Shown here: positions 1 to 47,970 of the stretch, piece after piece
How the letters are laid out: each line of letters opens with the position of its first letter
Position numbering within the stretch: the stretch's first letter is position 1
Virus record (IMG/VR): IMGVR_UViG_3300032285_000820
Span: 1-47,970 of that record
Strand: one strand, 5' to 3'
From: a virus
Length of the DNA: 47,970 nucleotides
Notes under the pieces: model-generated
What the model saw: only the letters and a program-made list of their open reading frames with translations
Databases searched by the model: none
What the model was told of the DNA's origin: nothing
Translations under genes and position numbers: made by a program

Positions 1-1
1 A

Positions 2-136
2 ACCTTGTTACACGAAATGACCCATATGGCACTCTATGTATCAGGCTATAAAGATTATGGTAGGCACGGAAAAGCCTTTAATCATATCCGCGATGCTTAT
101 GCCACGATGTACAACCTAGACCCAAGAAGTATATAA
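2..136 (+). CDS. SprT-like zinc metallopeptidase, C-terminal part (5' end outside window)
   Basis: Frame 2 is open from the window edge to a TAA at 134-136 and encodes the last 44 residues of a protein. It contains the zinc-binding motif LLHEMTH (HExxH) followed about 14 residues later by RHGKAFNHI. This is the layout of SprT-like / Zincin_1 peptidases, where a downstream H-G-x-x-F segment follows HExxH. SprT-like proteins in phages are common and their substrates are unknown; cellular SPRTN relatives cut DNA-protein crosslinks. The N-terminus lies outside the window. The gene converges on pqqA, and a terminator hairpin lies in the 51-bp gap between them. Confidence 0.7.
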   Translation, partial: TLLHEMTHMALYVSGYKDYGRHGKAFNHIRDAYATMYNLDPRSI

Positions 137-158
137 AAAAGGGGCGTTAAGCCCCTTT
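132..158 (-). terminator. Intrinsic terminator, strongest on the minus strand (ends pqqA)
   Basis: Positions 138-145 (AAAGGGGC) pair with 151-158 (GCCCCTTT) around a 5-nt loop. Read on the minus strand, the 8-bp stem is followed directly by a T run (complement of the A run at 135-140), a classic Rho-independent terminator for pqqA. On the plus strand the stem is followed by a broken T tract (TTTAGTTTAG), so it may also end the SprT-like gene. Confidence 0.85.
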
Positions 159-187
159 AGTTTAGTAGCAGTCAGTTACGATAATCA

Positions 188-259
188 TTATTTATTCATT
201 ACGTACATCGTCACTTCAAAGCCAAAACGCATTTCTGTAGCAGCTGGTTTAGTCCACAT
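188..259 (-). CDS. pqqA: PqqA, PQQ precursor peptide (phage-encoded)
   Basis: A 23-codon minus-strand ORF runs from ATG at 259 to TAA at 188-190. An AAGGAG ribosome-binding site lies 7 nt upstream of the start. The peptide begins MWTKPA, continues with R-x-G-F-E-V-T-M-Y and ends MNK. Length, MW-x-K-P-A start and the E-V-T-M-Y core all match PqqA (in other bacteria about 22-29 residues). The Glu and Tyr of E-x3-Y (here E15 and Y19) are the two residues that PqqE/PqqD crosslink and that become PQQ, the redox cofactor of methanol and other alcohol/sugar dehydrogenases. No other pqq gene is visible, so the peptide would feed the host's PqqB-F enzymes. It lies alone on the minus strand with its own terminator, like a moron gene. 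I infer an auxiliary metabolic role; a decoy or regulatory role is also possible. Confidence 0.92.
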   Translation of the reverse strand: MWTKPAATEMRFGFEVTMYVMNK

Positions 260-378
260 AGTAATACTCCTTAAAAGTTAATGTAAAGTTTTCACTCTAC
301 AACTGCATTATTTCAAATTGAATGAAAACGCACATCAAGAAAACCATGATTTACACGGCCGAATTTTCACGCGTAATA

Positions 379-396
379 TGTAAAGTATACTTTACA
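379..396. promoter_or_regulatory. 18-bp perfect palindrome, operator candidate
   Basis: TGTAAAGTATACTTTACA is identical to its own reverse complement over all 18 bases. It lies about 120 bp upstream of the pqqA start and about 300 bp upstream of the plus-strand gene at 693, inside a gene-free stretch. The form TGTAAA-N6-TTTACA is typical of dimeric regulator sites, and the centre contains TATACT-like -10 sequences on both strands. A second TGTAAAG occurs at 282-288. No regulator can be assigned. Confidence 0.5.
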
Positions 397-569
397 CCCG
401 ATTTGAGCTAAGTTCTTGATTTTAAAAAATAATATATAAAAATTTTTTTAGCTAGGTACTTAAAAATGATGACGGGGGGTATTTCTAAAACTTGGATTGG
501 TAGTGTCTGAAATAGTAGACCTAGGTTAGACCGAGAGGCTCATTTTAAAAAAAGGGGTATGGGGGTCGT

Positions 570-587
570 GTTAGTCGCTGGACTAAC
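570..587. repeat. Palindromic repeat copy 1 (GTTAGTC-GCTG-GACTAAC)
   Basis: Perfect 7-bp arms around a 4-nt centre GCTG, extended to 8 bp by flanking T/A. It lies in the leader of the gene at 693, 105 bp upstream of its start. Confidence 0.95.
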
Positions 588-692
588 AGCGTTTACAGCG
601 TGGCATGGCTAGAATCCGTATAATGTGAATTGTCGGTTAGGCAATAACGCTTATCAGACATTATTTATAAACTTTTAAAAAGGAAACTAGCT

Positions 693-1223
693 ATGACAAC
701 AGCAACAATTAAATCAGTAGTTTTAGATGACGTATCAAGAGCATCAATCACAGATGTAGTGAGTAGTGATAGAGCCGTACAAGGTAAAACAAAAAAGATG
801 ACTGACGCGCTTGTAGCACGTGGTGTTAAGTCATCAATGTTGGAAAAGGTTAGCAAAAAGACTGACGCTAACCCCCATAAAGAATTGCATTTTGGTATCA
901 ATCAAGCAATTATTGCGGGATTTCCAATTGAATGGCAATCATTGTTGAGCAAGGATACATCAACGTTATCGCAACAAGACAAGGATACAAAACGTTATGC
1001 GCAACAACAAGTTGGCTCATGGTTCGGTAAAATTCAACGTGCCTTGATTGCTTTCGAAAATCCTAACAAGGCAAGTGCGCCACGTGTGACGCGTACAAGT
1101 CAACAACGTATCATTGACGCGCTCAATGACGCAATAGAGGTTGCGCAAAAAGATGAGGAATTGGATTTTGATATAACAAAATTCATTACCACGCTAAAAA
1201 GCGCGATAGCAATGGTTAAGTAA
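693..1223 (+). CDS. Hypothetical phage protein, 176 aa
   Basis: I do not recognise this protein. The ATG at 693 follows AAAAAGGAAAC at a normal distance. The product is 176 residues, soluble, Lys/Ala/Gln-rich, with no signal peptide or membrane segment. The middle has a long polar stretch (about residues 85-110) leading to W-F-G-K-I-Q-R-A-L, and the C-terminal half looks helical and mixed-charge. It is the first plus-strand gene after pqqA, is monocistronic (a strong terminator follows 10 bp after the stop) and has a palindromic repeat on each side (570 and 1270). A monocistronic early gene with a long leader might be a regulator or a small abundant protein, but no DNA-binding motif is evident. 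Confidence 0.8.
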   Translation: MTTATIKSVVLDDVSRASITDVVSSDRAVQGKTKKMTDALVARGVKSSMLEKVSKKTDANPHKELHFGINQAIIAGFPIEWQSLLSKDTSTLSQQDKDTKRYAQQQVGSWFGKIQRALIAFENPNKASAPRVTRTSQQRIIDALNDAIEVAQKDEELDFDITKFITTLKSAIAMVK

Positions 1224-1232
1224 TAACATCTC

Positions 1233-1265
1233 AAGCCCTAGCCTAAAAAGCTAGGGCTTTTTTTT
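1233..1265 (+). terminator. Rho-independent terminator
   Basis: A 10-bp perfect stem, AAGCCCTAGC at 1233-1242 with GCTAGGGCTT at 1250-1259, encloses a 7-nt loop and is followed by T's to 1265. It ends transcription of the 693-1223 gene. Palindromic repeat copy 2 starts 5 bp further on. Confidence 0.93.
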
Positions 1266-1269
1266 GCCT

Positions 1270-1287
1270 GTTAGTCTTGCGACTAAC
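1270..1287. repeat. Palindromic repeat copy 2 (centre TTGC)
   Basis: Perfect GTTAGTC/GACTAAC arms with centre TTGC, between the terminator and the 3' end of the minus-strand hydrolase gene. It is followed by GATGCCAGTGACT, which also follows copy 3 (as GATACCAGTGACT), so copies 2 and 3 belong to a longer direct repeat flanking that gene. Confidence 0.95.
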
Positions 1288-1333
1288 ATTTGATGCCAGT
1301 GACTTATTTAGGCGTGGGTTAAATTCGGCGTGG

Positions 1334-1708
1334 TCAATAGAACGTGACGTTATTAATTCGTGTCAACTTCTTTTTAGTAAAAGCCCAAAAAGGTTTTACT
1401 CTGTCATCATGAAAGTGCGTAGCTTTTCCAATCGGATTCATGACTTCTCTATTCATTACCTGTAAAGATATTAATTCATAAGTAAGCAAAGTCTTTTCAT
1501 CTATAACATATTTACCTGTCATTACATTTTTAACGCCATCAAATTGATAAGGGGCTTCGGTCACTTTGCATATGTTATTCACATTGTTATTGGCTCGGTT
1601 CATTATGACATAACCTACTCCATGAGTAAGTTCGATATTGTTAGCACCATGTGTTTCACCAATTAATGCGATAGCCATACAAGCAACTTGTGGTAATAAG
1701 TTCACCAT
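1334..1708 (-). CDS. SleB/CwlJ-type cell-wall hydrolase (Hydrolase_2), 124 aa
   Basis: The 124-residue minus-strand protein has the hallmarks of the Hydrolase_2 family. An early G-E-T-H-G carries the predicted catalytic Glu (E18). It is followed by GYVIMNRANN (the family's V-x-N-R segment), I-C-K-V-T-x-A-P-Y-Q-F (QF motif), N-P-I-G-K-A-T-H-F-H (GATHF/YH motif), V-K-P-F-W-A and a terminal NVTFY. Family members cleave peptidoglycan as lytic transglycosylases or amidases. The hydrophobic N-terminus (VACMAIALIG) belongs to the domain and is not a clear signal peptide. The ATG at 1708 follows AGGAGAA by 4 nt. This is a second muralytic enzyme beside the GH24 endolysin at 37.2 kb and lies far from the lysis genes, on the opposite strand to its neighbours. 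Palindromic repeats flank it. Role (superinfection, entry or accessory lysis) is inference. Confidence 0.8.
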   Translation of the reverse strand: MVNLLPQVACMAIALIGETHGANNIELTHGVGYVIMNRANNNVNNICKVTEAPYQFDGVKNVMTGKYVIDEKTLLTYELISLQVMNREVMNPIGKATHFHDDRVKPFWAFTKKKLTRINNVTFY

Positions 1709-1727
1709 ATAGTTCTCCTATTAAAAT

Positions 1728-1745
1728 GTTAGTCCATAGACTAAC
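1728..1745. repeat. Palindromic repeat copy 3 (centre CATA), over the sleB-like gene's predicted start of transcription
   Basis: Perfect GTTAGTC/GACTAAC arms with centre CATA. On the minus strand it begins 2 bp after the predicted -10 hexamer (1748-1753), so it covers the expected +1 and lies 20 bp upstream of the ATG. That placement suits an operator. Confidence 0.95.
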
Positions 1746-1747
1746 AA

Positions 1748-1776
1748 AAGATACCAGTGACTAAAAGAAGCGTAAA
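1748..1776 (-). promoter_or_regulatory. Predicted sigma70-type promoter for the SleB-like gene
   Basis: On the minus strand TTTACG (complement of 1771-1776) and TATCTT (complement of 1748-1753) are separated by 17 bp, and TGG precedes the -10 (extended -10). Each hexamer matches consensus at 4 of 6. Palindromic repeat copy 3 occupies the start site. Confidence 0.45.
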
Positions 1777-1800
1777 GCACAGGGTTGGCTTCGTTTAACT

Positions 1801-1833
1801 GATATGCTGAACTCAGCATATCATAATTTTTTT
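1801..1833. promoter_or_regulatory. 22-bp inverted repeat followed by a T run (operator or terminator)
   Basis: GATATGCTGA (1801-1810) and TCAGCATATC (1813-1822) form a perfect 10-bp inverted repeat with a 2-nt centre, followed on the plus strand by ATAATTTTTTT. As RNA it would form a stem with a short loop and could terminate plus-strand read-through. As DNA it is an operator-like palindrome about 25 bp upstream of the -35 of the minus-strand hydrolase promoter. The sequence does not decide between these. Confidence 0.5.
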
Positions 1834-1861
1834 ATATGCGCAAGGCTTATTTTAAGTTTGT

Positions 1862-2143
1862 ATTGAACCCAATTGAACCTTGTATTGAACCCCGTAAGTC
1901 ATTGATTATTAAGTTTTGTTCGTATTGAACCTATTGAACCCCGTTTTTTGAATGTTTGGCCAAAGAGACCTTACTCTTTTCGTTTTTTATAACTCAAACT
2001 AATTTTTACCCGACACACTAAAAAGCAGGGTTCAAAAGGAACAAAGGTACAAAACGCACTACGACTGAAGGTGTTAAAGAACAAATAAGGTTCAATAGGT
2101 TCAAATACTTTATAATAATATATAATATAATATAATACAATAA
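1862..2143. other. Iteron-like TTGAACC repeats plus AT-rich tract, candidate replication origin
   Basis: Five direct copies of (A)TTGAACC lie at about 1863, 1872, 1884, 1924 and 1933. Three inverted copies GGTTCAA lie at 2029, 2089 and 2099. The pair at 1924-1940 is the reverse complement of 2089-2105 at 16 of 17 positions, giving a large inverted repeat with arms about 150 bp apart. It is followed directly by an almost pure A/T tract (2105-2143, alternating TATAATA units). Clustered iterons next to an AT-rich unwinding region are the usual anatomy of a replication origin. A short minus-strand reading frame across this region has low-complexity hydrophobic content and no ribosome-binding site, so I treat the region as non-coding. 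Confidence 0.5.
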
Positions 2144-2176
2144 GTAATAAAAACATAAACTTTGATAGGTAAAAAC

Positions 2177-2205
2177 TTGACTATGGTATGACTACGTGTT
2201 ATAAT
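2177..2205 (+). promoter_or_regulatory. Strong sigma70 promoter with extended -10 for the early operon
   Basis: TTGACT (2177-2182), a 17-bp spacer and TATAAT (2200-2205), with TGT immediately before the -10 (TGn extended -10). Transcription should begin near 2212. The leader then carries palindromic repeat copy 4 at 2232-2248 before the first gene at 2352. Confidence 0.88.
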
Positions 2206-2231
2206 GTTATTAAGTGGTCGAGGTAGCCCGT

Positions 2232-2248
2232 GTTAGTCAGCGACTAAC
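2232..2248. repeat. Palindromic repeat copy 4 (3-nt centre AGC)
   Basis: Perfect 7-bp arms, but the only copy with a 3-nt centre, giving 17 bp. It lies about 20 nt downstream of the predicted transcription start, in the leader of the early operon. Confidence 0.95.
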
Positions 2249-2351
2249 ATATAGTAAGATGTTTTGGTATGGTATATCCATGACAGGCTCATCAGGCTCA
2301 CGAACAAATCGTTTTATTAAATTATTGATTATCAACTAAAAGGAAACAAAA

Positions 2352-2780
2352 ATGAAAACAGCAAACAGTAAAGCACGTAAGTTAGTCAACGGACTAACAG
2401 AATTTAAAGGTAGCAATACCTTTGCCGAAACCAACGCACCAACTGAAACACGCCCCACATGGTTATATGTAGTCTACTCATATGGCTATCACTTTCCCAT
2501 GTATATCGCAGAATGGACAACCGACGAGAATATCCAGTGGTATGAGAATTCAGACCGATATTCAGTATCAACTTCAAAGCAACAGAACCAACTCAGACCG
2601 AGTAGCCCTACTATCAAAATGGACACCGAAACCATGCGCACATTAGCACGTTATGGCATAGTCGGTGTAGTAGTCCAACCCGAAATGAATACAGGCACAA
2701 GATTGACGGAAGAAGAAATTAACCAAGCAATACATAACATATCAAACTCAAAACTAGCGCACCGATTAAGTGCATGGTAG
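2352..2780 (+). CDS. Hypothetical phage protein, 142 aa (first gene of early operon)
   Basis: I do not recognise a family. The ATG at 2352 follows AGGAAAC. The 142-residue product is soluble, rich in Thr/Asn and aromatic residues in its centre (W-L-Y-V-V-Y-S-Y-G-Y-H-F), and ends in S-A-W. Codons 11-16 (L-V-N-G-L-T) are formed by palindromic repeat copy 5, and the last base of its TAG stop is the first base of copy 6. It is the first gene behind the strong promoter at 2177-2205, so it should be expressed very early. That suits a host-takeover or anti-defence protein, but this is inference from position only. Confidence 0.8.
   Translation: MKTANSKARKLVNGLTEFKGSNTFAETNAPTETRPTWLYVVYSYGYHFPMYIAEWTTDENIQWYENSDRYSVSTSKQQNQLRPSSPTIKMDTETMRTLARYGIVGVVVQPEMNTGTRLTEEEINQAIHNISNSKLAHRLSAW
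2381..2398. repeat. Palindromic repeat copy 5 (centre AACG), inside a gene
   Basis: Perfect arms inside the 2352-2780 gene, read in frame as L-V-N-G-L-T (arms in the frame xxG TTA GTC). Confidence 0.95.
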
Positions 2781-2797
2781 TTAGTCCACCGACTAAC
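2780..2797. repeat. Palindromic repeat copy 6 (centre CACC)
   Basis: Perfect arms starting on the last base of the upstream stop codon and ending 20 bp before the ATG at 2818, just upstream of its ribosome-binding site. Confidence 0.95.
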
Positions 2798-2817
2798 ATT
2801 TTATAAAGGAAACGATT

Positions 2818-3027
2818 ATGAAATACTTATGTAAAGATTGTGGCAGTCAGATTCACGAAGCTAGGGCAAGGTTAGGTTATGCCGTATGCCTTCAATGTGG
2901 CGAGGAAATCGCCAAGCGTAATAGGTTGTCATGGTGTATAGCACCTATGCACAAATCCAACTATATGCTCATCACTAACCACGATGACTTAAAAGGTCTC
3001 AATAACAAAGGAGGATTGGTAAAATGA
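2818..3027 (+). CDS. Small zinc-ribbon protein, 69 aa
   Basis: The ATG at 2818 follows AAAGGAAAC. The 69-residue protein has a four-cysteine zinc-ribbon pattern, YLCKDCGS (C-x2-C) and AVCLQCGE (C-x2-C), about 20 residues apart, with basic residues between and after them. The C-terminal half has no recognisable domain. Small zinc ribbons in phages often bind nucleic acid or protein partners; a target cannot be named. The 3' end overlaps the next start by 4 nt (ATGA), indicating translational coupling. Confidence 0.75.
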   Translation: MKYLCKDCGSQIHEARARLGYAVCLQCGEEIAKRNRLSWCIAPMHKSNYMLITNHDDLKGLNNKGGLVK

Positions 3028-3245
3028 CGAAGCTATTTGAAGTAGAAGTAGAGCAGAAGTTTAGCGTAGTAGACAGGCTAGTATATATAGTGAGAGCCGA
3101 TAACATAGGTGAAGCTATAAAACTTATCGAAGAAGGTCAAGGCAACTTATGCCACACGGAAGAACTTGAACGACAAGATGAGGAGTTATACATAGACACA
3201 GCGATAGTCACTGAAATTGAAGAAATCGAAGGAGAAACTAAATGA
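3024..3245 (+). CDS. Hypothetical acidic protein, 73 aa
   Basis: It starts at the ATGA overlap with the zinc-ribbon gene, behind GGAGGATTGGTAAA. The product is 73 residues and strongly acidic, especially at the C-terminus (E-I-E-E-I-E-G-E). The beginning resembles a small alpha/beta fold (FEVEVEQKF ... VYIVRADNIGEAIKLIEEG), similar in style to short phage proteins that modulate host enzymes. No family recognised. It overlaps the next gene by 4 nt. Confidence 0.75.
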   Translation: MTKLFEVEVEQKFSVVDRLVYIVRADNIGEAIKLIEEGQGNLCHTEELERQDEELYIDTAIVTEIEEIEGETK

Positions 3246-3403
3246 GTTTAATTCAGAGCTATATCGTACAGTATCGTGACTTACCTATTAACACGTTAAT
3301 GAAACTTAAAAAGAAATTGAAACAAGAAGTAGATGTAGATAATGAAACAAAACTTTTAGCAATCGATATTATTTTAAGGGGGACTAAGATATGGAAACAC
3401 TAG
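3242..3403 (+). CDS. Hypothetical small protein, 53 aa
   Basis: ATG at 3242 overlaps the previous TGA (ATGA) and follows AAGGAGAAACTA at a good distance. The 53-residue product starts MSLIQSYIVQYRDLP, has a basic lysine-rich helix (LMKLKKKLKQE) in the middle and ends at TAG 3401-3403. It overlaps the next gene (start 3391) by 13 nt. It is supported by the ribosome-binding site, the overlaps on both sides and the lack of any gap without it. Function unknown. Confidence 0.65.
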   Translation: MSLIQSYIVQYRDLPINTLMKLKKKLKQEVDVDNETKLLAIDIILRGTKIWKH

Positions 3404-3624
3404 ATAAAAAGTTAGTCAGTCGACTAACAAAGCTAGAATGTGATATGCAGGAAATGCATTTAAGGGGCTACGATAAACACGTAGGTATTGCAGAACTTAA
3501 CAAACATATGAGACGTAGCCGAAAGGAACGTATAAAAGAAGTCGTAAAAGAGTTTGTGTTTTATATCGTGCCGTATGTAGTAGCTATGGTTTTAATTTTT
3601 TCAATCATGAGTATGAGAGGATAG
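3391..3624 (+). CDS. Small membrane protein, 77 aa
   Basis: ATG at 3391 follows AAGGGGGACTAAGAT. The 77-residue protein has a soluble charged N-terminus (about 50 residues, Lys/Arg-rich) and one C-terminal transmembrane helix (FVFYIVPYVVAMVLIF followed by SIMSMRG). This topology (cytoplasmic head, tail anchor) is common in early phage membrane proteins. Codons 8-12 (V-S-R-L-T) come from palindromic repeat copy 7. Role unknown. Confidence 0.7.
   Translation: METLDKKLVSRLTKLECDMQEMHLRGYDKHVGIAELNKHMRRSRKERIKEVVKEFVFYIVPYVVAMVLIFSIMSMRG
3411..3428. repeat. Palindromic repeat copy 7 (centre AGTC), inside a gene
   Basis: Perfect arms near the 5' end of the 3391-3624 gene, read as L-V-S-R-L-T. 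With the AGTC centre, GTCGAC lies within the sequence. Confidence 0.95.
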
Positions 3625-3626
3625 TT

Positions 3627-3794
3627 ATGGAATTTATCCATTATTTAGTTTGGTTTGTATGTGGGTTCTTTTGTGGGGCGACGTTAATGCGAGATAAGAT
3701 TAACCGAGAAACACGTAAGCGTTATGAAGAAATGTTAAACGAAATGAAAACGGGCAGACCACGTGTTCGTGAAATTAAGGAGAATGACGAATGA
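3627..3794 (+). CDS. Small N-terminally anchored membrane protein, 55 aa
   Basis: ATG at 3627 lies 2 bp after the previous TAG, behind GAGAGGATAGTT, and the frame ends at TGA 3792-3794. The 55-residue product has an N-terminal hydrophobic helix with two cysteines (YLVWFVCGFFCGATL) and a charged coiled-coil-like tail (Arg/Glu/Lys-rich). It overlaps the next gene by 4 nt (ATGA). It has the look of a small inner-membrane protein; no family recognised. Confidence 0.65.
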   Translation: MEFIHYLVWFVCGFFCGATLMRDKINRETRKRYEEMLNEMKTGRPRVREIKENDE

Positions 3795-4081
3795 AAACAA
3801 TTAAGTTTAGTGTAGTAGCACAAGTGTCACTTGATGAGGACAAGTTAAGAATGATAGGTTCATTGGGCGCAGAGATTACACCCGAGACTTATATCGAGTC
3901 AGTCATTAAAGACCATGTGCAAGACAGAGGTATGTTGATAAACATTAATGTTTTAGAAGGTGACATATATAAAGACGTTAAGGAATATCAGCACACGTTG
4001 ATTAACCACAAAGCCGTCGAGGAACTAGAGCAGGAAATACTAGACGCGAAGGCTTGTATCAATGGCAACTGCGAGGACTAA
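3791..4081 (+). CDS. Hypothetical protein, 96 aa
   Basis: Starts in an ATGA overlap with the previous gene, behind AAGGAGAATGACGA. The 96-residue product begins with a strand-like segment (MKTIKFSVVAQVSL), followed by mixed alpha/beta sequence and a helical acidic C-terminus ending C-I-N-G-N-C-E-D. No membrane segment or catalytic motif is seen and no family is recognised. The next gene begins 2 bp after the stop, so this belongs to the same coupled chain of small early genes. Confidence 0.75.
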   Translation: MKTIKFSVVAQVSLDEDKLRMIGSLGAEITPETYIESVIKDHVQDRGMLININVLEGDIYKDVKEYQHTLINHKAVEELEQEILDAKACINGNCED

Positions 4082-4083
4082 CC

Positions 4084-4248
4084 ATGAGACTAAAATGGGG
4101 TGAAGCATTTGAAGCCTACGATAAGTGGGTGTCATTGGGTGTTAGTCGCAAGACTAACAATGCAGATAAACTTAAATGGTGTACGGGATATGTGTATGCC
4201 AAGCAACAGGAAGTGGAGAAACTAAATGCGACTCACAAAAAGAATTAA
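4084..4248 (+). CDS. Hypothetical small basic protein, 54 aa
   Basis: I chose ATG 4084, 2 bp after the previous stop. An in-frame ATG at 4054 would bury 28 bp in the upstream gene and has no ribosome-binding site. The 54-residue product is basic and tryptophan-containing (MRLKWGEAFEAYDKWV). Codons 20-25 (V-S-R-K-T-N) are formed by palindromic repeat copy 8. It overlaps the next tiny gene by 23 nt. Function unknown. Confidence 0.6.
   Translation: MRLKWGEAFEAYDKWVSLGVSRKTNNADKLKWCTGYVYAKQQEVEKLNATHKKN
4141..4158. repeat. Palindromic repeat copy 8 (centre GCAA), inside a gene
   Basis: Perfect arms inside the 4084-4248 gene, read in the other frame (GTT AGT CGC AAG ACT AAC, V-S-R-K-T-N). Flanking T/A extend the arms to 8 bp. 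Confidence 0.95.
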
Positions 4249-4372
4249 CCGAAAGGAGTATGTGATATTGGCTTGGACTAAAGACGAGGTGATATTGCAG
4301 AACGTACTAGACGCTGATGACATCATTACGAAGTCACGGCGTAGTGTGTATGGTATTCGTAGACCCACTTGA
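4226..4372 (+). CDS. Hypothetical very small protein, 48 aa
   Basis: ATG at 4226 has GGAG 7 nt upstream and the frame runs to TGA at 4370-4372. The 48-residue product begins MRLTKRINRKEYV, has an acidic middle (KDEV ... DADD) and a basic end (SRRSVYGIRRPT). It ends just before the promoter at 4378. The overlap with the previous gene and the good ribosome-binding site favour a real gene, but its size makes this uncertain. A GTG at 4262 right after AAGGAG is an alternative but badly spaced start. Confidence 0.5.
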   Translation: MRLTKRINRKEYVILAWTKDEVILQNVLDADDIITKSRRSVYGIRRPT

Positions 4373-4377
4373 GAACA

Positions 4378-4406
4378 TTGATTAAGATGTTAAAGTATGG
4401 TATACT
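4378..4406 (+). promoter_or_regulatory. Sigma70 promoter with extended -10 upstream of the DUF3150/AAA/VWA genes
   Basis: TTGATT (4378-4383), 17-bp spacer, TATACT (4401-4406) preceded by TGG (extended -10). Expected start of transcription is near 4413, about 40 bp before the ATG at 4454. It gives the trio its own promoter in addition to read-through from 2177. Confidence 0.75.
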
Positions 4407-4453
4407 GTATCATATAGTGGTAAAGTTTATTAAATAACAACAGGAGAATGGAA

Positions 4454-5350
4454 ATGGAAACACTAGAGTTAAATCAGAACCTTGTTAGTCCAACGACTAA
4501 CACAACACCAAGCATATCTTCATCAGCAATGCTTGTAGAACTAAATATCTCATTGTGGACAGGACGTAAGTTTGATAAGAATGTATCACAAGAGATTGAC
4601 ACACAGAAAAACGCTACAACTAGGGCAGGTAATTATCATAAGAAGTTATTTGCAGACGAACCTAAGTTTGAAGCTATCACAAAATTCGCAGGTAATGCTA
4701 GGACTGCACACTATTATCAGACTATGCCATGGTCGGATAGTGGACTACGCTTACTAACAACTCCTTTATTCTTTGAGTATAACAAAAAGATGACGGAAGC
4801 CGATGCCGAATTCAATCGGTTGGTAAGTGAGTTTATCAATGACTATGACAACATGATTGCACGTGCGCATACCAAGCTAGGCAACTTATTTAATCCCGAG
4901 GACTATCCGAGTATAGACGAAGTGGCAGACAAGTATCACTTCAGACTAAAGTATAGCCCCGTTCCCGAAGTCGGTGACTTTAGGGTTGACGTAGGGCAAG
5001 ACGCATTGAAACAACTTAACGAGAGTTATGCCAACTATTATCAAGAGCAACTGAACAATGCATACAAAGATGTATGGCAGAGAACTTATGACGCATTGAA
5101 GTCTATGAGTGATAGGTTAGCAGGTGATAACAAACAAATCTTTAGGGATACTCTTGTCACAAATGTGACTGGCATCGTCGAATTACTCGACAAGTTTAAC
5201 GTGACGAATGATGACGCTATGCGCAAAGCTAAATTAAAAATTACTGACGCATTACGTGGTATCACACCCGACGCGCTACGTGAAGATGATTATTTACGTC
5301 ATGACACTAAACGCAAGGTTGATGAATTATTAAAAGAGTTTGCATGGTAG
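4454..5350 (+). CDS. DUF3150-like protein (partner of MoxR AAA+ / VWA pair), 298 aa
   Basis: The 298-residue protein resembles the DUF3150 family: an N-terminal L-N-I-S-L-W-T-G-R-K segment, A-R-T-A-H-Y-Y-Q-T-M-P-W-S-D-S-G-L-R-L-L about 80 residues in, then a long helical region and a Y-H-F-R-L-K-Y-S-P-V-P segment near the middle. DUF3150 genes are typically found directly before a CobS/MoxR-like AAA+ ATPase and a VWA protein, exactly as here; biochemical function is unknown. ATG 4454 is preferred to the in-frame ATG 4448 because AGGAG (4442-4446) lies 7 nt from 4454 but only 1 nt from 4448. Palindromic repeat copy 9 lies at codons 11-16. The family call rests on motif recognition and context. 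Confidence 0.65.
   Translation: METLELNQNLVSPTTNTTPSISSSAMLVELNISLWTGRKFDKNVSQEIDTQKNATTRAGNYHKKLFADEPKFEAITKFAGNARTAHYYQTMPWSDSGLRLLTTPLFFEYNKKMTEADAEFNRLVSEFINDYDNMIARAHTKLGNLFNPEDYPSIDEVADKYHFRLKYSPVPEVGDFRVDVGQDALKQLNESYANYYQEQLNNAYKDVWQRTYDALKSMSDRLAGDNKQIFRDTLVTNVTGIVELLDKFNVTNDDAMRKAKLKITDALRGITPDALREDDYLRHDTKRKVDELLKEFAW
4484..4501. repeat. Palindromic repeat copy 9 (centre CAAC), inside a gene
   Basis: Perfect arms near the 5' end of the DUF3150-like gene, read as V-S-P-T-T-N (frame GTT AGT Cnn). Confidence 0.95.
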
Positions 5351-5355
5351 TACGT

Positions 5356-5373
5356 GTTAGTCCGTCGACTAAC
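5356..5373. repeat. Palindromic repeat copy 10 (centre CGTC)
   Basis: Perfect arms in the 46-bp gap between the DUF3150-like gene and the AAA+ gene, ending 13 bp before the GGAG ribosome-binding site. Confidence 0.95.
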
Positions 5374-5396
5374 TTAATTTTAAAATGGAGACACAC

Positions 5397-6509
5397 ATGA
5401 AACAATCAGCAGAAAGTTTATTCGCACAATCTATTGATGAGTGCGCAGATAGTATCTTGGCAACAGGTAATAAAGTGACAACATTGGTACAAGGTCATAT
5501 GGGTACAGGTAAGTCAAGTATCCTTAAAATCTTAGCAAGTAAATTGCCCGACCATATCCCATGTTATTTTGACTGCACCACTAAAGATTTAGGTGACTTG
5601 ATGTTGCCGAAAATAGTCAGTGATAGTGACGAGGATTATGTCAAGTTTGTACCGAATGAGGAAATGGGTATGCACCATGATAAGCCAATCATCTTAATGA
5701 TTGATGAGTTTGGCAAAGCGAACCCATCAGTTAAGAACGGCATGATGCGTATTATGTTAGAACGTACAATGGGGAATAAGAAATTGCACCCCGAGTCTAT
5801 CGTATTTGCAACGACTAATCTTGGCACAGAAGGTGTTGGTGACTTACTTATGCCCCACCATAGAAATCGTATCACAGTTATACGAATGAAGAAACCTACT
5901 GCAACTGAATGGATTGAGAACTATGCGCTTAATGCAGGAATACACCCTGCACTTATCATGTGGGTTAAAGAGAATGGTGAACAACTATTTCAGACGTTCG
6001 AGGAAGTCGAGAAACCCGACGACGAAGTAGGTGGTAATCCGTATATCTATCACCCACAGGCTCAACGCCCTGCTTTCTTTACTCCACGTTCAGCAGAGTT
6101 AGCAAGTCATTGGTTATGGGCAAAGGATAAGATAAGTCACAATGCCTTGAAGTCCAACTTGATTGGTACTATCGGCGCACGTGGTGGCGCAGACCTTGAC
6201 GCATATATCGAACTGGTTGACCAACTTCCAACACAGGAAGATATTAAGACGAAACCAACTGATGCCAAAGTACCAGATACAGCATCAGCAGTAGTCATGG
6301 TTGTCTATCGAGCATTGGCAACTATGAACAAAGACTTCATTGACCCGTTCATGGTTTATCTAAACCGACTAGACAAAGAAGCACAAGCATTGTTTGCTAT
6401 GCAAGTACGTAATCCTAAGTACCAAAAACAAGCAATCGTCATGAGTAATAAGAAATTCACCGAGTGGTGTATTGCTAACAACTTCATGTTTAGTGCAGAT
6501 AAAAAATAA
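5397..6509 (+). CDS. MoxR/CobS-type AAA+ ATPase, 370 aa
   Basis: The 370-residue protein carries a Walker A GHMGTGKSS (residues 33-41) and a Walker B with acidic finish (I-I-L-M-I-D-E-F-G-K-A, about residue 100). A sensor-1-like V-F-A-T-T-N-L follows, then a conserved H-H-R-N-R-I segment. This is the single-domain AAA+ core of the MoxR/CobS group, ATPases that remodel a partner together with a VWA protein. The start at 5397 has GGAG 6 nt upstream; an in-frame ATG at 5385 has none. It lies between the DUF3150-like and VWA genes, each gap carrying one palindromic repeat. The substrate is unknown; host-protein remodelling or virion/DNA-complex maturation are possible. Confidence 0.85.
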   Translation: MKQSAESLFAQSIDECADSILATGNKVTTLVQGHMGTGKSSILKILASKLPDHIPCYFDCTTKDLGDLMLPKIVSDSDEDYVKFVPNEEMGMHHDKPIILMIDEFGKANPSVKNGMMRIMLERTMGNKKLHPESIVFATTNLGTEGVGDLLMPHHRNRITVIRMKKPTATEWIENYALNAGIHPALIMWVKENGEQLFQTFEEVEKPDDEVGGNPYIYHPQAQRPAFFTPRSAELASHWLWAKDKISHNALKSNLIGTIGARGGADLDAYIELVDQLPTQEDIKTKPTDAKVPDTASAVVMVVYRALATMNKDFIDPFMVYLNRLDKEAQALFAMQVRNPKYQKQAIVMSNKKFTEWCIANNFMFSADKK

Positions 6510-6510
6510 T

Positions 6511-6528
6511 GTTAGTCGCCCGACTAAC
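6511..6528. repeat. Palindromic repeat copy 11 (centre GCCC)
   Basis: Perfect arms 1 bp after the AAA+ stop codon and directly before TAGGAG of the next gene. Confidence 0.95.
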
Positions 6529-6543
6529 AACTAGGAGAATGAT

Positions 6544-7719
6544 ATGTTAAACATAGGTAAGCAACTAACGGCAGAACAACGTCTTTACAAAGCAACTACC
6601 GACATCATTGGTCGAGATGAATTTGTAGCACTCGCAGGTGTATTGATGATTGGTAGTAAGCAAGTAGTAGATGATGTACCAACTGCTTGTACCAATGGCA
6701 AAGACGAACTGTATGGCAGAGAGTTTGTAGATAAACTATCTGATGCCGAATTCAGATTTGTTATGCTACACGAATGTTATCACAAGATGTATAGACACTT
6801 GAGTACGTGGCAACATCTTAATAAGATTGATGCTATGCGAACTAACCAAGCGTGTGACTATGTGATTAATCTTAAACTTGCAGACACAGACGCATACAAA
6901 CAAGGTTGGATACGTATGCCTAATGGTGGACTCATGGATACACAGTTTGCCAACATGAACACAGAACAAGTGTTTAAGTTATTACCACCTAATGACGGAC
7001 AGGGTAATGGTCAAGGTGGTGGTCAAGGGTTCGATGAACATGATTGGGAAGGTGCTAAAGAACTATCGACTGAGGAAGCCGAAAGTCTAGCACGTGAGAT
7101 TGATGAAGCCGTACGTCAAGGTGCAATCATGGCAGGTAAAATGGGTACAGGTGGACTACGTGACTTGAAGGATTTGCTCGAGCCTAAAAAGAATTGGAAG
7201 GAACTCTTGCGAGAATTCATGACAACTACGTGTGCAGGTAAGGACTACTCAACATGGCGTAAGCCTAATCGTAGGTACATAGGATACGATATGTTAATGC
7301 CTAGTAGTATCAGCGAGTCAGTCGGTGAGATAGTAGTAGCAATCGACACGTCGGGTTCAATCGGTGAGTACGAACTACGTGCCTTCCTATCCGAAGTCAA
7401 AGGTATATGTGACAACGTGAAACCTAGTAAGGTACGAGTCTTGTATTGGGATACTGAGGTGTGTGGTCATGAAGTATATAACCAAGACGAACTCGACAAC
7501 TTACCGAAGTCAACTAAACCGAAAGGTGGTGGTGGAACTATGGTTGAGTGTGTACCAACTTATATGAACGAGCATGGTATCAAGCCCGAGTGTGTAGTCG
7601 TATTAACAGATGGACACTTGGGTGGTTCATGGGGTACATGGAGTGTACCTTTGATATGGTGTATTCAAGGTAATAAACGAGCAACACCTAATGTGGGTGT
7701 GGCAGTACATATTGATTAA
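6544..7719 (+). CDS. DUF2201-type VWA protein with metallopeptidase-like N-domain, 391 aa
   Basis: The 391-residue protein has two parts. Residues 1-140 form a zincin-like domain with L-H-E-C-Y-H-K (HExxH, 76-80) and a nearby H85. After a Gly/Gln-rich linker (about 150-163), residues 260-391 form a VWA-like domain: V-V-A-I-D-T-S-G-S-I (MIDAS DxSxS, 268-272), GGGGT (T332) and V-V-L-T-D-G-H (D356). This two-domain layout matches the DUF2201 (VWA-like plus N-terminal peptidase-like) proteins that pair with MoxR ATPases. The MIDAS residues are intact, so metal-dependent partner binding is expected. Start: AGGAG 7 nt upstream of ATG 6544. With the two genes upstream it probably forms one complex. 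Confidence 0.82.
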   Translation: MLNIGKQLTAEQRLYKATTDIIGRDEFVALAGVLMIGSKQVVDDVPTACTNGKDELYGREFVDKLSDAEFRFVMLHECYHKMYRHLSTWQHLNKIDAMRTNQACDYVINLKLADTDAYKQGWIRMPNGGLMDTQFANMNTEQVFKLLPPNDGQGNGQGGGQGFDEHDWEGAKELSTEEAESLAREIDEAVRQGAIMAGKMGTGGLRDLKDLLEPKKNWKELLREFMTTTCAGKDYSTWRKPNRRYIGYDMLMPSSISESVGEIVVAIDTSGSIGEYELRAFLSEVKGICDNVKPSKVRVLYWDTEVCGHEVYNQDELDNLPKSTKPKGGGGTMVECVPTYMNEHGIKPECVVVLTDGHLGGSWGTWSVPLIWCIQGNKRATPNVGVAVHID

Positions 7720-7722
7720 TAT

Positions 7723-7740
7723 GTTAGTCGACAGACTAAC
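7723..7740. repeat. Palindromic repeat copy 12 (centre GACA)
   Basis: Perfect arms 3 bp after the VWA stop codon and 21 bp before the next ATG, extended to 8 bp by flanking T/A. Confidence 0.95.
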
Positions 7741-7761
7741 ACTAACTTTAAGGAAACTAAA

Positions 7762-8733
7762 ATGGGTGCAATAGAAGCTAAAGTAGCACAAATAGGTAGA
7801 ATAAATAAATTTAAAACATCTGAATATGGTAAATCAATTCATCGGGGTATGTCTACGTTTGATGAAGTAGTAAAAGCATATGAAAGCATTACGCCTGTGA
7901 GAACTAAAGATACAGGCTTACGTATGCAGGACAGACGACCACTCAATAGTCGTTGGAAATGGTGGGAACGTGTGTATAAGTTTGATGATAATACTTATGG
8001 CTTATGTGATGGACATGAATGGTGGTGGGGTGGCAAGGAGGAACTTATGCAGACTTGCCCTATTCTGTGGGAACGTAAAGCCGATGGTGAATATATAACC
8101 ATACGTAATCACTACCACAGATGGCAAACATCATATACAAGGTTTGAATTTCTAGCATGGTACTTGCCTGTCGGAATAACATTTTGGTATAACACAGGTA
8201 AACATTTTATTAACTATGAGGACAAAGATTATGCGTTGCCGAAAATGGTTAGTAATGTGAAGTGGGGTTCGAGTGGAACTATCGAAGTATTACAAGACCA
8301 TAAGATTATATTTAAACGTGAAGGAAATAATTTTACACGTGTTAATAACTTATTGCCTGTATCCACTAAACGTAAGGGTGAACTCGCATATCAATATCAA
8401 GACAAGATATTAAAGTTATGGGATTGGGCAAATGTCATGTTGCCTGTGTTAGGTGATAGCCTAACGCATGAAGGACTAAGTGTTTATTCAGACTCAATGA
8501 CAGATAACAAAAATGGTATGTGGTATTGGCGTCAAGAGAACGACCCTAAACAAGTATTAGAGATACTTGATGATGAAGAACACCCAAAGAAAATGGCACT
8601 TGCAGTATGTGTTGCCTATGCAACTGAGTCTATTGGAATGGGTAGGCACTATCAAGTAGGAGATAAATCACGCCAAAAGTTTGTAGATATGCTACGTAAA
8701 CTTGGTGGTATGTATGATGTTGATTATAAATAA
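7762..8733 (+). CDS. Hypothetical phage protein, 323 aa, Trp/Tyr-rich
   Basis: No family recognised. ATG 7762 follows TTTAAGGAAAC. The 323-residue product is soluble and unusually rich in Trp and Tyr (R-W-K-W-W-E-R-V-Y and H-E-W-W-W-G-G in the first 100 residues), suggesting a beta-rich fold in the middle and a helical C-terminal third. No catalytic motif or membrane helix is seen. It is transcribed with the AAA/VWA trio and is separated from it by a palindromic repeat. The next gene starts 11 bp downstream, so the two are probably co-translated. It could be a client or effector of the AAA/VWA complex, but only its position suggests this. Confidence 0.78.
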   Translation: MGAIEAKVAQIGRINKFKTSEYGKSIHRGMSTFDEVVKAYESITPVRTKDTGLRMQDRRPLNSRWKWWERVYKFDDNTYGLCDGHEWWWGGKEELMQTCPILWERKADGEYITIRNHYHRWQTSYTRFEFLAWYLPVGITFWYNTGKHFINYEDKDYALPKMVSNVKWGSSGTIEVLQDHKIIFKREGNNFTRVNNLLPVSTKRKGELAYQYQDKILKLWDWANVMLPVLGDSLTHEGLSVYSDSMTDNKNGMWYWRQENDPKQVLEILDDEEHPKKMALAVCVAYATESIGMGRHYQVGDKSRQKFVDMLRKLGGMYDVDYK

Positions 8734-8744
8734 AGGAGACAACT

Positions 8745-9695
8745 ATGAGAGAAACAATTAAAAGTATTATGGAACACTCAAACAATAAAGATATTGTTGG
8801 GAAGATGTGTGAGGATACTAAAGAGTATGGTTGGGATAAGTGGGTAAGTGGGTATCCGACAGATGACAAGATGAAACCCTTATTGGAGATGATATTAACG
8901 GCTATGCCGAATATAAAAATCTATCCACGAAGCACATCAAGACTTATAAAACCTACACAAGAAATACGTATCGTGCAAGACTTTTATTTATATACGGATA
9001 CTTGCGCGTTTCCGTTAGGTCATGTTGGGTTCAAGGACTACACAGTCGGTCGAGGTGAAGGTACTGCAACGTATGGTGTATATAGTCGTAAGATACAGAA
9101 TGCCAAGTACCATGATAGTCGTGAGGAATTTCATATGATTATGACATCTAATATTGACAAGGCATTCAAAGCAGTTAAGACGTATGCCGTACCATACACA
9201 GACAAAGAACTTGCTAAAGAATATTTTGATGGCTTATCAAGTAAAGTTAATGATACGGCAAGAGGTATCAAACGTGACTTAGATAATCTCGTAGGTAAAA
9301 TTAAATGGGGCAGTGACAAAAATGTTATAGAGGAACTGCTTTATTTAAAAAGTCAAGGTATAAAGTTTAAGACAGAAGTATTTAATGAGGTTGCAAATAG
9401 TATTCAAGAAGCGTATGAGAAAGTTAGGGAAGAAGAAAGTCGCAAGGTCGGTGCATTATTTGTACATTTCAGAAAAGTAGGTGATGATATGTATGCTGAT
9501 GTTGAGGAACTATCTGATGTAAGAAGCAAACGTGATGCAGAGTTTGTTAGTCCGCCGACTACCTACTTAGCTTCGGAACTTCCTGAACATATACTCAACG
9601 GCGTATCTGTGCTTAACATCTTACAAGATGGGCAATATGTAGCACGTATCGGACAAAAGATTGACAATGAAACATTTTGGTTAGAGAGGGGATAA
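8745..9695 (+). CDS. Hypothetical phage protein, 316 aa
   Basis: ATG 8745 follows AAAGGAGAC. The 316-residue protein is not recognised. Residues 1-115 contain an alpha/beta-looking part with a G-R-G-E-G-T-A-T-Y-G-V-Y-S-R-K segment. Residues 130-245 are helical and charged, probably coiled-coil in part (Y-E-K-V-R-E-E-E-S-R-K). A C-terminal section follows. The imperfect palindromic repeat copy 13 encodes F-V-S-P-P-T-T near residue 270. It lies one base upstream of the next gene. The weight and position next to the 323-residue gene suggest a pair, but no function can be given. Confidence 0.78.
   Translation: MRETIKSIMEHSNNKDIVGKMCEDTKEYGWDKWVSGYPTDDKMKPLLEMILTAMPNIKIYPRSTSRLIKPTQEIRIVQDFYLYTDTCAFPLGHVGFKDYTVGRGEGTATYGVYSRKIQNAKYHDSREEFHMIMTSNIDKAFKAVKTYAVPYTDKELAKEYFDGLSSKVNDTARGIKRDLDNLVGKIKWGSDKNVIEELLYLKSQGIKFKTEVFNEVANSIQEAYEKVREEESRKVGALFVHFRKVGDDMYADVEELSDVRSKRDAEFVSPPTTYLASELPEHILNGVSVLNILQDGQYVARIGQKIDNETFWLERG
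9546..9563. repeat. Imperfect palindromic repeat copy 13 (GTTAGTC-CGCC-GACTACC)
   Basis: The only copy with an arm mismatch (GACTACC instead of GACTAAC), inside the 8745-9695 gene and read as V-S-P-P-T-T. It is also the only copy in the middle to late part of a long gene. Confidence 0.8.
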
Positions 9696-9696
9696 T

Positions 9697-10116
9697 ATGC
9701 AACATCAACTATCAAGAGTAGAACAGATTGAAGCGCAAGTCATTACAGACTTATTCAAGAGTGTGCATAGCAGAGGAGAAAAGATACATGACGTTTTAAG
9801 TGACGCTAATGTTGAAGCACTCCTTAATATGTTAGCAGAACAACCTATCTATCGTGTGACAATACATGACAGAACAGGAGAGGTTAATACAGATTGTTAT
9901 GATTTGTTAGAAAACTTTGCACCCGAATTAAAAATGCGTTATGATAATATAAATGCATTACCTAAGTGGGCGCAGGAGAAGTTAGCCGTACTTATGGTAT
10001 TAGACCCCGACAAAGTGAACAACGATGTAGTCGGTGTAGGGAGACGTATTAGCCGTAATATCTATTGGCTATACAAGGAGAACGAGAATGGCAACAACCC
10101 CCGAGGGGAAAGTTAA
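9697..10116 (+). CDS. Hypothetical protein, 139 aa
   Basis: ATG 9697 lies one base after the previous stop, behind GAGAGGGGATAAT. The 139-residue product is mostly helical and soluble, with an acidic first half and an R-R-I-S-R-N-I-Y-W-L-Y segment near the C-terminus. No domain recognised. It overlaps the nuclease gene that follows by 29 nt in another frame, which suggests translational coupling with it. Function unknown. Confidence 0.75.
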   Translation: MQHQLSRVEQIEAQVITDLFKSVHSRGEKIHDVLSDANVEALLNMLAEQPIYRVTIHDRTGEVNTDCYDLLENFAPELKMRYDNINALPKWAQEKLAVLMVLDPDKVNNDVVGVGRRISRNIYWLYKENENGNNPRGES

Positions 10117-10396
10117 GAAACAAGTGCGCTTAGTCTTGGATAGGCTAGGCGCATATTATGTGATGCCAGTCACTAACGGATTTGGGAAGCAAGGTGCGCC
10201 CGATTTTTTAGTGTGCTATCAAGGATTATTTTTTGGTATAGAATGTAAAGCAGGTAAGGGTAAGACCACTGCATTACAAGAACTTAATCTAAAACATATA
10301 CAAGATGCAGGGGGAACTGCATTAGTCGTATATGAACATGATGTAGTAAATTTAGAAAATCAGTTAGTCGGTCGACTAACATCATTAGGAGAATGA
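10088..10396 (+). CDS. VRR-NUC domain nuclease, 102 aa
   Basis: The 102-residue protein is a minimal PD-(D/E)xK nuclease of the VRR-NUC type: G-A-P-D-F-L-V (D39), strand F-F-G-I-E-C-K (E52-x-K54), and a following helix with A-L-Q-E (Q64). Stand-alone phage VRR-NUC proteins are predicted structure-selective or Holliday-junction nucleases used in replication and recombination. ATG 10088 follows AAGGAGAACGAGA. The gene's last codons (L-V-G-R-L-T) are formed by palindromic repeat copy 14. It overlaps the upstream gene by 29 nt. Confidence 0.85.
   Translation: MATTPEGKVKKQVRLVLDRLGAYYVMPVTNGFGKQGAPDFLVCYQGLFFGIECKAGKGKTTALQELNLKHIQDAGGTALVVYEHDVVNLENQLVGRLTSLGE
10363..10380. repeat. Palindromic repeat copy 14 (centre GGTC), last copy
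   Basis: Perfect arms at the 3' end of the VRR-NUC gene, read as L-V-G-R-L-T, and 19 bp before the next start at 10399. No further copy was found to the right in the window. Confidence 0.95.
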
Positions 10397-10398
10397 GA

Positions 10399-10653
10399 AT
10401 GGACGAGCAACAAGCGCAAGTAGAACAAAACTTTAATATACTTATTAAAGAAGTCATGGATGTATTTCGTAAGCACAACCCACCTATTGAAGTCGCAGTA
10501 TCAAGTGTATTCTTTGTATTGTCGGAAGTAGCACAAAACATTAATGTGCCTAAAGAAGCCCTTATTACAAGATTATCAGAAGTATATGATATGGTGACTG
10601 ACATGAGACAAAAGGCTCAAGAAGCGCAACCTACTCAAGAAACTCAAGAATAA
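10399..10653 (+). CDS. Hypothetical small helical protein, 84 aa
   Basis: ATG 10399 has AGGAG (10387-10391) 7 nt upstream; an in-frame ATG at 10393 is only 1 nt away from it and is probably a decoy. The 84-residue protein is predicted almost fully helical, with Gln/Glu-rich ends (MDEQQAQ ... QPTQETQE) and a hydrophobic middle (AVSSVFFVLSEVAQ). That middle is too polar to be a clear membrane helix. No family recognised. Confidence 0.72.
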   Translation: MDEQQAQVEQNFNILIKEVMDVFRKHNPPIEVAVSSVFFVLSEVAQNINVPKEALITRLSEVYDMVTDMRQKAQEAQPTQETQE

Positions 10654-10662
10654 GGACACGAT

Positions 10663-11424
10663 ATGGAAGAAAAAACAAGCGTTCCTTTTTTATTTGTAGC
10701 AACACCCATGTATGGTGGTTTATGTCATGGTACGTTTGCCACAAGTTTACTCACTATGGTCAGTACATTTACCAATGCTCAGATGGGATTTACCTTTGCA
10801 CATATGATGAACGAGTCTTTAATTACTCGCGCACGTGATAGTTTAGCAAATGACTTTTTAGATACTGAAGAATGTACTCATCTTATGTTTATTGACTCAG
10901 ACATTGGATTTAATCCACAAGATATTATTCCAATGGTAAATGCCGATAAAGATATTATCGTAGGCTTATATCCTAAAAAAGAAATTAATTGGAATCAAGT
11001 ATCAGAAGCAGTAAAACAAGGTGTACCACCACAAGCACTAGGTGATTACACAGGTGTGTTTGTAGTCAACTCTGCTAATAATGAAAGCCAACTTGAAGTA
11101 AAACTTAGTGAACCTATTGAGATTGCTAATGGTGGTACAGGCTTTATGTTAATTAAGCGTAATGTTATTGAGAAATTAAAAGATGTTGTACCAACTTATA
11201 ATAGCGATATGTATAAAATAATAGATACAGAACGTAAGCCACGAACAATATACCAGTTCTTTGACACAAGCATTGATAAAGATTCGGGCAATCGTTTGTT
11301 ATCAGAAGATTATCATTTCTGCAAATTAGCACGTGACAATGGCTTTAAAGTATGGGCTGCGCCTTGGGCGCAATTATCTCATACAGGCTCATATACATTC
11401 AGCGGATTTTTACCAAGAACATAG
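10663..11424 (+). CDS. Glycosyltransferase (GT-A fold, family 2-like), 253 aa
   Basis: The 253-residue protein has a GT-A-type layout: a first strand F-L-F-V-A-T-P-M-Y-G, then S-L-I-T-R-A-R-D-S-L-A (the N/R-A-R-N segment of these enzymes) and H-L-M-F-I-D-S-D-I-G-F (DxD motif, D78-x-D80), which binds the metal and nucleotide sugar. A central G-G-T-G-F-M-L-I and an S-E-D-Y-H-F-C (acidic base region) follow about 100 residues later. Phage enzymes like this modify host surface sugars, virion proteins or hypermodified DNA bases; the target cannot be read here. ATG 10663 follows AAGGACACGAT. It is part of the continuous early operon. Confidence 0.75.
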   Translation: MEEKTSVPFLFVATPMYGGLCHGTFATSLLTMVSTFTNAQMGFTFAHMMNESLITRARDSLANDFLDTEECTHLMFIDSDIGFNPQDIIPMVNADKDIIVGLYPKKEINWNQVSEAVKQGVPPQALGDYTGVFVVNSANNESQLEVKLSEPIEIANGGTGFMLIKRNVIEKLKDVVPTYNSDMYKIIDTERKPRTIYQFFDTSIDKDSGNRLLSEDYHFCKLARDNGFKVWAAPWAQLSHTGSYTFSGFLPRT

Positions 11425-11432
11425 GAGCATAT

Positions 11433-11579
11433 ATGATGAAACATTATGAGAAACCTTTAGGCGAAAAAATAATTGAAGCAATCATTCTTACTATTACTAT
11501 CACAGGAACAATCTTTATGATGTATGGGTTATATCAAGTCATAGATTTAGTATATATGAGAGGTCAGTTATCATGTTAG
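11433..11579 (+). CDS. Single-span small membrane protein, 48 aa
   Basis: ATG 11433 follows TAGGAGCATAT; the adjacent ATG at 11436 is nearly as well placed. A longer frame reaching into the glycosyltransferase gene has no ribosome-binding site. The 48-residue product has a short charged N-terminus (MMKHYEKPLGEK) and one hydrophobic helix (A-I-I-L-T-I-T-I-T-G-T-I-F-M-M-Y-G). It overlaps the next start by 7 nt. Function unknown. Confidence 0.68.
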   Translation: MMKHYEKPLGEKIIEAIILTITITGTIFMMYGLYQVIDLVYMRGQLSC

Positions 11580-11842
11580 ATTACGCAAGAAAAATGTCTT
11601 ATCTTTTAAAACAACCTTTTGAAACATCTGCCGAAGCTATGGTACGTATGCGTGAAGCGTCAATTCTTATCGATAGATTAGTTATGAAAATAGAAGAAAC
11701 AAAACCCATTCATAAAAAAAGAGATAAAGAAATAATTGATGTCCCATATGAAACCGAAATCAACCCACATGAGAACCTAGATGAAGCAGATATTGCGGAA
11801 GAAATAGATTCATTTACAAGAAACAATGTAGGCTTTGATTAA
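11573..11842 (+). CDS. Hypothetical acidic protein, 89 aa
   Basis: ATG 11573 lies inside the end of the membrane-protein gene, behind GAGAGGTCAGTTATC. The 89-residue product has a helical N-terminal half (YARKMSYLLKQ ... ASILIDRLVMKIEE) and a very acidic C-terminal half (ENLDEADIAEEIDS). No domain recognised. It overlaps the next start by one base (TAATG), typical of coupled translation. Confidence 0.75.
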   Translation: MLDYARKMSYLLKQPFETSAEAMVRMREASILIDRLVMKIEETKPIHKKRDKEIIDVPYETEINPHENLDEADIAEEIDSFTRNNVGFD

Positions 11843-12201
11843 TGGGATTGATGCGAAACCCCAACGCACCACATATAGACTTTACCGATTTAAACGGGGT
11901 ATATAAAAACTATGTACCTTCTAACATCGATATGATGTATGAACGTAATGGATATTTTTTAGTGGGTGAATGGAAACGTCCTAACGAATCTATAAGTATT
12001 GGACAATCAATATTGCTGAAGCAGTTAGCAAAACAACCAAGGTTTATTGTATTAATCATACAAGGTAATACCGATGCAGGTATGCACATAGATGAGTTTT
12101 GGTTATTAAAAAGTGATGGAAGTAAAAAGTCTTTGGGTAAATCGCTTGAATCATTACGAAACTTTATCCACAGATTCTTTAAAGAGATAGCAGATAAATA
12201 A
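11842..12201 (+). CDS. Putative PD-(D/E)xK-fold nuclease-like protein, 119 aa
   Basis: Starts at a TAATG junction. The 119-residue protein has S-N-I-D-M-M-Y-E, then strand F-L-V-G-E-W-K-R-P, then I-G-Q-S-I-L-L-K-Q-L. The spacing (D, about 15 residues, E-x-K, then a helix with Q) is the minimal PD-(D/E)xK active-site pattern. A hydrophobic strand (F-I-V-L-I-I-Q-G) follows as expected for this fold. I infer a small nuclease or an inactive relative; the assignment is from motif spacing only. The next gene begins right after its stop. Confidence 0.5.
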   Translation: MGLMRNPNAPHIDFTDLNGVYKNYVPSNIDMMYERNGYFLVGEWKRPNESISIGQSILLKQLAKQPRFIVLIIQGNTDAGMHIDEFWLLKSDGSKKSLGKSLESLRNFIHRFFKEIADK

Positions 12202-12402
12202 ATGTACACAAAATTAGATGATTGGAAGTTAGCCAATCAAGTAGTGGAATACTTAACAGTAAATCCAAAAGCAACACAAAAAGAATTATGCGAACATTTT
12301 AGAACAAATGAACGTAGGTTAAAACAATTAGAAGAAGAACATCTTATTAATATAAGTCATACAAGGAGACAATATGGCACAACCCCAAGTACACAAGAGT
12401 AG
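12202..12402 (+). CDS. Small winged-helix DNA-binding protein, 66 aa
   Basis: ATG 12202 follows the previous TAA directly, behind GAGATAGCAGATAAATAA. The 66-residue product has a helix-turn-helix layout: Q-V-V-E-Y-L-T-V-N-P-K-A-T-Q-K-E-L-C-E-H-F (helices 1-2), R-T-N-E-R-R-L-K-Q-L-E (recognition helix) and L-I-N-I-S (wing). It resembles small wHTH proteins of the MarR/LexA-like style. It is one of two DNA-binding candidates in the early/middle region that could bind the dispersed palindromes. It overlaps the next gene by 29 nt. Confidence 0.6.
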   Translation: MYTKLDDWKLANQVVEYLTVNPKATQKELCEHFRTNERRLKQLEEEHLINISHTRRQYGTTPSTQE

Positions 12403-12550
12403 ACGACACAATAACCCTATGCTTACACATAACGGCAGACCTAAGTATAAAGCGTTTACCATTAAACAATTAGAAGAAGCATTGACGAAAGCAGAAGCAG
12501 GTAAGAAACGTGCCAAGATAATGCAAGAGATAAAAAGAAAAACAAAATGA
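12374..12550 (+). CDS. Hypothetical small basic protein, 58 aa
   Basis: ATG 12374 is preceded by AAGGAGACAAT, an excellent ribosome-binding site, and the frame ends at TGA 12548-12550. The 58-residue product is strongly basic (starts MAQPQVHKSRRHNNP; ends K-R-K-T-K) with a helical Lys/Glu/Ala region. It may bind nucleic acid, but no family is recognised. It overlaps its upstream neighbour by 29 nt and its downstream neighbour by 4 nt. Confidence 0.68.
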   Translation: MAQPQVHKSRRHNNPMLTHNGRPKYKAFTIKQLEEALTKAEAGKKRAKIMQEIKRKTK

Positions 12551-12687
12551 TTGTTTACAGAGTTTTAAATTTGTTTGGGGTAAGGAAGCGATGTGTTAAA
12601 CAACGCAAGTCAGATAAAAATAAAAGATTACGCACTAAATTAAAAAGAATTAGAGGACATAGATATTGGTGGAAAGAAGTAGAATGA
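12547..12687 (+). CDS. Hypothetical very basic small protein, 46 aa
   Basis: Starts in an ATGA overlap with the previous gene and ends in an ATGA overlap with the next (TGA 12685-12687). The 46-residue product has more than a third Arg/Lys (R-V-L-N-L-F-G-V-R-K-R-C-V-K-Q-R-K) and ends R-Y-W-W-K-E-V-E. No strong ribosome-binding site of its own, so translation would depend on coupling. Uncertain because of size, but it closes the gap exactly on both sides. Confidence 0.5.
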   Translation: MIVYRVLNLFGVRKRCVKQRKSDKNKRLRTKLKRIRGHRYWWKEVE

Positions 12688-12857
12688 TTCCGTTTAGTCA
12701 TGCAGTATTAGATAGTGATGGCGAAGTCTTACGCAAATATAGATGGAGTGCCAAAGAAGCCAAGTGGCATAAAGAACAAGGCAAGAATGTAGTTGCATTA
12801 CCTAAAGAAGTTGAAAAACCATTTAACACTAACGATTATGAGGAAGCCCCCTTCTGA
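12684..12857 (+). CDS. Hypothetical small protein, 57 aa
   Basis: I chose ATG 12684 (ATGA overlap, GGAAAGAAGTAGA upstream) over the in-frame ATG at 12666, which overlaps the previous gene with no ribosome-binding site. The 57-residue product starts MIPFSHAVLDSDGEVLRKYRWS and contains K-E-A-K-W-H-K-E-Q-G-K-N-V-V-A-L-P-K, a pattern seen in many small phage proteins of unknown role. It overlaps the next start by one base. Confidence 0.6.
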   Translation: MIPFSHAVLDSDGEVLRKYRWSAKEAKWHKEQGKNVVALPKEVEKPFNTNDYEEAPF

Positions 12858-13486
12858 TGAATGAACCAACAATACAGATGATATTTCCAATCCCTATTAT
12901 GTTTACAGATATAGGTAGGGACTTTACTCAAGTTGAATTAGCTTTTGTTCAATCTCATTCAACCAAGGATAAAACTAATCGTAATGTAGGCAACATTACT
13001 TCTAATAACAGCTACATATTAGAAGAACCCGAAATGTCAGATATAAAAGTACTACTTACAAAAGCTATTAATATGTATGTACAAAAAATATATAAACCAA
13101 AATATCCTGTGGAAGCATATATCACACAATCATGGTTAAATTATACTGCCAAGGGAGAATACCATCATGTTCATGACCACCCTAATAGTTTTATATCGGG
13201 TGTGCTGTACATACAAACTGATGCTACTAAAGATAAGATTACATTTCATAAAAAAGGGTATAGACAAATACAGTTATCAACAGATGAGTATGATATTTAT
13301 AACTCTGATTCATGGTGGTTTAATGTTAGTACAGGGGGAATTGTAATGTTCCCATCTAGTACTACACATAATGTAGAAAATGTTATATCTGATGAAACAA
13401 GAATTAGTTTAGCATTTAATACCTTTGTCAAGGGTACTCTTGGTAATAAAGAATTATTAACCGAACTTATAACTAAGGAAATATAG
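12857..13486 (+). CDS. 2OG-Fe(II) oxygenase-like protein (TIGR02466-type), 209 aa
   Basis: The 209-residue protein begins with the I-F-P-I-P-I-M segment typical of this family. It has S-W-L-N-Y (92-96), the metal-binding stretch H-H-V-H-D-H-P-N-S-F-I-S-G-V-L-Y (103-118), T-H-N-V (H171) and R-I-S-L-A-F-N (R182). These fit the HxD...H...R facial triad and 2-oxoglutarate-binding Arg of the cupin-like Fe(II)/2OG oxygenases. Such proteins are frequent in aquatic phages; substrates (protein, DNA base or a small metabolite) are mostly unknown. It starts at the overlap with the previous gene and ends 3 bp before the DNA polymerase, so it is co-expressed with replication genes. Confidence 0.7.
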   Translation: MNEPTIQMIFPIPIMFTDIGRDFTQVELAFVQSHSTKDKTNRNVGNITSNNSYILEEPEMSDIKVLLTKAINMYVQKIYKPKYPVEAYITQSWLNYTAKGEYHHVHDHPNSFISGVLYIQTDATKDKITFHKKGYRQIQLSTDEYDIYNSDSWWFNVSTGGIVMFPSSTTHNVENVISDETRISLAFNTFVKGTLGNKELLTELITKEI

Positions 13487-13489
13487 AGA

Positions 13490-15322
13490 ATGAAGTTAAT
13501 AACGATTGACTTTGAAACATATTATGACAAGGTAATATTTAGTTTATCTAAAATGACCACAGAAGAATATGTGCGTGATGATAGATTTGAAGTAATAGGT
13601 GTAGCCATTAAAGTTGATGATAAAGAAACTGAATGGGCGAGTGGTACACATGAACAAATAAAAGCATGGTTGCAAACATTCCCATGGAAAGACTCCATGA
13701 TGTTGGCTCATAACTGTATGTTTGATGGCTTTATATTATGGGAGAAATTCGGTATCGCCCCTAAAGTTTATGCAGATACATTATGCATGGGTCGTGGGCT
13801 TCATGGTGTTGAAGTGGGTGGCAGCCTAGCTGTATTGGCTGAAAGATACAAATTAGGTGTTAAGGGTGATGAGGTTATTGCAGCGTCGGGTAAAAGACGT
13901 GAGGACTTCACACCACAAGAACTTAGTAGATATGGTGACTATTGCATTAACGACGTAGAACTTACTCATAAACTATTTTATTCAATGCTATCAAAAGGCT
14001 TTCCTAAACAGGAAATGAAATTGATTGACTTGACATTACGTATGTTCATTCAGCCGAAACTAGATTTGGATTTGAATTTGCTTGAGATGCACTTAACAGA
14101 CATCAAAGAAAAGAAAGCTAAACTTTTAGCCGAAGCTAATGTAGAGAAAGAAGAACTAGCAAGTAATCCTAAGTTTGCAGACCTGTTAAGAAGTTTAGGC
14201 GTTGAACCACCGATGAAGGTGTCACCAGCAACGGGTAAAGATACTTTCGCATTAGCAAAGAATGACGAAGAATTTAAAGCCCTAGCTGAACACCCCGATG
14301 TCAGAGTGCAAACATTAGTTGCGGCAAGGCTTGGTACAAAATCAACCCTAGAAGAAACCCGAACTGAAAGATTTATTGGGATTGCTAAACGAGGATTGAT
14401 GCCAGTGCCTTTGAAATATTACGCGGCGCATACTGGAAGGTGGGGTGGTTCAGACAATTTGAACTTACAAAATTTACCTAGCCGTGGCGAGAACGCAGGT
14501 AAATTAAAGAAAGCTATTATTGCCCCCGAAGATTATATTATTATTGATGCTGATTCCAGTCAGATTGAAGCACGTGTATTAGCATGGCTTGCAGGACAAG
14601 ATGATTTAGTTGAAGCGTTTGCTAAAGGTGAAGATGTATATAAGATTATGGCATCTAAAATATATGGTAAACCTAAGGAAGAAATTACTAAAGAAGAAAG
14701 ATTTGTAGGTAAGACTACAATTCTTGGTGCAGGATATGGTATGGGTGCAGTTAAGTTTAAAGCCCAACTTAAAACATTTGGCACAGATGTGACCGAAGAT
14801 GAAGCTAAACATATTATTGAAGTGTATCGCCAAACCTATCCATATATAGTAAACCTATGGAGAGAAGGTCAAAAATCTTTAGAGGCATTATCTAAAGGCA
14901 TGACAACATCTTTAGGTAGAAGTGGTGTATTATCCCTGGCCCCAGATGAAAAGGGCATAAGACTCCCTAGTGGTTTATTGATGAGATATGACCAACTTGT
15001 TCACATGCGAGATGAAGATAACAAATTACAGTTCCAATATAAGACAAGATATGGTTGGAATAAAATTTATGGTGGTAAGGTAATTGAGAATGTTTGTCAA
15101 GCATTAGCCCGTTGTATTATTGGTGAACAGATGATTGAAATATCCAAGAAGTATGATGTGGTATTAACAGTACATGATGCAGTTGCGTGTATTGCTAAGG
15201 AAGAAGAAGCAGAAACAGCACAGAAGTATGTAGAAAAATGTATGAGATGGACACCCGAATGGGCTACAGGATTACCTGTAAACTGTGAGTCGGGCTTTGG
15301 TAAAAGTTATGGAGACTGTTAA
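13490..15322 (+). CDS. polA: Family A DNA polymerase with 3'-5' exonuclease domain, 610 aa
   Basis: The 610-residue protein replicates phage DNA. The exonuclease domain starts at once: I-T-I-D-F-E-T (ExoI, D7/E9), A-H-N-C-M-F-D and the Y-G-D-Y-C-I-N-D-V segment (ExoIII). The polymerase domain has motif A I-I-D-A-D-S-S-Q-I-E-A-R (D353/D355), motif B R404-x3-K408-x3-L412-x3-Y-G, and motif C T-V-H-D-A-V (H562-D563). There is no 5'-3' exonuclease domain, as expected for phage Pol A. The position equal to E. coli F762 is Leu (L412). It follows the oxygenase gene by 3 bp and is followed directly by small genes. The start is behind GGAAATATAGAGA. Confidence 0.97.
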   Translation: MKLITIDFETYYDKVIFSLSKMTTEEYVRDDRFEVIGVAIKVDDKETEWASGTHEQIKAWLQTFPWKDSMMLAHNCMFDGFILWEKFGIAPKVYADTLCMGRGLHGVEVGGSLAVLAERYKLGVKGDEVIAASGKRREDFTPQELSRYGDYCINDVELTHKLFYSMLSKGFPKQEMKLIDLTLRMFIQPKLDLDLNLLEMHLTDIKEKKAKLLAEANVEKEELASNPKFADLLRSLGVEPPMKVSPATGKDTFALAKNDEEFKALAEHPDVRVQTLVAARLGTKSTLEETRTERFIGIAKRGLMPVPLKYYAAHTGRWGGSDNLNLQNLPSRGENAGKLKKAIIAPEDYIIIDADSSQIEARVLAWLAGQDDLVEAFAKGEDVYKIMASKIYGKPKEEITKEERFVGKTTILGAGYGMGAVKFKAQLKTFGTDVTEDEAKHIIEVYRQTYPYIVNLWREGQKSLEALSKGMTTSLGRSGVLSLAPDEKGIRLPSGLLMRYDQLVHMRDEDNKLQFQYKTRYGWNKIYGGKVIENVCQALARCIIGEQMIEISKKYDVVLTVHDAVACIAKEEEAETAQKYVEKCMRWTPEWATGLPVNCESGFGKSYGDC

Positions 15323-15562
15323 ATGAACCCAGAATTAAATGAAGAGTTTACATGGTGGTATGAAAGAGTTTTTTGTCAAAGCCCTAGTATGTGCGAACTT
15401 AAATATGATGATGAAAAGATGTGGCAGGCATGGATAGCGGGATATAAATTAGGTCGTGACAATGCTTATAAAAGAAAAGATATACCACCCGAAATTTTTA
15501 CAATACCAAAAGAAAAACATATACATACAATGAATAAAGATAAAGAGGTGGAAAATGACTAA
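15323..15562 (+). CDS. Hypothetical protein, 79 aa
   Basis: ATG 15323 directly follows the polymerase stop, with GGAG 8 nt upstream. The 79-residue product has a Trp-rich helical N-terminus (E-F-T-W-W-Y-E-R-V-F), then M-W-Q-A-W-I-A-G-Y-K-L-G-R-D, a motif seen in many small phage proteins encoded near replication genes, and a charged tail. Function unknown. It overlaps the next gene by 8 nt. Confidence 0.75.
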   Translation: MNPELNEEFTWWYERVFCQSPSMCELKYDDEKMWQAWIAGYKLGRDNAYKRKDIPPEIFTIPKEKHIHTMNKDKEVEND

Positions 15563-15845
15563 CGAAGAACAAAAAACAATGTCAGTATTACAAGAAGCCC
15601 ATAAGATTATCTATGGGGATAGGGAAAAGACTTATGGTCACCCCGATAAAAACTTACGCACAATATCTAAAATGTGGAATGCTTATATATCTGCTACAAA
15701 TGAGCGTGAACTAAATGCTAAAGATGTTGCTGTATTAATGATATTATTAAAAACAGCTAGATTAGCTAATGACCCAAACAATAGAGATTCTATTGTGGAT
15801 ATTTGTGGTTATGCAGCGTTAATTGAAAGATGCAAAGATGACTAA
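15555..15845 (+). CDS. DUF6378-like phage protein, 96 aa
   Basis: The 96-residue protein carries the conserved Y-G-D-R-E-K-T-Y-G-H-P segment (21-31), then a helix with W-N-A-Y, D-V-A-V-L-M-I-L-L-K-T-A-R-L and a terminal D-I-C-G-Y-A-A-L. This is the pattern of the DUF6378 family, small helical phage proteins common next to nucleotide-metabolism or replication genes. The all-helical build recalls MazG/HDIG-like nucleotide-processing folds, but no activity has been assigned. ATG 15555 follows AGAGGTGGAAA. The family call is from memory of the motif. Confidence 0.65.
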   Translation: MTNEEQKTMSVLQEAHKIIYGDREKTYGHPDKNLRTISKMWNAYISATNERELNAKDVAVLMILLKTARLANDPNNRDSIVDICGYAALIERCKDD

Positions 15846-16506
15846 AATACCTGCGTGGTCATATTCTTCTATAAAAATGTATGACCAATGTCCAAAAAAG
15901 TATTATCATATTAAGGTATTAAAAGATGTAGTAGAACCATCTACCGATGCAATTACATATGGAAAGAATTTCCATTTAGCCGCAGAACGATACGTACGTG
16001 ATAACGTACCACTACCATCACAGTTTGATTTTGTAAAGAGTGCTTTAGATAATCTTAAACAACTCGAAGGTGAGAAGTTCTGTGAGTATGAAATGGGATT
16101 GACTTCTAACTTAGAACCTTGTAAGTTCAAAGACGAAAATGTATGGTGGCGTGGTATTGCTGATTTACTTATTCTTAATGGCGATGAAGCAAGATGCATT
16201 GATTATAAGACGGGTAAGTCTGCTAAGTATGCGGATACCGACCAGTTAGAGTTAATGGCTTTAGCTGTGTTTAAGCATTTCCCACAGATTAAAAAGGTAA
16301 AAGCAGGTTTATTGTTTGTTGTATCAAAAAACTTTGTCAAGGACTCGTATTCTATCGAGAACCAAGATAAAATGTGGATGAAGTGGTTTAATGAATTTAA
16401 TCGTATGAAGTTCTCATATGAGAATAACATATGGAATCCAAGACCAAGCGGTCTATGTAAGAAACATTGTTACGTATTAGAATGCCCCCATAACGGAAGG
16501 AATTAA
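15838..16506 (+). CDS. Cas4/RecB-like PD-(D/E)xK exonuclease with Fe-S cysteines, 222 aa
   Basis: The 222-residue protein shows the RecB/Cas4 nuclease order: W-S-Y-S-S-I-K-M-Y-D-Q-C-P (with C18), H46, G-I-A-D-L-L (D109), I-D-Y-K-T-G-K (D122-x-K124) and Q136. A C-terminal cysteine cluster G-L-C-K-K-H-C-Y-V-L-E-C-P gives C207, C211 and C216. One N-terminal plus three C-terminal cysteines is the 4Fe-4S arrangement of Cas4 and AddB-type nucleases. It would resect DNA ends for recombination or degrade host DNA. ATG 15838 (8-nt overlap) is chosen over ATG 15823; neither has a strong ribosome-binding site. Confidence 0.85.
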   Translation: MTKIPAWSYSSIKMYDQCPKKYYHIKVLKDVVEPSTDAITYGKNFHLAAERYVRDNVPLPSQFDFVKSALDNLKQLEGEKFCEYEMGLTSNLEPCKFKDENVWWRGIADLLILNGDEARCIDYKTGKSAKYADTDQLELMALAVFKHFPQIKKVKAGLLFVVSKNFVKDSYSIENQDKMWMKWFNEFNRMKFSYENNIWNPRPSGLCKKHCYVLECPHNGRN

Positions 16507-16507
16507 T

Positions 16508-16852
16508 ATGCCTTATGTAAATAAGCCAAGACCATATAAAAAAGAATATCAGCAACAAAAGGCTAGGGGTGAACTATCACGTCGCATGGAAAGACAACGT
16601 GCAAGACGTGCGGTTGACAAGATGTATAAAGATGACCCAAGAGATAAAGACCATACAGCCGAAGTTAGAGAAGGTAAAGATGTGGCTCATGTAAAAGCAC
16701 TTGATAAGGGTGGCTCTAATAAAGATGGTGTATATATTGAAAAGTCAAGTCAGAATAGGTCATTCAAACGAGATAAAAAATCAAACCTAGTTTCTGAAAA
16801 GACTAAACGTGGTGATAAAAAATTATCAAAAGTAATTAAATTAAAAAAATAA
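16508..16852 (+). CDS. HNH-like phage protein with degenerate motif, 114 aa
   Basis: The 114-residue, very basic protein resembles phage HNH-type proteins. It has an Arg-rich start (R-R-M-E-R-Q-R-A-R-R-A), then G-K-D-V-A-H-V-K-A-L-D-K-G-G-S-N and S-S-Q-N-R-S-F-K-R. In intact relatives the first segment reads D-H-x-x-P-L and carries the metal-binding Asp/His. Here the Asp is replaced by Ala, so catalysis is doubtful. It could be a DNA-binding protein derived from an HNH nuclease. ATG 16508 follows GGAAGGAATTAAT. It is the last gene before the structured leader of the helicase gene. Confidence 0.55.
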   Translation: MPYVNKPRPYKKEYQQQKARGELSRRMERQRARRAVDKMYKDDPRDKDHTAEVREGKDVAHVKALDKGGSNKDGVYIEKSSQNRSFKRDKKSNLVSEKTKRGDKKLSKVIKLKK

Positions 16853-16865
16853 GAATGGTGTAATA

Positions 16866-16964
16866 GGTGTTTACGTAAGGTGGGAGTGGTAAACATCAAC
16901 CTCTACTCTGAGGCTCATACAAACCTCACCAGTCGGTACTGCTAGTTTCCTGCGGGGAGCCGAC
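16866..16964 (+). ncRNA. Structured RNA leader candidate (three hairpins, possible pseudoknot) before the helicase gene
   Basis: The 124-bp gap before the helicase gene has three ordered stems. Stem 1: 16866-16874 with 16889-16897, 9 bp with one G-U, 14-nt loop. Stem 2: CCTC 16900-16903 with GAGG 16910-16913. Stem 3: GTCGG 16932-16936 with CCGAC 16960-16964, with an inner TTTCC/GGGGA pairing. The loop of stem 1 (GGTGGG, 16879-16884) can pair with CTCACC (16925-16930), making a pseudoknot. GAGG can alternatively pair with CCTC at 16924-16927. This is like a cis-regulatory RNA; I match it to no known riboswitch class. Confidence 0.45.
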
Positions 16965-16976
16965 ATCTATTGGAGA

Positions 16977-18521
16977 ATGGATTTGGAGATAATTGACAAT
17001 AAAGCAATATTGCTTAAACTTCGTGACCCTAATAAAGTCACGACTGTAATACCTAAAAGTAAAGATATAGGTAACAACCAAGTTTTAGTCAACTGGGGGC
17101 TTGATGAAATGCAAGTCCTCAAGAATCTCCAAATAAAAAACATCTTATCCCCCATCGTATCTAAGTACGACTGGCCCGGGATGCACAAACCTTTCGAGCA
17201 TCAAAAAACAACTTCGTCATTTCTAACACTTCATCGTAGAGCTTTTTGTTTAAACGAACAAGGTACAGGTAAAACAGGTTCAGTCATATGGGCTGCAGAT
17301 TACCTTATGACCATAGGTAAAGTAAAACGAGTACTTGTGATATGCCCTCTATCTATTATGGATTCGGCATGGCGAGCAGACTTATTTAAATTTGCTATGC
17401 ATCGCACAGTAGATATTGCATATGGAACTAAAGAGAAACGTACTCGTATTATTAACTCTGATACTGAATTTATTATTATCAATTATGATGGTGTAGAAAT
17501 AGTTAAAGATGTTATTGCCGAAAGTAAATTTGACCTTATAGTTATTGACGAAGCTAATGCTTATAAGAATACACAAACAACTAGATGGAAAACACTTAAT
17601 AAAATTCTAACGCCAGACACATGGCTATGGATGATGACAGGTACACCTGCGGCACAATCTCCCGTAGATGCATATGGGCTAGCTAAATTAGTTAATCCTA
17701 AAAATGTACCTAAGTTTTATACCACGTTTAAAGACATGGTGATGTATAAGATAACCCAATTTAAATGGGTGGTCAGACCTAATGCAGATAAGATTGTATA
17801 TCAATCATTACAACCTGCTATTCGATTTACTAAAGATGAGTGTCTTGACTTACCTGATATGACTTATGTAACTCGTGAAATCGAACTCACTCCACAGCAA
17901 AAGAAATACTACAATGCCCTACGCAGTAAGTTAGTAGTTCAAGCATCGGGAGAACAGATTACAGCCGTTAATGCAGCGGTGGGTCTTAGTAAATTATTAC
18001 AGATTTCATGTGGTGCTGTTTATTCCGATTCTGGTGAGACATTAGAATTTGACATTAATAACCGCTATAAGGTGTTAAGAGAAGTCATCGATGAAACACA
18101 GCAAAAGATATTAATATTTGTTCCATTTAAGCATACTATCCAGCTCTTACAACAGCAATTACAACAAGATGGTTTTACAACTGAAGTTATTAACGGAGAT
18201 GTTTCGGCAAATCGACGTGCAGAAATATTTAGAGAGTTTCAAGAAACACCTAACCCACGTATATTAATTATTCAACCACAAGCGGCGGCACATGGTGTGA
18301 CATTGACTGCGGCAGATACAGTTATTTGGTGGGGGCCAACACCAAGTTTAGAAACATATGCTCAAGCTAATGCTCGGGTACATCGAGCAGGACAAAGACA
18401 TCCCGTGACAATCGTACGATTACAAGGTTCAAATGCAGAGAAACATATGTACAAAATGCTTGATACACGTATTACTGACCATACAAAGTTAGTTGACCTT
18501 TACAAGAATTTGCTTGACTAA
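16977..18521 (+). CDS. SF2 (SNF2-like) DNA helicase/translocase, 514 aa
   Basis: The 514-residue protein has superfamily 2 motifs in order: Q-like F-E-H-Q-K (73-77), motif I E-Q-G-T-G-K-T (94-100), Ia V-L-V-I-C-P-L-S, II I-V-I-D-E-A-N (DEAN in place of DEAH), III M-T-G-T-P, then in the second half I-L-I-F-V-P-F, motif V A-A-H-G-V-T-L-T and motif VI Q-A-N-A-R-V-H-R-A-G-Q. This matches SNF2-type phage helicases used in replication, repair or recombination. GGAG is only 1 nt from ATG 16977 but 7 nt from the in-frame TTG at 16983, so translation may actually start at the TTG. A structured leader precedes it; the stop lies inside the next promoter. Confidence 0.92.
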   Translation: MDLEIIDNKAILLKLRDPNKVTTVIPKSKDIGNNQVLVNWGLDEMQVLKNLQIKNILSPIVSKYDWPGMHKPFEHQKTTSSFLTLHRRAFCLNEQGTGKTGSVIWAADYLMTIGKVKRVLVICPLSIMDSAWRADLFKFAMHRTVDIAYGTKEKRTRIINSDTEFIIINYDGVEIVKDVIAESKFDLIVIDEANAYKNTQTTRWKTLNKILTPDTWLWMMTGTPAAQSPVDAYGLAKLVNPKNVPKFYTTFKDMVMYKITQFKWVVRPNADKIVYQSLQPAIRFTKDECLDLPDMTYVTREIELTPQQKKYYNALRSKLVVQASGEQITAVNAAVGLSKLLQISCGAVYSDSGETLEFDINNRYKVLREVIDETQQKILIFVPFKHTIQLLQQQLQQDGFTTEVINGDVSANRRAEIFREFQETPNPRILIIQPQAAAHGVTLTAADTVIWWGPTPSLETYAQANARVHRAGQRHPVTIVRLQGSNAEKHMYKMLDTRITDHTKLVDLYKNLLD

Positions 18522-18542
18522 GATAAAGTTTGATAGTATATT
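18514..18542 (+). promoter_or_regulatory. Sigma70 promoter for the SSB/primase gene group
   Basis: TTGACT (18514-18519), 17-bp spacer, TATATT (18537-18542). The -35 lies inside the last codons of the helicase gene and the start of transcription should be about 20 bp before the ATG at 18570. The same TTGACT -35 occurs at 2177. Confidence 0.75.
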
Positions 18543-18569
18543 TACTACCTAACTATAAGGAGAATAGTG

Positions 18570-18974
18570 ATGGAGAATGATTTAACATTGGAGAAACTTA
18601 CTCGTATTTATATAAAAATGCGAGAGAAAAAAGCCGAACTCACCCAAGAACTAGAAGCGCAAATATCTGAACTTGACGAGAAGATGAAGACTGTCAAGAC
18701 AGGTATTTTAGACCATATGAAAGAAATTGGTGCTGAAAGTTTAAGGACTGATGCAGGTACTGTATATCGTACGGTTCGTACAACATATTCAACAAACGAC
18801 TGGGATTCTATGAACAAGTTTATTCTTGAGCATAGTGTGCCTGAATTATTAGAGAAGCGTATTCATCAAACTAATATGAAGGCATTTTTAGAAGAACACC
18901 CCGATGTGCTTCCGCCGGGACTTAACGCAAACATGGAATATTCCGTGACAATTAAAAGGAGTAAGAATGGCTGA
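18570..18974 (+). CDS. Conserved phage protein with coiled coil, 134 aa
   Basis: ATG 18570 has AAGGAG 7 nt upstream (a GTG directly before it is less well placed). The 134-residue product has an N-terminal coiled coil (about 5-55: L-T-R-I-Y-I-K-M-R-E-K-K-A-E-L-T-Q-E). It then has S-L-R-T-D-A-G-T-V-Y-R-T, T-N-D-W-D, L-L-E-K-R-I-H and L-P-P-G-L before a basic end. I have seen this motif series in many phage proteins next to SSB and recombination genes; its biochemical role is unknown. It overlaps the next gene by 8 nt. Confidence 0.72.
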   Translation: MENDLTLEKLTRIYIKMREKKAELTQELEAQISELDEKMKTVKTGILDHMKEIGAESLRTDAGTVYRTVRTTYSTNDWDSMNKFILEHSVPELLEKRIHQTNMKAFLEEHPDVLPPGLNANMEYSVTIKRSKNG

Positions 18975-19227
18975 AGAACTATTTGTACCTATTGAAGATG
19001 TAGCTAAACATTTTTCAGTATCTATATCTACAGTTCGCACATGGATTCGTTCAGACTTAATCCCTGCATTAAAACTTGGCGGTGTATATCGTTTCAAGAT
19101 TAGTGAGGTGGAAGCAGCTTTACGTAAACTAAGCAACAGTGGATTGCTTGATAGCATAAGCGAGACTACAGAAAGTGCAGATGATGCACCAAACGTAGAA
19201 GTATTTAACCCTAACGAAGATTTATAA
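18967..19227 (+). CDS. Excisionase-family helix-turn-helix protein, 86 aa
   Basis: ATG 18967 overlaps the previous gene, behind AAAAGGAGTAAG. Residues 6-55 form an HTH_17/MerR-like excisionase fold: L-F-V-P-I-E-D-V-A-K-H-F-S-V-S-I-S-T-V-R-T-W-I-R (helix-turn-helix), I-P-A-L-K-L-G-G-V-Y-R-F (wing), then S-E-V-E-A-A-L-R-K-L. The last 30 residues are acidic. No integrase is visible, so it may act as a transcription regulator and is the second candidate for binding the dispersed palindromes. Co-transcribed with the SSB-like gene. Confidence 0.78.
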   Translation: MAEELFVPIEDVAKHFSVSISTVRTWIRSDLIPALKLGGVYRFKISEVEAALRKLSNSGLLDSISETTESADDAPNVEVFNPNEDL

Positions 19228-19239
19228 AAGGAGAATGGT

Positions 19240-20100
19240 ATGAGTGATTTAACTCTATTTTCAAACAGTAGTGAATTACCTGCGTATTTAAAGAACGCAG
19301 CATTAGATGATGTAACTAGCGCACTAGCTGGTGAATCATTAGGTTCACGTCGTATTAGTATTAAAGGTGGTGTTTTCCGTGAAATGATTGGCGGTAAAGA
19401 ATACCGTGTATCAGAAGAACGTTCTATGAATGTTGTCATTGTGAAAGCAGCACCAAAAGTTTCACGTATCTTTTATTCTGGAAGTTACTCAGAAGGAGAA
19501 ACCGTGTCCCCAACTTGCTGGTCATCCGATAGTCAACGTCCCGATGAAAAGGTCAAGGAAAAGCAATCAGCCACCTGCTTGACTTGTACTAAAAACATCA
19601 AAGGGTCTGGCCAAGGTGATAGTCGTGCTTGTCGTTACCAACAACGTCTTGCCGTAGTGGTAGACGGAGAGATTCAAAAACATGAAGTATACCAACTTGT
19701 ATTACCCCCTACTTCTGTTTTCGGTGATGGCGAAAAAGGTAAATTACCCCTACAAGCATATGCTCGTCATTTGAAAAATAATGGTGTGCCTATTACAGGT
19801 GTCGTAACGGAGATGAGGTTTGATACAGCAAGCCCTACACCTAAGTTAGTATTCAAACCAGTTAGACCTTTGACTGAAGAAGAATATAATACAGTACAGC
19901 ACCTTAAAGATTCTTCAGAAGCTATCAGTGCAATTACATTAACTGTTGCACAAACTGATGGTGTTAAAGAGAATAGACAAGCAGCGATTGCTGCACCAGA
20001 AGCAGTTATTGAAGAACCAAAGAAAGCAGAACCGAAGAAAGCTCCAGTAGCTAATGAACCTAAATTGGAAGATTTAGTTGGCGAGTGGGATGATATTTAA
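19240..20100 (+). CDS. Putative single-stranded-DNA-binding protein with zinc site, 286 aa
   Basis: The 286-residue protein has a beta-rich central domain containing a four-cysteine site: P-T-C-W-S, T-C-L-T-C-T-K and R-A-C-R-Y. A long acidic/Lys-Pro-rich tail follows, ending V-G-E-W-D-D-I. Acidic tails ending in a hydrophobic tip are the partner-binding hallmark of SSBs, and the position between an HTH gene and the primase-helicase supports a replication role. No primary-sequence match to canonical OB-fold SSB is evident, so this is inference. AGGAG lies 7 nt before ATG 19240 (AGGAGAATGGT). Confidence 0.5.
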   Translation: MSDLTLFSNSSELPAYLKNAALDDVTSALAGESLGSRRISIKGGVFREMIGGKEYRVSEERSMNVVIVKAAPKVSRIFYSGSYSEGETVSPTCWSSDSQRPDEKVKEKQSATCLTCTKNIKGSGQGDSRACRYQQRLAVVVDGEIQKHEVYQLVLPPTSVFGDGEKGKLPLQAYARHLKNNGVPITGVVTEMRFDTASPTPKLVFKPVRPLTEEEYNTVQHLKDSSEAISAITLTVAQTDGVKENRQAAIAAPEAVIEEPKKAEPKKAPVANEPKLEDLVGEWDDI

Positions 20101-20110
20101 TTAACGGTTT

Positions 20111-20130
20111 GGGGTGGGTAACACCACCCC
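20111..20130 (+). terminator. GC-rich hairpin between SSB-like and primase-helicase genes (attenuator or weak terminator)
   Basis: GGGGTGG (20111-20117) pairs with CCACCCC (20124-20130) around a 6-nt loop, the most GC-rich stem in the early half. It is followed by ATCTTTCTTA rather than a pure T run, so it probably lowers rather than stops transcription, or protects the upstream mRNA. Confidence 0.5.
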
Positions 20131-20148
20131 ATCTTTCTTAGGGTGGCT

Positions 20149-23016
20149 ATGAATAACTTGGATTTTTTACGTCAAATTCTTGGCGATGAGGGCTTCTATT
20201 GTATAGTGGGGTTGAAGAAGGATTCTGATAAACCTGTTCAGAAATTCTTTCCTAAACTAGACGATGCCTTTATTGTTGCTGAGAATTTAAAGAATGATGG
20301 CTATGATGCTTACTATGCACTAGCTACATTCGAAGATGGCAAATCTCGTAAAACTAATAATGTTAAACAATTAAGGTCATTGTTTTTAGATTTAGATTGC
20401 GGTACGGGAAAAGCCTACGATACGCAACAAGAAGCTATCGAAGCTTTAAAGAATTTCTGTAAGGCAAGTGGTATGCCGAAACCAACGCTTATTAACTCTG
20501 GCGGTGGTGTGCATGTATATTGGCCTTTAGAGAAACCTATTACTAAAGAAGAATGGTTACCTTTAGCTGAGAAGCTAAAGAGTATGTGTGATGACTTCGA
20601 CTTATATGCAGACCCTGTGGTGACTGCGGACTCTGTTCGTATATTGAGAGTACCCGGTACTTTTAACTATAAAGAACTTACTCCAAGACCAGTTGAACTC
20701 GTAGGGCCGCCAGGTAACATCAATACATATGAAGCACTTAAAGATATTATAGGTGAACCTGTCCTTGTTAAACCTGCGTATATACCACGCGGTGAAATGG
20801 ATGAAGCAACTAAAGCTATCTTAGGTAATTATACTAATAGGTTTAAAACTATTATGTTAAAGACAGTCAAGGGTGATGGCTGTCAACAACTAAAATATAT
20901 TATTGAACATCAATCTACCATGTCGGAACCGATGTGGAGAGCAGGACTTTCTATTGCTAAATTCTGTATAGATGCAGATAAAGCAATTCAAAAGATTTCT
21001 AGTGGGCATCCAGAATATAATCCAGAGTTTGCTGATAAGAAAGTACGTGGTATTAAAGGTGGTCCTTATACTTGTCAAAAGTTTGAAGAATTTAATCCTA
21101 AAGGTTGTGATGGATGTCCACATAAAGGCTCTATCAAATCCCCGATTGTTCTCGGCCGTGAAGTACAAGAAGCAAACGAAGCCGATAACATTGTGGAAGA
21201 TGTACCAGAAAATGTAAACCAAGGACATACACAAACTTATGTAATACCTAAGTATCCCGAGCCTTACTTTAGAGGTAAGAATGGTGGAGTATTTAAACGA
21301 GTCATCAAACAAGAAGATGAAATAGAAGTGCTTGTATATCACAATGACTTATATGTAACACGACGTTTAAGTGATATTGATTTAGGTGAAGCAGTAGTAA
21401 TACGACTACACTTACCAAAAGATGGTGTACGAGAATTTACAATACCTTTAACTGCGGTTACTTCTAAAGACGAAATTAGAAAGCATATGGCCTTTCATGG
21501 TGTAGCTGTTACTAAGACAGAAGAAATTATGCAGTACATAACAACATGGATAAACAAAATGCAATATACAAATAAAACAGATACAGCACACAGACAGTTT
21601 GGTTGGGTTAATGATACGTTTGATGCGTTTGTATTAGGTAACAAAGAAGTGCGTGCGGATAGAGTTGACCATAACCCACCTTCATCAGCAACAAACCAAT
21701 ACATAGAGTTTTTTAATATGAAAGGTTCTATGGATAACTGGAAAGACATTATGACTTTCTATACTAAAGCTGGTATGGAGATGCACCAATTTATTATAGG
21801 GTTAAGTTTCGGTTCAGTCTTTACTAAGTTTACTCCTGTTAATGGCGCAGTGCTTCATGTGTTTAGTAAGGACTCCGGTATTGGTAAAACAACAGCTATG
21901 TTAGCAGGGGCTAGTATATGGGGTGACCCAGCACAACTTGTTCTTAAAGAAGTTGATACGATGGCAACTAAAATGAATCGTGCCGAAATCTACCACAATA
22001 TACCTTTGTTTATTGATGAGGTTACAAACTCATCACCTGCTGAACTAAGTAACTTCTTATACCAAGTACCGTCTGGTAGTCAACGAAATCGTATGACAGG
22101 TTCATCTAATCAAGAACGTACACGTGGAGAGCCATGGCATCTAACTTGTGTGACTACGGGTAATACTTCTATTATGGAAAAGATTAGTATTCTTAAAGCA
22201 TTACCTAAAGGTGAAGCGATGCGTATTTTAGAAATACGTGCACAGCCTGTAGCAGGACTAGAGAAAGAATTTACTGATGAATTAAGTAATAAGATTTTAT
22301 CTAACTATGGTCATGCAGGTGTTCTTTATCTACAGTTTGTAATGAATAACTTAGAGTCTATTAAAGCTCTTTACAAAACAACACAATTGAAGTTGGATAA
22401 AATGTGTGGCTTTACACCATCAGACCGATTCCATTCTGTAATCGTAGCAGACGGTATTATGGGATTGATGATTGCTAAACGTGCGAAGTTAATTGATTTC
22501 GACATTGCTGCAGTTGTCAAGTGGATTACGGCTGTAACTGCTAATGTAAAAGAACAAGCTAAATCTATGGATATAGATGCAGAGTCTATGTTATCAAGGT
22601 TCTTAGCTGAAAACTATAACAACATCTTACGTATTAAGAGTACAGATGACGCACGTAGTGCAGGCAATAAGATTGACTTAGACCATTTGATTATTCCAGA
22701 TGCAACTCCTCGTACGTCCTTTATGGTACGGTATGAATATGATGAACAGATGATGTATATTTATCCTGCACCTTTACGAGATTGGTGTGTCAAGCATCAG
22801 ATTAATTATGAAGGATTAGTAGACTCATTAAAACGTGGTAGAACCAAAGCCGTTATAGATAAGAAGCGTATGGGTAAAGGCACTCGTATGAGCCTACCAT
22901 CAGTAGATGTGCTATGGGTTAATTGTAAGGAATGGTTAAATGAAGAAGAACTTGTTGCCACAGCAGAACATAAAGCCGCGCTCGAAGGTGATGAGGCTGG
23001 GCCAATTGTGCCCTGA
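20149..23016 (+). CDS. Primase-helicase (RepB/Prim-Pol-like primase plus DUF927-like ATPase), 955 aa
   Basis: The 955-residue protein has an N-terminal primase half: S-L-F-L-D-L-D-C-G near residues 78-84 (D-x-D metal site), L-I-N-S-G-G-G-V-H-V-Y-W-P and I-L-R-V-P-G-T-F-N-Y-K. These are the signature segments of RepB-like archaeo-eukaryotic primases. A cysteine cluster (Y-T-C-Q-K-F and G-C-D-G-C-P) follows near residue 310-325. The second half is an ATPase: S-K-D-S-G-I-G-K-T-T (about 574-583), I-P-L-F-I-D-E-V, V-T-T-G-N-T-S. This resembles DUF927-type replicative helicases. ATG 20149 is chosen over GTG 20143 because AGGG lies 5 nt upstream. It starts replication forks together with Pol A. Confidence 0.85.
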   Translation: MNNLDFLRQILGDEGFYCIVGLKKDSDKPVQKFFPKLDDAFIVAENLKNDGYDAYYALATFEDGKSRKTNNVKQLRSLFLDLDCGTGKAYDTQQEAIEALKNFCKASGMPKPTLINSGGGVHVYWPLEKPITKEEWLPLAEKLKSMCDDFDLYADPVVTADSVRILRVPGTFNYKELTPRPVELVGPPGNINTYEALKDIIGEPVLVKPAYIPRGEMDEATKAILGNYTNRFKTIMLKTVKGDGCQQLKYIIEHQSTMSEPMWRAGLSIAKFCIDADKAIQKISSGHPEYNPEFADKKVRGIKGGPYTCQKFEEFNPKGCDGCPHKGSIKSPIVLGREVQEANEADNIVEDVPENVNQGHTQTYVIPKYPEPYFRGKNGGVFKRVIKQEDEIEVLVYHNDLYVTRRLSDIDLGEAVVIRLHLPKDGVREFTIPLTAVTSKDEIRKHMAFHGVAVTKTEEIMQYITTWINKMQYTNKTDTAHRQFGWVNDTFDAFVLGNKEVRADRVDHNPPSSATNQYIEFFNMKGSMDNWKDIMTFYTKAGMEMHQFIIGLSFGSVFTKFTPVNGAVLHVFSKDSGIGKTTAMLAGASIWGDPAQLVLKEVDTMATKMNRAEIYHNIPLFIDEVTNSSPAELSNFLYQVPSGSQRNRMTGSSNQERTRGEPWHLTCVTTGNTSIMEKISILKALPKGEAMRILEIRAQPVAGLEKEFTDELSNKILSNYGHAGVLYLQFVMNNLESIKALYKTTQLKLDKMCGFTPSDRFHSVIVADGIMGLMIAKRAKLIDFDIAAVVKWITAVTANVKEQAKSMDIDAESMLSRFLAENYNNILRIKSTDDARSAGNKIDLDHLIIPDATPRTSFMVRYEYDEQMMYIYPAPLRDWCVKHQINYEGLVDSLKRGRTKAVIDKKRMGKGTRMSLPSVDVLWVNCKEWLNEEELVATAEHKAALEGDEAGPIVP

Positions 23017-23203
23017 TGGAGTAGTTATAGATGTGAATTGGGATAAGTTTGAAGTAGGTTCTTCAGTATTTATCCCTGCCATCAACCTTGCCGAATTGGA
23101 AAAACAGGTCAAAAATGTGGCAAATAAGATGAATTTTGATATAAAAAGCGCAGAAAGAATAGAAAATAGTAAATTAGGTATGCGCTTTTGGAGAATTTTG
23201 TGA
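22940..23203 (+). CDS. Hypothetical protein, 87 aa, last plus-strand gene
   Basis: ATG 22940 has AAGGA about 8 nt upstream and would overlap the primase-helicase gene by 77 nt. An internal ATG at 22994 gives a 69-residue form but lacks a spaced ribosome-binding site. The core (P-D-G-V-V-I-D-V-N-W-D-K-F-E-V-G-S-S-V-F-I-P) looks like a small beta domain followed by helix and M-R-F-W-R-I-L. The pattern recurs in small phage proteins with unknown role. It is followed 50 bp later by the terminator of the plus-strand unit. Confidence 0.65.
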   Translation: MKKNLLPQQNIKPRSKVMRLGQLCPDGVVIDVNWDKFEVGSSVFIPAINLAELEKQVKNVANKMNFDIKSAERIENSKLGMRFWRIL

Positions 23204-23252
23204 TATATTATGAGGGCAACATTCCATTCTCCATGAGTTGCAATCTCCTCCC

Positions 23253-23278
23253 GGCCTCTGTTCAACAGGGGCCTTTTT
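23253..23278 (+). terminator. Rho-independent terminator at the convergence point
   Basis: GGCCTCTGT (23253-23261) pairs with ACAGGGGCC (23265-23273, one G-U) around a 3-nt loop, followed by TTTTT (23274-23278). The T run overlaps the stop codon of the minus-strand 2033-residue gene (23277-23279), so the two transcription units meet here with no spare sequence. On the minus strand there is no T run after the stem. Confidence 0.88.
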
Positions 23279-26200
23279 ATTTATCGCCGTATTCGGCAGC
23301 GTCTGCTTGAAGTTCCTTTAACATCTTCTTAGAATAACGCACACCATTAACCATTTCTTTAGTAGCACGGTCAAATTGCTTTTTAGATTTTTCTAGGTCA
23401 CGAGTAATAGTGCCTGTATTAATACCAAGTCCCGGATGCTTTTCACCTAGTTCAATAAGTTTGTCTCTAGCTTCATCCATACCATCAACATCTCCTACAG
23501 TACGAGCTACGTTCCATTTATTACGGAATTTACTTGCTTGTTGATTAACAAATTTGTCAACACCTTTTTCACGAGCATTGATTTCAAGTTGTTTAGTATA
23601 GTCGGCTGGAGCAAAACCAAATGCCTGAGCACCTATGTTCCATGCATTAACATCTCCTGTAATTGGGTCACCACGTAAAGTTGTAGTACCCTCTATTGCA
23701 TAACGAGGAGCTTTTAATAATGCATTAGATATAGCTGATGGTAATAAATCTTCTAAGCCACGTTCAAAGTGACCTTCATTCATCTTACTATAACCTCTTG
23801 CTACACGTTGACCTACACCATAAACTGGGCCGCCTAATACTTGCATAACTTGGTCTTGGAATGTAGATGCACCACTACCAGCTTTTGTATCTCGTACAAT
23901 TAAATCATTTAGAGATATACGACTTGCAAGAGATAAGTTTGTCATGTATTCGGTAGGACCTTTAAATAAAAAGTCTCCCATATATTTACGTGTAACGGTA
24001 TCTAAATCATCATCGTCATCATCATTAAACATTCCGTATAACATAGAAAGCATACCAAAGAATGGAACACCACCTACCCCTGCCATAAGAGCAGACATAC
24101 CAAAGATACCACCTAATTGTTTCCATGCAGCTTTACGTTCAGCAGGACTAAGAGTTTTGTTAAAGGCTTCTTTAGCTGTTTTTAACATCATATAGTACAT
24201 AGAAATACCATAACGTTTATACATAAAGAACATTTTACCTAACGCATGTTGAGATACACGAGGTGCTGCCGCTGCAGATATACCACCATTAGTAAGTTCA
24301 GCAGTATAGATTGCCTTATTAGCAGCATTATTCTCTGCTTGTTCTTGAGTAAGTTTACCTGACCTAATATCAGATTCTAATTTTTGCATTTCTAAATCAT
24401 ATGCTGCAATCATAGTTACTTCACGATTCATACGTTCACCATGATGCATAACCCAACCAGATGCGGCATTAAATTTATTTAAGAAAGTAGAACGTGTATC
24501 ACCACTTAAAACTTCATAAAGTTGTGAACGATTTAATTGTCCTAATCTATTAGCAACATCAATAAGAGTTTTATATTTTTTACCTATTTCAGAATCAGGT
24601 GCATAGTTAGCAATAGATTGCATAACTTTCATTTTTGTTTTACGACCACCTGCACCAAGCACTTCCATTTCTGTAGATGTACCAGAACCTAAAAAGATTT
24701 TAGTAGCATTACCAATCGCACCAACTACAGATGCATTATCATATTTACCTTTAAGGTATGGAGCTACAATCATAGGAATGTTAGCCGCGTTGACAATAGC
24801 TGAAGAAACGTTAAACCCTAATGTGTAAGCAAACGCAGCCGAATTCAATATGCCACCTAAATCGTTTGGTTTAGGATTAAGCACATAACCTAAATGCTTT
24901 TCAAACTCTTGTAAGTATGATTTTTCTAGTTGATTATCACGGGCAGGAGTATCTTCAGTACCTTTACCTACTGTAATTGTGTGCTCACGCATTTTATCTA
25001 CAACAGAAGTAAGTTTTGGATTGTATGCCATGTTAGCAATCTGATGAGACATACCACGCATCTTACGTTCAAAGACACCAATAGTATCTTCCATGTAACC
25101 TTCAACGTTCTTACGTTTTAAGAATGCTTTAGCCGCTGCTGTTTCCGGCAACATAGTTACAAATAAACGCATCATTTCATCAATAGCTTTTTCATCAACA
25201 TTATTAGTTTCCATAATGCCAAGAACACTATTTACAAAAGAGCCAGATGGTGCACGTCTGTAATTAATATCAGATATTTGTGAGTAAGGTTCTATTTCAG
25301 ATACACCTGCTTGACCGTCTAATTCTTGCATACGAAGTTTACGTTCATAGTCAGTTTTAAATGCTTCTTGTGCGCGGTCTGCTTCACCATCTTTATTAAT
25401 AAAGTTATAACCTAACCAATAATTACCTTCACGGCCTAAAGCAAAGTAAGGTTCAATAATGCCTTTCTTAGAAAGTTTATCCATAATTTCTCGTTTAACT
25501 TTTTCTTTAGTAGCATCATCAAGATTAGTTTCATTAATACGAGAACGAATAGCATCTTTTAATTCTTCAAACATTTGCTTATATGCATCACGCATAGTGC
25601 TGTATAACTTCTGCCATTTAGGTGACAAGCTATTATATTTAGTTTTAAGTTCTTTATATTTTTTAATATCATCTGCATTTTTATAATCAGATATATCTTT
25701 AGTAGGGTCTACTTCAAATACCGTACTTTCATTAACAAGTTTGTTAAAGTCATCATGTTGGTTTGGATTTGTTTTGATAGCATCTTTAGCTTCACTTACA
25801 ACTGCATCTATACCTCTGGATAATTTATTTCTATAACCATCACGTTCATGAATAGTAGAATTAAACTTCATACCTAAACCAGGGAATGCTTCTTTATCAG
25901 CAACTTCTCCTAATGCATGCATAGGAAGTAATGCAAGTACTCCAGTTTTAACTGAGGCACTTCCTTGTTTTATACCTTCACTTAATGCAGCTTTTTGATT
26001 TTCACCTAAGTAAGGAGCTGTATTAATAAATTTATCTATACCTGTAAAAATTTTCTCGCTTTTAGCGTTAGACGGCGCGTGTAATGCTCCGCTATTGCGA
26101 TATTGTGGTGCTGGTGATATGAGAACATCAATAATACGGTCAACTTGGTCTAAGGCCGATTCTAGCGGTTTAGGAGGCATACCAACTAATTTGCGTAAAA

Positions 26201-29200
26201 AATTAGTGATTGCACGGCTAAATTTATCCCATGCGCTATGTTGTCTACCTTGAGGATTAATACCTTGTAGCTTTGCTCTAAATTCTTGGTTTGACCATGC
26301 TTCAGCTGCAAACTCTTGAACATTTTCTGCGCCATACGCAGTATCTAATGTATCTTTAACATCATCAAATATTTGTTTTAAGTGACGAGCTAGTTGACTG
26401 TTTGGATTATCTAACTCATGAGAAATAACAGAGTGTAATACTTCATGCATAAGCACATGAGTATTCATGCCTTGGTCTGCATCTAAGTAAATAGTGTTAT
26501 TGCGTGGGTCATAGTATCCTGGAACTTTCTTACCTTCAATACTAACTAGATTCGGCTCAACTCTAACTTTTGCGTCTGACGCAATTTGAGATAAACGATT
26601 TGCAGTTTTTGCAATAAATGCATCTTCATTAGCAGTTAGATAACTTAATGCTAATTTTAAATCACCTTGCTGTAATGCTTGAACAATACGAGGATGTAGT
26701 ACTTGAGATAGATTAGAAATAGCATCTTTAATAATGTCAAATACTTTTACCTTTTGACCATAAATTCTTTCGTAATGGAAAGGTCTTTGTTTCTCTTTAA
26801 CTTCTTTAGCACGTGCTACTTCTTTTGCTTGCTCTTCAATATACTTAAGAATAGTTGGGTCTCTATCTAAACGGCTTTCTCTTATGCCTTCAATAGCTTC
26901 TTGCATTCTTTTAACAAAATCTTTTTGACTTGTTTCAGATGCAGCTCTTTTATACTTGCTAAGGATTTCATTAAATAGTGTTTGAGATTCTTTACTTAAA
27001 TTTTGATATACCCAAGCAGATGCAAGTTTTGCATTATTACCATTAAGCCCTTCAAAGAATCTTGCTTCAATAGTTGTTTCAGTAGTAGGTTTAAATACAG
27101 GTGTATCAAAAGCTAAGTCGTATCCAATGTTAATTAGATTGTCAACAAGTCTTTTCATCTTACCAAAGTATATTTTGGCAGCACGACCTTCATCAGTTTT
27201 TTGTTCGTTCTGTAATAATTCAAAACGAACTTTTAATTGGTCATCTAAATTAGTAATATCTTCACCATAGAATGATGAGTATGCTGTATGAGGATTAAAT
27301 GGTTTTGCTGGAATGGTATACATTTGTTGCCATTCTTGAGTGCCTTCAATTTCTTCTTGAAGGACTTTACGAGGTTTTTGTCTTTCTTTTTTAATACCTT
27401 CTTTTTCTGCTTCCGTTAATTCTTCTCCTGCATTTGCAGTAGGGGTAACAGTAGGTGCAGTAAAGGTAGCTTGTGGACCTGCTTGAATTGGTGCTTGACC
27501 AACAGTTGCAGTTAATGCACTTGGCTGTGATTTTTTTCCTGTTGCAACTGTTCCAATAGGCCTTCCAGTATTATCCACTGAAACTCCTGTAGGTTCTCCA
27601 GCTCCTTCGGCAACGGCTGATTCTGCGGGTCTGTTAGAAATTTCATCCCTTGTTCTATCTGACTCACTGATAACATTAAGTCTTTGTCCATATTCAACCC
27701 CTTCATTTATTATGTTGTTTAGTGCAGTTTTTAGTTCTGGAGTAAAATTTCTATTTTTAAAAACTTCTTGTAAAATTTGTTTAGCTGCAACTATATCTGT
27801 TGATTTTGATAAATCTTTGTCAACAAGCTGTCTGAATATCCCAGCATTTTCTTTTAATCCAATACCTTTTAATTTATCTGCATCTAGTATATGAGTTGTT
27901 TCCGGCGTAGTTACTTCAGGTGCAGCTGCTACTTTTATATTTTCTACAGTTGCATTTTGTACTGGTGTTGAATTTAAATCACCCTTACGAATATTCTCAA
28001 CGGTAGCTTGTTTATTTTTTACTTGTATGTCTTGTTGTTGCTGATGTTGTTGCAACAAGTTTAGAAGTTGTTGTTCTTGTGTATTAAGACCAAACTGTGC
28101 TTGCTCACCTGCTTGAATAGGTGCTTGTCCTACTTGAGCTGTAGGTATAGGTAATTCAAATTGTGTTTGTGGTCCTGCTTGTATAGGTTCACCACCGACT
28201 GTAGCTGTAGGTTCTGCACCACCTTGTTGTTCAGCAAGTTGTGTAGGATATAATAGTTGTTGATTTGTTTGTATTTCTTGTTGACGTTGTTGTGTGTCAA
28301 TAGCAGTTTGTCTAGCTTGCTTACTTCTATTAGCTTCAAATGCAGCACCTGGTGCACCAAATAATGTACCACCTAATGCACCTCTTAATGACGCATCAAG
28401 AATACTATCAATACTTTTTTGTGAAAATACTGAATCTTTAGCTCCCGCTAATTCAGAACCATAATTTTGTAATGCTTGCTGTGCGCCTTCAGTTAAACCT
28501 TCTGCCGCTGCATTCTTAAGTACTTCTTTGCCGAATTCTCTTTTCCACGTAGTTGGAACTAATTCAGATTTTTGAAGTAACTCATTAGCTACAACTTGTT
28601 TTCCTGCAGGACTAATTTGTCTGAGGAATCTTTCAGGTGTAATGACATCAAGTGCAGATACAAGTGGACCTACAGTAAGAGCTAATCCCGGCTCTAGTGA
28701 ACCTGTCTCTTGATAAATTTGATTAAACGTATCAGGTACGTTCATAGCTAAAGAAGAACCCCATAGTCCTGTCTTTAGACCTATATCAGCACCATGCTCT
28801 AATGCTTGTTTTTGTAATGCTCCTTCAGTAGCACGGTCTTTATATCTCTTAAGAAGAACTTCTGCTTCTGCTTTAGGTAAATTTTGAGATGCAACGTGTT
28901 CCTCAATTGCTCTTTCTAAACCTTTTCTAGCTGCGTATTTACCCGCAGTAGAACCAACACCAGCACCAAGCATAAACGAAATAACATCAGGACCTAATTG
29001 ACCTAAGTTTTCTGCGCCGTAATCAAAAGCTTGACCTACATTATTAATATCTTTATATGATTGATAAGCAGTAGGATATTGTTGTTCAATATCTGACATA
29101 CGTTGCTTATATTCTTCCATTTGACCTTTGGCATAATCATCATTACCAAAGAGAGATGCACCTAATGCCGGAATTACATCAAGGGCTGTACCTTTAAGAC

Positions 29201-29378
29201 TTTCAACGCTTCTGGCAAAACCACCTTTAATAAGTTCTCCTGTGGGTAAATCTTTAGGGTCAAGAATAGGTTGAGATGCTTTTGCTTGCATCGCTTCAGC
29301 TTGACGCATGATTTCATCACGAGATAAGTTATTAGGGAATTGGACATCTCCAACACCCGGTATGGTCACACGAGGCAT
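23277..29378 (-). CDS. Giant DNA-ejection / polyvalent protein with zincin domain, 2033 aa
   Basis: The 2033-residue protein is the promoter-distal gene of the minus-strand unit, where T7-like phages put the largest internal virion protein. The N-terminal third (about 1-350) has helical, partly amphipathic segments (G-A-G-V-G-S-T-A-G-K). At about 385-650 there is a Gln/Pro-rich linker with three P-I-Q-A-G copies. A zinc-metallopeptidase-like motif H-E-V-L-H-S-V (978-982) sits near Y-Y-D-P-R-N-N-T-I-Y. Long helical charged regions follow, then a hydrophobic block (S-A-L-M-A-G-V-G-G-V-P-F-F-G-M) before an N-D-D-D-D-D-D-L stretch, near residue 1780. The build matches phage polyvalent/ejection proteins (PLxRFG-like). 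ATG 29378 has AAGGAG 5 nt upstream. It would be injected and may form a channel or act on host protein. Confidence 0.7.
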   Translation of the reverse strand: MPRVTIPGVGDVQFPNNLSRDEIMRQAEAMQAKASQPILDPKDLPTGELIKGGFARSVESLKGTALDVIPALGASLFGNDDYAKGQMEEYKQRMSDIEQQYPTAYQSYKDINNVGQAFDYGAENLGQLGPDVISFMLGAGVGSTAGKYAARKGLERAIEEHVASQNLPKAEAEVLLKRYKDRATEGALQKQALEHGADIGLKTGLWGSSLAMNVPDTFNQIYQETGSLEPGLALTVGPLVSALDVITPERFLRQISPAGKQVVANELLQKSELVPTTWKREFGKEVLKNAAAEGLTEGAQQALQNYGSELAGAKDSVFSQKSIDSILDASLRGALGGTLFGAPGAAFEANRSKQARQTAIDTQQRQQEIQTNQQLLYPTQLAEQQGGAEPTATVGGEPIQAGPQTQFELPIPTAQVGQAPIQAGEQAQFGLNTQEQQLLNLLQQHQQQQDIQVKNKQATVENIRKGDLNSTPVQNATVENIKVAAAPEVTTPETTHILDADKLKGIGLKENAGIFRQLVDKDLSKSTDIVAAKQILQEVFKNRNFTPELKTALNNIINEGVEYGQRLNVISESDRTRDEISNRPAESAVAEGAGEPTGVSVDNTGRPIGTVATGKKSQPSALTATVGQAPIQAGPQATFTAPTVTPTANAGEELTEAEKEGIKKERQKPRKVLQEEIEGTQEWQQMYTIPAKPFNPHTAYSSFYGEDITNLDDQLKVRFELLQNEQKTDEGRAAKIYFGKMKRLVDNLINIGYDLAFDTPVFKPTTETTIEARFFEGLNGNNAKLASAWVYQNLSKESQTLFNEILSKYKRAASETSQKDFVKRMQEAIEGIRESRLDRDPTILKYIEEQAKEVARAKEVKEKQRPFHYERIYGQKVKVFDIIKDAISNLSQVLHPRIVQALQQGDLKLALSYLTANEDAFIAKTANRLSQIASDAKVRVEPNLVSIEGKKVPGYYDPRNNTIYLDADQGMNTHVLMHEVLHSVISHELDNPNSQLARHLKQIFDDVKDTLDTAYGAENVQEFAAEAWSNQEFRAKLQGINPQGRQHSAWDKFSRAITNFLRKLVGMPPKPLESALDQVDRIIDVLISPAPQYRNSGALHAPSNAKSEKIFTGIDKFINTAPYLGENQKAALSEGIKQGSASVKTGVLALLPMHALGEVADKEAFPGLGMKFNSTIHERDGYRNKLSRGIDAVVSEAKDAIKTNPNQHDDFNKLVNESTVFEVDPTKDISDYKNADDIKKYKELKTKYNSLSPKWQKLYSTMRDAYKQMFEELKDAIRSRINETNLDDATKEKVKREIMDKLSKKGIIEPYFALGREGNYWLGYNFINKDGEADRAQEAFKTDYERKLRMQELDGQAGVSEIEPYSQISDINYRRAPSGSFVNSVLGIMETNNVDEKAIDEMMRLFVTMLPETAAAKAFLKRKNVEGYMEDTIGVFERKMRGMSHQIANMAYNPKLTSVVDKMREHTITVGKGTEDTPARDNQLEKSYLQEFEKHLGYVLNPKPNDLGGILNSAAFAYTLGFNVSSAIVNAANIPMIVAPYLKGKYDNASVVGAIGNATKIFLGSGTSTEMEVLGAGGRKTKMKVMQSIANYAPDSEIGKKYKTLIDVANRLGQLNRSQLYEVLSGDTRSTFLNKFNAASGWVMHHGERMNREVTMIAAYDLEMQKLESDIRSGKLTQEQAENNAANKAIYTAELTNGGISAAAAPRVSQHALGKMFFMYKRYGISMYYMMLKTAKEAFNKTLSPAERKAAWKQLGGIFGMSALMAGVGGVPFFGMLSMLYGMFNDDDDDDLDTVTRKYMGDFLFKGPTEYMTNLSLASRISLNDLIVRDTKAGSGASTFQDQVMQVLGGPVYGVGQRVARGYSKMNEGHFERGLEDLLPSAISNALLKAPRYAIEGTTTLRGDPITGDVNAWNIGAQAFGFAPADYTKQLEINAREKGVDKFVNQQASKFRNKWNVARTVGDVDGMDEARDKLIELGEKHPGLGINTGTITRDLEKSKKQFDRATKEMVNGVRYSKKMLKELQADAAEYGDK

Positions 29379-29387
29379 TGATGCTCC

Positions 29388-30896
29388 TTAAGATATTTCG
29401 TTTGAGCCTGCAGTAGGATATTGTTTAGCGCCATAGGCTCTCATTATACCTAATCTACTGTTTGCATATTCATTTGCTTTTGTATTAAATACTTCCATTG
29501 CTCTTTGATAAGAAGCAGATTTAGGGTCTGTCTTAGCAAGAGCTGTTTGCACATCAAGAGGCAAGCTAGTAAAGAATGGTGCAGATGTAGGCTTAGCTCT
29601 ATATCCTTCTATTCTGTCAAGTTCAGATTGAACCACATTACCTGGAACACTTCCTAATCCAGCAGTTCCTGAACCTGAAGTTCTACGGTCATAGTATTTA
29701 GCTTGTGATTCAAATAGTTTTTTATGTGCATCATAGTAATCTTTAGTAACACCAAGTTTAGCTAACTCAGCATCAAGTTCTTGTCCTTTAAGACCAAGGG
29801 CTACAAGTTGACCAACACGTTTGGTTTTCTCATCTCTTTCTTTAGATAATACACCTGCAATACCTGTAGCAAATTCTTCACCTGCAGGGCCAACATTAGC
29901 TGCAGCATAAGGAGATGTACCACTCATCATTTTAAATCCTGCTTTTAATGCTTGAGTATAAAGGTCTATAGTTCTATCTTTAGCTCTTTCACCTTCATCC
30001 CCAAGAATCATTTTTTTAAGCTCATCTCGGTCAGTTTTAGCGCTAGACATTAATTCATCTAAAAAGTCTGTTTTCTTTGCAGTGACATCTACTTGAGGTG
30101 CCTTAATATCAGTTGTAGCTTTTTTGTCATCATGAATAACAATAGGTGGTTTTTCTTCTGTAGTACCTTTAGCTATAACAGGTTGTTGTGTACCTAATAA
30201 ATTAGGTTGAGAACCTACTGGACTTGTTTGTGAGTAAGGGTCTAATGAACCTGCAAGCCATGCAGCTCTACGATTTTCTAATGCATTAATACCTTTATTA
30301 AACTCACCATATGCAGGTGCTGTTATAGGTACATTTTGTCTTTCACTTCTATAATATTCAAGCGCTGGGTCATATGGAGTTTTAATTCCAGCTGCAGTTA
30401 TAGATTGAGTTGGTTTACCATAAGCTCTAGCTAAAAGATTTTCTTGACCTAATTGACGAGTTCTTCTATATTCTTCTACAGGGTCATAATCAATAGGCGC
30501 AACGTATCCTTTATTCGCATAACTTTCAACTTCACCACCATCATCAAATGCAACAATACCACCACCCGCCATTTGTGTAGGTAAATTACTTTGTGCTGTA
30601 TCTATACCCTGACTAGGTTCGGCACTAGCTAGTGTTTGTGAACCAATAGATTGTTCAGGTGGAACTTGAGGAGCACTTCTTAATGCTGCCATCATATTGG
30701 CTTGTTGACTTACAGTTTGTAAATGGTCATTAATACTTTGAACTAATGGAATACCTACATAAGGTTTAACTGTGCCATTTTGAATAGATTTAGTTAGGTT
30801 ACCTAATATGCTTTGAATAATTTGAGGGTCTTTAGCACTTAATGCTGTGTCTGCTAGTGATTGTGCATGATAATCAATGTTTTGTTGAATGCTCAT
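29388..30896 (-). CDS. Putative internal virion protein, 502 aa
   Basis: The 502-residue protein starts with a helical N-terminus (MSIQQNIDYHAQSLADTALS) and has the motif M-A-G-G-G-I-V-A-F-D-D-G-G-E at about residue 110. Similar M-A-G-G-G-I-V/F-x-x-G-G segments mark internal or tail-associated virion proteins in many aquatic podoviruses. Residues 280-400 are charged and helical; the rest is low-complexity Gln/Pro/Ala-rich. It lies between the giant ejection protein and the Gln/Ala-rich protein, so it is likely the gp15-like member of the ejection set. Start at 30896, behind AAGGGTTAATT. Confidence 0.55.
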   Translation of the reverse strand: MSIQQNIDYHAQSLADTALSAKDPQIIQSILGNLTKSIQNGTVKPYVGIPLVQSINDHLQTVSQQANMMAALRSAPQVPPEQSIGSQTLASAEPSQGIDTAQSNLPTQMAGGGIVAFDDGGEVESYANKGYVAPIDYDPVEEYRRTRQLGQENLLARAYGKPTQSITAAGIKTPYDPALEYYRSERQNVPITAPAYGEFNKGINALENRRAAWLAGSLDPYSQTSPVGSQPNLLGTQQPVIAKGTTEEKPPIVIHDDKKATTDIKAPQVDVTAKKTDFLDELMSSAKTDRDELKKMILGDEGERAKDRTIDLYTQALKAGFKMMSGTSPYAAANVGPAGEEFATGIAGVLSKERDEKTKRVGQLVALGLKGQELDAELAKLGVTKDYYDAHKKLFESQAKYYDRRTSGSGTAGLGSVPGNVVQSELDRIEGYRAKPTSAPFFTSLPLDVQTALAKTDPKSASYQRAMEVFNTKANEYANSRLGIMRAYGAKQYPTAGSNEIS

Positions 30897-30898
30897 AA

Positions 30899-32095
30899 TT
30901 AACCCTTATTCATTGCATTATATAAACCCAATCCGGCAATGCCCGCTGTGCCGAGACCAGCTAATTGTGAAATTGGACTTGGTGCAGCCTGATAACTTTG
31001 TGTAGAAGTTGTTTGAATTGGCGTACCACGAATTAAAGCCATCATAGATGCAAGTTGTTGCATTGGGAATTGTTGTCCTGTTGCATAGTCTTGGATAGCT
31101 TGATTGATAATATTTTGTTGCTGTTGTTGTTGCTGAGCGCCCATTTGATTTTGTAAACCAATAATACCTTGTTGCGCACCAAGTTGTTGTGTACCTAATT
31201 GACCTAGTGTAGCGCCAGCTTGTCCTGCTTGACCTAATGCACCAAGTGCTGCTTGTTGACCTTGTAAACCAAGACCTGCGCCATACTGCATTGCTTGTTG
31301 GGCTTGATTATATGCTTGGTTATATCCTTGGCCAATCGCTTGTTGTTGAGCCATAAGAGCATTACGTGCGGCTTCGTTTTGGGCTAATGCACTTCTAGTA
31401 CCACCAAATGCACCTGAACCTGTAGCTTGAGATGCAGCTTGTGTAGCAGCAATTTGTCCTTGACGCTGAATCTCAGCTAGTTGTGGAGCTAATGCTGAAC
31501 TTACATACGGATTCATATATGCGTTCATAGCTGTAGGGCTTGTAGCCATACGTGCATAGTCTGCACCTGTACCAGCTAGACCACCTACCATACCTAGTGA
31601 ACCTAATCCACTAGCACCTGCTAATTTAGAACCTGCTTCAAATTGTCCTGGTGTTGTTAATCCAGCAGTACCTGCAAATGAAGCTGATTGTAGTGGGCTA
31701 AATCCGGCTATATAATCTGAAGGAGTAGTACTATATGGTTGGTACGGTTTGATGCCAGTGATATTTCCAGAAGCATCTGTGTTATAAACTTGTTGTGCTG
31801 CAGCACCCAATGTCGATTGAGTGATTGGCATTAATTCTTGTGGGATTGATTGTTGATATACAGTAGATTGCGTAGGACCTGAACTACCGCCACCGCCACC
31901 TTTAAATTCTTTTAAACCCGTCACTTTATTAATAGTGCCGGAACCACCTACTGATAATAAAAGATTAGCTTCATATGCATTGATATGAGCTAACTCCGTA
32001 TCACCACCATCACCTTTAGCAGCAATATCTTTGTATAGTAAGTTTAATAACCAGATTTTAAAATTGGTTGGTAGTAGCTGAATTAAATATTTCAT
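30899..32095 (-). CDS. Putative internal virion / DNA-ejection protein, Gln/Ala/Gly-rich, 398 aa
   Basis: The 398-residue protein has an N-terminal basic/hydrophobic helix (MKYLIQLLPTNFKIWLLNLL), a Gly-rich hinge (F-K-G-G-G-G-G-S-S-G) at about 65-75, and a long helical Ala/Gln-rich central part. A G-S-G-A-F-G-G-T-R-S-A-L segment (about 217-229) is a pattern I know from podovirus internal virion proteins. Glutamine runs (Q-Q-Q-Q-Q-Q-Q near residue 320) and a hydrophobic G-L-G-T-A-G-I-A-G-L-G tail follow. It overlaps the acetyltransferase-like gene by 4 nt. The likely role is a gp14-like ejectosome pore component, by position and composition. Confidence 0.5.
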   Translation of the reverse strand: MKYLIQLLPTNFKIWLLNLLYKDIAAKGDGGDTELAHINAYEANLLLSVGGSGTINKVTGLKEFKGGGGGSSGPTQSTVYQQSIPQELMPITQSTLGAAAQQVYNTDASGNITGIKPYQPYSTTPSDYIAGFSPLQSASFAGTAGLTTPGQFEAGSKLAGASGLGSLGMVGGLAGTGADYARMATSPTAMNAYMNPYVSSALAPQLAEIQRQGQIAATQAASQATGSGAFGGTRSALAQNEAARNALMAQQQAIGQGYNQAYNQAQQAMQYGAGLGLQGQQAALGALGQAGQAGATLGQLGTQQLGAQQGIIGLQNQMGAQQQQQQQNIINQAIQDYATGQQFPMQQLASMMALIRGTPIQTTSTQSYQAAPSPISQLAGLGTAGIAGLGLYNAMNKG

Positions 32096-32502
32096 AGTTC
32101 AAATTCCATTAAAGTTGATATTGCCTTAGCGCCAAACTTGCTGTGCCATAATCTAACAATAGCTGGTCTACCCATCCCTTGTATTTTTGTAGCACCCCTG
32201 CTTTTAAGTATGTCACATACTTCTTTAAATACTTCTTGATTTGCAATTAACTTACCACCTATAGTTGTAATAAATCCTACTCTTGAGTTTGGGTAATTAA
32301 TAAATGTTACTGTTGCGGCACCATGAATTTCATTGTTATCATCAACCATAACTATTAATAACCACTGACCCATACAAACTAATAATCTAGCTTGTTCAAT
32401 TGTGTAATCACCATGACCGAATGATAGTGCTGAAGCTACGAATTTTTCTACTCTCGGCCATGTTTGAGTAGCGTATTCGAGGGGTACGTATTGTGCTTTC
32501 AT
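32092..32502 (-). CDS. GNAT-fold protein, possibly T7 gp13-like assembly factor, 136 aa
   Basis: The 136-residue protein has a GNAT-like order: two N-terminal helices, strand L-L-I-V-M-V-D-D-N-N-E-I-H-G-A-A-T-V-T-F, strand F-I-T-T-I-G-G-K, helix E-V-C-D-I-L-K-S-R-G-A, strand K-I-Q-G-M-G-R-P and the terminal F-G-A-K-A-I-S-T-L-M-E-F motif. T7 gp13, an assembly protein for the internal core, is a GNAT-like protein of similar size, and this gene lies in the internal-virion cassette. I therefore prefer a virion-assembly role to a metabolic acetyltransferase. No acetyl-CoA P-loop R/Q-x-x-G-x-G/A is convincing. Confidence 0.55.
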   Translation of the reverse strand: MKAQYVPLEYATQTWPRVEKFVASALSFGHGDYTIEQARLLVCMGQWLLIVMVDDNNEIHGAATVTFINYPNSRVGFITTIGGKLIANQEVFKEVCDILKSRGATKIQGMGRPAIVRLWHSKFGAKAISTLMEFEL

Positions 32503-32505
32503 ATT

Positions 32506-34200
32506 TTATGCCGGCATTAATTTCCTTGGGTTAATTTGTTTACCTTGTTTTGTAGTGCCTGTTCTTGCTTTTCTTACTTTATTCATCATAGCATATAATT
32601 GCTTAGCACCAGCATCTGTTGAGCCATTACCTAAATGAGATACTACATCAGCAGGTACAACGAACTCACCTTCAGCTAAACGAGCTGGGCGTTTACCAGC
32701 AATCATGCCGGGAATAGAATCTGACATACCATCACCTGGACCGCGTAACATGCGACCACCATCAGAGTATGTACCTAAATCAGAAATACCACCTGATGAC
32801 ATTTTTTTGTATGGTGCTGCTAAATCCGGATTAGACATTGCTAAAAGATTCGCAGAATCTTGTAGTGAATATGTAGGTACACCTACAGTTGATGCTTGTG
32901 TAGGGGCTTGTGGTACGTCAGCATAAGTGGGTTGATATACTCTTGGTGTAACTGAAGATGCTTGATAGTCAGGAGATATGTTTGAACCTGGACTTGATAA
33001 CGATGCACCAATGTAATTACGATTTTCTGTATCACGTCCAGGTAAAGAGTTAAATGCACCTAAAATTCCAAAAGGATTCATTACAGATGAACTATTAAGT
33101 GTATAGTACTGACCTTTATTAGCATCATAATAAACTTGTCCGCTTGTATCAGCTTTGGTAGTACCACCAATTGCCATATGTGCTGTAGTTTCACCTGTTA
33201 ATGGATTAGTTTTTGGTTCATAACTCGCCATTGTTTGTTGTGCACTTGTTGGCATTTGAGTTGGTGATGCATAGAATGAACGTGATTGTTGACTCATAGG
33301 ATACATATCACCATGCATAAAATCTACATTAACTTTATCAGGCACCATATTTCCACCTGAAGCTAATGAAGCTATACCACCCTCTGCGAATCTTGGATAT
33401 ACAGGTGTTGGATTTGATAGTGGTTGATAATTAGAAGCTAAATTATATTTACCTGTTAATGCGCCAGTAGCTGGTACTGGTACAGGAGCTGATGTTGGTT
33501 TTGCTGTAAGTAGTTTATAACCAAGGCCTAAGCCTCCAAGCATAATAGATGTTTTATATTTATCAAAAAAGCTTTGTGGTCCTCCTAAATTTGCAACTTG
33601 AGCACCACTATATACTTTTCCATTTAATGCGTAGTTACCATTAGCAAGAGGTCCATCAGGTTGAGTAGTAAGTCCTATAGCTTTTAAATTATTTTCTTGA
33701 ATTAATTTAGGATAATCTGTTGGTTGAGGAGTTACTGGTGTTTTAACAGGAGGTGTAACAGTATTTGCAAGTGACTGCCCTGCATCTGCTGCAGCTTGAT
33801 TTTGAGCAGCTTGAATAATATCAGGAGCCACGCCAGGAAATGCGTTAGCAGCCACATTAGTTATACCTGATGTACCTGCAGTAGCAAAAGGTGAAGTAGC
33901 AGAAACAATTTCAGAAGTCCATGGAGAAGTAGCTACAGTAGACCCAATAGCTGCAGGGCTATAAGCTTGTGCCCCTGCCGCAAGAGGCGCAGTAATACCT
34001 TTGTCAGCACCGGGGGGTAACCCAGTACCACTAAATATTTTACCAAAATCTGGCATGAATCCTTTGGCAGCGCCACCAATACCGCCAGTTAAGGCACCTG
34101 TTAAAAAGTCGCCACCAGTAAGTGCAGATATACCACCACCAACAAGAGCGCCGGTCGCTACATCCGCCAGTAGGGTTTCGCCTATACCAAAATCAGCCAT
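32506..34200 (-). CDS. Virion structural protein with GDGMSDS motif, 564 aa
   Basis: The 564-residue protein opens with an amphipathic Gly/Ala-rich region (G-A-L-V-G-G-G-I-S-A-L-T-G-G-D-F-L-T-G-A), has a Pro/Thr-rich middle, and a C-terminal core with G-P-G-D-G-M-S-D-S-I-P-G-M-I, P-A-R-L-A-E-G-E-F-V-V-P-A-D-V-V and N-G-S-T-D-A-G-A-K-Q-L-Y-A-M-M. This C-terminal series is a frequent signature in tail- or ejection-associated proteins of aquatic podoviruses. ATG 34200 has AGGAG 7 nt upstream. It probably belongs to the internal virion set; the exact position in the particle is not known. Confidence 0.6.
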   Translation of the reverse strand: MADFGIGETLLADVATGALVGGGISALTGGDFLTGALTGGIGGAAKGFMPDFGKIFSGTGLPPGADKGITAPLAAGAQAYSPAAIGSTVATSPWTSEIVSATSPFATAGTSGITNVAANAFPGVAPDIIQAAQNQAAADAGQSLANTVTPPVKTPVTPQPTDYPKLIQENNLKAIGLTTQPDGPLANGNYALNGKVYSGAQVANLGGPQSFFDKYKTSIMLGGLGLGYKLLTAKPTSAPVPVPATGALTGKYNLASNYQPLSNPTPVYPRFAEGGIASLASGGNMVPDKVNVDFMHGDMYPMSQQSRSFYASPTQMPTSAQQTMASYEPKTNPLTGETTAHMAIGGTTKADTSGQVYYDANKGQYYTLNSSSVMNPFGILGAFNSLPGRDTENRNYIGASLSSPGSNISPDYQASSVTPRVYQPTYADVPQAPTQASTVGVPTYSLQDSANLLAMSNPDLAAPYKKMSSGGISDLGTYSDGGRMLRGPGDGMSDSIPGMIAGKRPARLAEGEFVVPADVVSHLGNGSTDAGAKQLYAMMNKVRKARTGTTKQGKQINPRKLMPA

Positions 34201-34235
34201 ATTTTACTCCTATAACATATTAGCGTATCTTACCA

Positions 34236-35108
34236 TTAATATAAGGCAGATACAAACGTTGCTGTTAAAATAATTGATGGGGATGCTGGGGTTACAGGGC
34301 TTGTTCCAGGTGCATATGTAGCACATACTGTATTACCTGTAGTAGATGCAAATACAAGTTGAATATAATCATTTGCATTTATAGGTGTAACTAAATTCCA
34401 CGAAATAATAGCCGTACCTGCAACACCACCATGAATGGCAGGAACTGTAGCAACACCTGCACTATATGGAATATCTACCCCATTTTGCCTAAACCATAAT
34501 GTTACGTTATCAATAGTGCCATCAAAAGAAACCATCTGAACGCTGAACTGTATATTATAAATACCAGCAGTAGAAAATACTACTTTAGTTTTATCCGTAG
34601 GGTCAATAGATACCCCATTACTAGAAGTTGTTTGAAGTAAAGTTACAGCTGCGGCAGTTGTAGGTGAGGCTAAATTTTGAGCTTCAGTTATCGTAGCGCC
34701 AGCGGTATGAGCAGCTTTTGTAGAACCATATGTACCACGAGTAATACCTGTAAATGAAGTAGCTGTTTTACCTGTATAAGTAATAATTTCTGTACCAATA
34801 ATAATTGCACCAGCCGTTAGTGCAAACTGAGCTGTTGAACCTACAACAATGTTCGCTGTTGATACGTTTGTAATACTATTAGTTAAAGTAGTAATACCAT
34901 CTTGATAAAATGCACCATTAGGGAATTTTAAAAATGCGCCACCTATATTAGAACTAAATGGTTGAGCAAAGTTGTCGATTTCGTTGAAATATAATCGAAG
35001 TGCATTAAGTAATTGGTCTTGGTATTGTTGAGTATATTCAACAGGCGCAATAAGTAAGTTGGGTGCCTTAGGCGGACGAAGCGTAAAGGTTTTTAAAGGC
35101 GTTACCAT
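34236..35108 (-). CDS. Putative tail-associated structural protein, beta-rich, 290 aa
   Basis: The 290-residue protein starts with a short linker (F-T-L-R-P-P-K-A-P-N-L) and helix, then repeated Thr/Ala/Ser-rich beta segments. These include an I-I-I-G-T-E-I-I-T-Y-T-G-K-T-A-T-S-F-T motif (a turn-rich insertion seen in phage tail proteins) and a C-terminal half resembling a C1q/TNF-like jelly roll (G-I-Y-N-I-Q-F-S-V-Q, then V-T-L-W-F-R-Q-N-G). Similar modules form tail-tip or adaptor proteins. It starts at a TAATG overlap with the nozzle gene upstream. Confidence 0.5.
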   Translation of the reverse strand: MVTPLKTFTLRPPKAPNLLIAPVEYTQQYQDQLLNALRLYFNEIDNFAQPFSSNIGGAFLKFPNGAFYQDGITTLTNSITNVSTANIVVGSTAQFALTAGAIIIGTEIITYTGKTATSFTGITRGTYGSTKAAHTAGATITEAQNLASPTTAAAVTLLQTTSSNGVSIDPTDKTKVVFSTAGIYNIQFSVQMVSFDGTIDNVTLWFRQNGVDIPYSAGVATVPAIHGGVAGTAIISWNLVTPINANDYIQLVFASTTGNTVCATYAPGTSPVTPASPSIILTATFVSALY

Positions 35109-37225
35109 TAGCGTCTACCATCAGGGCGAATATCAATGCGGGGCGAACCGAGCTGCCAGGCTACCCCCAACCCAGTTGACTCGATTCTAAACGCCATTTG
35201 ACGCCCCCGCAACCTAGTATACACTTGTCCAGTGAATTGTTGAATAGTATATTGTGGAATAGTTGTATAATTTTGTGCACTTACTACTTGTGGATTATCA
35301 GCAGTTCCGTAAGGAGTGCCTGAGTTTTGACGTGGTTTTACTGTCATAGTTACAGTTGGGTTATTAGTTGTTGAACCATTAAAGTTAACGTCAGGAAGTA
35401 TACGCCAAACAAAACCAAAATTATGCCCGTCGCCAATATCAAAATCAGATGATTGAACATAAGCATCAATCGGTGCTGAAACGCTTGTAGATAAATCATC
35501 ACATCCATTTTCATGATATAAAAGTCTTCCGTTATAATCAGCAGCCACAGGATATTGTACGGAACCCGTTTGAATCCAAGCTGTACGAGCCATTGTGCCG
35601 TAGTACCAAACACGGTCTAAGTAATTATAGATAATATATTTATCAACAGAAGTACCACTACTAGATTGACTTACATAGAACCACCATACTTCATTATATG
35701 CTTCATTAGCACCAGCAAATACTTGATAGGCTTGGTCTTGGTTAATATCGGCAAAGATATATTGACGTAATGCGCAAGGTAATACTTCAACACGACCTGA
35801 GTACATATAGAATCGGTCTCGACCCATCCAGTAAGTTACGTTATTAATTGTAATCATTGAGTTTGGAGACATTACAGAGATGTTATCCATTAAGACTTGG
35901 AAACCCCAAACATATGGTGCACCAAGATATTGCATAGAATAAATACAAGAGTCAGTCCATACAAGAATTTCTTGACGTGTAGCACGTGCACCCATAATGT
36001 AAGAACCATTAGTAAGCAAGAACTCACCTGATTGATTTGTAATTTCAGGTACCCATTGATATGGGTTTGCTTGGTCAGACCAACGCACTAACATTGGATT
36101 AAATGTTGTAGCACTATTATTAGGTGAATAAGGATTAGAACCAAATGCAATTACAAATTCTTGAATAGCTGAAGTAAGTGCTTGATATGTATATGTAGGT
36201 ACAAATGCGCCTGCGTAAGAATATGAATAAGTACCAGAACTCACACCACTTGTAGTAGTTGTAATCGGTACTGTAGTTGAGCCTGTTAAATAAGTAGAAG
36301 CTACTTGCGTATTAGCTGGTAAATTAGTTCCAGTAATATACATATAAGGGTATATATTATTTGCAGCTGTTGATGAAACTGTAATACTTGTAACGCCACT
36401 ACCAAATGTAGATGCATCTGTAAGTGCTGTAGCTGAATTAGCTAATGTACTTAAATATTGTGCGCGAGTAGATACACCTGTGGAATCTTTCCAATAAAAT
36501 ATTGGGCCACCACGAGGTGCAATCACTAAGTCAGAACCAAAGTTATCATTAGACCAAAGTCTTAGTTGTTGACCAATACCTGATGAATATGCTGAACCCC
36601 ATGTACCACGACTCCATGGACCTGCACCCCAACCTGTACCAATTGAAAATACATTTAACCCTGTGGGATATTCATATTGTAATGTAACGGTACCACCTGT
36701 ACCTGTACCCGTACCTGACGCTGCTGTTGCAAAAGTTACAGTAAATGTTGTTGAACTTGGCACAGTTTTAACTTGATAATCACCACCTGCAAATAACACG
36801 CCATTAACTGCAACGGTTGAAGTAATAGTGACATAGTCACCTACACTCGGATTATATCCGGCATCGGTAATAGTAACAGTAGTTGTACCATTAGTAGAAA
36901 TAGTCCCTGCAACACCTGTTAATGTACTTGTGTGCACAATCGGTGTAATATCATTATAGATACCACCATAATAAATATAATACTTAGAGCTTGTACCTAC
37001 ACCTGTATATACACTACCTGTACCAGCGTCTGCATCTGCCCATATCCAAATTGAACGAGCAGTACCTAAAAATTGACTAGATGATACTTGTGTCCACCCA
37101 CCAATTTTTTCAGGAAAGCCTGAACGAAACCGAATCTTATCACCATCATACCAACCACCCTCGTTAGAGTAATCTGTACCTTCACGGTTTAAGCCTGGTC
37201 TAAATTGTAGTTTTTGTAATGGCAT
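35108..37225 (-). CDS. Tail nozzle / tubular protein B-like, 705 aa
   Basis: The 705-residue protein begins L-Q-F-R-P-G-L-N-R-E-G-T-D-Y, then E-G-G-W-Y-D-G-D-K-I-R-F-R, a start I know from a widespread phage family placed at the tail. The body is beta-rich with repeats of W/Y-containing segments (for example G-G-P-I-F-Y-W-K-D-S and A-T-R-Q-E-I-L-V-W-T-D), as in beta-propeller tail nozzle proteins such as T7 gp12. The size (705 against about 790 for T7 gp12) fits. It starts in a TAATG overlap with the endolysin gene. Assigned by motif and context. Confidence 0.6.
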   Translation of the reverse strand: MPLQKLQFRPGLNREGTDYSNEGGWYDGDKIRFRSGFPEKIGGWTQVSSSQFLGTARSIWIWADADAGTGSVYTGVGTSSKYYIYYGGIYNDITPIVHTSTLTGVAGTISTNGTTTVTITDAGYNPSVGDYVTITSTVAVNGVLFAGGDYQVKTVPSSTTFTVTFATAASGTGTGTGGTVTLQYEYPTGLNVFSIGTGWGAGPWSRGTWGSAYSSGIGQQLRLWSNDNFGSDLVIAPRGGPIFYWKDSTGVSTRAQYLSTLANSATALTDASTFGSGVTSITVSSTAANNIYPYMYITGTNLPANTQVASTYLTGSTTVPITTTTSGVSSGTYSYSYAGAFVPTYTYQALTSAIQEFVIAFGSNPYSPNNSATTFNPMLVRWSDQANPYQWVPEITNQSGEFLLTNGSYIMGARATRQEILVWTDSCIYSMQYLGAPYVWGFQVLMDNISVMSPNSMITINNVTYWMGRDRFYMYSGRVEVLPCALRQYIFADINQDQAYQVFAGANEAYNEVWWFYVSQSSSGTSVDKYIIYNYLDRVWYYGTMARTAWIQTGSVQYPVAADYNGRLLYHENGCDDLSTSVSAPIDAYVQSSDFDIGDGHNFGFVWRILPDVNFNGSTTNNPTVTMTVKPRQNSGTPYGTADNPQVVSAQNYTTIPQYTIQQFTGQVYTRLRGRQMAFRIESTGLGVAWQLGSPRIDIRPDGRR

Positions 37226-37674
37226 TATTTACTTTCAAAGAGTGCTTTCTCATCCAATCTACGAGTTTGTAGACCTTTAACTATTTTACCACCTGCACGA
37301 CAATATTTCACTAACGATTCCATAGCCGCCTTTTTATCCCCGCGAAGAAGCGCTTGACGGAGTGTTGACCGCTGAAATGTACCCAAGCCAACGTTAAAGG
37401 CAAAAGATACAAGGCAATCGAATTCGCATTGTCGAAGAGGCACGTTAGGTAACATCTTAGATATTCCAAGCTCGAAGCGACGTAAATCGGTTCTAAGAAG
37501 TGCATCTATTTCCTCCTCCGAAAAAGTTCTGTTCCAAGAATCAGGCAAAGATTTACCATCGCCGATAAGGTGACCAACACCAACTGTCCAAAGGCCAATA
37601 CAGTCACGGTAGGCGCGATTACGCACACCTTCAAAATGTTTAATAAGAGCAATGCCAGCTTTTGATACATTCAC
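37225..37674 (-). CDS. Endolysin, GH24 (T4-type) lysozyme, 149 aa
   Basis: The 149-residue protein shows the GH24 muramidase triad: E15 in K-H-F-E-G, D24 in A-Y-R-D-C, and T30 in L-W-T-V-G-V-G-H. The 9- and 6-residue spacings match T4/P22-type lysozymes. The downstream R-Q-C-E-F-D-C-L-V-S-F-A-F-N-V-G motif is also standard. No SAR or signal helix is present, so it needs the adjacent holin for release. It begins with GTG at 37674, directly after the holin stop (TAAGTG), with GGGA upstream; GTG is the only start that keeps the family N-terminus. Confidence 0.93.
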   Translation of the reverse strand: MNVSKAGIALIKHFEGVRNRAYRDCIGLWTVGVGHLIGDGKSLPDSWNRTFSEEEIDALLRTDLRRFELGISKMLPNVPLRQCEFDCLVSFAFNVGLGTFQRSTLRQALLRGDKKAAMESLVKYCRAGGKIVKGLQTRRLDEKALFESK

Positions 37675-38160
37675 TTATTTCTTTTCCCATGTTCTAGCAC
37701 CAAAGTAAAATCCAATAATAGAAGATACAATAGCCATTTCATCATTAGAGAAAATTACATCCATAGCTTCAGCGCTAAATCCTGCAGTCTTAACAGCCCA
37801 AATAAAACCACCTATATCAACAAATAACAACAAACCCACAAAAGTGAAAGCAACAATAGGTCTAACCGAAGCGTTAAGAGTTCTAACCCACGGAGCCGCA
37901 TCGTGAACCAATTTAGCATCATGTTCATAAAGTGCTTGACGTTCTTGAGCAAATGTTTCTGCATATGTACCCTCCAAGTTAATTTCGGCTTGGCGTTCTT
38001 GAGCAGCATAGCCTTTTTCAGCCATAGCCATTTGTTGTTGCATTTGTAATTGAGCCATTTCTCGTTCATGCTTTTGGTCTCCCTTTTGTTGGAAGAAACC
38101 TAGTATGCTAGGTAGCCCTGCAGTAGCAAAACCTAATATTGATGATAGTATAGATAGCAT
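37675..38160 (-). CDS. Holin-like membrane protein, 161 aa
   Basis: The 161-residue protein has a hydrophobic N-terminus (I-L-S-S-I-L-G-F-A-T-A-G-L-P-S-I-L-G-F-F), a charged Gln/Glu-rich helix (40-95), then A-P-W-V-R-T-L-N-A-S-V-R-P-I-V-A-F-T and two further hydrophobic stretches ending G-F-Y-F-G-A-R-T-W. The W-V-R-x-x-x-A-S-V-R-P motif is typical of the 3-TM holins (DUF3154-like). Its stop is followed directly by the GTG of the endolysin, making a lysis pair. It should form the holes that let the lysozyme reach the cell wall. Confidence 0.75.
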   Translation of the reverse strand: MLSILSSILGFATAGLPSILGFFQQKGDQKHEREMAQLQMQQQMAMAEKGYAAQERQAEINLEGTYAETFAQERQALYEHDAKLVHDAAPWVRTLNASVRPIVAFTFVGLLLFVDIGGFIWAVKTAGFSAEAMDVIFSNDEMAIVSSIIGFYFGARTWEKK

Positions 38161-38161
38161 G

Positions 38162-38557
38162 TTAGTTATTCAATGGGTTTACCATTGCCTTTCTTAATTG
38201 TTTCATTTCGTCTTTTACATTAGCTACAGTATCTGTAATTTTGTCTTGTGAGCTTTTAGCAATACTATTAGCTTCAATAGCTTTACCATATGCCTCATTA
38301 GATTTTTCTAATGCACGATTGTTAGACATCATGACATCTACTAACTGATGCTCTACTGATTTACTTCTATCTTCAAGCACTGTGATTCTAGTCTCAACTG
38401 TGCTCATCTTTTTTACTTCCTCAATCGTCGAGGTCAAATCGTTGAAGAGGGTTATCCCGTAATATACTGCGCCACCTATTGGCACTAGCACGGATAAGAT
38501 AATCCCCAGTATCATTTGCGCTGATAAATTCAAGGAGTATATTTTGTTGTCGTTCAT
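38162..38557 (-). CDS. Membrane-anchored coiled-coil protein (i-spanin candidate), 131 aa
   Basis: The 131-residue protein has one N-terminal transmembrane helix (A-Q-M-I-L-G-I-I-L-S-V-L-V-P-I-G-G-A) and then a long coiled coil with heptad-like spacing (V-E-T-R-I-T-V-L-E-D-R; A-Y-G-K-A-I-E-A-N-S), ending in a charged tail. A single helix plus periplasmic coiled coil is the inner-membrane spanin layout. AGGAA 7 nt upstream of ATG 38557 supports the start, which lies 137 nt inside the preceding gene in another frame. Not demonstrated to be a spanin; it may equally be a holin-associated protein. Confidence 0.65.
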   Translation of the reverse strand: MNDNKIYSLNLSAQMILGIILSVLVPIGGAVYYGITLFNDLTSTIEEVKKMSTVETRITVLEDRSKSVEHQLVDVMMSNNRALEKSNEAYGKAIEANSIAKSSQDKITDTVANVKDEMKQLRKAMVNPLNN

Positions 38558-39404
38558 AATCTTGTTCCTGTATAAGTTTAATCGATTCTTCTATCTGTTG
38601 TTGCTGCATGTTGTAGCCTTGATTCAGTAGCTGCATACTCATAACAATCCCAAACCCAGGTACTATTTCTTTTCCCTTCGGTGCTTCTGGTGCTGTCACG
38701 GTAGCCGACGTCGTCGTAGTACTTACCGTAGTTTCTGTTGTTACTGGGGTAGTTGCAGTAGCAGTTAGGTTTTGTACCGTTACAGGTTCTGCAATTGGTA
38801 GTGGTGTAGATGTCACCGCATTCATTTGTTGACTTATCACCGAATTGGGATTGGTTGGGCTTATCGGGGAAATTGGCGAAGTAGGGTTGTTGATGTTCGT
38901 GGCTGTCATCGTGCAAGTATCTGACGTTGTCAACCATGATGTCCAAGTTGGCGACCCATATGGGTCCGAGCATATCGAAGACCGACTTTCTGAAATGATT
39001 CCATTGTATCCAGATTGACATGCTAATTGCCTTGTTTCAGTAGTTGAGACACACGTTGGAGGGTCTTGCGTGCAATTGTTAGAAGTTGTTGTCCAAGGTC
39101 CCCAGCTTTGTGAAGAACATGTATAAAACCTACTTTGATTAATAGCACCTGATTGGTGAATTGGACAAGCCAATGTTTGATACTCTGTTTGATTTGAGCA
39201 AACAGGTTGAGAATAGACGGCACATTCTGGTATGCCTGGGTAATACTGACACGCAATTTGCTGACAAGCAGCAAGAGTTGTGCCATGGTCCACGAATAAG
39301 CTGTTATAAACCGGGCCATAATTTGTCCAAGAACTTGCATAACAATATGCATACGCATTACTCCTTAGTAGGAGGCAAAGAAGGAATATTATAGTCTTCG
39401 CCAT
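38421..39404 (-). CDS. Secreted Cys-rich thrombospondin-like repeat protein, 327 aa
   Basis: ATG 39404 starts a clear signal peptide (MAKTIIFLLCLLLRSNAYA, cleavage after A-Y-A). The mature part holds two tandem Cys-rich repeats, about residues 60-110 and 110-160. Each has T-E-x-x-x-L-A-C, then S-R-x-x-x-C-S, then W-x-x-W/T and a final C-T, as in thrombospondin-like modules. A Pro/Thr/Ser-rich linker (160-250) and a helical Gln-rich C-terminus (M-Q-Q-Q-Q-I-E-E-S-I-K) follow. The last 137 nt overlap the next gene in another frame. An upstream in-frame ATG at 39461 would bury the signal peptide and is rejected. Possibly an exported adhesin, spanin partner or exclusion protein. Confidence 0.7.
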   Translation of the reverse strand: MAKTIIFLLCLLLRSNAYAYCYASSWTNYGPVYNSLFVDHGTTLAACQQIACQYYPGIPECAVYSQPVCSNQTEYQTLACPIHQSGAINQSRFYTCSSQSWGPWTTTSNNCTQDPPTCVSTTETRQLACQSGYNGIISESRSSICSDPYGSPTWTSWLTTSDTCTMTATNINNPTSPISPISPTNPNSVISQQMNAVTSTPLPIAEPVTVQNLTATATTPVTTETTVSTTTTSATVTAPEAPKGKEIVPGFGIVMSMQLLNQGYNMQQQQIEESIKLIQEQDYERQQNILLEFISANDTGDYLIRASANRWRSILRDNPLQRFDLDD

Positions 39405-39831
39405 AAAGTTTTTTAAACCTTTCAGGATACTTAGTAAACCAAGCTTTCTTAGCAGCTGCACCTACTGCACCGCCCATAGGACAAGGACTACCACTCATTT
39501 CCATTGCATCCCATACAGTTGGGTCTTGACATAATACTGATACTGCTGCTACTTTAAGACCTAAATCATTTAATGTTTTAGCTAATTTAATTTTTACACA
39601 GTTTTGGTCTAACATAACTGTACCACCTGATACCGATACTACACCGAAATTACCAGCTCCTGATACAGGTACTGCACAAACATCTTGTGAAAAAGCCGAC
39701 ATACTAGGTGCCATAGCAGAACCTACTGGCATACCTTTATTTTGGATTACTGTTGTATCAGCCATAGCATATGGCATATAAGCACAAGCAGTTAAAGTAA
39801 GTAATATTAATAATATAATAAGTTTTTTCAT
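39358..39831 (-). CDS. Lipoprotein, 157 aa
   Basis: The 157-residue protein starts MKKLIILLILLTLTACA, a lipoprotein signal with lipobox L-T-A-C (Cys16). The mature part has cysteines at D-V-C-A-V-P, N-C-V-K, V-L-C-Q-D and S-P-C-P, and a C-terminal W-F-T-K-Y-P-E-R-F-K-K-L-Y segment. The position (after fibre genes, before the Cys-rich and coiled-coil proteins, near the holin) suits an outer-membrane spanin or superinfection lipoprotein, but it is longer than usual for an o-spanin. It overlaps neighbours at both ends (ATGA at 39828-39831; 47 nt of the secreted-protein gene). Confidence 0.75.
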   Translation of the reverse strand: MKKLIILLILLTLTACAYMPYAMADTTVIQNKGMPVGSAMAPSMSAFSQDVCAVPVSGAGNFGVVSVSGGTVMLDQNCVKIKLAKTLNDLGLKVAAVSVLCQDPTVWDAMEMSGSPCPMGGAVGAAAKKAWFTKYPERFKKLYGEDYNIPSLPPTKE

Positions 39832-40724
39832 GCTGTATATGTTCCTGTACCAGAAGTAAATTTAATAATAGTATTATTACCGCTTGTAGTTATTGTAGGT
39901 GAACCTGTAGTTGTACCTGAATATAAAACAGTAGGAACTGATAATATAACTACACCTGAACCACCATTTCCACCTGTAAATCCTCCACCGCCACCACCAC
40001 CAGTATTTGCTGTACCATCTTGTCCAGTACCACCGCCATTACCTCCACCACCTAATCCACCAGGTCCGCCATTATATTGTCCGCCACCACCTGCATAGTA
40101 AGTAGATGTTCCTGTAATAGATGATTGGACACCTATACCGCCTGGACCATTGTCAACACCATTACCCCCAACACCCCCTGCTCCACCACCGCCACCACCT
40201 TTTGCATTACCGCCAGGTGCAGCAAGGCCTCCAGCATAACCTTGACCAGGTGTGCCAGCACCTCCAGAACCTGTGCCGTTGTTACCAGAACCACCACCGC
40301 CTGAACCACCAGATAGACCATCTACAGTACTACCAGAACCGGCACCACCTCCGCCTATAGCAGTGACTGTAGTGATACCTGAACCAGATAAAGATGAATT
40401 TGCACCACTACTACCTTTTACATGACCATCTCCACTACCAGCACCGCCCCCACCTACAGAAGCTGTATATGTTGTGCCTTTTACAAATGTATAAGTTCCA
40501 GTTAATAATCCACCAGCGCCCCCGCCACCGCCACCGTTACCTCCACCACCGCCACCACCAGCTACAACAAGATATTGTGCAGTATATTGTGGATAAACTA
40601 TTTTCCAAGTTCCGCCATCATTAACGTAAACAGCTTTAGCTGGAGTCCAAGTACCAGAATTATTGACATATGGTTGATTAACAGCAGTCCAAGTACCACC
40701 ATTATTTACATAATAATTAGGCAT
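39828..40724 (-). CDS. Glycine-rich adhesin-like tail protein, 298 aa
   Basis: The 298-residue protein starts with three short N-terminal repeats (Y-V-N-N-G-G-T-W-T; Y-V-N-N-S-G-T-W-T; Y-V-N-D-G-G-T-W-K) and then a poly-glycine domain (about 60-275) with many G-G-G-G-x runs. It ends in a beta segment (S-P-T-I-T-T-S-G-N-N-T-I-I-K-F-T). Glycine-rich layers of this kind occur in phage tail-tip adhesins (polyglycine-II sandwiches). ATG 40724 overlaps the previous stop (TAATG); an in-frame start 15 nt earlier lacks that coupling. Its Gly core is nearly identical in DNA to part of the 42880-44658 gene. Confidence 0.7.
   Translation of the reverse strand: MPNYYVNNGGTWTAVNQPYVNNSGTWTPAKAVYVNDGGTWKIVYPQYTAQYLVVAGGGGGGGNGGGGGGAGGLLTGTYTFVKGTTYTASVGGGGAGSGDGHVKGSSGANSSLSGSGITTVTAIGGGGAGSGSTVDGLSGGSGGGGSGNNGTGSGGAGTPGQGYAGGLAAPGGNAKGGGGGGAGGVGGNGVDNGPGGIGVQSSITGTSTYYAGGGGQYNGGPGGLGGGGNGGGTGQDGTANTGGGGGGGFTGGNGGSGVVILSVPTVLYSGTTTGSPTITTSGNNTIIKFTSGTGTYTA
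40501..40559. repeat. 59-bp near-identical repeat, copy A (Gly-rich domain)
   Basis: Matches 43541-43599 at 58 of 59 positions, encoding the start of the poly-glycine block in two separate fibre proteins (both minus strand, same orientation). Confidence 0.9.
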
Positions 40725-41515
40725 TATATTTGATACCAAACATCCCCACTAGAACCACCAGTAGGAGTTGAAGCTGAAATTGTTTTAGTACCTGTAGCAT
40801 TAGACCCTACTGTATAAGTATTAACTGTAGTGCCCGTAATTGTGCCCCCTGTAATAGCTACTGCATTTGCATTTTGTGTAGACATAGTACCAAGTGTGCC
40901 TGTTGCTGTTGCAACAAATGCTGTTGTCGCAATTTGGGTTGTATTAGTACCAGCAGCTGCTGTAGGCGCTGTTGGTATACCTGTTAATGTCGTTGTTCCT
41001 GTGACACTTAAATTACCACTTAATGTCGTATTACCTGTCACGCTTAATGTACCACCAATAGTTTCATTTCCTACTATCGTGGCGTTTCCGGCAATACTAA
41101 AATTACCTGGTGCACCTGATATACCTGCATAAAAATTAGTACCGTCACAGAATACTAAAGTCGACGAACTCGCAGGAATTGTAGCTAACGTACCAGAACT
41201 TCCACCAATTGTAATTGCATACCCACCTGAAGTATTGTTATATACTACATATACCTTTGGTAATAATGGGGCTACAATCTGGCGTACTGCCGAATTTGTT
41301 CCACCTACAAAAAGCACCATATTACGAGCTTCATCAGATATACCGTTTAATACAGTCAATGTATAGTTGGCGTTAATCATAGTAATAGATTGCACACCTG
41401 CTACGGCTTGTTCAATTAAGTTCCAATTAGTATTAGTTGTATTACCCCAAATACCTGATTGTTCACCAGAAGCTATAAGTTGTATTTGAAGACTTGTTGA
41501 GTAGGTAGATGCCAT
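40724..41515 (-). CDS. Tail-fibre protein with Thr/Gly repeats, 263 aa
   Basis: The 263-residue protein begins with an N-terminal part (S-G-E-Q-S-G-I-W-G-N-T-T-N-T-N-W-N-L-I-E-Q-A) I know from phage tail-fibre attachment domains. It is followed by beta-solenoid-like segments (I-G-G-T-L-S-V-T-G-N-T-T-L-S-G-N-L-S-V-T) and a Thr-rich end (T-P-T-G-G-S-S-G-D-V-W-Y-Q). Such repeats form trimeric fibre shafts. Start behind AAAGGATAAATT. It is one of a chain of fibre genes and probably part of the same tail spike complex. Confidence 0.68.
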   Translation of the reverse strand: MASTYSTSLQIQLIASGEQSGIWGNTTNTNWNLIEQAVAGVQSITMINANYTLTVLNGISDEARNMVLFVGGTNSAVRQIVAPLLPKVYVVYNNTSGGYAITIGGSSGTLATIPASSSTLVFCDGTNFYAGISGAPGNFSIAGNATIVGNETIGGTLSVTGNTTLSGNLSVTGTTTLTGIPTAPTAAAGTNTTQIATTAFVATATGTLGTMSTQNANAVAITGGTITGTTVNTYTVGSNATGTKTISASTPTGGSSGDVWYQI

Positions 41516-41525
41516 AATTTATCCT

Positions 41526-42494
41526 TTATTGAGAATCATCTATTGATGCCCAAGTAGTTGTTTGTGTATTGTCAATATTATTCCAGCTTGTGGTCTGATT
41601 GTCATCAACTTTCGTCCATGATGTTGTTTGGCTATTGTTAATAGTACTCCATGTTGCCGTTTGATTATTATTAATATTTGCCCAAGTAATGCTTTGTGAA
41701 TCATCTATTCTAAACCATCCTCGTGGGAATTGGTCATCCAATATGGTGAATGTTTCTATAATACTTTGTAAAAATGCAAATTGAGTTGTATTAGTATCTG
41801 CAAGATTACTATTTTCAGTTAAGGAAGATACAAAATTTGCAATAATAGTTTCTGCATCTGCGGAACTAAAGCTTTCATTAATTGAAAAAACAAATATAGA
41901 AATAATAGTTTCTATATCTGCCATAGTCATATCTTCAGTTCTACTTACTGCAAAATTAGCTAATGCCGTAGCTGCATCCGCCATGGTTATATTTTCAGTA
42001 ATAGATGATTGGAACTGTGCTGTAATACTTGGTGTATCTGCTAAATCACTATTTTCTGTAACTGAACTTGCAAATTGTGCTGCTATGCTTCTTACATCGT
42101 CCATTGTAAATGGTTCTACACGGTCTTCTAATACAGCAAAATATTGAACTGATGAATCATCTATATTAGTATCCTCAGTAACGCTTTGAGCAAATTGAGC
42201 CGTTATTGTTGAAGAGTCACTTAATAAAATGGTGCTTTCAGTTAAACTTGATGCAAATTGAGCGGTAATTGCTCGTGTATCATCTAGCGCAACAAACTCA
42301 TTTAATAATGCATAGAACTCACCTTGATGTGCATTAATATCGCTCATGTTTACATTTTCAGTAACACTTTGTGAAAACGCCCATGCTTGACTGTTTGTGT
42401 CAGCCATATCTATATTTTCAGACAAAGCTAATGCATAGGAGGTACCTGCTAAAGAAGCAAAAGATGTTTGAGCAAATGAGCTAGTACCAAACAT
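41526..42494 (-). CDS. Repetitive fibre protein with about ten 23-residue repeats, 322 aa
   Basis: The 322-residue protein consists of repeats near 23 residues, with consensus T-A-Q-F-A-S-S-[LV]-T-E-[NS]-x-x-[LM]-x-D. About ten copies run from residues 20-250, interrupted by a short variable stretch. It ends in about five 11-residue units with a W-x2-I/V-[DN]-[DN]-x-Q-T pattern. This is typical of fibre shafts; I find no enzymatic motif. Start 42494 behind AAGGAATAGTAA. It is likely a structural shaft or tip protein. Confidence 0.65.
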   Translation of the reverse strand: MFGTSSFAQTSFASLAGTSYALALSENIDMADTNSQAWAFSQSVTENVNMSDINAHQGEFYALLNEFVALDDTRAITAQFASSLTESTILLSDSSTITAQFAQSVTEDTNIDDSSVQYFAVLEDRVEPFTMDDVRSIAAQFASSVTENSDLADTPSITAQFQSSITENITMADAATALANFAVSRTEDMTMADIETIISIFVFSINESFSSADAETIIANFVSSLTENSNLADTNTTQFAFLQSIIETFTILDDQFPRGWFRIDDSQSITWANINNNQTATWSTINNSQTTSWTKVDDNQTTSWNNIDNTQTTTWASIDDSQ

Positions 42495-42504
42495 TTACTA
42501 TTCC

Positions 42505-42870
42505 TTAACTTAGCTCAACCCAATTTAATATGGATTCATTCCATATATAATCTTTATCATCTGTAGGTCTAGGTATAGGAGCTTCCCATGTCCATGTTGT
42601 AGTATTTAATGTCCACGATGGATAATATTGAGGTTCATGAAATACATCGTTGATAGCATCGTATATATGACCAATCCCTGCATAATTACCTCTTAAGGCA
42701 ACGCCACCATCAGGTTTTCCATCTTGACCATAATGTACTCCTCCATGTGTATTATAAGATGTTTGAATCCAATGACCTGGAGATGAATCTACGAACGTAT
42801 CAAAAAATTCTTGTTCAGCTACAATAACTGTAACGACCTTACCATCTACTACTTTTGCAAAATGACTCAT
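42505..42870 (-). CDS. Conserved small virion protein (MSHFAKV family), 121 aa
   Basis: The 121-residue protein starts MSHFAKVVDGKVVTVIVAEQ and contains H-W-I-Q-T-S-Y-N-T-H-G-G-V-H-Y, N-Y-A-G-I-G-H-I-Y-D and Q-Y-Y-P-S-W. I know this pattern from cyanophages and other marine phages, where it is a small structural protein placed with tail-fibre genes; molecular role is not established. Start behind AAGGAAAAACA. The sequence has a beta-rich, Trp-heavy C-terminus. Confidence 0.75.
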   Translation of the reverse strand: MSHFAKVVDGKVVTVIVAEQEFFDTFVDSSPGHWIQTSYNTHGGVHYGQDGKPDGGVALRGNYAGIGHIYDAINDVFHEPQYYPSWTLNTTTWTWEAPIPRPTDDKDYIWNESILNWVELS

Positions 42871-42879
42871 TGTTTTTCC

Positions 42880-44658
42880 TTATGCTGTATAAGTTCCTGA
42901 ACCTGTAAATTTAATAATTGTATTACCGCCTGATGTAGTTACAGTAGGAGAACCTGTTACTGTACCTGTATAAGCAGACGATGATATTGAAATTATAACG
43001 ACGCCTGAACCACCAGACCCAGCACTAGATAATGTTCCACCTGCTCCACCACCTGTGTTTGCTGTACCAGATGTAGAAGCATTACCACCACCACCTGCTC
43101 CTCCTGTGCCACCGTTATATTGTCCGCCTCCACCAGCGTAAGTAACAGATGAACCTGTAATTGATGATGCACTTCCAGCGCCACCAGGACCGTTAGAACT
43201 TCCAGAGGTTCCAGCTGCACCAGCTCCACCACCTCCACCACCTTTTGCATTACCGCCTGGGGCAGCTACACCACCCGCATTACCTTGCCCTGCAGTTCCT
43301 GCTCCTCCAGTACCCGTTCCGTTATTACCAGAGCCTCCACCACCTGAGCCGCCAGAGTTACCGTTCACAGCACTACCAGAGCCACCACCACCACCGCCGA
43401 CTGTACTGACAGAAACACCAGTACCTGTTAAAGATGAAGTACTACCATTAGCACCTTGTGGGGTTCCGCCAGTTTGAGTAGCTCCACCACCACCGACTGT
43501 AGCTGTATAAACTGCACCTGAAGTTAATGTTGCTGTAGAGGTTAATAACCCACCAGCGCCCCCGCCACCGCCACCGTTACCTCCACCACCGCCACCACCC
43601 GCAACTACTAGATAAGTTATAGCTAGTGAAGTGGTAGTAATAGAGTTAGAGGATGAGCTATTAGCTGAGTTTCCTACAGAGTTAGTTGCATAGACTACGA
43701 ATGTATATGTTGTACCTCCAGTTAACCCTGTTACAGAAAGTGGAGATGCACTTCCTGTTTTTGTAATTCCACCTGGACTAGATACAGCAGTATAACTTGT
43801 AAGCGCTGGATTACCTGTATATGCAGGTGGAGTAAATGTTACGGTTGCTGTAGTGACACCCGTTGCTGTTGCAGTGCCGATTGTAGGTGCGTCTGGTACT
43901 TTATAAGTTGTAATTGAATTAGATGCCGAACTAGAGGCTGAATTACCTACTGCATTAGTTGCATAAACTGTAAATGTATACGCTGTTCCCGGAGTTAGCC
44001 CAGTTACTGTAATTGTTCCTGATGTTGCTTGAGATAAAGTTCCAGTAATACCACCTGGACTTGAAACTGCGGTATATGATGTAATCGCGGTACCACCATT
44101 ATTAGCTGGTTGAGTATACGATACTGTTGCAGTTGTAGTACCCGTAGTTGTTGCTGTACCAATTGTAGGCGCATCGGGGACAGCCCATGTAGTAATAGAA
44201 TTAGACGCAGAGCTCGATGCAGAATTACCCGCAGCGTTAGTTGCATACACTGTAAATGTATATGATGTTCCTGTAGTTAAACCAGAAACAGTGATTGTTC
44301 CAGAACCTGATTGTGAAACTGTACCTGTTTGACCGCCTGGTGAGGCCACTGCTGTATAAGATGTAATAGCTGTTGTTGAACTTCCTGCACCAGTATCAGT
44401 TGGAGCTGTGTAAGTCACCGTAGCTGTAGTTGAACCTGTAGCAGTTGCAGTACCGATTGTAGGAGCCCCAGGAATCGTAAAATAACTTAGTACTTCCCAT
44501 TTACTTGTGGAAGTAGAATAAACCTCTACAGCATTTATAGTCGTATTAAACCCATGTTGGCCGTTAATAGGAGACACAGGTCGGCCAGCAGTTGTCCAGT
44601 TAGGTAAAATTAGTCCTGTATTTGTTCCTAAAGCTGATATGTTAACTGCGTTTGTCAT
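42880..44658 (-). CDS. Tail-fibre protein with three FN3 domains and a glycine-rich tip, 592 aa
   Basis: The 592-residue protein has an N-terminal attachment part (about 1-60, including N-A-V-E-V-Y-S-T-S-T-S-K-W-E-V-L). Three fibronectin-III domains follow (about 60-155, 160-250 and 255-345), each with P-x-A-P-T-I-G-T-A-T near its start and T-x-Y-T-F-x-V-Y-A-T-N near its end. The glycine-rich block (about 350-592) is very similar to that of the 39828-40724 gene. FN3 repeats in phage tails bind carbohydrate surfaces and space out other domains. It starts in an ATGA overlap with the previous small gene. Confidence 0.78.
   Translation of the reverse strand: MTNAVNISALGTNTGLILPNWTTAGRPVSPINGQHGFNTTINAVEVYSTSTSKWEVLSYFTIPGAPTIGTATATGSTTATVTYTAPTDTGAGSSTTAITSYTAVASPGGQTGTVSQSGSGTITVSGLTTGTSYTFTVYATNAAGNSASSSASNSITTWAVPDAPTIGTATTTGTTTATVSYTQPANNGGTAITSYTAVSSPGGITGTLSQATSGTITVTGLTPGTAYTFTVYATNAVGNSASSSASNSITTYKVPDAPTIGTATATGVTTATVTFTPPAYTGNPALTSYTAVSSPGGITKTGSASPLSVTGLTGGTTYTFVVYATNSVGNSANSSSSNSITTTSLAITYLVVAGGGGGGGNGGGGGGAGGLLTSTATLTSGAVYTATVGGGGATQTGGTPQGANGSTSSLTGTGVSVSTVGGGGGGSGSAVNGNSGGSGGGGSGNNGTGTGGAGTAGQGNAGGVAAPGGNAKGGGGGGAGAAGTSGSSNGPGGAGSASSITGSSVTYAGGGGQYNGGTGGAGGGGNASTSGTANTGGGAGGTLSSAGSGGSGVVIISISSSAYTGTVTGSPTVTTSGGNTIIKFTGSGTYTA
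43541..43599. repeat. 59-bp near-identical repeat, copy B (Gly-rich domain)
   Basis: Matches 40501-40559 at 58 of 59 positions, in the same orientation, about 3 kb apart. A target for recombination between the two fibre genes. Confidence 0.9.
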
Positions 44659-44816
44659 TCTGTTGTCTCCGCTGGTTCTGGTGTGTTGCCTTTTTCAAGC
44701 CATGCTTTAAATTCTGGGTAATCTTCTGTGCAAGTTAAACGACATAATCCATCATCATCTATACGAGCATAGATAGTTTTGCCATCTTCATTTGTTGTAA
44801 GTGTTTTAAAAATCAT
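44655..44816 (-). CDS. Small protein between fibre genes, 53 aa
   Basis: ATG at 44816 overlaps the previous TGA, and TGA at 44655-44657 overlaps the next ATG, so it fills the gap between two fibre genes exactly. The 53-residue product (start MIFKTLTTNEDGKTIYARID) has two cysteines (L-C-R-L-T-C-T) and an acidic Pro-rich end. Similar small proteins with Y-P-E-F-x-A-W-L occur next to tail fibres in other phages and may be fibre-assembly or chaperone factors; this is inference. Confidence 0.65.
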   Translation of the reverse strand: MIFKTLTTNEDGKTIYARIDDDGLCRLTCTEDYPEFKAWLEKGNTPEPAETTE

Positions 44817-47800
44817 AATTCAGCTCCCCAAGCTAAATAAGCTGATGTATTAGCTGCTCGCAATGTACTGCCTTGCCCAGCTGTTAATCCAGAAGATACT
44901 TGAAATGTAGTTTCAGCAGAATATTCTGTTGCAGTTAAAAATACAGGTACTACACTACATGCTGTAGATGCATTAGAAGCATTAACTGAATAATGTGCTG
45001 CTGTTCCAGATTGCTCTAATGCAGTAGGTTGCGTTCTCATAGTTGTTGGAAAAAAAGATAATCCATAAGCTAAAGTAGTGCTTGCATTATTTGAGCTACC
45101 AAATTTATTACCTACACTTGATGCTTGCATTTTATAATAATACCTCTGACAATTAGCCAATTCCTGATTATAAAGTCTGCGTTCAAACGGTGTTGCTGAT
45201 GTGCCTATTTCTAGTTGGACACCTGTTACATACCATGTTGCTCCGTTAGTGCCTACAACTGATGTTGCTCCTGTAGCTGAAAAATATGTATTTGCTGACC
45301 ATGACCCAGCAGTTCCATTATAAGTAGAGCCGACACCTAAACCAAAACAAACGCAAATATTTCCACCGTTTGTAGTTACAAATGTTCCTGAAGTTGGACC
45401 AGCAACTGTAATACTAATTTGTGTCCAAGTATTAGCTACAGGTATTGAATATGTAAATGGATAAGAATAAGCACCATTATAAGCCCTTACAGCACCACCA
45501 AAAGTTCCCGTTAATGAACTATATGCCAAAAAAGACAAAGTAACAGTCTTAGCATTAGCTGTTCCCCAGTTTAAGTCAGAAGAATTATAACCTTCAATAC
45601 ATTGTTGAAGTATAAAATAATCACCAGCTCCAACTGTATATGCAGATGATGAAGTAATACCAAGATAATTGGTAAAACCTGTTGGAGGAGTTACAGACCC
45701 TTGATTTTGTTGAGTAGTAAATTTAGATGCTTGTGAAGCATAGTACTGCCATCTATCTAATGTATATGTTAATGAAGCTGTGTTTGTCACACTAGCACCA
45801 GCATTACGTTGGTCTATCCTCATATCACCATTTATAATACGGTTCTTTAGCACATAAGGTGACGCTGCAGCTGTTTGGATACTTGAGTCTGAGAAAGTTA
45901 AACCTGTAGAAGATGTAGTAATACTTGCGTTGGCTAATGTTGCACCAGAACTTAATACATTATTACCTGTACCCGTAGAAGTTGTAACACCTGTACCACC
46001 ATTGGCAACTGGAAGCGTTCCTGTAACCCCAGTGGTAAGTGGTAAACCTGTTGCATTAGTTAATGTTACAGATGTAGGTGTACCTAAAACTGGAGTAACT
46101 AAAGTAGGTGAAGTTGATAATACAACGTTGCCTGAACCTGTCGATGTAGTAACGCCTGTACCGCCGTTGGCAACCGCTAAAGTTCCAGCTAATGAAATAG
46201 CTCCTGCTGTAGCAGTATTAGGTGTTAAGCCTGTAGAACCTCCACTAAATGTTGTAACACCACCAGCTACACTTAAAGTTGCATAAGCAACTGTTTCAAT
46301 AATATCACCAGCGTTAGCACCAGTATTAAGAATAATAGAAGTGCCATTAGTAGCTGTGTAATCTGATATAGCAAGTTTTACACCGTTTCTAAATACATCA
46401 ATATAGCCTACTGAATAAGATACTGTAAATGTTGTTTGTCCTGCTGTAGCGGTAAAGTCTGTTGTAGTTCTTGATGTAGTTGCTGCGTTAGCTGCCCATG
46501 AAGGAACTCCGGATGCCATAGTAAGTACATAACCATTAGTCCCAGCAGCTAGTTTACTTAATGTATTTGTAGCTGATGCATAGATAATGTCGCCAGTAGT
46601 ATAGGTAGCAAATCCTGTACCGCCATTCACTGCATTTAAAGTACCTGCTAGAGTAACTGTACCTGATGTCGGTGTATTAGGTGTAAACCCTGTAGTACCT
46701 GCAGAGAACGTTGTTTGTGTAACAGAACCCCAAGAAGTATTAGTACCATCAGTTGTTAAATATTTACCACTATTACTTGTTTGACTTGGTGCTAATGCAT
46801 TAAATGCTGTATTAGCTGTGGTTTGCCCTGTACCACCTTGAGAAATAGGTACTGTTCCAGTAATACTAGAAAATGGTATTGTAGTTGATGCAGTAAATGC
46901 ACCTGTACCGTTACCATATACGTATCCAGTTAATGTTGTAGCTCCTGTACCACCAGCTGCTACGGGTAGCGTACCTGCTGCTAAAGCTGAACTTGATGTT
47001 GAATATAATGCGTAGTTAGCTGAACCAAAAGATGTTAATCCTGTACCGCCATATGCAGTACCGATTGTGCTACCATTCCATGTAGCATTTGTAATTGTAG
47101 CGTTACCAAAATTAGCTGTAGTTGTACTAAAGTCATAACTAGATGGTATATAACTATAAGCTACCCATGTACCTGCGGAAGTAGAATTATCAGTTAATAC
47201 TAAAACAGCTGAACCACCAGTAACAACAGTATCAATAGTAGCAGATGCATTATCTTTAACTGTCACCGAACCAGTACTACTACTTGTTACAGTAAATGCA
47301 AATCCTTTAAATAATGTTGTAGCATCAGGTAATTTGATACTTTGTGTTGTTGTACCTACAACATTTTGCCATGCTGCTGAAGCATTTGTTAATGTTGTAG
47401 TACCCGCCGCTGCAGTAATTGTATTAAATCCTAGATAAACGTTATTAGCATATAACGTACCGATGCCTGGGTCAGCATATCCACCTAATGAAACACCTCC
47501 AGAATTATATATAGTTATAGCATCAGTAGTATTACTATTTGTTACAAAGTGAACATTATATGGACCATAAGTACCAACAGTTAAATCTGTAGAAGCCGAA
47601 GCTAGATAAGAAGCCCCTGCAATATTAAATGAGCCAGAACCTGCAAACGTAGATGAGTTAATACCTAATTCGGCATAACCTGAAGTTGATGTTGATGCAT
47701 CATTTGATACATTTAAATTAGATGAAGCATTTGTAGCGGTACTTTTATTTTGAACAATAACTTGATTATAGCCTGCAACCGTAGATGCGAAAGAGCCAAT

Positions 47801-47970
47801 AATACCTGTATCTGAATAGCTTAGTGTAGAGCCAATAGTTGCAACATCATTAGCATCATAGTTAATAGATTTTTCTGCAGGATATGTAACAAATACATTA
47901 GATGCACCAACTAGCGTAATTGGTGATGTATTGCCATTAGAGTTTGATAGGATTGTAGTACGAGCTAAAG
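44813..47970 (-). CDS. Long tail-fibre protein, 5' end outside window (1051 aa visible)
   Basis: The frame is open from 44813 to the window edge. A GTG at 47266 is only an internal Val: upstream codons continue sensibly (for example G-F-N-T-I-T-A-A-A-G-T-T and T-L-F-K-G-F-A-F-T-V-T-S-S-S). About 1051 residues are visible. The upper part has T-I-L-S-N-S-N-G-N-T-S-P-I-T-L-V-G-A-S-N-like fibre segments. The middle is repeats of G-[AT]-L-x-V-A-N-G-G-T-G-V-T-T. The last about 280 residues contain a carbohydrate-binding-like domain (R-I-I-N-G-D-M-R-I-D-Q-R-N, then W-Y-V-T-G-V-Q-L-E-I-G-T-S-A-T-P-F-E-R-R). The latter is a common C-terminal domain of phage fibres. It is likely the principal fibre. 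Confidence 0.8.
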   Translation of the reverse strand, partial: LARTTILSNSNGNTSPITLVGASNVFVTYPAEKSINYDANDVATIGSTLSYSDTGIIGSFASTVAGYNQVIVQNKSTATNASSNLNVSNDASTSTSGYAELGINSSTFAGSGSFNIAGASYLASASTDLTVGTYGPYNVHFVTNSNTTDAITIYNSGGVSLGGYADPGIGTLYANNVYLGFNTITAAAGTTTLTNASAAWQNVVGTTTQSIKLPDATTLFKGFAFTVTSSSTGSVTVKDNASATIDTVVTGGSAVLVLTDNSTSAGTWVAYSYIPSSYDFSTTTANFGNATITNATWNGSTIGTAYGGTGLTSFGSANYALYSTSSSALAAGTLPVAAGGTGATTLTGYVYGNGTGAFTASTTIPFSSITGTVPISQGGTGQTTANTAFNALAPSQTSNSGKYLTTDGTNTSWGSVTQTTFSAGTTGFTPNTPTSGTVTLAGTLNAVNGGTGFATYTTGDIIYASATNTLSKLAAGTNGYVLTMASGVPSWAANAATTSRTTTDFTATAGQTTFTVSYSVGYIDVFRNGVKLAISDYTATNGTSIILNTGANAGDIIETVAYATLSVAGGVTTFSGGSTGLTPNTATAGAISLAGTLAVANGGTGVTTSTGSGNVVLSTSPTLVTPVLGTPTSVTLTNATGLPLTTGVTGTLPVANGGTGVTTSTGTGNNVLSSGATLANASITTSSTGLTFSDSSIQTAAASPYVLKNRIINGDMRIDQRNAGASVTNTASLTYTLDRWQYYASQASKFTTQQNQGSVTPPTGFTNYLGITSSSAYTVGAGDYFILQQCIEGYNSSDLNWGTANAKTVTLSFLAYSSLTGTFGGAVRAYNGAYSYPFTYSIPVANTWTQISITVAGPTSGTFVTTNGGNICVCFGLGVGSTYNGTAGSWSANTYFSATGATSVVGTNGATWYVTGVQLEIGTSATPFERRLYNQELANCQRYYYKMQASSVGNKFGSSNNASTTLAYGLSFFPTTMRTQPTALEQSGTAAHYSVNASNASTACSVVPVFLTATEYSAETTFQVSSGLTAGQGSTLRAANTSAYLAWGAEL

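What the first reader, a model, noticed from the sequence alone, without database searches (positions are those of the whole stretch)
188..259. Phage-encoded PqqA, precursor of the cofactor PQQ
A complete 23-codon pqqA with its own ribosome-binding site and terminator sits on the phage genome. The E-x3-Y core is intact. PQQ is essential for methanol dehydrogenase of methylotrophs, so the phage could keep the methanol-oxidising route supplied during infection, or swamp/regulate the host PQQ pathway. I do not know a published phage pqqA and cannot search; the gene is so short that automatic annotation would easily miss it.
Basis: partly seen in the sequence, partly recalled or inferred. Interest (0 to 1): 0.88.

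Follow-up and report, generated by a model that had tools for sequence, protein, structure and literature searches.

The report
Phage-borne pqqA cassette in methylotroph phages
A virus of methanol-eating bacteria carries a self-contained 23-codon gene for the peptide from which the cofactor PQQ is made, and the same tiny, mostly unannotated gene turns up in many unrelated viruses of these bacteria, including nine sequenced isolates, so they probably top up the host's methanol-burning machinery during infection.

Summary
Confirmed: 188-259(-) encodes MWTKPAATEMRFGFEVTMYVMNK, a full-length PqqA (PF08042 6e-11; TIGR02107 2e-10) with the E15-x3-Y19 core, an AAGGAG ribosome site and a terminator. 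It is probably not a host-phage chimera: phage-like sequence lies on both sides, and the closest relatives (88-95% aa) have the same junction with about 195 bp less and no pqqA. So it looks like a small cassette. Its leader is shared with otherwise unrelated phages (77-91% nt), whereas matches to hosts mostly stop 12-24 nt upstream of the start. Nine Methylophilales/Methylophilaceae isolate records (P19250A, Venkman, MEP301, MEP401, MEP402, Melnitz x4) carry it, none annotated as PqqA. Each of 50 viral records checked carries exactly one copy, none carries pqqE, and one also carries a PQQ methanol dehydrogenase. Hosts carry a median of 4 copies (up to 12). This function is inferred, not shown. 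Prior art: one Lake Baikal T4-like virus with pqqA (PMC7678222). New here: the breadth, the cassette anatomy and its exchange between phages.

The parts
188..259 (-). pqqA, 23 codons, MWTKPAATEMRFGFEVTMYVMNK
   Evidence: PF08042 and TIGR02107 over curated cut-offs
267..272 (-). Shine-Dalgarno AAGGAG, 7 nt from the ATG
   Evidence: sequence; an SD-like site in 182 or more of 186 viral copies
282..301 (-). leader hairpin TGTAGAGT-GAAA-ACTTTACA, at or near the predicted 5' end of the mRNA
   Evidence: shared by seven phages; covariation weak with seven sequences; not seen in 130 host upstreams
307..315 (-). candidate extended -10 promoter element TGAAATAAT
   Evidence: aligned TGnnATAAT/TATAAT-like site in phages sharing the leader; consensus match only, not shown to work
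138..158 (-). intrinsic terminator of pqqA (palindromic, may also serve the + strand ORF ending at 136)
   Evidence: terminator scan; similar stem at L311 3303-3325
158..405 (.). stretch holding the insert: about 250 bp here where relatives L310/L311 have about 55-75 bp
   Evidence: comparison with L310/L311
2..136 (+). C-terminal end of a metallopeptidase-like ORF (HEMTH motif), left flank
   Evidence: 35% aa match to an ORF at the corresponding place in L310/L311, there in opposite orientation; weak PHROG match
406..1223 (+). shared phage early region and first rightward gene, right flank
   Evidence: continuous nucleotide match to L310 from 406 on

Best explanation
The phage carries an autonomous expression cassette for PqqA, the ribosomal peptide whose Glu15 and Tyr19 are cross-linked and cut out to become PQQ. 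In an infected Methylophilaceae cell the host's PqqB-E enzymes would process phage PqqA like host PqqA. The phage copy would keep PQQ-dependent methanol dehydrogenase, the cell's entry of energy and carbon, charged during phage production. Shown here: intact coding cassette, purifying selection, recurrence in unrelated phages, no pqqE in the phages, restriction to methylotroph phages among named isolates. Inferred: expression in infection, processing by host enzymes, benefit to the phage.
For: Curated family matches. Own RBS and terminator. pN/pS 0.19, and 0.29 at codons left free by the search pattern. Exactly one pqqA in each of 50 viral records, pqqE in none, a PQQ methanol dehydrogenase in one. 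Leader shared between unrelated phages and not with hosts. Host lineages amplify pqqA, and only pqqA, themselves.
Against: No expression, biochemical or fitness data. Hosts already carry several copies, so need is not obvious. The closest relatives of this phage lack it at this site, though their host is unknown. Host of the window phage is inferred from pqqA only.
Confidence: 0.72

Rival explanations
1. The stretch is an assembly chimera or host contamination and the phage has no pqqA.
For: pqqA lies 188 bp from the end of a linear record; the DNA is very close to Methylophilus copies; collinear relatives lack it; some 'phage' hits are host contamination.
Against: Phage-like sequence on both sides; host similarity covers only the gene and mostly 12-24 nt upstream, while the leader matches other viruses; complete isolate genomes carry the gene.
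Confidence: 0.04
2. The short host-identical DNA serves as a recombination or attachment site and not as a gene.
For: Hosts carry several near-identical copies, which would make good targets.
Against: 28 different DNA sequences for one peptide and pN/pS well below 1; RBS and terminators are kept.
Confidence: 0.04
3. The phage peptide acts as regulator or decoy: extra PqqA titrates PqqD/PqqE or switches host pqq expression, so that PQQ supply is changed rather than raised.
For: PqqA binds PqqD and PqqE (PMC10906245); a single strongly expressed copy could swamp them.
Against: Full-length substrate with all conserved residues, close to host sequence; a decoy would be free to lose E15 and Y19, which are kept in every copy (with pattern bias; isolates found by tblastn keep them too).
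Confidence: 0.1
4. A cassette carried by hitch-hiking, with little effect on infection.
For: 72 bp, low cost; absent from the nearest relatives at this site.
Against: Purifying selection and recurrence across many unrelated phages, one copy each.
Confidence: 0.08

Closest known systems
Host PqqA of Methylophilaceae (PF08042 / TIGR02107)
   Same: Same peptide; DNA differs from the best host copy held at 2 of 72 bases, both synonymous
   Different: Free-standing in a phage, with a leader not found in hosts, one copy, no pqqBCDE beside it
Lake Baikal T4-like methylotroph virus VP_266 (PMC7678222)
   Same: Phage-borne PqqA proposed to boost methanol oxidation
   Different: Different phage lineage; there reported for one population beside methanol dehydrogenase; cassette structure and spread not described in the passages read
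Cyanophage psbA (photosystem D1) auxiliary gene, from general knowledge
   Different: psbA encodes a protein that turns over; pqqA encodes a peptide consumed as cofactor substrate

Membership tests
PqqA (PF08042, TIGR02107) | Whole-protein score over curated cut-offs | tested here: met
   42.4 against 21.1 bits and 40.4 against 20 bits
PqqA (PF08042, TIGR02107) | Glu-x3-Tyr pair that becomes PQQ | tested here: met
   E15 and Y19
PqqA (PF08042, TIGR02107) | Cross-linking by PqqE with PqqD | not testable with these tools
   needs biochemistry
Phage auxiliary metabolic gene | Encoded on a phage genome and not on host DNA | tested here: met
   phage-like flanks here, complete isolate genomes elsewhere
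Phage auxiliary metabolic gene | Expressed in infection and alters host metabolism | not testable with these tools
   no expression data
Moron-like insert (independent unit between phage operons) | Extra unit relative to close relatives, with its own expression signals | tested here: met
   about 195 bp more than L310/L311; RBS and terminator; the promoter is a consensus match only

The most novel reading that the evidence does not exclude
A small pqqA expression cassette is a near-universal, horizontally traded accessory of Methylophilaceae phages. It has a leader seen in phages and not in hosts, is exchanged between unrelated phages and replaced at a fixed locus, and is kept because the consumed precursor limits PQQ once host expression is shut down.
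Probability: 0.55. Interest if true: 0.78.

Novelty: new member of a known kind. Interest (0 to 1): 0.63.

Why it matters
It points to a shared metabolic target of phages of an abundant group of methanol oxidisers in lakes and coastal seas, missed because the gene has 23 codons and is not annotated as PqqA in the isolate records found. It suggests that a consumed ribosomal-peptide precursor, and not an enzyme, is the bottleneck worth carrying, which is directly testable in existing phage-host pairs. It also gives a host marker: pqqA on a viral contig suggests a PQQ-using, probably methylotrophic, host.

Tried and rejected
Hits of the second pattern that a strict regex missed looked like chance, but HMM scoring showed nearly all to be real pqqA with T or S at position 4. 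I then considered the T4 type to be phage-specific; host genomes carry it too (80 of 150), so that idea was dropped. 'Acinetobacter phage MD-2021a' is host contamination. I first labelled the window phage N4-like from its HNH/ATPase genes; a structural gene instead matches DSL-LC04 and HTVC023P-type phages of about 60 kb, so the label was dropped (it still stands in notebook entry 2). A search with the first rightward gene found no confirmed relative by pattern. Rfam found nothing convincing. Hairpin covariation is suggestive only. General hairpin counts upstream of viral pqqA do not clearly exceed shuffles. The isolate papers searched do not mention phage pqqA. I could not list every Methylophilales phage in the collection (MEP431-434 and Venkman EXVC038S are in the taxonomy, but were not found), so the nine isolates are not a proportion.

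Full report
WHAT IS THERE. Window 188-259 on the minus strand is an intact 23-codon gene, MWTKPAATEMRFGFEVTMYVMNK. It scores twice the curated cut-offs of Pfam PqqA (6.4e-11) and of the NCBIfam equivalog TIGR02107 (1.8e-10). Glu15 and Tyr19, the residues that become PQQ, are present. AAGGAG lies 7 nt before the ATG and an 8-pair terminator follows at 158-138.

THE VIRUS. The window is a whole linear virus record of 47,970 bases. It encodes a phage DNA polymerase, helicase, primase-type protein and tail proteins. A structural protein is closest to DSL-LC04, a phage of about 62 kb assembled from Dishui Lake, and to HTVC023P-type phages. The record is probably a fragment: an ORF is open at each end.

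NOT A CHIMERA, BUT AN INSERT. The closest contigs, L310 and L311, share 88-95% aa identity in three core genes and are collinear. Nucleotide similarity to L310 runs without break from window 406 to 2400. On the other side of pqqA there is a similar terminator stem and a metallopeptidase-like ORF; L310/L311 have a related ORF there in opposite orientation (35% aa, E 8e-4). Between the terminator and the shared region the window has about 250-275 bp and the relatives 55-75 bp: about 195 bp more here, with pqqA inside. None of 38 relatives carries PF08042, although many are fragments and that search had no positive control in the same call. The gene was therefore gained here, or lost there, as a compact unit.

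A PHAGE-TYPE CASSETTE. Similarity of the unit to host genomes mostly stops 12-24 nt upstream of the ATG, and at 45 nt in the longest case listed. The best full-length host copy held differs at two synonymous positions of 72; a Methylophilus methylotrophus copy differs at one of the 54 bases compared. By contrast, similarity to viral contigs L021, L055, L046, L096 and L089 runs 70-90 nt upstream at 77-91%, though these contigs share at most one ORF with the window in the stretches held. The shared leader has an extended -10-like element and a hairpin, TGTAGAGT-GAAA-ACTTTACA; the hairpin motif is absent from 130 host upstreams. Two of its eight pairs change on both sides; with seven sequences the shuffle control does not separate this from chance, while slid pairings do far worse. 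Isolate P19250A (L304) and contig L096 have 84-95% identical flanking proteins at one locus. P19250A carries a T-type peptide (MWTTP) with another leader; L096 carries a K-type peptide (MWTKP) with the window-type leader. This is evidence of cassette replacement at one site. In the more distant L042 the unit is inverted relative to its neighbours.

HOW WIDESPREAD. tblastn of the peptide against 50,697 phage records hits nine Methylophilales/Methylophilaceae isolate records (P19250A, Venkman, MEP301, MEP401, MEP402, four Melnitz), one uncultured podovirus and two Acinetobacter records, of which the one inspected is host contamination. None is named PqqA: no feature is annotated in most, and an antisense hypothetical ORF covers it in Melnitz-1 and MW202481. 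I read 187 viral copies; the 72-nt ones make 159 distinct sequences. At 40% shared ORFs the records form 65 groups, inflated by short contigs. Of 50 records examined each carries exactly one pqqA, none carries pqqE over the cut-off, and one 72-kb record also carries a 624-aa PQQ methanol dehydrogenase-type gene.

SELECTION. pN/pS is 0.19 over the viral copies, and 0.29 at codons the first search pattern leaves free. Thirty copies of the window's peptide are written in 28 different DNAs. The peptide, not the DNA, is what is kept.

THE HOST SIDE. 149 of 150 Methylophilaceae genomes carry pqqA, median 4 and maximum 12 copies. The literature reports 3-12 pqqA in this family with typically one copy of the other pqq genes (PMC4109929), and five pqqA in a PQQ-producing methylotroph (PMC9851590). 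Hosts have K-type and T-type peptides and the viruses have both.

MECHANISM. PqqA is consumed one per PQQ while the enzymes are catalysts (established pathway knowledge). A phage that stops host expression would lose PqqA supply first, and a 72-bp gene with its own signals is the cheapest correction; methanol dehydrogenase depends on PQQ. In this phage 13 copies of an inverted repeat, GTTAGTC-N3-4-GACTAAC, punctuate the rightward gene block. pqqA lies outside that set on the other strand, which fits an independently expressed unit. Expression, processing and benefit are inferred.

PRIOR KNOWLEDGE. A Lake Baikal metagenomic study (PMC7678222) reported PqqA in a T4-like virus population and proposed the same role. 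The isolate papers searched do not mention it. The kind is known; the prevalence, the free-standing cassette and its exchange among phages appear to be new within the library searched.

Noticed in passing
window 570-10380 (13 sites, all + strand): Inverted repeat GTTAGTC-N3-4-GACTAAC with a conserved stem and variable loop, mostly between genes of the rightward block; 13 found, none in 100 shuffles. Also 11-12 times in L310/L311. Candidate phage operator or hairpin promoter.
   Followed up: partly
window 379-396: Perfect 18-bp palindrome TGTAAAGTATACTTTACA about 120 bp upstream of pqqA, not in L310/L311; possible operator.
   Followed up: no
L141 / L450 (record G222, 72 kb): Virus record with both pqqA (41887-41943) and a 624-aa PQQ methanol dehydrogenase-type gene with an apparent signal peptide (34049-35731).
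   Followed up: partly
L018 (record G192, 356 kb): A 356-kb viral contig, jumbo-phage size, carries one pqqA.
   Followed up: no
L131, L161, L134: Divergent viral PqqA such as MKWETPSFEDLRFGFEVTMYINASN and MKWSKPTYQKLRLGFEVTMYFKQV, perhaps from phages of other PQQ-using hosts.
   Followed up: no
L309 (CAKLQF020000010): 'Acinetobacter phage MD-2021a' record carries ppk and pqqBCD: bacterial contamination labelled as phage.
   Followed up: yes
window 23277-29378 and 12857-13486: A 2033-aa protein with a DarB-like C-terminal part, and a 2OG-Fe(II) oxygenase.
   Followed up: no
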